From Liolophura sinensis (taxonomy: Eukaryota > Mollusca > Polyplacophora > Chitonida > Chitonidae), in NCBI RefSeq assembly GCF_032854445.1, contig NC_088295.1, positions 46,797,385-46,861,384 on the forward strand: a stretch of DNA of 64,000 bases, written 5' to 3'. Numbering within the stretch: position 1 is the stretch's first letter; each line of letters begins with the position of its first letter. The notes beneath the pieces are model-generated. The model saw nothing but the letters and a program-made list of their open reading frames with translations, ran no database searches and was not told where the DNA came from. Below, one piece after another: positions 1 to 64,000 of the stretch. A program made the translations under genes and the position numbers.

Positions 1-1400
1 ATCAACATTTCCGCTATATGGAATATATATGTCGTCCATATATGTATATTGTATTGTAGTATAACCGGACTAAACCGGTTGGTTGTATATGTATATATAA
101 ATAGTTATGATGTAAGGCCAGCGGAATTTGCCTGTGTAGTGTGAATATAGATTGGCATAGTTAAACGTGTCTGGAATATCGTCTGCCATTATTGAGGGGT
201 TTTACCTTAGCTATTATAGGTTACACGAGCACACAGATTTTCCTTTCTATTTATGTAATGAATTTGTCGACTTCATCCTCAAAAACATATATCCCTTAAC
301 TTTCGCGTGGTACCATACAATATCACCACATACAGCTTACACTTTTCTATACAACATATACAAAAATCAACCTAGCATGACCACCATTTTTTGAGCCGTG
401 GTTGCTGGAAGTGAAGTCAAAGCATTCCAGGGTAGGTAGTAACACTGGGCAAAAAGTTTTCCGTTCTATCCAAACCGGGCAAAATTCAGATATATTTAAC
501 TAGGTGCAAATTAGTAGTACAGAAATTTATAGTTTTATTTTTTTTTTTGGAATAATTTTATCTTACACCCAATTGCACGAACTGCGCATGTGTAACCTAT
601 AGAGCTAATGCAGAAGGGCGACTTTGGAGTGTATGTTAGTGTAAATGACCTCTCTTCTGAGTTTTTCTTACCCAAACTCGGGGCTACCGTTTGTTTTGGG
701 ACTGCTATCTTCGAAAGTGAAACTCATGGGTCATTGTAGCTGGTCTATTTGTAGCGACCCACGAATCCAGGGCAGCACTCAGGCCCTGGTCGACATCAAC
801 CTCAATAAACATCGCCCTGCATTGACGAAGACTATCGCTCTTCGAGAAATTCGAAGTCTGATGTCTGTTGCTTTTCGTGCCAATTAATTCTATTTATCTC
901 AAAAAATTTTCAGACATAGATTTCGCCTTTGGTGATGTGAAGAGAATGGGCTCGTTCTATGTGTTTTGTACCCTTTGTGCATGTAAATAGGATTTGTATG
1001 TATAGTTGAGAATAATTTCCTTGTCCTTTTTATGTAGTATAAACGTAATGAACTCAAATCCAAGATCACCCTATATTTATCTGGTCAAATATAGATCATA
1101 TCTCAAAAGAAAGTTTGCACGTGCTATATAATAACAACAACACAAATCCCATGAACTGGCCTAATTGGATAAGAAATAAGGCACGAGATCCCACTTGGTC
1201 ATCTGAATTATATAGTGAGGCCTGTATGTAAATTTGCAAGATTTAAACGAGAACTTATTTCATTTCAATTTCGTTGCTTTGATCATGTCTATTTATGTAT
1301 ATACCTGAAGCGTTATTTCTGCAAAATAGCACCTTAATTCAAGATTGATCATTTTCGAACATGTATGGCTCGTAAAAAAGGCATGATATTTCTATTTCAG
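1..1400. other. No supported gene
   Basis: AT-rich intergenic or intronic sequence. An open stretch at 645-887 lacks convincing splice or start signals. Confidence 0.6.
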
Positions 1401-1543
1401 GATCAGTCACAAAGACAATTCTGAACACAGCTGAAAGTTTGATAGGCGATATACCATGTGGTGCCCCAACGTATAACTCATTACGAACATTACAACATTA
1501 CGAACGAATTTCAAAGAAGAGACACGATCGAGTTGAATACCAC
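1401..1543 (+). CDS. Candidate internal exon, unknown protein
   Basis: Flanked by a strong acceptor (ATTTCTATTTCAG) and a near-consensus donor (GTAAGTAT). Only one frame is open through all 143 bp (phase 1 in, phase 0 out), giving SVTKTILNTAESLIGDIPCG and TYNSLRTLQHYERISKKRHD. No family recognised. No adjoining exon with compatible phase is certain, so it could be a chance open stretch. Confidence 0.42.
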
Positions 1544-3258
1544 GTAAGTATTATAGCTTACATTATAGCTATCAAATCACGCCTACGTCTGATCATTGCA
1601 CTGGAAACCCGATTCCGACATCTTGAAGGTGTGACTTCTAAGAAATAATTCGTCCGCCAGGCTACATTTATACCATAATTTTCGGTCGTTAACATCCCAG
1701 TTCCAGTGTTTATATTTGCTGACATTTCTTGCAATCAGTCACGGAAGACCACTCTGTACCAGGTTTTGAAGACATAAGCCTCTCTGTCCCCGAGAGGCTG
1801 AGCGAACTGCGTTGTTTATGTGCGAGGGAATTTAATGAGGCCGTTCCTTAACTACGCCATATCTGCCATGGAAACCGTCGGGAAGGCTCCCCGACGCCGC
1901 TAAGTCAAGGCTATACGCAGTCTATAGGCCCGCCGACCTACATTCGCTTTCGACTGGGAATTATCCAAGTTTTACATACATATACTTTTCTGTGAAAGGA
2001 TGCGAATTTCCGTTTGAGGTGTTTGATGCAAGAATGGGTAGATCGTCTTGGGGCAAAGCCTTAACTCGTCGTTTTGTAGAAGCGCAGCCAATTTTAAAAC
2101 ACGCGCACTGGTTCGAAAACAAATGTAAATCCCTCTCGTTGTTACTTGAGGCAAACAACTCTATATATGTCACTGTGTCTGTCTCTCTCGATCGACCTGT
2201 CCTTCGGTCTGTCGATGAGTTGGTCGTTCTGTCAAATGTATGACACCTTATGTTTTAGTCATGGATCAGTCACGTAAGTGCAAGATTGCGTCCACGAGTT
2301 GCGGAAGATATTGCGAATTTGAGCTTTAGCCGCTCTGTCAATATACTCACTTATCACAACCCCAATGCCAAATCAAACGAGGACGTTTGATACTAAAACC
2401 CGGAAGCGAACGAATTTTAACTATTTGCTCTATTTTCTCAGAATTTTTCTTCTGGAAGATTTTCCGAGCATTATCCAACAATTTGCTGAAAGCGTGACAA
2501 GAGATCATTTGCAAACCAGCTAATTGTTATTCTCCCACTCCTCAGTGAGGCAATGAATTTCATATTTTAAGTTAGTTAATTGAATAACTCCCACGTATAC
2601 AAGTAGTTTAGTTTTAGTATAGTGGAAGGTATCACTATATCATTGTATATCGTTATTAAAGCTAATTTATATTAATATTATGTGACTTTAAAATGACATT
2701 AATTTTTTCTCTTTGTTCATTTGCGAATCAGACTATAACCTAGGAAATTAATTAGGTAAGGGTTTTTTTTGGGGGGGGGGCATCTTCATCTTTGTAACCT
2801 TTCTTTGTGTGTTGTTGATTTCCAATAAAATTAGGGCAAGAAAGCCTTCACATTTGCATATTTTGATAAGGTTACTCTGAACCCTGGAGAATCTAGGTTA
2901 ATTAATTCGGACATGTGTGTTAAAGTACCATTAAACTAACCATGAATAACTGAAGCATATATTACGCTAGTGACTGATAAACATCTGCAGTCAGAGGCTG
3001 AAAAAAGTATGAAACAAAGTATAGCACGTAACTAGCACATAACCGCCAGTCTGTCATGCGTAACGGCATTGTCTTAGCACGTCTCCATCAAACTAATTGA
3101 CAAAGCATCCATCTCGAGTCAAAATTGAAAACACCTGTCTGTGGATTCCAGAGCACAATGTGAAATAAGAAGGCAAAGGAAAAAAAACAACACAAAAATC
3201 ACCTGTCCATTATTAAACGAAAAGAAAGAGACAATGACTGAAAGATATATCTGAAATA
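1544..3258. other. No certain gene; one possible terminal exon
   Basis: After a good acceptor at 2441 (CTCTATTTTCTCAG) a frame reads IFLLEDFPSIIQQFAESVTR to TAA at 2521-2523, with AATAAA at about 2825. Too little to call. A short hairpin CCTCTCTGTCCCCGAGAGG lies at about 1781, and G and T runs near 2763. Confidence 0.4.
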
Positions 3259-3490
3259 TTAATGCACGATATCTGCATCGCTTTTTCGTGCATTGAAATA
3301 GCCCAGTTTGAATGCAGAGCCTTCATCCAAATACACAGACAGCTTGCACGAAATGTTCCGATATCTATCATAACTACCACAAAAATAACTGTTTCTGCTT
3401 TTATTCTGAGCGTAGAATGAATCGGTATCGCAGTGTAAGTTCAAAACTATTTCACTGATATGACCGTGTCCATGCATGCTAATTATAGAG
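3259..3490 (-). CDS. Candidate terminal exon, unknown secreted-type protein
   Basis: From a plausible acceptor (TATTCTCAAATTGCAG, exon from about 3490) a frame stays open for about 76 codons to TAA at 3259-3261. It has a beta-strand-like pattern with four Cys and includes HGHISEIVLNLHCDTDSF and KLSVYLDEGSAFKLGYFNAR. The open frame itself extends to 3537. No family assigned; upstream exons are not identified. Confidence 0.35.
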
Positions 3491-4089
3491 CCTGCAATTT
3501 GAGAATATTTAACAGGTCCGACTGGTAAAACTGACAATTGTTCATTTATTTAAATAACCTGGAAGTGGATAACCTTTCCGAAGAAAATAAAGAAACAACT
3601 GTCTTGAATCTTTCCAAGCACATCCGACTACACCCGAAACTTCCCCAAGCAGACGGCGAAAATAGCGACGAGACCGTTGACAAACAATCAATTTCAATGC
3701 GTGGCATTTCCCAGTAATTGAGAGTTGTGTGTGTCATGGTATGATACACAGTTGCATCACTTCTTGTTTACCACGTTCCTAAGTACATATACATGTGTAC
3801 TTAGCACAGTTTCCGTGTATATGACTTGTTTTGTTCACACTTATACGTTGTCTGATTCGATCTCACACGCACAAGGCACTGTATGTGTCATGCGTTGAAT
3901 GTATAATTAGTTCAAGATAATGCCTGATTTTCATCTCCAGGTTAATCGACTAAAAGGAGTGAAAATTTATTGCGGTTGTTAAAAAAGGGGGGCATTATTT
4001 GTTTTAATTTATAGGCAGTTGAATCTTCCGTTTTTTTTTTGCTCAATGTTCCATGCTCCATTGTATAGGCTGATTTGTCTTTTAAACAA

Positions 4090-4528
4090 ACGTTGTTACA
4101 GAACACTTCTACAGGCCCATCACAACCACGTAGGAACCAAATATATACAGCTATTTTGTCTATTCGATCGTCAAGATCCCATCAATCAACAAATACATTA
4201 TTTGTACACAAGACTTCATCTACTAGCATGTATCAGACAGTTGTGTAAGAATCTGTCGATGTTATCAACCATTTCTACAAGAATCAATCTATCAGCACGT
4301 ATAAACTGTTTGTACAAGACTGCATCTATTTAGTTGTATCAACCATTTGCATAAAATTCCATTTATTAACATACATCAACCAACTGCACATATTGTATAT
4401 GTATATGTCATCCATTTGTACAAAATCCCATCGACCTGGGATTAAGACAGTGCATGTTCGAATCATCTGAACAAGAATCCCTCTATCAGTACACAAATGT
4501 CAATTATAACTCAAATTCCATCTCTCAT
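4090..4528. repeat. Degenerate monomers left of the 77-bp array
   Basis: Diverged 38-bp-scale versions of the same motif (ATCAACCATTTCTACAAGAA, CAATCTATCAGCACGTAT, ATTTGTACAAAATCCCATC), with units much less alike than in the core array. Confidence 0.75.
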
Positions 4529-5955
4529 CATGTATCAACTATTTCTACAAGATTCAATCTATCAACACGTATTACGCATTTGTACAAAATTTCATTTATC
4601 AACATCATGTATCAACTATTTCTACAAGATTCAATCTATCAACACGTATCAAGCATTTGTACAAAATTTCATTTATCAACATCAGGTATCAACTATTTCT
4701 AAAAGATTCAATCTATCAACACGTATCAAGCATTTGTACAAAATTTCATCTATCAACATCATGTATCAACTATTTCTACAAGATTCAATCTATCAACACG
4801 TATCAAGCATTTGTACAAAATTTCATCTATCAACATCAGGTATCAACTATTTCTACAAGATTCAATCTATCAACACGTATCAAGCATTTGTACAAAATTT
4901 CATCTATCAACATCATGTATCAACTATTTCTACAAGATTCAATCTATCAACACGTATCAAGCATTTGTACAATATTTCATCTATCAACATCATGTATCAA
5001 CTATTTCTACAAGATTCAATCTATCAAGCATTTGTACAAAATTTCATCTATCAACATCAGGTATCAACTATTTCTAAAAGATTCAATCTATCAACACGTA
5101 TCAACCATTTGTACAAAATTTCATTTATCAACATCAGGTATCAACTATTTCTACAAGATTCAATCTATCAACAAGTATCAAGCATTTGTACAAAATTTCA
5201 TCTATCAACATCATGTACCAACTATTTCTACAAGATTCAATCTATCAACACGTATCAACCATTTGTACAACATTTCATCTATCAATATCATGTATCAACT
5301 ATTTCTACAAGATTCAATCTATCAACACGTATCAAGCATTTGTACAAAATTTCATCTATCAACATCATGTATCAACTATTTCTACAAGATTCAATCTATC
5401 AACACGTATCAAGCATTTGTACAAAATTTCATTTATCAACATCTTGTATCAACTATTTCTACAAGATTCAATCTATCAACACGTATCAAGCATTTGTACA
5501 AAATTTCATCTATCAACATCAGGTATCAACTATTTCTACAAGATTCAATCTATCAACACGTATCAAGCATTTGTACAAAATTTCATTTATCAACATCATG
5601 TATCAACTATTTCTACAAGATTCAATCTATCAACACGTATCAACCATTTGTACAAAATTTAATCTATCAACATCATGTATCAACTATTTCTACAAGATTC
5701 AATCTATCAACACGTATCAAGCATTTGTACAAAATTTCATCTATCAACATCATGTATCAACTATTTCTACAAGATTCAATCTATCAACACGTATCAAGCA
5801 TTTGTACAAAATTTCATCTATCAACATCATGTATCAACTATTTCTACAAGATTCAATCTATCAACACGTATCAAGCATTTGTACAAAATTTCACCTATCA
5901 ACATCATGTATCAACTATTTCTACAAGATTCAATCTATCAATACGTATCAACAAA
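4529..5955. repeat. 77-bp dimeric minisatellite array, about 18 copies
   Basis: The unit has two related halves: TATCAACTATTTCTACAAG with CAATCTATCAACACG (37 bp) and TATCAAGCATTTGTACAAA with TCATCTATCAACATCATG (40 bp). Copies are 95% or more alike; one near 5000-5040 has lost 12 bp. Forward frames stay open for over 1.6 kb because no unit contains a stop in any forward frame. The resulting 77-residue peptide repeats are frame-shifted versions of one another, which argues for a satellite rather than a gene. Confidence 0.95.
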
Positions 5956-6960
5956 ATGCAACAGAAACTATATGTTCAACGTCTATCAAGTATTTGTATG
6001 AGAATCTATATGCAAGAATCAACTATTTGTATATTTATTTATCTATCAACATGTATCATCTATTTGTTAAAGAATCTTTACGTCAACGCTTATCAAATAT
6101 TCGTATAAGAATCTACACCTAGTATTTGTGTAAGAATCTACACCTAGTATTTGTATAAGAATCTACACCAAGTATTTGTATTTGCATAAGAATCTTTTGT
6201 ATAAGAATCTACACCAAGTATTTGTATTTGTATAAGAATATTGTATAAGAATCCACACCAGTATTTGTATTTGTATAAGAATCTATTGTATAAGAATCTA
6301 CACCAAGTATTTGAATAAGAATCTACACCAAGTATTTGTACAAGAATCTGCACCACGTATTTGTATAAAAATCTATTGTATAAGAATCTACACCAAGTAT
6401 TTGTATAAGAATCTACACCAAGTATGTGTATTTGTATAAGAATCTATTTTATAAGAATCTACACCAAGTATTTGAATAAGAATCTACACCAAGTATTTGT
6501 ACAAGAATCTGCACCACGCATTTGTATAAAAATCTATTGTATAAGAATCTACACCAAGTATTTGTATAAGAATCTACACCAAGTATGTGTATTTGTATAA
6601 GAATCTATTTTATAAGAATCTGCACCAAGTATTTGTATAAGAATATACACCAAATATTTTATTTGTATAAAAATCTATTGTATAAGAATCTACACTAAGT
6701 ATTTGTATAAGAATCTATACGAAGTATTTGTATTTGTATAAGAATCTATTTTATAAGAATCTACACCAAGTATTTGTATAAGAATATACACCAAGTATTT
6801 TAGTTGTATAAAAATCTATTGTATAAGAATCTACACGAAGTATTTGTATAAGAATCTACACCAAGTATTTGTATAAGAATCTACACCAAGTATTTGTATA
6901 AGAATCTACACCAAATATTTGCATAAGAATCTACATCAACATGTACATGTATCCACCATG
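5956..6960. repeat. 25-bp minisatellite array with higher-order structure
   Basis: Unit TATTTGTATAAGAATCTACA plus CCAAG. From 6841 it runs in perfect 25-bp register; earlier copies are mixed with shorter TATTTGTATTTGTATAAG variants that recur in a block of roughly 130 bp (6260-6660). The ATTTGTANAAGAATCTA core is shared with the 77-bp unit, so the two arrays probably have a common ancestor. Confidence 0.92.
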
Positions 6961-6965
6961 TGTAC

Positions 6966-6993
6966 ATTTATTTATTTATTTATTTATTTATCT
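6966..6993. repeat. (TTTA)n microsatellite
   Basis: Seven TTTA units directly after the 25-bp array; no SINE body next to it. Confidence 0.85.
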
Positions 6994-7298
6994 AAAAGCA
7001 AGTAGCAAGTATTTAAGTGAGAATCAACCGCACTTGAATACCTCTCCCCTATCAATATAAAACTCCTTCTGCACGAATAATCGTTTAGACTGATTTCGGT
7101 GTGTTTGCTAGCTCGTTATTCTCTCAACACCCAGCCTTAGGCGCCCTTAACCAAAACTTCGCGGTCCTGTAGCAGCACGTGTATTGTTTTATTCAGGCTC
7201 TGTAGCTCTCGTCAGGATATCAGCTATTCCTTAAGGACATTGTCGGGATTGTTACTGTCGATGGAATTCTCTCCTGATGTTTGATCATGTCTATAAAG

Positions 7299-7565
7299 TT
7301 AGGTTGGTGTGATCTGGTAGACCTCTCTTGGGGGAAGCCATCTATTGATCGGAGTTTCTGCCCAGCCAAGCTCGTTCGCCGGGGCGGCGTGACACATCCA
7401 GAGGAGTCGAGGTAAACAGTATTGCCTGGCAATGTACGGTCGTGACAAGAGCCAGATGAGCAGCGCTACCGTAAACATGCCAAAGAAAAACAGCGGCCAG
7501 CCCCACGAAGTCGAAATCCGCGCGGAGACATCCGTTAGCCTCACCAGATTTCTCAAACGGACAAA
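7299..7565 (-). CDS. Candidate terminal exon encoding a membrane segment
   Basis: A locally GC-rich block in AT-rich surroundings. 88 open codons to TAA at 7299-7301, from an AG at 7567-7566 in phase 0. It includes STSWGWPLFFFGMFTVALLI (one membrane helix), a Cys/Trp-containing stretch and NELGWAETPINRWLPP. The composition looks coding, yet I recognise no family and no partner exon. Confidence 0.38.
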   Translation of the reverse strand, partial: FVRLRNLVRLTDVSARISTSWGWPLFFFGMFTVALLIWLLSRPYIARQYCLPRLLWMCHAAPANELGWAETPINRWLPPREVYQITPT

Positions 7566-7569
7566 CTTA

Positions 7570-9300
7570 AGTTGCCAAAGAAATTAAATTTTGAAAACCG
7601 TCGGCGTCATCTGCAAACGGAAGTATGAAATTATGTTTTTGACCACTACACTTTACCAAAGGTGCTACATACGCCAACCGTTAGAAGGGGATAGTCTGTG
7701 ATGAATTTTTGCTTTGCCATGAAAGATGTGTCAGATATGATGTGGGCTTACATCTGTAAATTGATATGTACTACAGCATTTTTCACTGTCCTCTTGCGTT
7801 GTGTCTGAATTGCTCAGGTCTACCTGGATCCCGTTCACCGAAGAGGAAAATGTTCGAATCCAGCTCTAGCCTTAAATTATATCAGGAATTGTTGTTTTTT
7901 TGTTGTTTTTTGTTTTGTTTTCCTGTGAGATTTCTCAGGTTTCCGTTATCCGTATTACTTGCAGCCACCAATGAAATAAATCAATGTTAAGTTTGGCGTA
8001 AAAATAACAATCAATGAACGATAAGCCACATCTCGCTGTGGTGTTTACCGTTTATGGCAATCTGCCAGCGTTCAAACCACCACCATTTTGTCTGACTTCG
8101 TGTCTCTACTCTCCCGAGCTTAAACAGGACTCCACAAGATGTGGTTGACCCATCCAGGCCGTCCTCGGAAACGTCACCTGATTCGGTAATTTAAGATGTC
8201 GCTAAAAGCACTGATAACCATACTCTAGAATTTTTCACTTACACGGAACGGGGTCAGTGTTGTTGGCGGAAAAAACCGAGTGCCCGGAAGTAAACTTAAG
8301 GCCTTTGGCAAGTCAGTGTGGAATTTTCCCACAAGCAATACATCGTTAATAACAACCCTAAGACACACATGGCGTAAAAAGCAATACTCTAACAAGAGCC
8401 GCAGGACACGCAGTATGTCACATGCAGTACATCAGTGAGACATATGTGTGGCGTCATATGCATTACAGCGGTGACAAGAACCGCAGGATACAAATGGTGC
8501 CACATGCAATAGTGCGTAAACAACCACCAGACACGCACGGCGTCTCATTCAACACATGCTTAACCAATACCACAAGACACGCGTGGTGTCATATGCAATG
8601 TAACGTTAACCAAAACGTTTCGACACGCATAGTGCCACATGGATTACAACATTAACAATAACCACTAGGTTGCCATCGAGCTATCGATAACGGGATTCCG
8701 GTATGAGTGCATGATCGCCTCATAACTCAGCTGTTCGTTTCAGTCGATCAGCGCGTTAATTAAATGGAGATCCCACGCCGAATTAAAAGCTTCACATTTG
8801 TGACATCTTGATATGTATAGCTACCGTATATATAGTACACACACACGAAGCAATTTTATATATTTTTTCTCTCGGAGTTAAATAAGGTGTTAACTCAACG
8901 ATTTGTGTGAGTATTCATTATGAACTGTGGCTTCAGTTTCCATTAGATTTTTACATTTTAGAGCAATAATCCAGGACCTATGACAGCGTGAAAACGGAGT
9001 GGTCGGTAGTCACAAAAACGACTTAAGACTTGAATCAAAACTTGAAGTGTAGCCACAATCAGAACGTTTAGCTTTAAGATGATAAGAATTTGCACACCGA
9101 TTCTTTACTACAGAACAATGTGCCACAAACCACAAGAGTTCCTTCCTGTTCTGAGTTTGGTTTTAGAAGAATTTGCAATGTATGACTTAAGCTGTGTGAT
9201 AAATACGAGCCCTGGATGATGAGTCCTTTTGATAATAAGTGCTCTAGTGTCCATATTTGTTTTGGTAACGTGTATCCTTTCATTGTCAAACACGCCTTAC
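7570..9300. other. Apart from the 8.4-8.66 kb repeat, nothing supported
   Basis: No consistent exon signals; short open stretches only. Confidence 0.6.
8380..8660. repeat. Degenerate minisatellite of about 55 bp
   Basis: GACACGC followed by GTGTCATATGCAAT-type blocks recurs about five times (8405, 8450, 8490, 8525, 8575, 8625) with strong divergence. Confidence 0.65.
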
Positions 9301-9309
9301 TCTCTACAG

Positions 9310-9458
9310 TCAATATTTGGCTACTTTCAAGCTACACCAAATATCACCCGCTATTATAATACTGGGCCGTTGTCAAGAGACGATCAAAACCCACAATTCA
9401 TTATTTACGCGGATTTCATTCCGGGCATGTCTTCATACGATAAACACGTCAATCACAC
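9310..9458 (+). CDS. Weak candidate exon, unknown protein
   Basis: After a good acceptor (CTTACTCTCTACAG) a frame reads SIFGYFQATPNITRYYNTGP then FIIYADFIPGMSSYDKHVNH. The donor (GTACAG) is poor and the frame runs on further. Could be chance. Confidence 0.25.
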
Positions 9459-9781
9459 GTACAGGCACCCAAAGAAAAAAAACCCTTTTTCTGATTTGTC
9501 ATATTTCCACTCATCTAAATTCCTTTTTTGTACATTTTGTTTTTTCTTTACTTTATCATATCCTCCACTACGTAAATAAACGCGCTGCGATTGTACGGCG
9601 AAATGCTTTACGTTGTTTGCGACGTCAACAGAATATCGTCCCTTCTTAATTCTCTGTTTAGGCCAACTCTGGGAAGTTCTCAAAACCGGTTATTTTATTT
9701 TTCCATAGAGTAAAATTGAACCATTCATCATCCCGGTGCTAAAAACGTGCTGGTCTTGGCCTGCGCTAAGTCCAATTTCAG

Positions 9782-9889
9782 ACCAGATTGTGAAGGATAA
9801 ATCAATTGCGTTCCGAGAAGTCCCGCCGGTACACAGCTATAGCGCCTCATGCGCTATCATAGGTGGATATATACACAGGACTTCCCAAG
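9782..9889 (+). CDS. Weak candidate exon, unknown protein
   Basis: Acceptor CTAAGTCCAATTTCAG. Open frame QIVKDKSIAFREVPPVHSYS then CAIIGGYIHRTSQ to a GTCAAG donor. Its phase does not fit the segment at 9310, and the two may be unrelated. Confidence 0.22.
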
Positions 9890-10721
9890 GTCAAGGTCGA
9901 AATGTTTGTGCCAAATAATGAATCAGGCTTATCGATCGCAGTTGACCCAATTTCCCCTTGCTTGGATTAAATTCTGACAACTGAACACAGCTTTATTATA
10001 GTCCTTTTCAAGTCTGTGTCAATGTCAGCCGTCAAAAGTCGCTGTTAAGTGAATGTACACACTTCTGTATAAACCTATATACACAATGTTTTCTCCTGCG
10101 ATCAGAGGAAAGTTCATCTTATACATTCTATAGTTGCGATCCGGGTGTTAGATGTCCCGCTCCAATGCATGTCTCCTACAGTGTTCCATTGTAATCGGAA
10201 ACGAGGTGTCTTTCATCCATCCATAATAAACTGATAAAACGCCTATATATGTACAACAGAATGTATCTGTTGAATGAATAATCGTCAGACCCAAATCTTT
10301 TGTTGAAATCTCAAGCAGGCTTATAAACTGTCACAGGGACACAGTTATGAAGTTTGCTGTTGACGACTACAGTAGTGTTGTTCATGCGAGCTGCAGCTCT
10401 TCGGATGATGTTAATGCTGTTCAGCGGTTGCTGCTGTCTTTCAATATTTGCTTTGATTCTTTGTTCAACAGATAGTAGTTTTATTGTTGATTGGGTGTCC
10501 ATAAAGCCACGATATCAACCAACACAATCGATGTATGATATACATGTATATCCATATGTCTCATTTGCGTTTCGGGTCCAAGCTGGTCTGACCTTCGTTC
10601 TTTTGCAATGCATGGGTTATATGTCACCAGTTTGCTCGCAAAACCACTTTGCAAAGGCAGGTATGAACAACAGACAACACAGTCTAGGCCTGACTTGCAT
10701 TGAGTAGTTTGTCTATGTATA

Positions 10722-10925
10722 TTAATTGTTCAATTAGGAAATTAATGTTCGCACATTAACTGTTCAGTGAAGAAGTTTATGCCCGCACATTAATTATTCA
10801 ATGGGGAAGTGTATGTCCACATATTAATTGTTCAGTGAGAAAGTTTATGTCCGCACATTAATTGTTCAACGAGGAGGGGTATGTCCACATATTAATTGTT
10901 CACTGAGCACACCAATGTTGATTGT
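10722..10925. repeat. 34-bp minisatellite, about six copies, with decaying continuation
   Basis: Unit TTAATTGTTCAGTGAGAAAG TTTATGTCCGCACA starts at 10724, about 10756, 10790, 10824, 10858 and 10892. Degenerate pieces (TGTTCAGGGGGTAATC, TTGTCCAGTCCCCAC) continue to about 11090. Confidence 0.9.
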
Positions 10926-12044
10926 TCAGGGGGTAATCTCCACGTACACAAACTGTCCCGTGGAGAAGTATATCCAGGTATATTAATTGTCCAACGTTCA
11001 GTGAATACACAAGTTGTCCAGTCCCCACATTTGTGCAATGTTCCATGGGAACTTGCCACAAGGGTATGACTTGTTCAATGAGAAATAAACACAAATTGTT
11101 TCGCGTGAACCAATTAAAACAGTAATTATAATTTGATGTATTCTACGTTCCATTAACAGGAGCTATGTATAAAGAAGCTTCTATCTACAGGTACACGGGT
11201 GTCTTAACACGTAAACACGTTCGTCTAACTGCTGTTTTGTTGGAGCTGAAGGCACGTCAGTCATCCTGGTTTGTTCCGAGTACGTGATTGCCGACAATGC
11301 GGACTAGCTCCCCTTTAGCACGCTTTACGCTGGTTCGATGCTCTGGGGTCAGGCAGAGCAGAGATATTCACAGAGCGTAGTCAACAACACGTGTAATACC
11401 AGGGAGTCCCTTAAATACCAGACTGTATATCACATATAGGAGATGAGCTTGCCATTTAACAATTACATCACATCTCTCCAAAGAATACAATGCCACTTGT
11501 TTCTTTTTATATCCAAGAACTTGCTCTTTTACTACGCAGACAAGAATTGTTACGTGGACGTGATTCGGTCTTGCCTAAAAAGCCAGTTCTCTGGAAATCA
11601 GAGGACACACTTGCGCGCATCTAAGTAAATCAAATGCAAATTTTCCACCTGTCAATCCTTCACAAAATCGATTGTTACATGTATGTTACCGAAAGAGTAA
11701 TATTTCTCAAAATATGAGTGTTTGTAAACGATCTTAGTATAAGTTAGAAAGGCAGACCTTACACTTCGGGCTTCGTTGATGGTGTTGTCGGATATCGTAA
11801 ACTTGATTATTAACATGAAGATGGATGTAGGCGACAAAGACTGTATTATATGTATATGTGTGACTGATGTTCTTGTTGTTGTTTTGTATAATGTAACAGT
11901 CATTCTCAGGCTTAGTTGTGGAGGAAACCGTGCATGTAGAGTTCAGATGAAACCAGTACAGTCATACTGAGATAACTCCATAGGGCTTGTCTCCATTTCT
12001 TCTGCTTAGTTTATAGACTGTTAGAGCTGGATAGCCATTATAGA

Positions 12045-12320
12045 CTTGAATTCCAATTCTTAATGCAGACCTTTTCATTTCTTAATGTGGGCCTGTCCAA
12101 TTCGTAATGAGCACCCGTCCATTTCTGAATTTTGACCTTTCCAAAGCGTAACCTGGATATGCACCATATTTATCATCTTCGGCATGGCCAATTGTCAATC
12201 TTGATCTGTCTAACTCATAATCTGAAACTGTCCAATTCTACAGTCTGAACATGTCCAACTCTTAATATGGACCTGTCCAATTCTACAGTCTGAACATGTC
12301 CAACTCTCAGTCTGGATATA
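12045..12320. repeat. Degenerate minisatellite of about 27-30 bp
   Basis: Repeats of GTCCAATTCTTAATNTGGACC and a better-conserved pair of about 58 bp with TGTCCAATTCTACAGTCTG and AACATGTCCAACTCT (12230-12310). Confidence 0.75.
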
Positions 12321-12787
12321 TCTGTATGTATATGTTTGGGGTTTAATATCGTACTTAACAATATCGCCTAATGACAACGATGAGTCGTTAGGCATATGTA
12401 TATATAATGTGTCTTCTTGTATTCTAAAGTGCTGCCGCCACTGAATAATCATACCGTAGACACCAGACATGACACCCCACCAAGTCACATTATACTGACA
12501 CCGAGCCAACCAAATCTGGATATGTTCCGCACATTTTAAAAAACTAAATTCAGCACAGGTGTTCAGAAAATTTACCCAGTGTAAGTATTTGTGTCTTAAA
12601 TACACTCATGGAGGGTTTTACAAAACTATCTATGTATCAGATATTGTCTGATGAGATCATCCTCTATGTCATTTACAGCTGTAAACTGTCCTTACATAAC
12701 TCAGTTTGAACAGCGATAACATTTTATTAAATGTGTGAAATGTTTGTGCTTCTTGGAACAAAGTATTAACTGATCGGAAAGGAGCAA

Positions 12788-12884
12788 TTTTTATTTATTT
12801 ATATGACGTTTTACGCCGTACTCAAGAATATTTTAATTATACGATGAAGTCTAACAGTATGGTGGGAGGAAACCATGCAGGCAG
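12788..12884 (-). mobile_element. SINE fragment
   Basis: ACGCCGTACTCAAGAATATT and GGTGGGAGGAAACCATGCAGG mark the tail and 3' body. Confidence 0.8.
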
Positions 12885-13771
12885 AAAGAAAAGGTACATG
12901 TGACAAATATCTCGTCTCATGTTAAGATCTATACATTAGAGTTTTATGTTAAATCGCACTGGTTTGTGTCAGTCTCAAACAATAGCATAAGCAATTAAAT
13001 GTTTTTTTTTTTATCACACATATAGACGTAATAGGCCTTCTTTTGTTTTACGTCATATTCGGTTGTACCTATGCATGTGTTGTACACATCGCAGCTTACA
13101 GTCCACGTGTCTATACTCACGTTAACACTGTAGGCTACAGGACCTTCTCTTGTATACTCCGTGGAGTATATCATAAACAATTCATCAGTATAGTTACGGC
13201 AAACAAAACCAACAGGTCGCTAACCTCTGTTAGACGGCATGGAATTTATAAACACGTGTCACGTACACAGACACATGGCGTGGGAAGGCTGAGAATACAG
13301 CGAAGACTGACCATACAGCGTTAATTATATTGAAACAGTATTGAAAATATGTGAAAATGCTAAGTGTCATTAATTGTGAATAAAGTGTTCAATGCAAACA
13401 GCGTCATTTTGTTTCACGTGATCAAAGAATCACAAGAGAAACCTTTGAAATGTTTCACAGTCAACATTCATGTCAGATACGGTATATTGTATAATCTATT
13501 AATTACATGTGACATAAATTAATTCCTGCATGTGTTTTGTGATGCAACTAAAATGTACTTAATAGACTAAAATGTGTCTAATTTGGAGTTGATTATATAA
13601 TCGTTGTATATAACTGGCTACCCAGATGTTTCGTGTTGCAGATATAGTGATAAAATATATACGATCATTTGTATAAACACATTTCGCTCTGTCGAAAATC
13701 CAACATTAGTGCTCTACATGGAGGTAAACACGCTGGTAGAATTAAAATATTGGCCAATCTGTTCTTCACAC

Positions 13772-13990
13772 ATTTATTTATTTAACTGGCGTCAAATCCA
13801 CTTGTTTTAATCCATTTGTGAACTGACGAAGCACACGGCTGGAGGCAGAGACGGACCACCGTGTCATGCCAGGTTCCTGAGGAATCTCCTGGCATCTCAG
13901 CGGATTAAGTTGAATTCGAACTCGCAGGGTCATTGATCGGGGTTAGCTGCAAAAGATGTGGCCGTCGATATTGCTCGGTGAGTGCCGTAT
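13772..13990 (-). repeat. Possible diverged SINE with a different tRNA head
   Basis: TTTATTTATTTAACTGGCG at one end and, on minus, GCGAGTTCGAATTC as B box at the other. The body does not match the two main families. Confidence 0.35.
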
Positions 13991-14410
13991 AATATGGAAT
14001 GAACATAGACAATGTTGACAATTACCAAATGCGGGAGCTACCTGATCTATATCACGCAGGTCTGTCGCTCCCATAGTTGACCCGGTGCATGAGGATGTGA
14101 TGTGTCACGTAGATCGAGTGCCAGTGATAACATCGGAGTCATAATGATCGCGCATGACGGTTATGTATCGTGTGTGAGTGTGACACCACTGCATGTCCCA
14201 TTGTCACCATGCTTACAGTGCTGCATCACTGAATCATCACGACACGTAAAGGTAAAATCTAACGTAGTGTTTTTGGGCTGGTAGTTTGTTAGCTTGCCTA
14301 TAGTTATTTCTATTGCAAATAAGAAGACCTCAATTTTTCCTCAAAACATTTGTTTAAGTTTAGAGCGATTGTTATTGGCTTATTGCGCATCAGTGGGTTT
14401 CATCTTACAG

Positions 14411-14480
14411 ACTCGAAATCACAAAGGCTTCAAGTACTGATCGCCCTCATTTAGGAAGCCTCAGTGTGAAAAAAAGCTTT
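14411..14480 (+). CDS. Candidate internal exon (plus-strand chain, member 1)
   Basis: Acceptor TTTCATCTTACAG, donor GTAAGTAA. Single open frame LEITKASSTDRPHLGSLSVK (phase 2 in, 0 out). Phase-compatible with the candidate exon at 25943. Confidence 0.3.
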
Positions 14481-14968
14481 GTAAGTAAACGTCAAAAAAG
14501 ACCATTGAAAAAGTACCTGAAATTTTCTTCACGGAATCCATAAATTATATGGTGGGCTGTAAGGTCTACTTTTAATGTCATTGAAATCAACACTGTTGTT
14601 ATATAATATTGGAATAGCTCGTTCTTGTGCATGTGCATGGAAACACATTATTCCAGTAAATTTCATAGGAATCTTTATCAAAATGTGAAAAAAAAAAGTT
14701 GAAATAAAGCTAAAAGTCGTACTATCACAATAAATACAAATGTAACCGACGCATCCACTGTGATAGCATCCAAACTTCCTCTACCTTCATATTGGAATCA
14801 CTTCACACCATAGGCTCGATTCGGTTACATTCGACATTTTCCAGCAAAAGATAAATTTGTCGACCATTTGGATTACAGCACGGAGATGCACCTATACACC
14901 ATGAATACGGGGACAAACAACATCATTTGGGGCCTCAACTTTATTTTTATGATGAGCAATATCACGTA

Positions 14969-15055
14969 CCGTTTCCTCCCACCATAATGCTGGCCGCCGC
15001 CGTATAAGTGAAATATTCCTGAGTACCGCGTAAAACACCAATCAAGTAAATAAGT
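14969..15055 (+). mobile_element. SINE fragment
   Basis: Plus-oriented 3' part with TTTCCTCCCACCATAATGC, GCCGCCGTATAAGTGAAAT and ACCAATCAAGTAAATAAG. Confidence 0.85.
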
Positions 15056-16720
15056 ATCACGGAAAGAGCGTCCGAGTCCAGTTGAGTCACGTGATCCGAA
15101 ATGGCGATTGACAAAGTCTGTAAGTCACAGACTGTGTAATGTTCAGCTTGAATATATAGCACAAACGAAACGACTGCAGCCTTCCAGGTTAGTGAGTGAA
15201 AGGATTCCGAGTTTCAGATTAGCTCTAACATTTCTTTACCTTTGACGGTAAACCAGACATTTCACACTGTTAAGATCATGAAAGGGTCTAAAAGCTCAAT
15301 CACGCTGTACCATAGATCCTAAAACAAGAAGAGCAAGGCAGTGTTTTTTCAAACCTATTGGAAGTCGTGTATTCATAACAGGCATCGTCTTATAAAAGAC
15401 TGCTATATGCACAAGAGAGTGTGCAAGAAATTTTGTTGAAAAAAAATTCCATGTGACCTTCTGTGATTCTGAAGCACGAGGTTTGACGCACGCAGACTGT
15501 AGCCTACTAAGTGCTCAAAGACAGTTTACTAAAACAGACGAACTGGGTGTGTGTTATTGTCATGTTATCTTCTCAGTGCATTTCCGCTGTAGATATCTGT
15601 GTTCAGGGTTCATTGAAGTGCGCTATGTACTTGTGCTGTGGTTTTTGTCGGCGAAACCATACAGAGTGACTTTTTTTTCAGAACCGTTAAAAAATCGACT
15701 TGTCTACTTAACAGAAATCTGATTGGCTGAAAAACAAATCTCTCCAGACCGCGGATACACACATTTGCTCGTTTTATGGAGCTATAAGGCAATTCCTGGC
15801 CGCGGTTGACCGACATTCTGATGGGAACGCCGAGTGGCGTGGTTCACTCGATTTGCGGCACGTAAGCCATCCTTGCAGTTTCTAGGAATCACTGTAACCT
15901 AGAGTCAGGCCTACTGGACAAAAGCCCGAAATCGATAACAAGAGATAATTCCTCAACTTCACCGTTCGTCTCACAGAATGCATCCATTCACTTTACTGAC
16001 AATGTTTGCAAAAGCGTTACCGAAGTCAAAGGCTTTCAACATGAGGGTTGGAAGTCGTTCATGAAACGGTATAGATGTTGTAAAACTTCGGAAATTGGTC
16101 GTTGGCAAAGCGGAACACATTGTCAGATAATATATATTATGGCTGAGTAGAAACCATCCCGTATTGATCTGTTTTCGACATGGCTTGCCCGTATATATGG
16201 ACATGTCCCGAGATGGCGTAATATTACCTTCCCGAGCAGCGGTAATAAATTGACCCTTTTCAATCACCAACGACTTCCATTTAATTTCCATTTCCGGGCA
16301 TTAAGCGCACATTAGGCCGGACTGAACGAGTCCGCAGGGAATGATGAATTTCGTAACGAAACCACCGGAGATTCGCCGTTAGTGATTATCCAATGCTTTT
16401 ATACAGTGAGTTCCTAACCGTTAATGATGACAAAGTGCGATACAGTGGAGATAATGTTGTGACGTTTTAACACGCACAAACTAGCGCTACCAGCGACGTG
16501 CAAAACAGTTAATACATAAAAATGTTTCGGTATGCGGAAAATTTCAATCGATGCATGGGAGACAATTGGAGACAACTCGGTGGTTGTTGGTTTCTGCATA
16601 GTTTGACGATGAGGAATATTATTAATGATATGTGTTGATTAACTCCGTACTAACGATAGTTAATACACACTGGATGTCCACCAGAGTTACAACGAATTTC
16701 GCCCGGAGATACCGATACCG

Positions 16721-16980
16721 AAGACTTTAAAAGAGGAACTTGTAACTTCCTCGCTTGGCGTTCAGCATGAAGGGGATAGTTCAACGGCTGGTTGACCCAT
16801 ATCAGTATAACGGCTCGGGCGGGGCTTGACTTCGGTAAGTCGTCTCAGTGAAGCAGCACTAGATGAAAGAGCGGTGGAAATCCTTCCTGCAACAAGGAGG
16901 CACATTTCCTGCACTCCATGGATTCCTTCGTCGTCATATGACTGAAAAATTGTTAAGTATCACGTTAAACCCAACAGGGT
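16721..16980 (+). mobile_element. Second SINE family, partial copy
   Basis: From AGACTTTAAAAGAGGAAC to AAGTATCACGTTAAACCC. Head missing and the tail repeat lost. Confidence 0.85.
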
Positions 16981-17346
16981 ATATCAAGACAAATGTATGT
17001 AGGCGACAGATGTACAAGAGCAATTAATACGTGAAACTTATCATAGGATGTATTGGGCTTTGAAAGCATCATGTTCACATTCATAGTTGTATCTATCAGT
17101 CAGTTGCTTTATCTGTAGTGCAATCGTTTAGGCAACATTCTTAAATGTGCATTTCCGGAACATAGGTCGATGATTTACCTATATGCACTCAGTTCGTGTC
17201 GATGCTGTATCACTGAATTAAGAACAAGCGAAACTGAGCCAGAAATGGTGAAATTTTGATATGATTTTACTAGGACATTTTTCATTTCTTCTCCCCTGCG
17301 CACACTGCATGGACACTCATGTTTGGTTCCTTATTTGGATAAAGAA

Positions 17347-17608
17347 AGTCAATAGTCAATGTGGTATGAGTATTAAAGGGGATTATTAGCACATTGTTTC
17401 TTTGATTTGATTTATTTATTTGATTGGTGTTTTACGCCGTACTCCAGAATATTTCACATATACGACGGCGGCCAGCAAGTCAATAGTCAATGTGGTATGA
17501 GTATTAAAGGGGATTATTAGCACATTGTTTCTTTGATTTGATTTATTTATTTGATTGGTGTTTTACGCCGTACTCCAGAATATTTCACATATACGACGGC
17601 GGCCAGCA
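17347..17608. repeat. Perfect 131-bp tandem duplication through a SINE tail
   Basis: The segment at 17347-17477 recurs at 17478-17608 with no difference that I can find. Each copy holds AAAGGGGATTATTAGCAC, an ATTTATTTATTTG tail and the SINE 3' body up to GGCGGCCAGCA. The identity implies a very recent duplication, or an assembly artefact. Confidence 0.9.
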
Positions 17609-17700
17609 CTATGACGGGAGGAAACCAGGCAGAGCTCGGGGGAAACCCACGATCATCCAGAGGTTGCTGTAAGACCTTCCCACGTATGGGTGGAGAGGTC
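17540..17700 (-). mobile_element. SINE copy lacking the tRNA head
   Basis: Continues from the second copy of the 131-bp duplication through GGGAGGAAACCAGGCAGAGC to GTATGGGTGGAGAGG. The first duplicate contains only its tail half. Confidence 0.85.
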
Positions 17701-20182
17701 TTTGATTTGTGTTGTCCTTTAATTGTGAATAACTGTGTGAAATGTTTGCACATTAATTTGCTTAATTCGCAATTCTTGATTCGTTGGTCAGGGCTATTCA
17801 CACAATATATTCTAAATCTTCCTTTGACCGGGTTATTCGCACATTGATGACAAAAAACTTATAGTTCTTGATTCCTTTGCCAGCGTTATTCGCCCATTGA
17901 TAGCCATGAATTACAAACCTTTGTACATTTGAATTTTTTCACTTACAGGATGGCGTTCAGTTCTATACGTGAAGTAAACCGGAATGCATGGGATTGACCA
18001 CCGACATTTGCTTAGTTTCTGTCGAATTTTGGTCTAATCATAAGTATGCATAAACTGGTCGCTTAATGTATGCACTCATGATCAATGCGTTTTGTAGTGT
18101 GTCGCTATATAATGCCATATACACGACGCCGGGTATTGCTAAGCGTTTTGCACCACACGTAGGCCTACATTTAGTCAATGTGCAAGCCTCAAACGGCTTG
18201 CTCAGCTGCGTACCGGTGTTCGGGATGAAGAATGTTGATGGCTTGACCACCATTTGTTCGTCTAGGATTATTGTCAGACAGGTCACTCTGATTAACTATC
18301 AGCTGTCTCCTTGACCCTTTCTGTCTTTTATTCACCCTTAAATACGTATTTAACGAGTCTATGTATAGATCGGGCCTGTACAAGCTTTGTCCGCAGTCAC
18401 CGCTGACCCTTCGCTGACCTCTGTATGACCTCGGGCACTTGGTGAAGGATCCTACTGCCCTACAGTTGGTAAAAGTACATCGCCCTATTTTATTACGGCT
18501 CCATAAGCATGAACTGTCGCTTTGCGTAGTGATGTCCAGTGAGAGACTTATGGCCGGCGTCCTTTGTACTGTAGAACGAAACATTCGAATGAAAAAAAAT
18601 GCGTTTTTTGATTCAAATAAAGGGCATAAGATATTATTTTTAGGGCTGAAACTAATTTTTTTCATCAGGAAATCTTCCTAAATATGTGACTTGCAAGCTA
18701 ACCTCAAAACCTATGCAAGATGCATAGAACTATTGAAACATGACTAACGTACATGTAACCCTAGTTACATTAGAAATTTAAGGTATATAGTTCTTTGTAT
18801 GCATGGCTTTTTTTTTCTAACCCTGCATTGAAGCCCGTTACTACAGTACGTTCATTTTTCATAAATGAGCGACACGCACCTTAAAAACGTGAATGCGGAC
18901 GTGACTACCTGCAGTGGACTGGTTTAGTAGACGAGTTAGAAAGTAGTCCGTCCGCAGTCTTGATCACAATATGGCACCACTACTAGAGTCCAGTCAGCGT
19001 GCAGCCAATGGGCTGCTTATTAGGTTATTCCGCCGCGGTGTCTTGATCCAGAAGTATATGCGATCTAACTTGCCCCAAGCTTGACCTACACCTTTCGGGC
19101 ATTTCCACATCGGGTTTCACCACCATTAACTTGTCAAATATTTAACTTACAATAAAACATTGGCAGACAAAAAGAGCAAGTATGTTTGCATTTCGCATGC
19201 GTACAGAAGGTGTTACTGTCTACTTAATACTTAAGTGAAGTTGATCCTGTCTGAACCAATTAAGTCTTCAATGGGTCACCAGGTGTCTTGGGAACTGACA
19301 CTGGGTCAAGGCGCTTTAACACCAGGTGCACTTCGTGCTGACATAGTGTACGAAAACAGAAATGTTCCATAGATTTTATTTTGTACACAGGTTGATAATT
19401 GATAGAAAACGTTGTAACAAAATAGAAAAAAAGAAACTGACGCAATTTTAATAACTTAGTAAATATATCGTATGAAGGTAGTTAAGCGCGCATGATCATG
19501 GTGCAACCCATCTTCATAGCTTTATTAGTAATCTGCTTAATTTTGTGAGATAAAAAGAATGCTAGTATTTAAATCATTAGGGTTTTTAAAAAAATTTTTT
19601 AGAACAAATATCCACAAGAGAACATTTTGTTAAGAACTCATGAGCAAAAAATCTTCTCTCATCTTTTAAAATAATATAGCATTAGCAGACACATGGCAGG
19701 TGTTTTTATGCATAATGGGACATAATGGGACAGGGCTTTCTTGAGTGCCACGCGTGTAAAGAGAGTTTAGCGAGACCTCGATAACTGCTTACAAAATAAT
19801 GTCGATCAGGCAGAACAAAGATGTCCAAACTGTCACTGGGACATCATGCGTGGTCAAGAGTCCCGTAAAGCACGGCTCCGAAGGGTTTCCCAGATTGTTT
19901 GTTCCAATCAGCGTAAAAACGATCTCATTCTGACAGGATAAAGGTTGGCTCATTAAATCGCCCGAAATAAACACAGTCGTCAGTCATTGATAGGCCTGAC
20001 ACGTGCGATGTACTGGCGTTGGTCACGCGAGCAATTCTGGGTGGCAACTAGCACGCTCTTGTTTTGCTTTTTTAATCAGTGCATCGTGACATGCGATGTA
20101 CGTAGAAGTTTGTGGAGACAGAGTGCTCTGAAGAAGATAATTGTAATGGTATATTATCCCGCCACCAGTGTATAATAGCCAG

Positions 20183-20318
20183 TATATTTATTTATTTATT
20201 TGTTTGGTACTTAACGTAACATTCAAGAATATTTCTCTAATAGGACAGTGGCCAGCATTATGTGATGGGAGGAAACCGGACTGAAACCCAAAAACCAGGC
20301 GCAGGTTGCCCAGTTGGA
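20183..20318 (-). mobile_element. SINE fragment, diverged
   Basis: Tail and body, TTTATTTATTTATTTGTTTG then ATTCAAGAATATTTCTC and GATGGGAGGAAACCGG, ending near CAGGTTGCCCAGTTGG. Confidence 0.78.
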
Positions 20319-21095
20319 CCTTAAATATAGCTACACATACACAGATATTCAAATTAAGACAACAACATTTTAGTAACTCCACCAAGTATTAAAATCAAAA
20401 TTGTAACAACGTTTCAACCCGAATCGGCCACATTACAAGAGGAGACACCGGTGTGAGCACTTAGGAATCGCATGTCCACATCAAGATTGCACAGTGATGA
20501 TACACCACATCAGCATTACTGCATTACCACAGGAAAAAAACAGTATAAGTATTTGTCCGCAGCATGATGGCTCATTGATGGAGCACCGTATACGCATGAC
20601 CACACTGTCGGAGGAGACATCGTCGTGACATAACAGAAATACTTGTGAACGTTATACATGCGGATAAAATGCTACACAAACTAAAGCACTGTTAAAAAAA
20701 GTACACTTGTTAGCTTAAATATCCATTTTAAAAGATAAAATCTTATCCATTTTTTTATTAACCAGTTGAGTTAACCAAAAAAGAAACTTCCTCATGTTTA
20801 TTGTAAACTCCTTACAGTTCCAGTACTTAACCTACATATATACAGCTTGTTTCTAACGAAGGCAAATTCATGGTTGTTAGTAGAACATCCCCACTTCACC
20901 AGATACTTACACAAGACCTCATTTGTTAAGAGCATTTCTGGCTTAAGTCGCTTAGCCGGCTTGGACCTCCTGTAGGCTCACAGTAAGCCTATATATGTCT
21001 TTATCAAGTATATATGCGTAATAATGATCTTGGCCTTGCAGCGTTTCGCTCATTTTGGAAACTATTTAAATGCTAAATCTTTCTGAGAAACTCAC

Positions 21096-21274
21096 CGATG
21101 TTTTTCTCCCAGCCAAAGGCAAAAATTGATGACAATGGCCATTAATACCGTTGAGCGTTTTTTTTTTTTCATACTCTCAATTTCCCGTCTAAATGCAAAT
21201 TCTAACCCAGCCAACTCTATCTGATAGGGCAGCCATATTGATTCCACTGGCACCGGAACATCATTCGTCTCCAT
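21096..21274 (-). CDS. Candidate first coding exon, unknown gene
   Basis: ATG at 21274 opens METNDVPVPVESIWLPYQIE, then LAGLEFAFRREIESMKKKKR and a hydrophobic STVLMAIVINFCLWLG. The frame runs 179 bp into a strong donor (CATCG then GTGAGTTTC, phase 2). A TCTCGCGAGA palindrome lies 74 bp upstream, a known core-promoter element of TATA-less housekeeping genes. The next exon would lie at lower coordinates and was not identified; protein family unknown. Confidence 0.5.
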
Positions 21275-21347
21275 TATTATGTCAACGGTCGCCAGGTGTC
21301 GTTAATGGTTAGATGGGAAATTCTACTGGATGACACACAGTTGACAG

Positions 21348-21357
21348 TCTCGCGAGA
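21348..21357. promoter_or_regulatory. TCTCGCGAGA promoter palindrome
   Basis: Exact 10-bp palindrome 74 bp upstream of the candidate start codon at 21274. In vertebrates and flies this element marks transcription starts of many housekeeping genes. Confidence 0.55.
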
Positions 21358-21842
21358 TGAAGAACTTCCGCTCGTTAATGATTGTCCATATATTTCATTT
21401 ATTCAAGTAACACTTTAACAAGCACTATAAGCATAATGTTTGGACAGTAAACAAAAGATATAGTCACATTCCTTCCACCTCAAGAAAAGATCAGTTATAT
21501 GGAAGTGGGGTCAGATCCAGCTTTTTGTAGCTTTTGTTTTTTTTTTTCATTTGGTGTCCAACAGAAGAAACTCTATATAACACATAACTGTAGCTCTAAA
21601 AATAATACAAGATCGACAAACACGACTGGCAAGCAAAAGATTCTTTTACTCTGGATTAATGAGTTAGTGCAAGATGTCTCGAGTCTAGGGAAGAAAACCA
21701 AGGAAATTAAAACAATCTATGATAAAAATTTGTGTAAAATACTGTATGTTAGCTGTATCTAATATAACAGTAGAACTGTGATATGTTGATGTTACGAAGC
21801 CGTCCTTAAAATCTGAATGAACAAAAGGGGGAAATCTGGATT

Positions 21843-21970
21843 CAGTTTCACAAAGTGGCGTGCGACACTTTTTTAATTGTACATTCGTCGTACGACGTTT
21901 TGTACGTCACTATTATCTTACCATTGCCCTATATGAGCGAGTATCGTAAATGTACGTCTCTGTGAAACTG
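21843..21970. mobile_element. Short MITE-like element with CAGTTTCACAAAG ends
   Basis: CAGTTTCACAAAG at 21843 and its inverse CTCTGTGAAACTG at 21958-21970, with an internal palindrome CGTCGTACGACG. About 128 bp. Confidence 0.75.
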
Positions 21971-22004
21971 GCCCCTGTGCAGGCCATTTCTACAAATACA
22001 TGTT

Positions 22005-22195
22005 CCCATTATACATGTAGTTACGGACACGTTGTCATGTCAATTACAGACATACACATGCATGGTGCTATTTTAGTTACATTCATATGTTTGCCATGGT
22101 AGTTACTGACATATGTGTTACAAACATGTGTTTCCATGCATGGTGCGTATATTTACAGATATGTCTTACCATGGTGGTTACAAGCAAATATGTTT
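22005..22195. repeat. Degenerate minisatellite of about 36 bp
   Basis: Variants of TTACAGACATATGT and GCCATGGTAGTTAC alternate about five times. Confidence 0.6.
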
Positions 22196-22633
22196 TTACG
22201 CTATTTACAGACTAGCTACGACTTTCAGCCGGAAGATTTCTCAGCTGCATGTATTTGGCGCTTTGAGGTGGTTTTCTTCAGGCTCTGTTCAGTTTGACCA
22301 CACTCGTATATACCTGTCGCTACTATACAGGTGGCATATATTTGAGTATATGACATTTTACTAGTAGGTATAAATAAACCGTATCACTGTCAGTTTGTTA
22401 AGATATGTAACACGTAACATGGTCGAATATAGGTATGTGTGTCATTCGTATATAGAACGGGTTTTACAGTAACGTCTTTTGTAGTTTTGTAGTCAAGCAA
22501 TATGCATATGATTCAGTCTTCATGCATGTGCATTAGGTAGGACCCATATATTCTGTGTGATTTCATACCCATAAAGCCTACAGTATATTTGTCTGCTGAT
22601 TACCATAGTAAGTTCAAATACCCTATCGTAATA

Positions 22634-22900
22634 GGGGCCGTGGCTCAGTTGGTTAGAGCGCTAGCGCAGCGTAATGACCCAGAGGCCTCTCGCCAATGCG
22701 GTCGCTGTAAGATCAAGTCCAGCTCATGGTGGCTTCCTCTCCGGCCATACGTGGGCAGGTCTGTCAGCAACCTGCGGATTGCCGTGGGTTTCTCCCGGGC
22801 TGTGCCTGGTTTCCACCCACCATTATGCTGGCCGCCGTCGTATAAGTGAAATATTCTTGATTACGGCGTAAAGCACCAATCAAATAAATAAATGAATAAA
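22634..22900 (+). mobile_element. Full-length tRNA-derived SINE
   Basis: Good reference copy: head GGGGCCGTGGCTCAGTTGG with A box, a B-box-like AGATCAAGTCC, body with GTGGGTTTCTCCCGGGC and CATTATGCTGGCCGCCG, the tail signature GTGAAATATTCTTGA and CACCAATCAAATAAATAAA. No clear target-site duplication. Confidence 0.9.
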
Positions 22901-23364
22901 CCCATCGTTATAACACGGACGCTGATAGGCTTGTGTCTGTATGGCATGTAGACAATACAGTAAGGGATATATTTCAACCTATAGCACTCATGCTACCACT
23001 GACAATATGTAGACCTTGCACTAACAGAATGCTTTGTGCTTCGTAAAGTGGAATCTGACATAAGTCCAAATTTAAAACATACCCGGTAGTTACAATGCTT
23101 CATTTTTGGTACTGGATATTGAAATGTGTGCATATATTTTGTGTTGTATATTTACATTGATGAGTTGATCAAACTTATGTTTCATAGGGCCTATAACTAA
23201 ACTCTCAAAATTTGAGCTGTGGAATATAGGAACTAATCAAAATATAGCCCTACAACTGTACACGACTTGATTCATTTGTTGTTATATTTATACCTTGTGA
23301 AATGCGAACAAGAGTTTAGAACTTTAAAACCTTCCTACATTAGCATACTTTTGATACCTATAAG

Positions 23365-23402
23365 TACGACGTTAAACCCCAAGCACTCATTCACTCACTT
23401 TA
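23365..23402 (+). mobile_element. Second SINE family, tail relic
   Basis: ACGTTAAACCCCAAGCAC then TCATTCACTCACTTT only. Confidence 0.65.
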
Positions 23403-23767
23403 ATATCTATGCTCATAGAGTTTCAGAAAGTTCCGTTCCTGATTACGGGTTAATTCACGATGAGGAGACTCATTCGTTATCAGAAACGGATTAATCGTTT
23501 TGATCAACGAAAATGCCATTAGTCATCATTTGAGGGACGGATTTACTGGAAGGCTGTTTTTTTTGTTTTGTTTTGTTTTGTTAGGGTTTTATCACATTCA
23601 CGCCCCTGCTCTGGTTTTACTCTCTATGTCTTTTATATAGTTTACTTGCAAACCGCTTATTTATAGAGCAGACAAATAAATATAAAGTCTGTACAGAGCA
23701 GACGTGCTTGCATTCAAGACACGTGCAGGTGTTGCGGATGATCAATTTCTGACAACGCGATACCTCG

Positions 23768-23801
23768 GGTATATATATACATATATATATATATATACTC
23801 G
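23768..23801. repeat. Short TA-rich palindromic microsatellite
   Basis: CGGGTATATATATAC and GTATATATATATACTCGAG-like halves flank a TA run; CTCGGG/CTCGAG at the ends suggest an inverted repeat. Confidence 0.7.
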
Positions 23802-24539
23802 AGGCCTATCTAAATGAGAACCATGCAAGAACCGCATAACCTTTGCTATGGTTCAGGGGAAGCAAAGAAGATTGATTATTGCATTGGATCAGGTCAAGGT
23901 CTGCGATTCTTGTAATAATTATTTCGTTTATCACATCAATAACATTTATATTCAAGTACCACGCATTAATCTTGGTTTTCTTGTCAATAAACAGTTTAAT
24001 TACCACTGTGTCAAACTCCACAATGGAAAGTAATAAAGCCAATAAAAGTCGCTGTTTTTTTTATAAATATATACCAAACAATTTGTCACGCAGAAGTATC
24101 AATGAAAGCATGGCATTGTTATACATAATGCTTCAATGCCAAGACGTATATAAAACCATTATATGTAATCAAGAAAATCATATGAAAATGTATATATTCT
24201 CTTCAACACCATTTTAGCAGTATTTTTTTTACTGTGTCAGTATATCACACATAGCAATCAGTAAATAAACGAGTTCTTCAATTTGGCTTTGTTATTTTAC
24301 CTAAATGTTTGAAACCATATTTTAAATTCCAGCTGACCTTTCTGCCGTGTGAACATTTCAATTTCAATTTATCAGTGCATAGTTAATTTGCCATTATGTC
24401 ACAGATGAGCACTAAGTGGGGTCAAGCAACGTAGCTATATATGACCTGTATAGTACTTTTGTATTGCTACTTTAATCAAATTTACATATAAATAGGCAAA
24501 TTTGCATGTGTAGTTTTTTGTTCGATTGAAATCCTCCAA

Positions 24540-24740
24540 GGCTGCACGTGATACATGCCCCGCCACTATCTCCGGCTGGACTGTGCATGACATGTACACG
24601 GTCTGTGTTAATTTCCTGAACACCTGTCTTGCAGTTCTGAAGGGTAGGTCAACGTGACTCGATGTACTCGCCGGGAAATCGACGTCTGGAGCGGCCTGGA
24701 TGAGCTCGTTTGTCACACACCCAGCGATAGCCCAAGACAT
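24540..24740 (-). CDS. Weak candidate first exon, unknown protein
   Basis: ATG at 24740 opens MSWAIAGCVTNELIQAAPDV then DFPASTSSHVDLPFRTARQ, with a GC-richer codon pattern than its surroundings. A CAG-GTGTTC donor would end it near 24624, or the frame runs on through VQPEIVAGHVSRAALEDF. Not recognised. Confidence 0.25.
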
Positions 24741-25942
24741 ATCTATAACCTACTGTTAAGGAGATTTCATATAAAACATATATTTGTTTAATACTGAATA
24801 AAACAAAAGATTTGAGATGGTATTTTTTTGGTGATGGGCTAAAAATTGGGCGATACTATTATGCAACTTTTATAGTAAAATTAATAATGCAATGTATTTA
24901 AATAATCGACAGTCACATTGCAAATGTAAACCTATGGAACATGGGTGTGTCTTTGAGTCGGCTGTGATGATGCCACAATAAGGGAAATAAGAAAATGTAA
25001 ATATTTAATAATGAACACATCCATATTCCATTAACGTGTACGTGTAAGTGCCGCTGAATGAAGTAAGTGTAAAAGCATAGGCGTATATCAGTCTGACTAA
25101 AATCAGATTGAATGTTAACTTTGTTAGCCTATTAGCCTATCGAAGCCTATACATACGATCTGATTTTCATCGGATTGAGGCATGCGTATGCATGTGTGCA
25201 GTTCAATGTCGTATAGCCAAACAGACACGTTAAAAATAAGTACCGTAGTGACTTTCGCTGTGGCGTGGGGTCATAGGCTTTACATTTTTCATGGTGAAAA
25301 CAGGAAACTACTCCTGAAATTATGTGAAGATTCATAGGTCGACAGTGCGAAAAAAGGCGCTTAAATTAAGCTGTGCGCTGCGTCTCATACTGCGAGGAAC
25401 CTATTCGGTGCTGTATAGATGGCCGCCGTTTGGAACTTTCACATGACCTGCCAGTAGACGCACATCTCTCTGTCATTCTGGTCGAAATCAGGGCAATGAA
25501 TGCATTTTAAGAAGAAAAACATGGCAAATGAAAGCCATTCGACAATGCTTCGAAACATTTCATTGGCTTATAACTTGGTTAATTGGCGACTTTGAATGCG
25601 AGGATCGCTCCGTTTGGTGAGCAAAGCGACCTCTGTTGGGCAACTTGGAAATGACTGTGACCCAAAATGGAAATCGATTAGGTCTCCTGATATAGCCGGC
25701 GATGAGTCATACAATATTGACCCATTGTGGCAGATGCTGGAAATACCACTATTATTGCTATAACATTTTATTTACATGCGTTCCTAGCAGACAATCTGGC
25801 TTCCACTCTGAACTGATTTTTTTTTTTAACTGGGATCCATTATTGTCATCAAATATGCTTTGATATTTTGTTTACACACAAGTCTGCTTGCCTTGCACAG
25901 TCGATCAGCCTTCTCTACTGGACTGGACTTTGTGTATTACAG

Positions 25943-26002
25943 GCCATTCACCTCAGAAGAGTATTGACCTATATATGTTTTGATTTATACGCAAGACCAT
26001 AC
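25943..26002 (+). CDS. Candidate internal exon (plus-strand chain, member 2)
   Basis: 60 bp between TTTGTGTATTACAG and GTGAGTTA, phase 0 to 0, reading AIHLRRVLTYICFDLYARPY. Strong sites but very short. Confidence 0.3.
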
Positions 26003-26239
26003 GTGAGTTAGACAACCTGTTGTATTTGACTGGCTTTTGACTTTTACAGGTGCACCTGGGTACCGATAATATCTTTTATCAGTAAGCATTGATAACAAAC
26101 TTACATGTAAACTATTCTACTCAGTTTCTCAGTCTCTGCAAACGCCTAATCCATCTTCAAAAAAAAAATATATCTCCACTTAAATCGTTCACTGAGTGAT
26201 GACGGATTGTATTTTTGGGGGAACCGCGAATGTTACATG

Positions 26240-26600
26240 ACTTCTCACTTCTCACCAGATCATACTTTCCACCCAACGGAACAGACTTCTCCACCCAAAA
26301 GCACAGAATTTCTGGCCCAAATACGAAGACATCCTCATGGCACAAATAGGCGCAGACTTTCTCACCCAAATATACACAGGCTTTTCCGACCACCAAAAGG
26401 GACACTTTCCCACCCAAATTTATGAGGAAGACTTTCCCTTCCAAAAGCTCAAACTTCCCAAAAAGGCACACTTTCCCACGCACAAGCACAACTTTTTCCC
26501 CACCCCAAATCAGACTTTCCTTCCTAAAGACACGTAGACTTTCCCACCCAGAAGCAGACTTTCGTGCCCAGAAGCGCAGACGTAGCCTTCTTTTCACACA
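26240..26600. repeat. Degenerate CAGACTTTCCCACCCAAA minisatellite
   Basis: An imperfect 25-32-bp repeat of CAGACTTTCCCACCCAAA about twelve times. Open frames on both strands (a GKVCLFGK-like repeat on minus) are by-products. Confidence 0.8.
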
Positions 26601-26973
26601 CAATGGTACAGACTTTTCCGCCCAATTAGGCAACTATCCATCAAATTGTTAACTTTATCGCCCAGGTTGAATGAACTAACTTTTAAAAACTTCATAACGC
26701 GCTGGATCACATGAGTGAAGATACGTGTAATACTTATACACATGCACCTCAGTGATCCCCTCGCAAATTCATTCGTAAATGTCTTTTGGGCTGACGTACA
26801 GTTGGTAGATAAGCTATAAGGTGACACAATCATGAGACAGAGAGACACTGTCACGAGTGTCTAGAGGTTTTAGGGTGAGGGAAACTGGGTCAAAAGTTCC
26901 GTTTTGGTGAACACCACTGTAGCTTTTGACAAAGCCCAAAGCTAGAAAACTGCCAGCAAACGTACTCCTCTTG

Positions 26974-27524
26974 TTAAAGGAGAAGACAACTTAAATATCA
27001 AACAAATACCATTGAAAAGAGTATGCATTTTCTCGTAGGTGCATGCCATAAAAAACATTCTAATATGTACCTCAAGTTGATAAATTATAAATAAAGTCAG
27101 CGCCAAGAACTAGTCCTGAAGTCTTCTGTGTTAGGAGGAAAATTGCCGTCGGAAATCGCCGAAGTGCAGTTCGCACATTTCCGGTAGAACTCTGCTTCTC
27201 AGAAGGTAGCGAACAGTACAGTTCGTTTTCCGCTTGCGATCGGGACACCGGAATGTTGGACGTAAGTTCCGAGTTTACACGAACAAGCCGGCAGTTTTAA
27301 CCACTCTCAATGGCTAAGAGGCAACACACTTCAGCATAAATTACAGGGTGTTAAAGATGGAGGACGAAATGGACTCAGTGATTTATGCAAGCTTTGCCGT
27401 TTTCAGGCTTTATGTGTATGGTGAGGAAAAACCGCAAAATTATACAGCAGGCACCACCAGAAAGAAAAAAATGTGCTCTTTTCAGCCTATAGTGTCATAA
27501 TTGTAAGTTTTCATCTCCTTTAAA
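26974..27524. mobile_element. Non-autonomous DNA transposon, about 551 bp, with terminal inverted repeats
   Basis: Left end TTAAAGGAGAAGACAACTTA and right end (reversed) TTAAAGGAGATGAAAACTTA match at 17 of 20 bases. No transposase frame inside. Left TTAA and right TTAA-like ends hint at a TTAA target, but this is not certain. Confidence 0.75.
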
Positions 27525-28375
27525 GTTTATGAAGCACATTTCGTTTGAGTTAACAAATTTTTTTTCCCATTTTTGTTTCCCTTTCTCCCTTTTTCCCCTT
27601 CCGTTTTCTTTTGTTCACTGTTGTGAAACATGATTAAACATCTGCATGTAAATTATGTACATTGCCATGTATATTTCTTTCTCTGCTTTACTGATGGCAG
27701 GATGTCAGCTAACATATAGTCAGTGTCATTTTCAGGTTTCAGGTCTCGGCATTCTAGCTTGAATTCCACGAATCGCATGCGGTATAAATGCCTGTGTATA
27801 TCATATTTATAGCTCGCTCTTTTGCGCTGATGCAAGAATGACGGCTGGCTTATAAATACTTATTTGAAGTTTCTGCTGGTTTGTTCCACTCCAGAGGTTG
27901 AAGTCAGATGGTGCGTATGTTCCGCACCATTCGCTGACTAAACAACAAACCCTTTTACCAGACCCCTGGTTTTCTGGCAGTCGGTCGACAAAGGCTCGGA
28001 TTTCACGCTATATTTATATGCTGACAACGCGAGGTTCAAGGCTGAGCAAACAGCCGATATAAGCAGACAGGGGCACAGTGACCTACAGTCTGAAATATAC
28101 AGCTTACAGACTCTTAAACTACCACAGTTTGTGACGTACCAGCTGGAGTTCAAACCCTGGTCTCGTCGCAAATTTGTTTCGTTTACATATGCTCCCTAGC
28201 TATATCTCTGTGTATACACGTATAACTCACTCACTGTGCATGGTGTTATGATTTTAAGTAACGGCTAAACATATAGGAGTATATATATTTTGTCAACATA
28301 TAGGAGTATTATAACGCAAGAAATCTCAAAGCATAAACATTTAATGAAAGTATCTACATTCGCATTATTGTGATG

Positions 28376-28416
28376 ATATGAGTGAGTGAGTGAGTCAGTG
28401 CTTGGGGTTTAACATG
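28376..28416 (-). mobile_element. Second SINE family, tail relic
   Basis: GAGTGAGTGAGTGAGTCAG then GCTTGGGGTTTAAC, reverse orientation; no body follows. Confidence 0.65.
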
Positions 28417-28487
28417 ATGATATGCTATTTTAGACGTATCTCCATAAAACTTTGCGGTGTCTCTCCTCCAGTCAAGCATAAACATAG

Positions 28488-28649
28488 TATTTATTTATTT
28501 ATTTGATTGATGTTTTACGCCGTACTCAAGAATATTTCACTTATACGACGGCGGCCAACATTATGGTGGGAGAAAAACCGGGCAGAGCCTAGGCGAAACC
28601 CACGAACATCCGCAGGTTGTTGTCAGACCTGCCCACGTACGACCGGAGA
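28488..28649 (-). mobile_element. 5'-truncated SINE with target-site duplication
   Basis: Tail-first copy lacking the tRNA head, flanked by ATAAACATAG at 28478-28487 and 28650-28659. Another clear case of truncation at integration. Confidence 0.88.
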
Positions 28650-28696
28650 ATAAACATAGTAAGTTATATCCTTCACAATTAGGTAAGTCCTAACTG

Positions 28697-28780
28697 TATT
28701 TATTTATTTGATTGGTGTTTAACGCCGTACTCAAGAATATTTCACCTATAAACTACGGCGACCAGCATTATGGTGGGAGG
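28697..28780 (-). mobile_element. SINE tail fragment
   Basis: About 84 bp of the conserved 3' part (TATTTATTTGATTGGTG, CCGTACTCAAGAATATTTC, CAGCATTATGGTGGGAGG), only 38 bp after the preceding copy and in the same orientation. Confidence 0.85.
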
Positions 28781-29091
28781 TTTAATTATAAACAGAAGCA
28801 GTATTAATAAGTATATATGAGGCGGTTGATGTCGCCATTTCCAATACTTTTCCGACAGTCTCTACTATTGGTTTGTGTATCGGAAAGTTTGTGAGGTACA
28901 CGTTTCTCTCTCGCCCCTTAAATAATTGTATATGTTTGGGATAATCGTCTAAGGAAGCATGTATATGTGCCATGTAATTAACATAAGCAATTAAAAGAAT
29001 GCTTGAACCCTTCTGTGCCAGTGCTATAAATGCTTCGAAATGATATTCAGATGTGAATACCATTGATCACAAAATCGCATTATAATATAAC

Positions 29092-29192
29092 TTATTTATT
29101 TATTTAGTTGATTTAAGTTTTACGCCTCACTTAAGAATATCCCACTTATACGACGGAGGCCAGCATTATGGTGGGAGGAAACCGGGCAGAGT
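29092..29192 (-). mobile_element. SINE tail fragment
   Basis: Tail and 3' body only: TTTATTTAGTTGATTTAAG through GGTGGGAGGAAACCGGGCAG. Diverged. Confidence 0.85.
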
Positions 29193-30070
29193 ATAATATA
29201 GTTTCGAAAAGTTACAAGATCAGCATGGAACAACCATATCGGACCTATATACGCATTGTGGGCTAGTATGCTTAAACGATGTTGCGATATTCTTGCGCGG
29301 GTCTATGGTGGATAGTTACAGGTCTGTGTATATGTATATAGGTGCATGATTGTGGCTGTATATTTGCATTTGACATATATCTAGATGTGCATTTTAGAAA
29401 ATATTTCCTCTTAATTCGTCATTATCCTTATCATTCACAAACACGTGTGTGCCACGTAACTATCTTAGGGCTTGAAACAAAAACATGATATGACTCACGT
29501 TTACGTGATGGACCACGTGCGGTCACTCTGACCTCAACCAGCTAATCGAACACAGACACCGCACGAACAATGTACGGGTCAAGGCAGATGGTCCTGGTAC
29601 AATGTACAAGTCAGCGATATACATGTGTATAACCTTTGTAATTGACCCACGAGAATCTCGTCATTGCGCAATATGTATTAACCTTTATTTTTTTTTATTT
29701 CTCACACATCTAAGTAAAAATGCTTATATATTAACATGATATATATATTTGGTATCATGAAGAGCTGAGTTACTGTACAAATCCGATCTTTTCATATATA
29801 TATTCTAATGGATATATATTTTGACAGCATACTTGAAGGCCTGTATGTACAATGAAGCAGTTTAACGTTAATGCCGGGATTTATCTCGTCGTCAATCAGT
29901 TGAAACAAACCCTGAAGTGAAATGATGTCAAATCGTTTAATATTTATAATGTGGAAAGACTTTACTTGTTTCATGATTCTCGCTAACTTATTCATCTCGT
30001 AAACATGTATTACTTTTTTATGTGCAGTTTCATTTCAGACTTAGTATCATTTCCGTGCTTTTGTTTATAG

Positions 30071-30187
30071 TCCAAAGATTTCCTTGAAGAAAATATAACC
30101 GGATTATTACAGCATTGTTCCAAACTGCATGAAGCGGAGATTGAACATGGAAATGATGAAAATATCAAGATCGAACAAAATAAAAAG
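30071..30187 (+). CDS. Candidate internal exon (plus-strand chain, member 3)
   Basis: 117 bp, phase 0 to 0, acceptor TGCTTTTGTTTATAG and donor GTAGAT. Encodes SKDFLEENITGLLQHCSKLH then an acidic/basic stretch to EQNKK. The composition looks coding and probably helical. No family recognised. The best member of the set. Confidence 0.45.
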
Positions 30188-30441
30188 GTAGATTTTCAGT
30201 TTTGTTTTTATTCCATTTTTTATGTTTTAGTGAAATAAATTTGGTGTCGCCTTATATATAGGTATTGTTTGGTTAGCATTGTAGTATGCCGCATAAAGCC
30301 TTCTCAGTAACATTTCATTCAAAACATCGCATCTCGCCAGACATGCACGTGCAAATGCACATGAATGCAATTGGTGTATATGACCTCAAGTACTTTTCAA
30401 CGATCGTGGGCCCCGTAAAAAAAGTGAATCTCACATGCATA

Positions 30442-30445
<4 letters not shown>

Positions 30446-30511
<66 letters not shown>
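30446..30511. repeat. (TA)n microsatellite
   Basis: About 32 uninterrupted TA units, likely polymorphic. Confidence 0.95.
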
Positions 30512-30514
<3 letters not shown>

Positions 30515-31150
30515 CCTACGTGTTTGTCTGGATGCATACAACTGATACTCTATATTAATTGTATAGAACATGTATACCATTCAACGAATCTTGCACAGAT
30601 ATATGCGAACCTGTTTCCTTTCAAGTCTTATCATCAAAATGGCCGGCATATTTTATTTATACTTTCGACTGTGTGGTTAATTTTTTGACTGGTGTTTGAC
30701 AGCCAGTCTGTTGTTCTCATGAACTTTACAACACCATTTGATATTGTATATGCGTAAGATAGGTTTGAACTTAACAAAAGAAATCTGGGGAAAATTGCCT
30801 AACCGAGAACAGTTAATCTCCCCTGTATACTCCGCACTTAATAGTATAAAGACGTCTCCAATTCCAAACCACGCTGCTTTGTGCGAGCAAACCAAACACG
30901 ACGTATACCTGTATACCCTTGGGCCAGAACTCTGACATAACTCCAAAGCAGTTAGACACAGGTATCTTTTGGCTATACAAGCTCTTCTGAAAGCTGGAGT
31001 ACATATAGTTACAGGAAGAAGAAGCCTCTACCATGAAGGTTTATTCCTGCTGATTTTGCAAAGACAACGATGTTTATATTTTTAATGATTATATGACGTA
31101 TACGTTTGCTCACTTGGTTTAATATTGCCTTTCAACAATATTTCGGTCAG

Positions 31151-31173
31151 ATCAGGATGGGATCTCAGAACCG
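31151..31173 (+). CDS. Candidate 23-bp microexon (plus-strand chain, member 4)
   Basis: Between CAATATTTCGGTCAG and GTAAAATT; reads IRMGSQN plus two bases, the phase shift needed to join members 3 and 5. Very short, hence weak. Confidence 0.18.
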
Positions 31174-31789
31174 GTAAAATTTCCTTACAAATCTAGGCCT
31201 ACCTAATACAATATATAGATACACTCCTGTAACGTCAGATTTAAATACGAGACAGAATTAATTTAAAGGTATGTATTTAGTGTGTATTGCATAACATTGT
31301 TACGATGCTGGCCAGATTTACTGGTGGCGGAAACAGGAGTGCTCGGAGGCTTTTGGGAAGTTAAATGTCATATTGGTGGAATGAAGCGAGCTGCATGTGA
31401 TATACATGAGAGTGATAGGGATGCACCGTCGATCGACTTTTGTCATGTACCAAACGTAGCTCTGATACATCAGTATTAAGGGACGCTCGCTGATTAATCT
31501 TGTATAATGAGCATGACTGAGCATGCAGATCGCTGACTGAGCAGTGATCAACGATGTTCTGATTTTGACGTGACGGTTTCATGGGACAATACCATTGAGT
31601 AGACTTGAACAACTTTGTTCCACGAGTTCCCTCCCTTGAAAAAAGCAAAATCAAAATATCATATGCGACTGGGGATATTAACGTGACTCGGGATATTAAC
31701 CTAATTGTTTCCAAGATGTGACATCTCGAGAGACGTATTTAATGTTGGTGTGATATGGTACATAAAGTAGAAATGATTTTCTTTGATAG

Positions 31790-31876
31790 ACCCAATACTG
31801 AAATTCATGTCACAAATATATGCGACCACCCAGAAGTACATATTCTACAGTATAGGCTTTGGGCTAACGCATACAG
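31790..31876 (+). CDS. Candidate internal exon (plus-strand chain, member 5)
   Basis: Acceptor ATTTTCTTTGATAG, donor GTAAGTTA. One open frame, PNTEIHVTNICDHPEVHILQ then YRLWANAY (phase 2 in and out). A frame-compatible possible terminal exon lies at 32288-32369, after ATTATCTCTCAG. Confidence 0.38.
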
Positions 31877-31979
31877 GTAAGTTAACAATGACAGAAAGGT
31901 TTGCCTATAATTAAGGTAGAGAAAAAATATTTAAACAAACTTTACAAAGAATGGTGAGCAGAATAATAGCCTTACCACA

Positions 31980-32175
31980 TATTTATTTATTTATTTGACT
32001 GGTGTTTTACGTCGTACTCAAGAATATTTCACTTATAAATATGAAGGCGGCCTGCATTATGGCGGGAGAAAAACGGACAACAAATCGCTAGGATCTGACA
32101 GTCATACCACGTACGGCCGGAGAGGAAGCCAGCAGGAGTTGGACTTGAACTCACATTGAACACACTCAGACGCTC
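31980..32175 (-). mobile_element. SINE copy, partial head
   Basis: Tail and body with the B-box-side sequence TTGGACTTGAACTCAC still visible. The left part of the tRNA head is missing or decayed. Confidence 0.85.
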
Positions 32176-32892
32176 TATGTCATATATACATGTATAAACC
32201 TTCTTATGAAATGCATGGGCGTATACATCTATTATATGCATGGTTTGTTTATGTTTAATCGTCTGTTTCCGGTTGATTATCTCTCAGCGTTATTGTGATC
32301 ATATCGATGTCCTCTAATGCTCACTTGTTTAGGCCTTACTTGTTGCCTAACTGCACTGAACGCTTGTAACTGAAGTCAAAACATAACGCACAACTCTGTC
32401 ATAGATACATGGATTAAGTATAGACCCTAGATAGGCCTATATAGGCCTTCGTCAAATGAACAAAAAAATCACTTTAAAGACTGGCCCTCCAAAAACAGAA
32501 AATAAAAGTTCCAGTGGGTGAGTGAGTGAGTGATTGGGGTTTAACGCCGTAGGTCTGCTTAGCCGAGGTATATATTTTGTAAAGCAAATGTCCACTTCAC
32601 TGATGTCGCCCGCTCGAACGCCCAGCCAGATTTTATGGACTGCACGGTGGAGACTTACTTGCACACTTCGGTAGAGGCTAATATAGGCCTTTGTCAAATG
32701 TACGACCAAATCACTTTAAAGATTGGCCGTCCCACAACAGCAAATAAATGTTCCAGTATAGATCGACGGTCTTACGTTGCATTAATTTCAGTTAAGTTTG
32801 TCCACCAAGTCTTAACTAAAGACATACATGCAATTCTTAAAATGATATTTCATTTCATTCACACAGAAAACAACATGAAAAAGCAAAAATTA

Positions 32893-32942
32893 CGCCCAAC
32901 GTGGGGCTCGAACCCACGACCCCGAGATTGAGAATCTCCTGC
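32893..32942 (-). pseudogene. Half-tRNA relic (3' half, anticodon CUC)
   Basis: The minus strand reads an anticodon-like arm with loop TTCTCAA, then a variable loop, T arm GTGGG-TTCGAGC-CCCAC and acceptor strand GTTGGGC identical to the tRNA-Lys at 34084. The 5' half (D arm and acceptor strand) is absent, so it cannot fold. It sits at the matching place in a local duplication; the CTC anticodon would read Glu codons. Confidence 0.85.
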
Positions 32943-32979
32943 GCCTCTTCTAAAATGCACGGGTCAGTCGAGGTTTCGA

Positions 32980-33262
32980 CGACCAATGGAAATCACAGAA
33001 CCACGATTGAATCACCAATGGAAACCACAGATCCACGAATTAACGGACCAATCGGAACAACGGAACCACGATATTGACAACAAATCAAAACCAGGGAACC
33101 AGAATTAAAACACCTATCATAGCTTCAGAACCACGATTTGCCATCCAATAAAAACCACAAAACCACAAATTAGATCTGGGTCAGTAATTCAACATGGCGA
33201 AACTGAAAGAAAACGTTAAAAGATATGTATATAAGAAAGCGGAGATCCGATTAACCTTTGAG
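32980..33262 (+). promoter_or_regulatory. Orphan CCAAT-array plus TATA promoter-like block
   Basis: CCAAT pentamers occur at about 32983, 33014, 33048 and 33144 inside a degenerate repeat with ACCACGA units, followed by TATATAAG at 33228-33235 and a CT-initiator-like stretch TCTTAGTTCACAAC near 33262. Spacing resembles replication-dependent histone promoters. No histone reading frame follows. A 24-codon frame from 33194 (MAKLKENVKRYVYKKAEIRL) overlaps the TATA and is probably fortuitous. Confidence 0.4.
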
Positions 33263-33685
33263 TCTTAGTTCACAACGACAACTACAGTTTGTGAGTATGC
33301 AGGCATTCAGAGGGTTAATGCATCATCAGTGCGCTCCCATCACCTTGGGATGGGATGTCACTTATACTGACCCGATTCTATCATATATGGTATGTGAAGT
33401 ATAGCGTGCCGTTGTTGTTGATGTTGTCTTTTAGGCCCTGGATGATGCACAACACCGGGTGGGTGAGTGAGTGAGTGATTGGGGTTTAACGCCGTAGGCC
33501 TTCTTAGCCGAGGTATATATTTTGTAAAGCAAATGTCCACTTCACTGATGTCGCCCGCTCGAACGCCCAGCCAGATTTTATGGACTGCACAGTGGAGACT
33601 TACTTGTACCCGTCGGTAGAGGCTAATATAGACCTTCGTCTAATGTACGACCAAATCACTTTAAAGACTGGCCGTCCCACAACAG

Positions 33686-33896
33686 ACTCGCTTGGCGTTC
33701 AGCATGAAGGGGATAGTGCAACGACTGGTTGACCCGTATCAGTATAATGGCTCGGGCGGCTTACTTGCCTTCGGTAAGTCGTCTTAGTGAAGCAGCACTA
33801 AGTAAAAGAGCGGTGGAAATCCGTCCTGCAACAAGGAGGCACATTATGACTGAAAAATGGTTGAGTACGACGGTAAACCCCAAGCACTCACTCACT
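33686..33896 (+). mobile_element. Second SINE family, 5'-truncated copy with target-site duplication
   Basis: Runs from ACTCGCTTGGCGTTCAGC to CAAGCACTCACTCACT. Flanked by a perfect 10-bp CCCACAACAG at 33676-33685 and 33897-33906. The empty target is preserved in the related copy at about 32726-32745, so the insertion happened after that local duplication. Confidence 0.93.
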
Positions 33897-34065
33897 CCCA
33901 CAACAGCAAATAAATGTTCCAGTATAGATCGACGGTCTTACGTTGGACGCCAAACAGGCCTGGAAAATTTCAATTAAGTTTGTCCCTAAGTCTTATCTAT
34001 AGACATACATGCAAACCTTAAAATGATACTTCACTTCATTCAGACCAAAAACAACAGGAAAAAGC

Positions 34066-34083
34066 GAAAAAAAAAAAAAAATC
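34066..34083 (-). terminator. Pol III T-run terminator of tRNA-Lys
   Basis: About 14 T on the minus strand directly after the tRNA 3' end. Confidence 0.8.
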
Positions 34084-34156
34084 CGCCCAACGTGGGGCTC
34101 GAACCCACGACCCCGAGATTAAGAGTCTCGTGCTCTACCGACTGAGCTAGCCGGGC
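34084..34156 (-). tRNA. tRNA-Lys (anticodon CUU)
   Basis: 73 nt, no intron, perfect cloverleaf. Acceptor GCCCGGC/GTTGGGC (two G-U pairs), D stem GCTC/GAGC, anticodon stem CGAGA/TCTCG with loop CTCTTAA (anticodon CTT), T arm GTGGG-TTCGAGC-CCCAC, discriminator G. Just downstream on the same strand a run of about 14 T residues (34082-34067) forms a strong RNA polymerase III terminator. All conserved bases of the internal A and B boxes are present, so this copy should be expressed. Confidence 0.96.
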
Positions 34157-35683
34157 TTACGTACACCATTTGAAAAGTTGATGATTATAGCCTGTCTAAC
34201 AACACCATAAATCGCGGTTATTGATTTATTTCATAATTTGGTATAATCTTTTGTGTTTTCAAAAAATGTAAGGAATATATTTTACTTGAAATAAGTAAAT
34301 CCTTACGCCTACACGGTTATTTCAAACCGATAATAACATTCTCTACCTTTGCGCCAAATTGAGCGATAAAGGGCGGGAAATGAACACACGAATTTTGGCT
34401 TAGCCTGTTACCGTTCAGTTTTGGGTGGTATTTAAAGGAAAAGTACACATTCCTTATAAACTGTATATTATTGAAAAAGAAGGTAGGCACTCGGGCTTTC
34501 TTTGAAGGGCACTGTCGTCCTTGTTAAGGGCCGTGAATTCACTTCCTTGAGCGACAGCGCTGTTGTGCCTAGTTGTTGTTGTAACATTAGGGTATTTCCT
34601 GTCAATAGCACCTTCGGTTTCGTTATGATGTCATATTCAACTTGGCTGTCTCAGTCACGATTGTGGCAGATTAGAGAGAGGGTGATACAGTTGCAGGGCT
34701 TCGTATCGTACACCACAAACACTATTCATTTCATCCGTCAAAAAAGTCAAAGTATTAACGTTGTAAGAGAAATAAATATCACAAGGTTCACGCCGGCTGA
34801 TTTACCTCACTCAGTCACTGCCACAAGAGATTCATGGGACGGAGCCATCTGACAAGGTACATGACACATAGGCCTGATTAAATGCAATCAGGCTGATTAA
34901 CCTTACTGTGCCACAAATCGACACAAAGGGATGTCACCAAGATGATGTTATGTTAAAACTTGACACTCCCATATTTATTAACTCTTGGATGGCCTTTGTT
35001 AAAAGTTACAATCATGAGGTTATAAATTTAACAGGAAGACGAAGCAACTTCAAGTTACAGAGCTGCTTGTAAAACAAAAGGCATTTTGTATTTAGTAGCA
35101 GTGATGAATAAACTTTACTGAGTTCTTCTCGTCTGACATTCACCCTTCTTTTTGTAAGTCAAAAGGCCTACTTGTGCTGCACTTGTAAATGCCGCTACCG
35201 GTACACCTTAACATCTGTGCAAGTTTGGTACATATATCATGCTGCAATTGATATTAGGAGAACACAGAATTATGCAACAATATATCCATGCAGGTGTAAA
35301 CACCTAATAATTAACAATAACACGAATTTTATGCACAGGATCATAGCAATATACTCTTAGTACATGTATATGTACAGAAAACAATAATTTACATGCCTAT
35401 ACTATACCATTTTTCAGTCATATGAGGAGTCATTAAGTGTGTGTATACAACATGTAATTATATAATAATAATAAAGTTTATATGATTTCACCATATACAG
35501 TTTACTTTCTTTTGTATACGTATCTGGTATGGCAAGTTCAGAAATACAGTTGCAGTATGGGTACATGTTAAACCAGATCTTGCTTCATTTTCTTACAGAT
35601 GTTATTCGAGGTGTTTTTTTGAAATTGTAGGCCAGAATGACCAAAATTGTAAACAAAAATCAGCACTCTACAGTATGTTAGAC

Positions 35684-35947
35684 TTATTTATTTGATTGAT
35701 ATTTAACTCCCTATTCAAGAATATTGCACTTAGACGACCGTGGCCAGAATTATGGTGGGAGGAAACTGGGCAGAGCTCGGGGGAAACCCCACGACCATCT
35801 GCAGGTTGCTGGCAGACATTTTATGTACGTCCTGAGAGGATGGCCAGCATGAGCTTGACTCCAAGTTGAACTCACAACCAACACATTGGTGAGAGGCTCC
35901 TCTGGCTTCTGGGTCATTGCGCCACACTGGTAAACCAACTACAGCCA
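35684..35947 (-). mobile_element. Old full-length SINE
   Basis: All parts from tail to tRNA-like head are recognisable but substituted throughout (for example CTCCCTATTCAAGAATATTGC). No target-site duplication remains. Confidence 0.85.
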
Positions 35948-36053
35948 TGGAGTACCCCTATACTGTTTAATGGACTTGAACAAAGGCTGAAATATGGAGT
36001 AACTGTAAAACATTTTAATAGATGGAGTTTTATGTGATAAGACAAAAAATTAA

Positions 36054-36627
36054 ATACCTTGTAGATCTTGGATGACAAATCTTTTAAAATCAGACCCTGA
36101 TGAGAATAAGCAAATGTCTCATTTCTCACATACATGAAATCTAAGGAGGGTTTTATAGACCATACTATCAGCGTTTAGGAACTGTGACATAGGAAGTTTA
36201 TCCAACTCTTATCATGGCAATGAATCTTGGAACAACTGTTTTTATTTATGAGTAAGAGATTACTGAAATTATGTTCCCTAAAATTCTTTCCTTCTGGAGA
36301 TCATCAGGAAAAAAAGATGATGGGATGTCAGAGTTCCTAGATACCATCAGTAAAAAGCCCATCATAGTATTCAAATATCTGAATGCCTTTCAACACTCTT
36401 AAAAAAAAGTCAGAAAAAATAAATGAAAGTATTTTTATGCACAGTTTTCAGTTGTCTGTATGATGAACCTTACTTCATATTTTAGCTTTCTTTTACTTTA
36501 ACAAAATATGTAGGTCTACATTTCAGTCCTTCAGTCAAAAAGTTAACATACCAAGAAAATGGTTACTTGTGTTGAGAGGGGGTGACACAAGGGTACAGTA
36601 GAGGGAGATAACTTGTCAAACTACTGG
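36054..36627 (-). repeat. Diverged duplicate of the sequence after the ABCB7 stop codon
   Basis: Without the foldback insertion it matches 38275-38480: AATAAGCAAATGTCTCA versus AATAAACAAATGTCTCA, TACATTTCAGTCCTTCAG in both, and GGGAGATAACTTGTCAAAC in both. Homology stops at the stop-codon position, so no coding exon was copied. Confidence 0.8.
36140..36505 (-). mobile_element. Foldback element inserted in a copy of the ABCB7 3' end
   Basis: Reverse-complement relative of 60895-61275: it shares AAAGGCATTCAGATATTTGA, GTATCTAGGAACTCTGACAT, CCAGAAGGAAAGAATTTT and GTTGGATAAACTTCCTATG. It splits a segment otherwise homologous to 38275-38480. Confidence 0.75.
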
Positions 36628-36864
36628 GGCTCACCATACTATGCCTTCTTATGAGTCCAAGACAAAAAAAATTCAATGAATCTATTCATCCCATGACCAC
36701 TCCACCACCTACATTTCCAGTATGATTGTGTACTTTTCATTTGGTTAGTGAAAAAAACAAAACAAAACATGCGCTGACAATTATGAATACACATGTACAT
36801 TTGATCTGTTTGAAAATACAAAAATATCTGCAGAATAACCTGGAGTAATGGTGTAAATGCTTGA

Positions 36865-36955
36865 TTATTTGTTTGACTGGTGTTTATTAATTACTTTGTC
36901 CAAGAATTTTTCACATGTACAATGGTAATGGGTGGTGGTGGGTGGAGGAAGTTGG
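36865..36955 (-). mobile_element. SINE tail fragment, decayed
   Basis: Resembles the tail (TTGTTTGACTGGTGTTTAT, CCAAGAATTTTTCACATG, GGTGGGTGGAGG) with many changes. Confidence 0.6.
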
Positions 36956-37159
36956 AGTATATTGTGCAGACCACTGCCTATCCCCAAATACCTGATGATT
37001 TGAAAGAAACTCCTTTCTTCAAACTGCATCTAAAATAACCACAACAGGATTTGACATTCTGACCTAATTCGTCAGGGGCTAAAAAGGGACAAGAACAACC
37101 CGCATGTTTAATGAACCAGAAAAGAGCCCCTTTGAGAGTTTTCAGTAAAGTTATGAACC

Positions 37160-37410
37160 TGTAAAGGTGTGATTTGTTTATTTAGATCTTTGATTGTACT
37201 GAAGAATACTACACTTCGATGATGGTGGCCAGCATTACAATGAGAGGAAAACCCATGACCATCAGCAGGTTGAAGACTGACCTTCCATCATACAACCAGA
37301 GAGGGATCAGCGTGAGCGGCAGTTGAACTCATAGTGATCGCATTGTTGAGAGGCTCCTATGTCAATGTGCTGTGAACTGGCATGCTAAACGCTAGGCCAC
37401 AAAGGCCTCT
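37160..37410 (-). mobile_element. Old, diverged SINE
   Basis: Contains TGTACTGAAGAATACTACAC, GTGGCCAGCATTACAATG and a decayed head ending CTAGGCCACAAAGGCCTC. Order of parts matches the family. Confidence 0.75.
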
Positions 37411-38478
37411 AGCAAAGATGTGACACTGGATACCTACAGTCAGCACATACATGAATATCAACCACAGTCATATCTGGCACACCATTGTTAAGCACTAATT
37501 ACTAACAATTATGCACCTGTTCATCTTGAATATTATACATACAAAAATATACATTTTCATAATACTACTTAATATTTACATTCATAAATAACATACCCTA
37601 CCTATACAGGTAAAATGCCAGCATGTCTAGCACTTTATGTCTACCCGTAGGCCATACGATGAAAGTACAGAATCCAGCAAATAACAGCACTGAAAGATGG
37701 GAAGCTCATCTCTTCTACTTTTATATAAAATCACACTCCTTGATATAGTGAAAGAGGAAAAATACACATCTGATGAATCCAATAAAAACCTCTGCATTTC
37801 AAAGCCCGTGTGCTTTGCAAAATGATATAAAATCTAAAGTATTATCTGTCTTAACCATCCTGTTGACAACTTTCTTTTAAGAGCTCCCATGTTTTACATA
37901 ACGCAGGCAAAATAGTTTAGTTTTCAAAACAATGACATCGCTGACATGAAAACATTTTTCAAAATAGTAAACACTTCTCTGTGAAATTTAAATTCAAAAA
38001 ACATCTGACTTCATCATGAAATTTCTCGATGTATGATCTAAACTAAGTGGTATCTAATGAAATGACCACTGAATAATCTCTACAGGAAGCTACATGTATA
38101 TACATGTCAGATAACATATACAGAATGTTTTATACTTCTTACATTATCTTCATGGGCAAATACATTCTCAATAGTTTGATATTTTGATATACTATGGAGT
38201 TTCAATATATTATGACAGATGCTGCAATGACAGCCATGCAAACTGTCCAGTGAAAATAAAAAAAAACAAAGAATGTACCTTCTAGATTGCGGATGGAATA
38301 ACTTATGAAATCAGACTTTGATCAGAATAAACAAATGTCTCACCTCACACTCATCAGAAAAACATGTACATTTCAGTCCTTCAGCAGTTAACAGTGTAAC
38401 ACATCAAGAATACAGGTATTGCTACATGTGGGTGACATGCAAACATGGCAAACTAAGGGGAGATAACTTGTCAAACCA

Positions 38479-38709
38479 CTAGGAAATCTGTTCATTTTCT
38501 TCCAATTCAGGCACAGAACTCTGTTTATGCCACAAGTCATAGTAAATGCTGGCAGGATTAGCTATCAGACTATAATGTGTTCCTCGCTCCACGACATTTC
38601 CCCGCTCAAGGACCAGTATCTCGTCAGCATCCACAACAGTCGACAGACGGTGAGCAATCACAATGGTTGTCTTTCCCTGAGTAACTCGGCGCAATGCTTG
38701 AAGGATATT
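38479..38709 (-). CDS. ABCB7: ABCB7 exon 15 (H-loop, stop codon)
   Basis: Begins [20 protein letters not shown], where His660 is the H-loop switch, continues [17 protein letters not shown] and ends ELEENEQIS then TAG at 38481-38479. Family-typical through [11 protein letters not shown], after which the tail is short. Confidence 0.97.
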   Translation of the reverse strand, partial: NILQALRRVTQGKTTIVIAHRLSTVVDADEILVLERGNVVERGTHYSLIANPASIYYDLWHKQSSVPELEENEQIS

Positions 38710-41700
38710 CTGTGAAGGCAAGAAAATGGTAAAGTGACAAAATAGCAAATCAAAGACATCATCATTTATTTGTTTATTCATACACATACTGTAAATGTGT
38801 TTCATACATGATCATGTATTACATGTAAATTATTTCATTTCACATAACTTTAATATTTATTTTTTTTTGATTGATGTTTTACGGCGTACTGAAGAATATT
38901 TCACTTATACGACGATGGCCAGCATTGTGGTGGGTGGAAACCGGGCAGAGCCAGGGGGAAACCCACATATCTTATCTTAATAGGTTAGGTGGAAGATACC
39001 ACACAATTTAGCCAAATATGTCTCATTTGTTCTTGAATAAAATCCCAGTATCTCCGTGCAATAAGATCATGTGGCAACAGTGAGTTCCTGTATTACAATG
39101 CTCATAATGCCACCACTTATACAGTTATAATGCTGACTCACTGAACCATCGCTTCGAAGACAACAGCGATGATGCCACAGAATAACACCGCGCTTACTGT
39201 TTCCTTATAATGTCCTGAAAATCTTCTGCATGTACCACATACTATAATTACCTGAATGCCCACTCTAAAGAATAGCTTTTCCTGAATGAATATTCTGGAA
39301 GGTGAAAAATGTTCCCCAGGGAGATCATGTTCAGAGTAAATGTTCAACTATACGTTTTTTTAATGATTTTCCCTGGCCATTAACACCTCACACATGGTGG
39401 ATCATATTTAAAAAGTAGTATTGTCGCTATTTGGGATTTCAATTTTCAACAAAAGCTGCATGGGTTTTGAACTTTCCATATTAATCAGGTTTAGTGTTTG
39501 TGCCAGAGAGTGCTACAGCAACTATTCTGTTGTGGATCTTCCCAAGTTAAAGGAAATGAAACTGATGTTCAACTTTTCACATCATTACTGAAGCCTTACT
39601 TGATGAAAGCACTTCGGCCACTGAGTCATTAAAGTTTATCAACAGGGCCTGTGAATGCATTTGCAGGCAGCAGTTTCCCGATGATTATACTAACAGTAGC
39701 TAAATTAGTAGGTAGAATTTGCTGTAGCTCAGTTGATAATGGACATAAATCTGGGTTGACCTTAAGTTCAATCCTTTAGCTTTTACACTGGTGCCACAAC
39801 CAAACAGGCTCCAAGACTGTGTACATGGACACAGAAAGAGTGTAAATGGTGCAGTTTTCTATCGCTTATACTAGCCGTAGCCTGTGAAAATTTCTCTTTA
39901 GTTCAGTTCGTAGAGTGCTTGATTTGGAGGTGGAGATCAGAGTTCAAATCCTGTGTTGACCCAAAAAAAGAAATCCTTCGACCATTCTCTTCAGCTCAGT
40001 TCGTAGAGTGCTAAATTTTGAAGGTGGAGATCAGAGTTCAAATCCTGTTTTGGTCCACAAAGGAAATCCTAAGGCCATTTCACCGGTACCATGACCAAGT
40101 GCCAAGAAGCATTAGACAAGCAGTACTTTAAGCGACAATTCTCTCAGTTTATATAGAGTGTTAGATTTTGGACTGAGTTAACTGATTTCAAATTCCCAGT
40201 GAAGCACAGAGTAAAATCCTTCAAACATTATACACATGCACAAAGCCTGACCTGTTCTGTGATGGTGTCTAGAGAGGAAGTAGCTTCATCGTACACAATG
40301 ATAGGCGGGTCCTTCAGAATGGTCCGGGCTATGGCCACACGCTGTTTCTCTCCTCCTGACGTAAGATAAAGTGAATATAAATAATGATTGATTTATTCAT
40401 TTATTTGATTGGTGTTTTACGTCGTACTCAAGAATATTCATTTATACGCAGCAGTCAGCATTATGGTGGAAGGAAACCGGGCAGAGCCTGGGGGAAACCC
40501 ACGACCATCCGCAGGTTGCTGACAGACCTTCCCACGTACGGGCAGAGAGGAAGCCAGCATGAGCTGGACTTGAACTCACAGCGACTGCATTGGTGAGAGG
40601 CTTCTGGGTCATTACGCTGCGCTAGCGTGCTAACCAACTGAGCCACGGAGGCCCCTATAAATAATGTGCCAAGACAATGTCACTCAAATCACCATGCAAA
40701 ACTGTACCCACAACCGTTTTCATTGATTTTCCTAACAATTTTTGTTGCAAAATAAAAAGCGTTTACAGTAGCATAAAATATGGTGACCTTTTTAGACAAT
40801 ATTTAAGTGATGTGACATCAGTTGCACAAAGTTGTCTCATTTCCTCCCATGACAATGGTGACCACCGTGATATGAGTGAAATATTCTTGAATATGATGTA
40901 AAACACCAATTTAATAAATAAATAAATAAATCAATGAATCAATAAATAACAATAAGTTGTTGCTTATATCCCAAATGAGTTCTGAATTCAGACTGTTCAC
41001 ACCACCCAGACTTTACTCTGATGTCATTCTGAATCACACATGGGGTGTAATTTCTTCCTCATGCTTACCTGAGAGTTTAAGTCCCCTCTCCCCAACCTGC
41101 GTGTCATACTGATGTGGGAACCTGGTCCTGACTGACTCATCTAGCTCTGCCATCTGAGCAGCCTTGTATACATCCTCAGGGGGTTTGGACAAATCTCCAT
41201 ACTGGATGTTCTTGTACAAAGTATCGTGAAATAAAACACAGTCCTGCAGCAGAGAAAGATGCGTCACACTATACTGTAGAGATACAGAGGTCCCAGTATC
41301 CTTCAGTCCAGTCATGGCTTTCAAAGTTACAATTATCATGTTGTGCAGGGTACCACAAAATAAAACAGTCCTGTATAAGAAAGACATCATGCCAAAATGA
41401 CTACAAAGCAGATATGAAAGTCTTAAGGATATGTCTGAATTCAGGATTTTTTCTACTTTTTTCACTAAAAAGGAAATTATGGAGAATTTTTTTTAAAAAT
41501 TGGCCATGGGCGTGAAAATACCGTGATTCCCATGCAGCTGGTGTAAAGACGATATTAGTAAATGCAGTTACAATGAGAAATAGTTTTGTTATGTGTAACC
41601 AATCTTTACCTGTATTGTATCCCACTTACTGAAGATGTTTTGTTCTACATGGTACAACCTCTAAACTCAGTTTCTGTGTCATCCTAATTTATTCCTCAGC

Positions 41701-43520
41701 TGTACTTATTTCACTCATAAAACATGGGCTAGGTTTGTGAGTAACAGCAAGAAAACCAATGCAGCTCAGCAAGTGGTCATAAGTCAATTTTTTTTGTAAT
41801 TCCTAGTAATCAATTGATGGGGCTAAAACTTGGATGTAATTTACAAAAAAATTCCACAACATTTATTTACAATATTTTGTGAAAATAGCCCCTGGAAATA
41901 TAATGTTTTTAAAAACTTGGTCATTGATGACCCTCATACCAGTGTAAAGAGAATTACAGAGTCTAAAATTCCTGACCAAATGCCATGAACACCTGATTAC
42001 TGCCTGGGACCATCTGAGTATTTATCTGATCAGCTCACCTGGGGAACGACACCAATGGCTTTCCTCATACTGTCCAGGTTGACAGCTTTGATGTCCTGAC
42101 CGTTGATTAAGACCCGCCCTTCCTCAGGGTCGAAAAATCTGTATAGTAATCTCACAATGGTGGATTTCCTGCAAAACAGATTCGTTAAGTTGTTAACTGG
42201 AGTAGTCTATAATAGATGACAAATTCTTACTCTCAAGTAACTTTAATGAAAATGTATACCAATCAAATAAACTAAATGATATTGCAAATGTGTGGAATCA
42301 TGCAAATTATAGACAAAAAAAGAATGCTACAATCAAAAGAGAAGACAACAATAAATCAAATGTTTACATGTATCAATAAATTATCTCACGTTTATATTTT
42401 TGTGACAATGTATAAACAAGATATGGCAGCTCAAATTTACCTACAGTGCACTTATTAAGAAAACCAAAAGCCTGGCAATTTTTTTAACCAATTTTAACCA
42501 ATCAGGTGCCACATGTACTTATTTTTGTAACTTGAGAATTTAGTGTCAACCGAACCCTGTTTTCCCTTTTAACAACAAGTGTGGCCTCCCATTTTTCATT
42601 AGGCCATGGGAAGTAACATGTTAGACAAACCTCAAATATGATGTCTGTACATCACTGGCACTACTTCCCTACACACGTGGTTAAAAAGTTAATTTTAATC
42701 AGTTTAAAAAAAAACAACACTTCAGAAAAAAGTGGTAGGAGTGTTTCCACCGTTTTTGTGAAATACCTAAATAATCTGTTGTGTTTTCTTTTCAGGAAAT
42801 AAGAATTTGGTCTATTTGCCCCAATACCCACTCTCAGTACTCAACAAATTCCACCAGATTTATACCTGTAGTGCATGTTTATGGCATATTAGAGGAATGT
42901 CACATATCTTGACAGCTTATTTTACTATTTCTGTACAGTTAATATGTGACCCTACCTGAAAAATAGATTTTATTTACTCATCAAAATCTTATGAATTATG
43001 TTTTCAAATTGCAACTAAATGTATACTTCCGGCCGTACATGGGAAGGTCTGTCAGCAACCTGCGGATGGTGGTGAGTTTCCCTTGGGCTCTGCCCGGTTT
43101 CCTCCCAACATAATGCTGGCCGTCGTCGTATAAGTGAAATATTCTTGAGTACGGCGCAAAACACCGATCAAATAAATAAATAAATAAATGTATACTCTAC
43201 TGGTGGCATTTGTTGAGGATTTACGGTATACAGATTCAAGGTTTGTGGAAAGAGCAAAGAGCTGAAATGACCTACCCTGAACCACTGCCCCCTACTATGG
43301 CTACCTTCTTCCCCGAGGGCACTGAGAATGACAAGCCATCTAGAATCTTGTTGCCAGGAACGTAGGCAAAAGACACATTATCAAACACAACAGACGATTC
43401 GGCAGGTGATATCACCAGAGGTGGGGCCTGGGGATCACTCTGAAACAAAGAATAAAAATTAATTCAGAAGAGTTGTGTTGTTTGTCTTTCCATCAATCTG
43501 AATACATAGTGATATATTGT

Positions 43521-43597
<77 letters not shown>

Positions 43598-46500
43598 TAT
43601 AAAATCCTTAAATGTCTTAACTGCACAAAAGAAATTAAATGCATCTCCTTCAACAGTCCTAAAGTTATTTATTTGATTTATTTGACTGATGTTTCACGCT
43701 GCACCCAAGAATATTTCACTTAAACAATGGCAGGCAGCATTGTGATGGGAAGAAACCAGGAAGAGCCTATGGGAAAACCCTCAACCATCCACAAAACAGC
43801 GCTCAAAGCCTGCATGCTACGTTATGGTAAATGGACAAACATATCTGCCTCATGGTTACACAAAATAAATTTAGGGTGACGTGTAATCAGTTTCGTGTTT
43901 AGCAAAGTGGCTGCCATAAAAACAAACATCTTACTTCAAAGTAAGACATGTTTTATTTCACCAGTATGCGCTACTTACATGTATGTCTGACTGCATGTAG
44001 TAAACTCTGTTTAATATTGCTACTGGTTTAGCTATTTCGTCTCCCATGGAATTTTGTAATTTCAACCTTTTCGCATGTTTGCAAGGTGTTTTTTCAAGCA
44101 TATTCTGAAGGCATTATTTTCTGCAGACTGATACAATTATACATTTTGCAAAGCCATGAAATTGGTTAATCCAACAAATGTAGTTTTATCTTCAAAATCA
44201 ACTTAAATATGTGCCTAAAATTTCACTGAAAGTTTTAAAAAGGTTGAGGAATTAGGGTAGCATGAAGTTTCACGTCGGGGGTGTTTGGGGGGTGGGAAAC
44301 TACTCAGGTGCCTGACATACCTCCTGAGTTGAGCCCACAACCAAACCAGTGAGAGATCTTCAATAGCATAATTAAATCAAAATTTATCAAAAAGGTTTAC
44401 CTACCTGTATATCAGAGGAAAGCTGGAGCAGGTTAAACATTGTCTGCATGTCTATCAATGACTGACGGATCTCTCTGTACACAGAGCCCAGAAAGTTCAG
44501 GGGTAGAGAAAGCTGGAACAGCAGGCCATTCACCATCACCAGATCTCCCACAGTCATTGTACCTGTGGGTGAAGATAACACATCAGTCACAGACACCTTC
44601 AGTTACACAGAGCTGGAACAGCAGGCCATTCACCATCACCAGATCTCCCACAGTCATCGTACCTGTGGGTGAAGATAACACATCAGTCACAGACATTGTC
44701 AGTTAAACAGAGCTGGATCAGCAGGCCATTCACCATCATCAGATCTCCCACAGTCATTGTATCTGTGGGTGGAGATAACACATCAGTTACAGACATTGTC
44801 AGTTACACAGAACTGGAACAGCAGGCCATTCACCATCACCAGATCTCCCACAGTCATTGTACCTGTGGGTGAAGATAACACATCAGTCACAGACACTGTT
44901 AGTTACACAGAGCTGGAACAGCAGGCCATTCACCATCACCAGATCTCCCACAGTCATTGTACCTGTGGGTGAAGATAACACATCAGTCACAGACACTGTC
45001 AGTTACACAGAGCTGGAACAGCAGGCCATTCACCATCACCAGATCTCCCACAGTCATTGTACCTGTGGGTGAAGATAACACATCAGTCACAGACACTGTT
45101 AGTTACACAGAGCTGGAACAGCAGGCCATTCACCATCACCAGATCTCCCACAGTCATTGTACCTGTGGGTGAAGACAACACATCAGTTACAGATACTGTC
45201 AGTTACACAGAGCTGGAACAGCAGGCCATTCACCATCACCAGATCTCCCACAGTCATCGTACCTGTGGGTGAAGACAACACATCAGTTACAGATACTGTC
45301 AGTTACACAGAGCTGGAACAGCAGGCCATTTACCATCACCAGATCTCCCACAGTCATTGTACCTGTGGGTGAAGATAACACATCAGTCACAGACACCTTC
45401 AGTTACACAGAGCTGGAACAGCTGGCCATTCACCATCACCAGATCTCCCACAGTCATTGTATCTGTGGGTGAAGATAACACATCAGTTACAGACATTATC
45501 AGTTACACAGAGCTGGAACAGCAGGCCATTCACCATCACCAGATCTCCCACAGTCATTGTACCTGTGGGTGAAGATAACACATCAGTTACAGACACTGTC
45601 AGTTACACAGAGCTGGAACAGCAGGCCATTCACCATCACCAGATCTCCCACAGTCATTGTACCTGTGGGTGAAGATAACACATCAGTTACAGACACTGTC
45701 AGTTACACAGAGCTGGAACAGCAGGCCATTCACCATCACCAGATCTCCCACAGTCATTGTACCTGTGGGTGAAGATAACACATTAGTCACAGACATTGTC
45801 AGTTTTTTTTTTTTTTTTTTTTTTGATTGTTGTTATTTCACTTATGCCACAGCGGCCAGCATTATGGTGGGTGGAAACCAGGCAGAGACCGGGGGAAACC
45901 CACGACCATCCGCAGGTTGCTGGCAGACCTTCCCACGTACGGCCGGAGAGGAAGCCAGCATAAGCTGGTCTTGAACTCACAGCAACCGCATTGGTGAGAG
46001 GCTTCTGGGTCACTACACTGCGCTAGCGCGCTAACCGACTGAGCCATGGTGGCCCCAACATTGTCAGTTACACAGAGCTGGAACAGCAGGCCATTCACCA
46101 TCACCAGATCTCCCACAGTCATCGTACCTGTGGGTGAAGACAACACATCAGTTACAGATACTGTCAGTTACACAGAGCTGGAACAGCAGGCCATTCACCA
46201 TCACCAGATCTCCAACAGTCATTGTACCTGTGGGTGAAGATAACACATCAGTTACAGACACTGTCAGTTACACAGAGCTGGAACAGCAGGCCATACACCA
46301 TCAGCAGGTCTCCTACAATCAATGTACCTGTCAGTGTAGCTGTCATAAGTTACAAACATTGTCAATTACACAGAGCTGGAGCGGAAGACACTGCTGCTGC
46401 CACTAAAGTATCGTGCCAAAGACACCAGACATGACATGTCACATTATACTCAAACCAGGTCAAACAGTTCTGTTTCCTTGCTCTAACCTCTCAGTACTGA

Positions 46501-49500
46501 GTGCTAAGTCAGGCAGCAACAAGTAACATTTTTAAAATCTTTTGTCAGCACGACTCAACCCGGGTTTGATCCCAGTTCTCCCAACTATAAGACAGATGCT
46601 TTAACCACTATGCCATAGTAATGATCAGATGTACAGAGGTTCCTACCTGCCATAATTCCCTGACTGGCCAGTAACATAATGGAGGTCAGACCCACGCTAA
46701 AGATGGCATTCTGTCCCCAATTGAGAGCTGCCAGGCTTGTCGTCGTCTTCAGAGAGGCCTTCTCAAAGTCCTTCAGTGCATTGTCATACATGTCAGCCTC
46801 ATACTTCTCATTGTTGAAGTACTTAATGTTGATAAAAGAAAAAAAAGAAAAGAAAATTTTCAACATATACAATGATTGTATATGGAAATCCAATCAAACA
46901 TCAGATACCGGCAAACTTTCCCAGATGTGACAGGACACGAAATTGGATGCAAACGAAATGATCATTCGCATGTCCATTACGATCCGTCTCCCGGAACATC
47001 CCCACAAATGCAGCGCTTGAACTGCGAAGCGCTCAACAGGTATATAAGCGCTTGACAGCTACCACAAAACAGAAGTTGTGTCAGTTGTTACCTTTTTCCA
47101 GGTTGTTTTAATACTTGTCCGTTGGCAAAAAACAAGTACTAATGCGACTGTAAACAAATGTTTTCATTTGGTGCCATGATGCTGCAAAGTGTTCTATTGA
47201 ACTTGAGCTCAATGCCATTATGCACTAAAGGCAGTCACCAGCTTTCCGCTATGACCAAATTTCGCTCAGGTCTGCGTTTATTTATTAATCAAGTCAATGC
47301 ATTTGTGCCATCTCCTGTCATTTGTGGCATCAAGTTCAGTCCACAAACCACCTATTAAACTTCGTTACGGCGCACATGTAACTCATAAGAAGCCTTTAGA
47401 GTTATAACAAAATGTGAAAACTTTTGGCTAAGAAATCACTATTTGACTTTCAGTCACATTTTCCTGCCGTGCCCTTGCGCACTACATGTCTCCTTTGTTA
47501 TGTACACATCACGTGCTAGCTGGCGGCATTCATCAGTAATGTGTTGCGCTCTTGGTGAGGTAGCGGTGTGTGGTGAAGGTTGCGCTAGGCTGAGAAAGGT
47601 GACAATCAGTTTGAACAGAATTCAAACTTTCACTAGTCAACAACTTACCATGAGCTGGTTATCGTTGACATTCCCTTCATGTTAACGGTTATGTTATTTC
47701 ACCCTGTGGATGAATTTTATCTGACAGGGATGGTGAAATCCTTGTAAGCCAGTTGGATATTAATCATCAAAGAAAAAATAAAAATACTCAGGATTAATAA
47801 CACATGCTGGTCTGGCCTTGAAAGCCATATGATTCTCAGCATGTATGATAAATATGTTTTATGGTGGCTTCCTGATCCACCCCATCTATGCTGATCACCG
47901 CTCATGCGGTACAGCCAACTCCATACGCAAATTAATAGGCTTTGCCGAAGATACAGTTAATAAAAATCTGGCGGGAAATACTGTAGATGATTTTATAAGC
48001 CACATGTTCACATAACCAATCTGTGAAAACGATTGGTCTATTTGCGCGTCCTGGCAAAACCGAACGATCGGTTATTCAAGGCTTAAACCCCATAACTAAT
48101 TTTTGGGTTACGTTAACCATCCAAGGCCTGTGTGATGTACAGACTTCCACGCCATATTGGTGGAAGACAAGTGGTCTTTAATCAGCTGCACGAATGGCCC
48201 AAAATGCTCAATCGACAGCTCATTGTGACCAAGACCGCAGAAAAAAATAGATTACATGCATGTATACCTTCCACATAAAGCAAAGAATTTGGAAATTATA
48301 TTTCGAAATTAAAATGATAAACCTTAAATGACCTAAAATTTTGCCCTTAAATGTACGTCACAAAATATTATTTTTCCAGCAAAATATCATCCCATGTTCC
48401 AAGCAATCCTCAAAACACCTTCTAAACTCAAAAGAACTCTCAGAATCAGGAAAAATGGGCAAGTCAGTTATGGACGAAATTTATGGTCATTTAAGACAGA
48501 TGAAATTTTTAAATTACAATTAGACTGTTTCCTTACTTTGACAGTCTCAAAATTGATGAGGGAATCAATGGCCTTGTTGCCAGCATCATTGTCTGCTTTA
48601 TTCATCATTACACGGAACTTTGTCCTGAAAATGACAAAAAATGGCAATGCCAGTGCCATATTTCACCATACATACATGGTATTTCATTTAGGTAATGTTC
48701 AAGTTATTAAAAGTTAACAAAGCATTCAGCAGTGTATATATTTATTTATTTGACTGGTGTTTTGCGCCATACTCAAGAAGATTTCACTTATACACCGGGG
48801 ACTAGATTATAGTGGGAGGAAACTGAGCAGAGCGCTGGGAAACCCACGACAATCCGCAGGTAACATGGCCAAACATGATTAACTGTCACACTCACCCACC
48901 TTCCACCCCCAAAAGAGTATGAGTGACTTTTTTTCTCCATTTTCTTAATGTTGTTTTCCTGTTCCCAGAAGTTTGGGCACCTAGAGATGAGGGTGCGCGA
49001 TACTTGAAAATGTCTGAATAATCAGAGTATCTGATGAATTATGGTATACAACCAAACTAACTTCCCTTGATATAATATTGTCTATAATAATAATATAATA
49101 AAATAATAAGGTCAGGTTCTGAAGAGATATCACATTCTGAACTGCCTTCCACAGATGGACAGGTGCAGGCCCCTCCAACACCTGTAAATGCTAAGAACCC
49201 AAACTAAAAGAACCTGTCTTATCAAAAGTACCTCATCTTATCTTCTCTGTTCCACTCACCTCCATTGTGTTATTGCTAATGTGAATATGGAATAAGATGC
49301 CACACAGCCTAGGGTAACCAGGGCAAATTTACCCCCACATTTGTAATACTGTCAACAAAGAAAAAAAAGTTAACAAGGAATAATTTTTCTGGGTGAATAT
49401 CAACAATTTAAACTTAAGCTACTCACAATCTTTGTGTCATTCAGCAACATATACACATAAAAACTATGCCATCAAAAAAAAATTTTTTTTTTGTTTTTTT

Positions 49501-52500
49501 TTTTTTGTTCAGGTGAACAGCTGTACACTTATCTCAATCAAATGCCCATGTGTGTATACCTTACTGACGCATGTTAATACTGACTTTCCTCATCACATTT
49601 TTCTCATCAATATTATGTAACATCTGTACAATAAGTATCCTACACATGTACATGTATGTGTACCAATCCATAAGAATATCTATATTAGCATATACAGTTA
49701 AAGGAAAACAATTCTACACATTTTTTTAATAAATGTCAGGAAATAAATCTGAATAATAACAAAGTTACATAAACCTAACAAGAATTAATAGGAATGTTCA
49801 AGTCCATATAAATTTTTGATGCACCAAAGAGCAGATGGTGCTTCTACATGCAAATATTAAATCATGACACAGGAGCAGACAAAAAAACCATAAAAACAAA
49901 TGAGGGTGACTGGTTGTTAAAAAGCTTACCAGAATTCCACTAACTAAGGCCACTTCAAATATCGTTGGTGCTACGTTAAAAACCAGGGCACTGAGGACGA
50001 AATTTATTCCCCTGTAACAAAACAAATCCTGAATCATGAAGAGACTGTTTGGACACAAGTTGACATACCACTGTATGAGATTCCTCAATATAATGCCTTT
50101 ACAGAGCATAGACATATGTCCATCCTGCTTTGTTTACTTGTCACACACTTTCCTTTGTTGTTGTCTTCCTCAATGAAACAGTGTAGGTCAGAGAGACTTA
50201 ATTTATTGTGAAACTGTCAGTGAAATATGTCAATGTTTTCTTGTGTAATAATGTAGCAGTTTTCCTTTTTAGAAACTTGTTATCTGGAGAGGGGATGTCT
50301 GTCTCTGTGTAATGTCACCAATCAATTCACTACTTTGTAGTGGAACAACTAAATTATATAATAATGATAATCTGCCACCAAACGGTCAACAGATTGTCTT
50401 ACAGGGTGGAATCTATCACCGTTGATGTAAGAGAAGAAAAAGATCCATACAAGTAGTATACACATCCAGTTGCCTTGGTAGTCTGATGTACTTTAACTTG
50501 ACGTACTTCACTGTTTCTTTGGAGATGCTACTACCAACAGGTTCGTTAATCTAAATACTGTTACGGCTTCTTTGTACAACTCAACAGTTCACAGGAGAAT
50601 GTGTACTATATCATCTTAATCAATCAGTTGTATGTATCACAAACACTCTCGAGGTCTTGTTTCAGGTTCAACAATAAAACAACAGTTTACATTAAAATAA
50701 TGTAAACTTCATCAGCTCGGTTATATGAGATATCCTATATTAGTTCATTGCTCCAAGTATCTGATATGTTGTGCAGTACTCAGTATCGCCAGTCCATCTG
50801 CACTAAAACATCTGCTGCTCAGTACCTAGTACCACCAGTCCATGTGCACTGACACCTCTGCTGCGGGGTACTTAGTACCACCAGTCCATGTGCACGAAAA
50901 CATCTGCTGCATGGTACCTAGTACCGCCAGTCCATGAGCACAATCATGTACTTCGGTATGTATTGTGTAAATATGGTCTCAAAAAAATTATGAGAATTTA
51001 TTTTAAATCCCCCTGATGTCAGATTGCGCTAATCACTTTCAGTCTGGTTCGTTGTCGCAAGTGATCAAAATGGTGACCGAGGGCTTACGGCCATGGTGGG
51101 TGAAAATATGTTTATTTTGTGAATCTGTGCAGTTGTAATGGATCATTTTTGGGTTCTGCAAGACTCAGAACAGGCTAGTTATGGTGGCCACTCAGTCGAC
51201 ATGGGTTTACGCTAGGAAATTTTTAATATGCATGTGAAGATGCGGTAAATGTGTCTTAGCGTCCACCTGACAGATTAGAAGCAGTTTCTCTCCATACCTC
51301 TCCTAACACTTCGTGTTGGTTGATTTCAGAATTACATTCTGCAACTATTTTTGATCTTAACAGTTTAGGCTGAGACCATCTTCCTATCGACCCTTCCTAG
51401 ACCATCTTCACCATTTCTACAGATTCAGTCCTATTTATACTTTTCTGGCAATGCAGGTGAAGCTAACCCTAAATCCTGGGCTTCTCATTGGTTACAGCAC
51501 AAATGTAGGCAGTCCCGAACTCCTGAGATCAATATGGTGTAAAAATTACAGCCTGACACAAGTTTCTGTAAAGCTTTATTTGACACACAAAAACACTTCA
51601 CATCTGTCAAAGTTCACTCTACAATTGTCTATAATTTTCTAAGTCCATGTAAAATTGATCGTATTGAGCCACACCAATTTACAATGGGATCTCTCCAAAG
51701 ACAGAGTAATGAAAGGTCTGATTGCAGACAACATGACAGCAAGGAAAATGCTGCCGGTAGAAACGCTCATCTGAATAGTGGATTTCTTCTCACTAATTCG
51801 AGTACAGAAGGAAATTGATGACTGCAGATAAGTAAAACCTATACAAGAGTTGTGGAAACTAAGTTAGATTTCCTGCCATTAAATAATTTTGTGGTTACTG
51901 CCGGTAAATTAAGATCACTTAAAACATGGCAGACATCAATCGATAGTGATGTAAATAATCACCTTTAGCAGTTTCTATACGCTAAACCTCAGCAAATTAC
52001 AACTTCATATTTGTTTTAAATATACTTCAATATATTTACCAAAGTGTCTGAAAAGCATTTTGCACACAAGTACGTACTGTTGTAGAAACTTACTTCGAAG
52101 CTATGCAAAGGTTCACAGTGGAGATGTTAAAGAGACTAACGAGTGGTAGCTTTTTTAAAATATGTATAACATTAAGCGGTTATAGGGTTATAAGTATGTA
52201 ATGAAAATACTAGTGAACTGCTTCTTGCCACAATATCTAAACTTAGTTATTACCCCAATACGTTATGAGAGTAAGAACGCATCAGCTCATAGCAATCTCC
52301 TTAAATATATTTCAAGAACTGCACAACGTTAATTTTACGTCTCAGAGTACGGTAAGCGTTCAGACAATCCTTTAAGTGCTGCATTTAAAAGTTTTTTTTG
52401 GCCAGGGTCTAGCAACACCTTAGATCACTCAGCCAGTGATGGCTCATGATGATCTGATTTATCATGAAAAATAAAGTATCTGTAGTAAGAAAAGTGGCTT

Positions 52501-55500
52501 GATTACAGCTGATTTCCTTTAATATTGTATAATACTGGGCCTTTGAGGCTTTAAGAAAACTGCACCGAAAATCAGGGACAATGAGTGAGAACGTATTTTC
52601 TTTATTATAGTATTTTCAACTTTATACATTTATAACTGTACCATTTAAACAAGGAAATGTTCTGGTTAATATCTGCTAAGTCAGGGGTCCCCTGCACAAA
52701 GTGACTGTACATGTAAGCTTAGTTGATTATAACTACCAGAGAGAAACATGTTAAAAACATGTGTTGCCATGGTAGTTGCAATCAACTTGGCTTGCAATCA
52801 CTTTTTGCTAAATTTAGTTTACTTATTTAATTGGCATTTTACAATGTACTCAAGAATATTTCACCTGTGGTGAAACCCACTATCATCTGCAGGTTGCTGC
52901 CAGACCTTCCCAGGTACTGCCGGTGACGAAGCCAGCATGAGCTGGACTTGAACTCACAACGATTGCTGTGATGAGAGGATTCTGGGTCACTGGGTGCTGG
53001 CACTCTAACCACCTCAGCCACACAAGCCCCCACTTCTTGCAAGGGGCCCGATGTATAAAATACAGGTGAGTATACAGCATAACATTTATAGAGTAAGACA
53101 ACAATGCACAATAAATTTTTGGGTGATTAATTGTTTAATTTTTCTTTTGACTTCAAATTCTTTAGTTGCTAAAGGTAAACTGTCCTACTGCATCCTGTCA
53201 AATATGTTTGACAAGCCTTGCCAACACCAAAGTACTAGTCATTTGTATCTGAGGTATAGGAGACACTTCTAGCCTTCAGAAACTTTTCACGTTCACAAAT
53301 GTACTTCTGCTAAATTTTCTCTGTCTTTCGTGTTTATAAGTCTTTGTGAAACTTTTGTGAAATCGGTTGTGAAACCAATGCCCATGTTAAAGAAACCGTA
53401 ATCAAGAATAGCTTGACACGTCACATGGTGCAGCAGTTTTTTTTTTACCTTTCATCACAAAAGAGTTAAAACTCGAAGCTACCAACTGTTGTATTCGAAA
53501 AGACATATTACACATGCAGAACTCTGTACTTCATATTGCCACGAATAGATTAATTAATACCATATTCAACTTTAAGTGCTTACCTTGTACCCCTGTCAAT
53601 AGCCTTGGACAGCGCACCAGTCTGTCGGGACAAATGGAAGCTGAGATCTAAGTTATGGAGATGCAGGAAGACACTGCGTGCAACTCTCCTGATTGAGCCC
53701 TGTGCTACTTTGGCAAAAACAGCATTTCTTAACTCGTTGAAAAGAGATGCTGAAGCTCTTGCTACTCCATCTGTGGAATAAAAAAATAAAAAAACAAAGA
53801 AACATAATGGTCAGTAAGGAATGTTACTTCCAACCTGATAAACTTGACATAGTTGTTGACAAAGTCATTAATACGGAATACTACTAAACATCCTAAATCA
53901 ACGATTGCAAACTTTTCTTTTTCATTCATCCCAAAAATTTTCGTCATTGTCTTGGCATATATACATATGAGCAAATTGATTCCAAACCTACCTGTACTCT
54001 GATTGTATGAAAAGCTAACTCATACCAGCCAGTACTTATGGGGTTCCCTCATTTAAAAGACTCATCATCATAAGTTATGAGGGTTTATATTTCACAGTAT
54101 ATCAAATATAACTGCATTAGATGATACATGAAAAGGTACTAGAAAATAAGGGGACCTCCGTGGCTCAGTTGGTTAGCGCACTAGCGCAGCGTAATGACCC
54201 AGGAGCCTCTCACCAATGCCGTTTCAGTGAGTTCAAGTTCAGCTCATGCTGGCTTCCTCTCCGGCCGTAAGTGGGAAGGTTTGCCAGTAACCCGTGGATA
54301 GTCGTGGGTTTCCCCCGAGCTCTGCACGGTTTCTTCGTACCATAATGCTGGCTCTGCGTATAAGTGAAATATTCTTGACTATGGCGTAAAACACCAATCA
54401 AATAAATAAAATGAATAAATAATTACAAAATAAAGAATATGGTTTTAAGTAAAATGAAGACAGACATGCCACACAAAATAAAAGAAAAAAATCCATTTTC
54501 AGGCATATTTCATATTTCCTAATAACCCCTCTACTTTATGCATATTTTCCGTCTATATTCAGAACACAGGACCAGCTTCCTGTCTCCAATTCACGCTCTC
54601 ACCCTAGGAAAATCGCTCTGACAGCTATCACCGTTGATGCCACCATAGCAGGCTCCTTAATTTCCAGGCTGAATGTTTGAAGTCATAAAAGCATTTCATG
54701 TATCCTTTAACCTTCTGTATTTATGTTTCCTATCTTATTCATTTCCTTGGTGCGAAAAAGAGCCACAGGAAAACTGACAGAACACCGGGAGTTAGTTGAA
54801 AAACATGAAATAATGCCGCAGCTGTTCAATCTATCCAACTTTAATTCTGCTGTTCACTTGGCTTGTGATTGCTTGTATACTAATGGACACATAGACACGA
54901 CTGATTACTAGGTAAGGATTTTGACAAACTTTAACAATGAGGCTGAGGTAGCTTACAGCCAATTACTAATGCTGTTGCCATGGTGATGATGGTCCCAGTG
55001 GGGTCTTCCAGATTTAAATAGTTGCTAGGTTCATTGAGGTAATCCACAGCATTTTTGAAGAGGAAAGGCACTTGGACATTCACAACCTAAAATAAAAAAA
55101 AGAAAAAAAATTCTAGTTTACTGCCAAAATGCACAATATTTCTGAGATTTATTGAGGAAGATTGAAAATCAGAAAATATATAACATCTGGGATGGTCTGG
55201 AAGGTTCATCTTGGGTGAAAGGTTCATAAATTATATTTTGTTTGTCAATAATGAAAGAATACCTTCACATAGAAAAATGGACGTAGCATAAAAACTTACT
55301 GCTAGTGTTGGGTTCCTTGAGGACAGTCATGACTGTGTGCTTGAGTTGAAATAGGATATGTATCAGGACTTGTGCGTGGGATTTGCCACAAACAGAGGTG
55401 AGGGGAAAATGCTGAGGTCTTCAGGTGAGTCAAGTCACAGAGACAAGTAGGGACTACATTAATGAATCATTTAATAGGAATTTTTACAGGGCCAGATAAC

Positions 55501-56632
55501 TTTGGGGGGAGGTAGATCCATGTTTAATCCTGGGTTGGGTCACGCCTAAGACCTTAAAAGAGGATGTATAGCTCCCATCATGGGGAAGTGCATCGACTGG
55601 TTGACCTATATCAGTATAATGACTTGAGTGGGGCGGCTTACTTGCCTTAGGTAAGTCATCTCAGTGAAAAGAGCGGTGGAAATTCGTCCTGCAACAAGGA
55701 GGCATATTACATACACTCTAAAAACTCCTTCGTCGTAATATGACTTAAAAATTGTTAAGTACGACATTAAACCCCAAGCACTCTCTCACTCACTCATAGA
55801 ACTTTGTCTATTTGCATAGTACTGCAGATGGTCATGTTTCCACCTGGACCATGCCCGATTTTCTCTCACCTAATGCTCCTCTATTTACACCCAAACAGAA
55901 TTCGCTACGGCAAGATCGTAGCTTAACTAAAGCACTAAAAGCCCACCTTTGATCCCACAAGTAAGCTCAGTGCTACTACAACTCTGGCTCGTATTCTGAA
56001 GTTGTCTTTGGGCCAAACATAGTTCAGCATCTTCCGAATAATGACCCAGGCTCCCACTTGTGCGTCGGCTTTGACCTCGATTGGTGAAAGTGTGGAAGCA
56101 CCTGGATGGAAGCAATCTCTGTTACCTATTTTATGCCTAAAAACCTGAAACAAGAACAAAGACATACATCCAAAGGATACATGAAAAGGTACTATAAACC
56201 CACGAATATGATTTTATGGAAAATGGAAAGAGATATGCCCCAAACTGAGGAAAACATTTTAATTTTTGAGGCATTTTTAATCACTTTTAATAACCTCATT
56301 ATTTTATGCACATTTTACACCAGTGGTCGGAAGTATTACGAATGACGCCATGGATCAACATACTGAGAACTTGGGACCAGCTTAGCGGCCAAAATCTGCG
56401 ATCACCTCGAATTTTGACAGCTGTCACCATTGACATCACCACAGCAGTGTACCTAATTTCATTTTTTAGATCACATGACATACTCCATATTACGAAATAA
56501 AAACCAAGTGTTTCATGTACCTTTTCAATACTCAAAAGATAAATAAATAAGCATACATTTTAAACCTTAAAGCAAGAGTATTTAAACAAGTGATTCAGCA
56601 TTATACATGTACAATGTAGTCTCATTCCAGAC

Positions 56633-56677
<45 letters not shown>

Positions 56678-56681
56678 TATA

Positions 56682-56721
<40 letters not shown>

Positions 56722-59700
56722 AAATGACACCAAACTCAATTGTTGACATACTATCAACTACATCGAAAAATAAGTAATGTATCAAAACGCCACTTTGTTT
56801 AGCTTTGAGTAAGAAAAAAAAAATGGATTGAATACTTTACCCAAGGACACCTCTTGTACACACGTTTTACCAAAAGGCACCTCCATTATACTTTTTTTTA
56901 CCTGTATACCTTTTTGTTCATGGACATCTCTTGTATACATGTACATGTACATTTTTAACCAAAGAGAACCTGTATACTTTTTTACCCATCGACCACTTCG
57001 ACATTAAGTTTTTTTTAACCAACTTCAGGTTACATCCAGTATTCTCTTGTACTCAAGGACATATCCTGTATACTTTTTACTCTAGCACCTATCTGGAATT
57101 CTTTTTACCCAATGAAACCTCCTGTACATTTTCTTACCAAAGGACACCTTATGTATAATTTTTCTACCAAAGAGCGCCTTCTGTATGATTGTTCTACCAA
57201 AGGACACCTCCCGTATGGTTTGTTGGTTCACTTGGTCTTAAATAACAATGCTTTTTGCATTATTTTGGTCACATTTCAAGAGCAGGCCTATCTCCTTGTA
57301 ACAGGCTGGTCCAAATTTTGAAATATATCGTGCTGCTTCTCTCAAATGCTTTATAACCAGACAGCAGACAATCTTTACAAGAGTCATTCACAGAACACAT
57401 ACACAGACACCAGACTGATCATCAGTTTGACTAAGTCATGTTATTATCATGTTGGGAAGAAGCAAGACTGCCATAGGTTAAATTTATGGCAGAGCTTAGG
57501 ATTGCTCACAGGCCTATCACTTTAAGAAATGGTGACACTGGTTCCTTCGACTGCCTAAAATATTTCTCATATTTATTATTAACATGAAGGTGAAATGCCA
57601 GGATTTCCATTTTGAGCTTAGTGGTATAATGTCATATATATATATAGTGAATTCTTACAGTCCTACATGAAAACAATGATAAGATTCGACGTCATGCACC
57701 ACATCATATACGACATGATGCCAACAGCTAATAGCACAGTCGGTAGAGCATCCACTTCGGGAGGCCGTTGATCCAAGGTCAATCCTGGGCTGGGTCACAC
57801 TTAAGACCTTAAAAGAGGAAGTTGTAGCTTCCTCACTTGGCATTCAGCATGAAGGGGACAGTACAATGACTGGTTGACCAGTATCAGTACAATGACTTGG
57901 GCAGGGTGGCTTACTTGCCTTCGGTAAGGCATCTCAGTGAAGCAGCACTAGATAAAAGAGTAGTGGAAATCCGTCCTTCAACCAAGAGGCACATTTCAAG
58001 CACTCTAAGAACTCCTTCGTCGTCATATGATTGAAAAATTGTTAAGTACGACATTAAACCCCAAGCACTCACTCACTCCCTCCAGCAGCAAAAAAAACAT
58101 TAGTTAAGTTGTTTAGATACACAAAATCCTGATGCTGTCAAAATATAAAATGATCAATACAATAATGTATAGCCTAATGTATAATTACCCTTTTTTTCAG
58201 AAACAGTGGAAATGATAACCCATGTGACATTTCCACCTCTCACTCGAGAAACATAAATTATGGTATTCAAACTTCACTGTGCAATATTCTTTAAATACTG
58301 AGTGGAAGCAATCAAAGGCTAGGAAATGTCGTATACTAACCTTTTTAAATAGCTGAAACCCTGAGAAGAAGTTGTTCCTTGGATATTTTGCACATTGTGG
58401 GCAGATTTTTCCCCTACATGTGAAGTGTAACCTTATCTGCAAAATGAAAACAAGATTTATTTATTTATCTATTTGATTGGTGTTTCACGCCCTACTGAAG
58501 AATATTCCATTTTCATAATGGCGCCTGGCATCATGGTGGGTAGAGTGATATCCTATCTGGAAAATATGAGTAATACAGATGACCTTTATTACCTTATAAA
58601 AGCATTTTTAGTTGTATGTTAGGCCATATATGGTACGTACTTTATTCCTGTAAGCGTATGCTTTTCTGGGTTGTCAAATGATTTATTTATCTGACTGGTG
58701 TTTTACGCTGTAATTAGGAATATTTCACTTCTACGATGGTGGCCAGCATTATAGATTTCACTTCTACCATGGTGGCCAGCAATATGGTGGCAGGCCTCTA
58801 TTGGCATGCTAACCATCTTGGCTAGGCTGTCTAATGTTATAGATTTTCACCTCAACAATTAGCTGGGGGATATTATTATTACATCAGAAGATGATGTGTT
58901 CAGCTGTTACTGATGAAGTTGCATAGAATATGAATACAATTAATTATCTCTAATGAGGTATATGGTACAGTCAGATGGTGCGTGGACACCACTTATGTCT
59001 TATGGGCTCAGATAACACATATAAGTACCACTGGGACAAAATAAAATTGATCTGGAAATACTAATGGTGGATTCAAGCAGATAACAGCTCAAGGTAGGAA
59101 AATACATTGGAGGTTGAAGGCTTTATTTCTTGAGTTTCATAGACATTTCATGGTGCCGGCCGAAAGACGTTTCATTTATTTATTTATTGATTGGTGTTTC
59201 ACACCATACTCAAGAATATCTCACTTATACAATGGCGGCCAGCATTATGGGGGGAAAGACATTTCACACCTAGTTACTTGTTATATATACATGTATGTAG
59301 GAGGCTGGTTTATGGCCTATACAAGGTTTATGGACTGGATTTGAGAGTCCATGGAACCGGTACAGACAGTTCCCTATTGCGAAACTGTCAGCAGAGTTAA
59401 CTTGATGAAGTTAACATTTTGTAGTTAAGTGCCAGTCACTTAACAAATATAGATCTATAAAATACAATATACACTCTGTTGTTCAACCAATATAGTATAT
59501 GCACAGTGTGAAGAGTGTGAAGATATAAACTCTGGACCAAGCACAGACTTGAACTCTCACAACTGTGAAATATCAGTGTCCTATGAGTGTCCTGTCAGTC
59601 AAGATTCAAGTAGGCCCCCTACACAGGTTCCAGTGAATCAAATTTGACACTTCAGTTCACATCATACTGCGCGTGGATGTACAATTGTTATAATGAAGAC

Positions 59701-59853
59701 AACTATTACCGATGATGAAAATGGTAAGGAAATTCTGTTGCCCTGCAGTGACCTGTATCTAACAAGATTGTTAGACTGTAAACATTGCCGCGGGGAGAGA
59801 AATGATCGTGAATGTCTCACAACAACAGTCGCACACCCGGCGAGTGTTGCCAT
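38479..59853 (-). CDS. ABCB7: ABCB7/Atm1-type mitochondrial ABC half-transporter, complete 15-exon gene
   Basis: Fifteen coding exons, each with GT-AG borders and matching phases, sum to 2151 bp (716 residues plus stop). Exons in order: 59853-59710, 58436-58341, 56144-55947, 55086-54957, 53770-53584, 50011-49930, 49348-49260, 48624-48537, 46821-46647, 44562-44405, 43439-43276, 42168-42039, 41243-41069, 40355-40252, 38709-38479. Residues 1-80 are rich in Arg/Ser and lack acids near the start, as expected of a mitochondrial presequence. The six-helix transmembrane domain follows (about 130-420), with the ABCB7 hallmark NKADNDAGN at 317-325. The nucleotide-binding domain has Walker A GGSGSGKS (499-506), Q-loop Gln547, signature LSGGEKQ (604-610), Walker B IIVYDE (624-629), D-loop SSLD (632-635) and H-loop His660. 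Family knowledge: a homodimeric inner-membrane exporter of a glutathione-linked sulfur/iron-sulfur precursor for cytosolic Fe-S assembly. The protein ends NEQIS and lacks the longer Cys-containing tail I recall for vertebrate ABCB7. Confidence 0.97.
38860..38970 (-). mobile_element. SINE fragment in ABCB7 intron 14
   Basis: Tail and 3' body, GATTGATGTTTTACGGCG to GCAGAGCCAGGGGGAAACC, then it stops at unrelated sequence. Confidence 0.85.
39715..40225 (+). repeat. Four tRNA-like units in tandem, ABCB7 intron 14
   Basis: Units at about 39718, 39893, 39984 and 40137 each carry an A-box-like TTCAGTTCGTAGAGTGC and a B-box-like GAGTTCAAATCC. The middle two are most alike (GGTGGAGATCAGAGTTCAA in both). 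They do not fold as full tRNAs and are probably heads of another SINE family. Confidence 0.65.
40252..40355 (-). CDS. ABCB7: ABCB7 exon 14 (signature, Walker B, D-loop)
   Basis: Encodes [30 protein letters not shown] and TITEQ. All catalytic residues, including Glu629 after Walker B, are present, so the ATPase should be active. Donor GTCAGG. A complete SINE starts only about 30 bp upstream of the acceptor. Confidence 0.97.
40387..40655 (-). mobile_element. Full-length tRNA-derived SINE in ABCB7 intron 13
   Basis: Complete element, minus orientation, with A/B boxes at the right end and an AAATAAAT-type tail at the left. A perfect 11-bp target-site duplication TATAAATAATG lies at 40376-40386 and 40656-40666. 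It ends close to the acceptor of exon 14, so it may weaken or extend that exon's polypyrimidine tract. Confidence 0.93.
40846..40925 (+). mobile_element. SINE tail fragment in ABCB7 intron 13
   Basis: TGAAATATTCTTGAATATG and a long AATAAATA tail mark the 3' end of a plus-oriented, 5'-truncated copy. Confidence 0.8.
41069..41243 (-). CDS. ABCB7: ABCB7 exon 13
   Basis: Begins [20 protein letters not shown], ends GERGLKLSG with the signature motif split by a phase-1 intron. Acceptor CTGCAG, donor GTAAGC. Confidence 0.97.
42039..42168 (-). CDS. ABCB7: ABCB7 exon 12 (Walker A end to Q-loop)
   Basis: Completes Walker A with KST, then [20 protein letters not shown], ending at GVVPQ whose Gln547 is the Q-loop residue. 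Acceptor TTTTGCAG, donor GTGAGC. Confidence 0.97.
43028..43185 (+). mobile_element. 5'-truncated SINE in ABCB7 intron 11 with target-site duplication
   Basis: Starts inside the body (TCCGGCCGTACATGGGAAGG) and lacks the tRNA head, yet carries a perfect 11-bp duplication AAATGTATACT at 43017-43027 and 43186-43196. Truncation therefore happened during insertion, as with LINE-driven priming. Confidence 0.9.
43276..43439 (-). CDS. ABCB7: ABCB7 exon 11 (start of ATPase domain, Walker A)
   Basis: Residues 450-504: aromatic A-loop strand [13 protein letters not shown], then [12 protein letters not shown], the first part of Walker A, split at a phase-2 intron. Acceptor TTTGTTTCAG, donor GTAGGT. Confidence 0.97.
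43524..43601. repeat. (TA)n microsatellite, ABCB7 intron 10
   Basis: Long TA run with a single GTA interruption, close to the donor of exon 10's neighbour exon 11. Confidence 0.95.
43665..43795 (-). mobile_element. SINE fragment in ABCB7 intron 10
   Basis: Tail and 3' body, diverged (TTTCACGCTGCACCCAAG, GGCAGGCAGCATTGTGATGG). Lies just right of a long TA run. Confidence 0.75.
44405..44562 (-). CDS. ABCB7: ABCB7 exon 10 (authentic copy)
   Basis: Encodes [20 protein letters not shown] then [20 protein letters not shown], helix 6 and the linker to the ATPase domain. Acceptor CTTCACCCACAG, donor GTAGGT. Only this copy continues past FQL into SLPLNFLG. Its first 52 bp and its acceptor are repeated 15 more times upstream within intron 9. 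Confidence 0.97.
44511..46370 (-). repeat. 100-bp tandem array derived from ABCB7 exon 10 and its splice acceptor
   Basis: A unit of exactly 100 bp recurs at 44521, 44621 and every 100 bp to 45721, then at about 46088, 46188 and 46288 after a SINE insertion: 16 units including the authentic exon end. Read on the minus strand, each unit has a polypyrimidine/acceptor stretch CTTCACCCACAG, then 52 bp identical or nearly so to the start of exon 10, then flanking DNA in place of the rest of the exon. The central copies differ by only a few substitutions, while the outermost one is clearly decayed. The copies lack exon 10's donor site. If included in mRNA they read [20 protein letters not shown] and then hit a stop, so they act at most as decoy or terminal exons. 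Confidence 0.95.
45805..46057 (-). mobile_element. Young full-length tRNA-derived SINE inside the exon-10 array
   Basis: On the minus strand it runs from a tRNA-like head (GGGGCC, A box TGGCTCAGTCGGTTAGCGC, B box GAGTTCAAGAC) through the body to a pure A tail of about 20 bases. A 12-bp target-site duplication ACATTGTCAGTT flanks it at 45793-45804 and 46058-46069. It interrupts one repeat unit, so it landed after the array had formed. The uninterrupted tail suggests recent insertion. Confidence 0.93.
46556..46624 (-). repeat. tRNA-like fragment, ABCB7 intron 9
   Basis: Minus strand: TGGCATAGTGGTTAAAGCAT (A box) and GGGATCAAACCC (B box) with a plausible anticodon arm. Probably another SINE head; it lies directly after the exon-9 donor. 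Confidence 0.55.
46647..46821 (-). CDS. ABCB7: ABCB7 exon 9
   Basis: Encodes [20 protein letters not shown], then [22 protein letters not shown] as coupling helix plus membrane helix 5, ending GIMA with one extra base. Acceptor AACATTAAG, donor GTAGGA. The following intron carries the exon-derived tandem array. Confidence 0.96.
48537..48624 (-). CDS. ABCB7: ABCB7 exon 8 (NKADNDAGN motif)
   Basis: 88 bp encoding [20 protein letters not shown] and INFETVK. The NKADNDAGN block lines the substrate cavity in Atm1/ABCB7 structures. Donor GTAAGG, phase 2 to 0. Confidence 0.97.
48738..48862 (-). mobile_element. SINE fragment in ABCB7 intron 7
   Basis: Tail plus body: TTTATTTGACTGGTGTTTTG through ACCCACGACAATCCGCAGG. 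No head. Confidence 0.85.
49260..49348 (-). CDS. ABCB7: ABCB7 exon 7
   Basis: 89 bp encoding [20 protein letters not shown] to TQW, the next hydrophobic helix. Acceptor TTGACAG, donor GTGAGT, phase 0 to 2. Confidence 0.95.
49930..50011 (-). CDS. ABCB7: ABCB7 exon 6
   Basis: 82 bp encoding [20 protein letters not shown] and the rest of a transmembrane helix, ending SGIL. Acceptor TTGTTACAG, donor GTAAGC, phase 2 to 0. Confidence 0.96.
50760..50942. repeat. 46-bp minisatellite, four copies, ABCB7 intron 5
   Basis: Exact 46-bp spacing of AGTCCATGTGCAC (50791, 50837, 50883, 50929) with GTACCTAGTACCACC between. Confidence 0.9.
52692..52805. mobile_element. Foldback MITE-like element, ABCB7 intron 5
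   Basis: Left arm AGTGACTG to GTTGATTATAACTACCA and right arm TGGTAGTTGCAATCAAC to GCAATCACT are imperfect inverses around an AACATGTTAAAAACATGT core. Confidence 0.7.
52817..53032 (-). mobile_element. SINE with internal deletion, ABCB7 intron 5
   Basis: Has tail and tRNA-like head (CTTGAACTCACAACG, CACCTCAGCCACACAAGC), but the middle from the tail signature to the GGTGAAACCCAC body motif is missing. Confidence 0.8.
53584..53770 (-). CDS. ABCB7: ABCB7 exon 5
   Basis: Encodes the matrix coupling segment with [38 protein letters not shown] and [10 protein letters not shown]. These are very highly conserved across Atm1/ABCB7 and include the arginines implicated in glutathione binding in the family. 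Donor GTAAGC, phase 2. Confidence 0.97.
54119..54712. mobile_element. TIR element, copy 1, ABCB7 intron 4 (split by a SINE)
   Basis: Left GATACATGAAAAGGTACTA and right TTTCATGTATCCTTTAACC are inverses at the GGATACATGAAA core. Inside, ACAGGACCAGCTTCCTG and ACAGCTATCACCGTTGATG are shared with copy 2. Confidence 0.72.
54150..54421 (+). mobile_element. Full-length tRNA-derived SINE in ABCB7 intron 4
   Basis: Complete element beginning GGGGACCTCCGTGGCTCAG, ending in ATAAATAAAATGAATAAAT. Flanked by AAAATAA at 54143-54149 and again near 54427. It is nested inside a terminal-inverted-repeat element spanning 54119-54712. Confidence 0.9.
54957..55086 (-). CDS. ABCB7: ABCB7 exon 4
   Basis: Begins [18 protein letters not shown] (start of the membrane domain) and ends ALVIG plus one base. 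Donor GTAAGC, phase 1. Contains the beginning of the second helix. Confidence 0.95.
55530..55797 (+). mobile_element. Second SINE family, copy without head, ABCB7 intron 3
   Basis: Body from GGTCACGCCTAAGACC to GTACGACATTAAACCCC and CTCTCACTCACTC. Clearly homologous to the copy at 57722 but with small indels. Confidence 0.85.
55947..56144 (-). CDS. ABCB7: ABCB7 exon 3
   Basis: Residues 81-146, including [14 protein letters not shown], an ABCB7 hallmark just before the first transmembrane helix. Acceptor TTTCAG, donor GTGGGC, phase 0 at both ends. Confidence 0.93.
56170..56533. mobile_element. TIR element, copy 2, ABCB7 intron 2
   Basis: Left AAAGGATACATGAAAAGGTA, right GTTTCATGTACCTTTTCAAT. 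Internal TTGGGACCAGCTTAGCG and ACAGCTGTCACCATTGACAT align with copy 1. It begins about 25 bp upstream of exon 3's acceptor. Confidence 0.72.
56636..56719. repeat. (TA)n microsatellite, ABCB7 intron 2
   Basis: Compound TA run broken by AATATAT and ATCTATAT; can fold into a hairpin. Confidence 0.95.
56846..57225. repeat. Degenerate minisatellite of about 30 bp, ABCB7 intron 2
   Basis: Recurring CCAAAGGACACCTCCTGTAT followed by ACTTTTTTA, roughly eleven times with variable spacing. Confidence 0.8.
57722..58078 (+). mobile_element. Second SINE family, full-length copy, ABCB7 intron 2
   Basis: A different tRNA head (AATAGCACAGTCGGTAGAGC as A box, GGTCAATCC as B box), a body with AAGACCTTAAAAGAGG, CATGAAGGGGACAG and GTGAAGCAGCACTAG, and the tail GACATTAAACCCCAAGCAC followed by ACTCACTC repeats. 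About 355 bp, longer than the first family. Confidence 0.88.
58341..58436 (-). CDS. ABCB7: ABCB7 exon 2
   Basis: 32 codons in phase 0 on both sides, acceptor TTTTGCAG and donor GTTAGT. Encodes the presequence-to-mature linker ending SGFQLFKK. Weakly conserved; supported by phase and position, and by resemblance to the human segment before the Trp-rich motif. Confidence 0.8.
58455..58555 (-). mobile_element. SINE fragment in ABCB7 intron 1
   Basis: Tail signature TTTGATTGGTGTTTCACG with CTGAAGAATATTCC, 3' end only. It begins within 20 bp upstream of exon 2's acceptor. Confidence 0.8.
58680..58800 (-). mobile_element. SINE fragment with short internal duplication, ABCB7 intron 1
   Basis: Tail and 3' body, in which TTTCACTTCTACNATGGTGG plus GCCAGCA occurs twice in tandem. 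Confidence 0.75.
59172..59258 (-). mobile_element. SINE tail fragment in ABCB7 intron 1
   Basis: TTTATTGATTGGTGTTTCAC, ACTCAAGAATATCTCACTT, GGCGGCCAGCATTATGG, then unrelated sequence. Confidence 0.85.
59710..59853 (-). CDS. ABCB7: ABCB7 exon 1 (start codon, mitochondrial presequence)
   Basis: Encodes residues 1-48, beginning [21 protein letters not shown] at 59853-59851 has a purine at -3 and G at +4 and is the first in-frame ATG: an in-frame TGA lies at 59889-59887. The donor GTAATA follows TCATCG in phase 0. The stretch is basic, Ser-rich and non-acidic, typical of mitochondrial import signals. Confidence 0.88.
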
Positions 59854-60202
59854 CTTTCCTGCCTGACCTCTAACCCGGATGCGCAATCATTGCATTTAAC
59901 CTCTTCACCCCGAGGAAATAGAAATCAGTCCACGTCCATTTTTGTCATAGCGGGATCAACACGTCCACACGATGTAAACAAAAAAATACCGACCCTTTCA
60001 GCGTTTTTGTGATATGAATAAAAGTGTAATAGACATTTGACAACATAAATAACGAATGGCGGTTCGTTGGGCGAACTATTTTGTTTCACGGGCTCTTGTG
60101 AAATCGGCTTGAGCGACTGAGAGGCAACAACGTGGTTCTCCACAGAAGAAAGCAGCTGGGCTGGATGGTGAGAAGCACGTTTTGTGTGCGGTCGTGGAAA
60201 AA
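59854..60202. promoter_or_regulatory. Probable bidirectional ABCB7/UPRT promoter
   Basis: 349 bp separate the two divergent start codons, so both promoters and 5' leaders must lie here unless there are further upstream non-coding exons. The stretch is CG-richer than its surroundings. It contains an ETS-like CCGGAT next to TGCGCA (about 59876-59885), resembling an NRF-1 half-site; both are common in nuclear genes for mitochondrial proteins. No TATA box is evident. Transcription starts cannot be placed. Confidence 0.6.
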
Positions 60203-60330
60203 ATGGAACCAGATTTAATCCAGACTTCACATTTGCCTCCAAATTTCAATGAAGATTTGAATAGCACTCGCTTAAAAAGGCTGAAGCTTACGGACAGTTT
60301 GAGAGAGTTACAAACTGTGCTCAGAGATAA
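60203..60330 (+). CDS. UPRT: UPRT-like gene, exon 1
   Basis: ATG at 60203 opens MEPDLIQTSHLPPNFNEDLN, followed by LKRLKLTDSLRELQTVLRDK, and the exon ends AGAGATAA before donor GTGAGT (phase 2). The RELQTVLRDK stretch matches the conserved start of metazoan UPRT homologues (RELQTIIRDK in human, from memory). The leader is shorter than in the human protein. Family role: related to uracil phosphoribosyltransferase, which makes UMP from uracil and PRPP; whether animal forms are active is debated. Transcribed divergently from ABCB7, with start codons 349 bp apart. An upstream ATG at 60165 opens a short out-of-frame reading frame overlapping this start. Confidence 0.85.
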
Positions 60331-60894
60331 GTGAGTTTTGAAAGCGCGGGTTGACTTTTTATCTGCATTCACTGTTTCTGTACACAGGGGTACACTGACC
60401 ATACAGTTCGCATGTCTGTCACGTATAAAACGTGTCTTCTGCGTGTCGCTCTTCCGCTATTAAACGCTACTGCGTTTTCATTCTGTCTCACGACTGATAA
60501 TTCTTTACTGCGATAAATAAGGACTTCAGTATTATTTCATGACTATCATCAGATTCAGAGGTTGATGTGAAGACAATAGACAGCTGATAGCTCAGTTTAG
60601 AACTACATTAAATGATCCGACCTCGTAAAGGAAAATGGGGTATTGCTGTAGCTTTTGGTTGTGGGATGCATGTTTATGAACTGATGCTTCAGTGCACATA
60701 TGATTTGGGCAACGGCACCTCAGCTATTGAATTAAGGATGCACAGATATTTGTATCACGCTGGATTGGTCTACACATGTAAAAGGCAGCCATGTTCATAT
60801 TGTACACGGGCCATGGATCAAAGAAAATATATTGTGAACGACAACTATAAATTTGATAGCAATATTTAAAGTAAAAGAAAGATAAAATTATAAA

Positions 60895-61275
60895 ATTTTA
60901 CTTAAAAATATTTTCATTTTTTTTTTCACATTTTATGAGAGTGTTAAAAGGCATTCAAATATTTGAATACTATGGTGGGTTTTATGAGCCATATTGATAG
61001 TATCTAGGAACCCTGATGACACATCACCCTTTTTGATGTTCACCAGAAGGAAGGTACTTTTGGGAACATTATGTCAGTAATCTTTCACTGATGGGTTAAA
61101 AGAGTATTCAAATATTCAGTGTCGTGATTGAAGTTGGATAAACTTCCTGTGACGTCAGAGTTCCTAACCTCTGATTGTATTGTCCATGAAGCCTACCTTA
61201 GAAGTCAAATATTTAAGTGCCTTTAACTCTTTTCAAAAAAAAGCTAAAAAAATAAATGAAAGTATATTTATGCAT
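60895..61275 (+). mobile_element. Foldback element with long inverted ends, UPRT intron 1
   Basis: Starts AAAAATATTTTCATTTTTTT and GTTAAAAGGCATTCAAATAT; ends with the inverse, TTAAGTGCCTTTAACTC then AATAAATGAAAGTATATTT. Inside are AGTATCTAGGAACCCTGATG and GTGACGTCAGAGTTCC. Same family as the copy at 36140. Confidence 0.75.
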
Positions 61276-62079
61276 ATTTTTAAGTGGTCTACTTAGTGAT
61301 GCCTACTTCTATTTTCAACGGTCGTTTCTTTTATGTGACTGCAATTTATAACATTTTAAATAATTAACCATTAGTATGTGTTTAAATCATTAACTTGTTA
61401 CATTTAGACATCAGTCTAGGGGGATGTTGCAATTTTTTTTTTTTACTTAACTTTTTTGGTCTAGGAGAGCTCATGAATCAGTCCATTTCCCACAGGGAGG
61501 TGGGGGAGGGTAATCTAAGGAGTCAGAAATGGACCTCTACTGAGTATAGTTTGAGGTTCATTCAAGGTTGAATTAGGTGGGTCTTTGAAAACAGTAGTCG
61601 AGTGTATGAGGACCATGAGTTAAGGTTTTTTTTTTTGTAGCAGTTAATACATTATTCACAAATTTATTTACACTAAGAGGACTTATAGTGTGTGTGTGAA
61701 GATTCATTAATGGTTTTGAAGCACATTGAAGTGTTTTAATTAGGTATAACCTGTTAAACCACAATAACCCTCTGTAAATCACCTGCACAGTGAGAAATTG
61801 GGCAAAGTTAAAAGGATAGAAAATCAACAAATGGCTAGTCCTGCCAATGGAGATACTGTAGAAGCCTGTAGATAGCCACAGCCTATGTCATGCTTGAATA
61901 AATGTACAATATACCTCATCTTCAGCTTAATATAGGCTTAGACTGGACCAGTCGGACTTTGCCTACTAGTATCTCTCAATCAGCAATTGTAGGGTTTTCT
62001 ATCTGGTGTCTTCGGCACAGTACTTCAGTTATGGCAGCCCTTGGCACCATGGGCTCGCCCTGCCACAAAAACTGAAGAC

Positions 62080-62160
62080 AGTTTATGTACACATGCCTGA
62101 TAACACCTGTTGTCATATGACTGAAAAATTGTGAAGCTTGTTGTAAAACCCCAGTGATAC
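62080..62160 (+). mobile_element. Second SINE family, short tail relic, UPRT intron 1
   Basis: GTCATATGACTGAAAAATTG followed by TTGTAAAACCCCAGTG resembles the family's 3' end. Confidence 0.6.
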
Positions 62161-62497
62161 ATGTGTACATACATACCAACGAGGAATGATTCTGTGTCCT
62201 TTTAAGACAAATACACAAAATGCTTTAAAGCGTCCGTTGTTTTCATTGGTTTTCCTTTACATTTAAAATTTCTTATTGTTTAGATAAATGTCAAAAAAGA
62301 TTTCCCTCAAATCCCTTTATGATCACTTCTGATAACTTAAAAATCTCTTCAGAAACATACCACCACCCTCCCCCCATCATATGTTTTCAACAGCTGGTGG
62401 CAGGTTGTGTAACCAACTTGGTGAACAAAAGTTGATCAATTGGAGAATTTTGCCATAGATCAAATGCTTTTATGATTGAATGCTATTTTTTGCTGGC

Positions 62498-62592
62498 CCG
62501 GTTTCCACCCACCATAATGCTGGCCGCCGTTGTATAAGTGAAATATTCTTGAGTACGGCATAAAATACCAATCAAATAAAATAAATAAATAT
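62498..62592 (+). mobile_element. SINE fragment in UPRT intron 1
   Basis: Plus-oriented 3' part, GGTTTCCACCCACCATAATG to AAATAAAATAAATA, about 75 bp before UPRT exon 2. Confidence 0.88.
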
Positions 62593-62667
62593 TTTTTGCT
62601 GCCAGTCTGATGTGTATATTTATACTAATATCCCTGAAGTCAGTCAATATTTTTGTTTCCATTCCAG

Positions 62668-62710
62668 ATCCACCAGTAGGAGTGACTTCATATTCCATGC
62701 AGACAGATTG
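62668..62710 (+). CDS. UPRT: UPRT-like gene, exon 2 (gene continues beyond the window)
   Basis: 43 bp between acceptor TTTCCATTCCAG and donor GTAATG. Joined to exon 1 (AA plus A) it reads KSTSRSDFIFHADRL, matching human RDKTASRGDFMFSADRL closely in pattern. It ends in phase 0, where human continues IRLVVEEGL. No further exon is recognisable before 64000, so the catalytic domain lies outside. The gene is partial only because the window ends. Confidence 0.85.
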
Positions 62711-64000
62711 GTAATGGCTTTTAAGTGTGTCTTTGTCTTTCAAAATCCGAGTTTGCATAACACTTACAGCACACATCTCTCGACAGCAGTTACAGTTCTG
62801 TTTTAAATTCTAATACAGGTAATAAATGGCACCTGTCATACATAAATTCAGATCAGCTTGCTACAAGGAGATGCTCATGATCTAGAAGAAATAATGTTGA
62901 AAGCAAGAAGGGAACAAAACAACAACTGGAAGATTGTAGGATTTTAAACACCGAAATTCACTTCTTACCTACATGTGTATGTGAGCATAATACTGTCTGG
63001 TATTGCTGATTTAGTTTGTCATTAAAGTACAAGACTACCTGGATAAAACATATTTCAGTTGAAAGTAGGATACTAAAAGTATCATACTTCATTATTTTAA
63101 TTAGATTTTACTGAGTAACATGTAGAACAAAATGACAATGCTGCACAAATGGCTGGTGCGAGTCGAGGGAGCCATCTTGAGAATTTTATCCAATCAAACA
63201 CATTGCTATCTGCGTGGCCTAAGCTGTGACGTAGCATTTGCCCATTCAGTTCATAAGTGACATATGATAAGAGAATTACTGCAGAAGACATTTAGAGAAC
63301 GTTTATAACAATTTAGTTACCTGTAGCAGAAGGGCCATTTCAGTGTTGTGGGGCAGGTCTGTATCATTTAGACCACCACAAAGGTAAAATTGATTTACAA
63401 GCCATGTAATATTCAACTGCTATATCACAAATTATGTCGGACAGTAGCATACCATCTCAGACCAAGCTGCATTCATCTCCCCAAATACACTTTTTGTCAT
63501 TCATTTTTGTGTTTAGTCAGCAGTTTCTAAATAACAAATATCAGGGTCAGTGCAAAATTCTTGAGGGACTCCGAAGGTTTATGGGAATGAGATGACGGCA
63601 TATCAGCTTAACAAGGCTTAAAATTAATTTTTATCTTAGGATATAATTTGTTTTTTTCTGAATTTATTACAACTGGAGAATTCAAAGTTTGTCCTTAAGT
63701 TATGACCTGAACCAGGAATACCCCGGCCATGCATCTGCAGTGAGGCTATTTAAACAGGGTCACCAATGTTCCTTGTAAATGATATAGTAGGCCTGCTGTA
63801 TCAACAGTTCACGCAATGGAAGAAATATTCTTCCAGTAGGTCCAATTATCACTTGGGCCTTCATCGCCGTAGTCCGTAATTTTAGATGTAGGCTACTGCT
63901 TAAACTATTATTCAGAGAATACCTTTGACGTTACAGAGCTAGAGTAAACGTGTCACCTTAATCATGATAATGCAGACATGCTGAAGCTTTGTCAAGACAA
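62711..64000 (+). other. UPRT intron 2, 5' part
   Basis: Begins GTAATG and runs off the window. No exon with UPRT-like catalytic sequence found. Confidence 0.7.

Follow-up and report, generated by a model that had tools for sequence, protein, structure and literature searches.

The closest described counterparts of the array reported here are the mirages of amphioxus, minisatellite-like tandem duplications of an intron/exon boundary described in Adh3 and in the globin genes BflGb6 and BflGb9 (PMC3087553), as well as in troponin C and PGBD5 (PMC3902484). Repeat units within a mirage share 81-100% identity, and units at the edge of an array escape homogenisation (PMC3087553). Boundary duplications have also been connected with intron gain. 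In the potato RdRp gene, one duplication that took in the 3' part of an intron, with its branch site and tract, and the 5' part of the exon after it gave rise to both an additional intron and an additional piece of exon (PMC4974935). In human segmental duplications, novel introns can likewise come from tandem repeats located at exon-intron boundaries (PMC2812944). An acceptor directly juxtaposed with a donor (AG/GT) is also found at the ratchet points of recursive splicing (PMC8605326). Such points are described in long introns.

In Liolophura sinensis, the intron that precedes coding exon 9 of ABCB7 on the minus strand carries, besides the authentic boundary, 15 further copies of a unit of 100 bp. 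The unit consists of the last 48 bp of the intron, acceptor AG included, followed by 52 bp from the start of exon 9 (Table 1; positions refer to the window, the whole 64,000-nucleotide stretch of DNA that was analysed). This array is a real, large, mirage-type minisatellite, and such arrays recur in this genome. As in the amphioxus mirages, tandem units span the boundary and hold both exon and intron parts (PMC3087553). Splice signals are present in many copies, the inner units evolve in concert, and the outermost unit is excluded, all of which are mirage traits. The differences are that the host is a mollusc, that a SINE lies inside the array, and that the ABCB7 array is known from DNA alone. 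The unit is also shorter, at 100 bp versus 150-160 bp in amphioxus, and copies are more numerous, with 16 units in ABCB7 and up to 29 at other loci versus 6 in one BflGb6 haplotype and 3 in the other. Most ABCB7 units carry AG/GT, as in the AGGT model of intron gain (Rogers), but unlike in potato RdRp the copies are all intronic as judged from DNA. Intron 8, which contains the array, is only 2084 nt long and thus is not a long intron of the kind in which ratchet points are described, and the donor half of its AG/GT junctions is weak. In human IFI6 (6-16), a short-unit minisatellite gives rise to multiple splice donors, and the copies are used in mRNA; both minisatellites multiply splice sites, with the donor affected in IFI6 and the acceptor in ABCB7.

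Among the papers listed in searches of the open-access literature, none concerned a molluscan boundary minisatellite to judge by title or the start of the abstract, and none listed for ABCB7 in molluscs concerned such an array by title. The remark in the initial annotation that no ABCB7 case had been described is not contradicted by that literature, although the kind itself had been described, as amphioxus mirages (PMC3087553). What is new within these searches is the phylum and the scale, as mirages now reach a second animal phylum as far as the literature searched shows.

Table 1. Features of the ABCB7 array and of exon-edge duplications at other ABC loci. Positions are those of the window unless a contig of the genome (G000) is named.
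Feature	Position	Strand	Remarks
ABCB7 coding region	38479..59853	-	14 coding exons, 684 aa; based on splice signals and homology
ABCB7 coding exon 9, authentic	44405..44562	-	158 nt; cacccacag/GTACAA ... ATACAG/gtaggt; spliced protein aligns to solved ABCB7 chain
ABCB7 coding exon 8	46647..46821	-	donor CAG/gtaggaac faces all 16 acceptors
Unit k0, innermost	44511..44610	-	authentic acceptor and first 52 nt of exon 9; exon half equals consensus at 52/52
Decoys k1-k12, exon-proximal block	44611..45804	-	exon starts 44662 to 45762 in steps of 100; SINE cuts k12
Remainder of k12, then decoys k13 and k14	46058..46275	-	decoy exon starts 46127 and 46227
Unit k15, outermost	46276..46373	-	98 bp; AG kept, decoy exon start 46327; poor acceptor score
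TCCAGCT, 7 bp just outside array	46374..46380	-	matches 44511-44517 in exon 9
SINE with A-tail (T run on plus strand), in intron half of k12	45805..46057	-	253 bp
Target-site duplication, left copy	45793..45804	.	same 12 bases at 46058-46069
Target-site duplication, right copy	46058..46069	.	12 bp
Other copies of the array SINE, examples	22638-22853, 40437-40655, 54151-54371		window alignments
L045/L056	G000 C11, about 2416400-2419300		91-bp period, 28 or more donor copies including real site; 27 with GT
L043/L057	G000 C9		donor-side array, 29 copies including real site; 26 with GT
L054/L055	G000 C6		donor-side array, 22 copies including real site; 21 with GT
L038			single exon-edge duplication, donor side
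L053			single exon-edge duplication, acceptor side, 75% identical

The gene had been named ABCB7 from the start, and this identification is borne out by a solved chain of that name, which matches the product at residues 56-679 (E 9.8e-274); we take this chain, as well as 7vgf, to be the human protein. When the authentic exon 9 acceptor is used, the spliced frame of 684 codons has no internal stops. The best database proteins are abalone ABCB7 (71% identity), and all 17 species-named entries in the first 20 of the 120 homologues listed (7990 found) are from molluscs. The exon bearing the duplicated boundary, called exon 10 in the initial annotation, is exon 9 of 14 by count of coding exons on the minus strand. 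The peptide it encodes is the ABCB7 norm, with its motif recovered in 120/120 homologues listed (of 7990 found) when up to three changes are allowed and the identical 21-residue form present in 31 of these 120. We considered whether a leucine in k15 might be ancestral, the real exon having changed to methionine, and rejected this, as methionine is found in 17/17 named molluscs in the first 20 homologues. We likewise rejected boundary duplications elsewhere in ABCB7: for the remaining 13 exons the window self-comparison revealed none, and the only overlap it gave with any of them was a 71%-identical match reaching 5 bp into exon 14.

Tandem Repeats Finder reports the array as two blocks of period 100, one at 44511-45804 with 12.9 copies (95% match, score 2357) and one at 46058-46380 with 3.2 copies, a repeat signal far beyond chance. 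Together with the unit alignment, this confirms the 16 units originally counted, that is, the authentic unit k0 and 15 decoys (k1-k15), each with an acceptor and 52 bp of coding exon and with its inner boundary inside the coding exon. The claim that every unit is exactly 100 bp long holds for the 15 units k0-k14 once the SINE is removed but not for k15, whose intron part is 46 nt rather than 48 and which differs from the consensus by 16 mismatches and a 2-bp gap. The near-identity and homogenisation proposed for the units are likewise evident in k0-k14, which differ from one another by a mean of 4.3 per 100 bp (105 pairs). Two pairs, k7/k13 and k10/k11, are identical, the former lying on opposite sides of the SINE, and the distance between two units did not predict their similarity. 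At the exon-side edge, the exon half of k0 is not diverged. A 400-bp array query against the 609-Mb assembly (632 contigs) returned five matches, all at this locus, in a search that skips very common words.

When the SINE and one copy of its target-site duplication are taken out, the empty site is exactly 100 bp, so that the array is older than the SINE. Expansion and homogenisation had been described as recent, and this now needs qualification, as the array predates its SINE and k15 is clearly older than the other units. The interruption by the SINE itself had escaped the earlier reading of the array. Within the window, the SINE has 21 other alignments at 75-92% identity, one of which is the T run only, and there are at least 48 other matches in the genome. 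Inspection by eye alone suggested motifs resembling an A box and a B box, and ARAGORN called no tRNA within it. The only tRNA that ARAGORN called is a tRNA-Lys (ctt) on the minus strand at 34084-34156. Of its 73 bases, 50 are repeated with 94% identity at 32893-32942, so that the called tRNA may form the head of a SINE derived from a tRNA. Elsewhere in the window, a 77-bp unit is repeated 18.6 times at 4526-5951, where two frames are open from stop to stop for more than 500 codons, and 17346-17608 is a perfect two-copy tandem duplication of 131 bp that includes SINE-like sequence.

These features suggest how the array could have arisen. The breakpoints point to an initial duplication of 100 bp, comprising 48 bp from intron 8 and 52 bp from exon 9, between two copies of TCCAGCT, one intronic and one exonic, and this pair is likely the microhomology at which it occurred. 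Unequal exchange and conversion would then have spread and homogenised the copies, leaving the outermost unit to decay; the observed pattern of copies fits such internal homogenisation with decay at the free edge. The SINE entered one unit after the array had formed, as its empty site shows. A further decayed unit outside the array was sought and rejected, as the score of the 94-nt flank was matched or beaten by 36/300 shuffles and, without gaps, by 1056/10000. Minisatellites are common in this genome: when contig C1 was sampled at even spacing in 20 pieces of 10 kb, seven held an array of period 40 or more with at least five copies. The ABCB7 array is probably without a function of its own, a tolerated product of a minisatellite-rich genome.

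The gene must nevertheless be spliced past the decoys, as the AG is kept in 15/15 and the sequence of the real acceptor from -20 to +1 is matched exactly by 9/15. With a small scoring matrix built from the 12 remaining ABCB7 acceptors, the real site scores 10.15, nine decoys score the same, five score 7.8-8.4, and k15 scores -1.0. Of the 959 AGs that lie in introns but not in the array, 0.4% attain the score of the real acceptor. A branch-site-like ctgat motif lies at the expected distance in 13/15 decoys. Because nine decoys score identically, site strength cannot single out the real acceptor, and the rule that proximity to the exon decides is for this reason an assumption here. The real acceptor alone is joined to the whole, intact 158-nt exon with a strong donor, which has the strongest U1 pairing among the 13 real ABCB7 donors (-13.4 kcal/mol), and exon definition would favour it. 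Use of a decoy would instead yield an exon of at least 258 nt with a premature stop. In conceptual splicing, 15/15 decoys lead to such a stop, which lies 178 nt or more ahead of the next junction and entails loss of the ATPase domain, in agreement with the initial annotation. A stop after decoy readthrough does exist as that annotation proposed, but reading continues past CVT: 14/15 decoys read LCVTDSVCD or a close variant and end at codon 391, and from the decoy just upstream of the SINE the frame continues into SINE sequence and ends at codon 453. Stops that far before the next junction trigger nonsense-mediated decay by the usual rule, and decay of decoy-spliced mRNA is to be expected and should remove it. 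The gene would thus still work because its authentic acceptor is the exon-proximal one. Taken as a whole, it is likely that the array is a neutral mirage-type minisatellite that arose by boundary duplication and is tolerated because the exon-proximal acceptor wins.

Several other explanations bear on these same observations. The 15 acceptors could bind U2AF and SF1 and thereby slow the removal of intron 8 or divert transcripts to nonsense-mediated decay, so that the amount of ABCB7 is tuned with copy number as the dial. The retention of every decoy AG, the nine exact matches to the real acceptor, and the premature stops reached from every decoy are all in keeping with such a role, as is the lower variability of the exon halves by site counts, where 11/728 sites differ from the consensus in the exon halves of k1-k14 versus 24/672 in the intron halves (Fisher p 0.016). 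This difference could mean constraint and counts against a neutral reading, but the excess is inflated because variants shared among units are counted repeatedly; with each distinct change counted once, there are 8 in the exon halves (k1-k14) and 11 in the intron halves (k0-k14). The 8 exon-half changes comprise 5 nonsynonymous and 3 synonymous, near the random 74:26 (26% of all possible single changes being synonymous), and the exon half of k15 has 4 and 2, respectively. We read the decoy exon halves as showing no clear constraint. Similar arrays at other ABC genes of this genome also imply that the feature is not special to ABCB7. The suggestion of the initial annotation that the array slows or regulates splicing is therefore not supported, and a regulatory role, while possible, is in our view improbable.

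Alternatively, splicing into a decoy might be self-correcting, with the transcript re-spliced from a regenerated CAG/GTACAA to the next AG, so that all routes end in normal mRNA. A donor would indeed be regenerated, since exon 8 ends in CAG, and an acceptor fused to a donor as AG/GT is kept in 13/15 decoys, the exceptions being k2 and k9 (AG/AT). The junction CAG/GTACAATG pairs with U1 at -7.1 kcal/mol, more strongly than 3/13 real donors, and just 25 of 1102 intronic GTs reach -7 kcal/mol against a background from which the array was excluded. However, the authentic exon also begins with GTACAA, and re-splicing could therefore skip exon 9 itself; positions +4 to +6 of the junction donor do not fit the donor consensus; and exons starting in GT follow 3 of the 13 ABCB7 acceptors, so that AG/GT may be accidental. 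Given these objections, we find re-splicing of this kind very unlikely. That the array, or its number of copies, is a product of misassembly is conceivable in that there is only one assembled haplotype, but units holding many distinct variants, a SINE with its target-site duplication, a decayed edge unit, and the length of the contig (C1, 96.4 Mb) make this extremely unlikely. None of these alternatives displaces the neutral minisatellite as the preferred reading.

The recurrence of such arrays was examined at other ABC genes. An ABC_membrane search of the same genome gave 49 hits, one of them ABCB7, and 34 of the other 48 were tested, largely in E-value order, as batches of 26 hits on 20 loci and then 8 hits. 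Several of the hits are members of gene clusters and hence not independent of one another. With exon edges set by homology, frame, and splice signals, 5/34 of these ABC exon hits had a duplicated exon part outside the exon; all five were among the first 26, and neither the next eight nor a 35th tested later showed an exon-edge duplication. Three of the five are the donor-side arrays of Table 1, whose copies were counted by fuzzy pattern. In L045/L056, 25 copies read AAG/GTGAGTG, with U1 pairing of -11.8, and the array reaches the end of the DNA examined. In four of the five cases it is the donor edge that is duplicated, and their situation may not be that of the ABCB7 acceptor array. A random control was positive in 19/200 pseudo-exons from 200 kb of contig C1, compared with 5/34 ABC exons (Fisher p 0.36), and 9/200 versus 3/34 had at least three alignments (p 0.39), in samples that are small and not independent, the control segments having been drawn ten per piece from 20 pieces. 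The control required repeats of at least 40 bp and the exon test had no minimum length, although the five exon cases, at 45 bp and longer, meet the same limit. Exon edges are thus not visibly spared by such duplications. Apart from this census, a PF00118 search of the genome (50 hits) revealed short chaperonin-family exon hits within open frames of 458 to 779 codons (contigs C1:72038329-72039651, C1:56789306-56789461, C6:51811805-51811960, and C6:7824721-7824954), one frame apparently being common to two exon hits about 980 bp apart; such frames might reflect arrays within introns whose unit is a multiple of three nucleotides long.

A broader formulation would hold that exon-edge arrays are a genome-wide class here, present at the acceptor or the donor edge of perhaps several percent of exons and tolerated since splice choice tracks exon proximity almost absolutely, with AG/GT in ABCB7 additionally allowing splicing steps of 100 nt to erase stray decoys. 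We put this forward only tentatively and think it rather unlikely in full; if true, selection would hardly see the expansion of such arrays, and the edge of the coding exon would evolve in concert with a minisatellite.

Whatever their extent, these exons pose an unusual problem for splicing, as the right site must be chosen among many near-identical decoys, with 9 of 15 decoy acceptors equal to the real one in ABCB7 and 22-29 donor copies at three other exons. Reed and Maniatis reportedly used test constructs in 1986 in which a splice site was duplicated in tandem, asking how the spliceosome picks among equal sites. Arrays of the ABCB7 type are natural counterparts of such constructs inside a conserved gene, and RNA of this single species could show directly whether exon proximity alone decides splice-site choice. 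The edge of a coding exon here belongs to a homogenising minisatellite.
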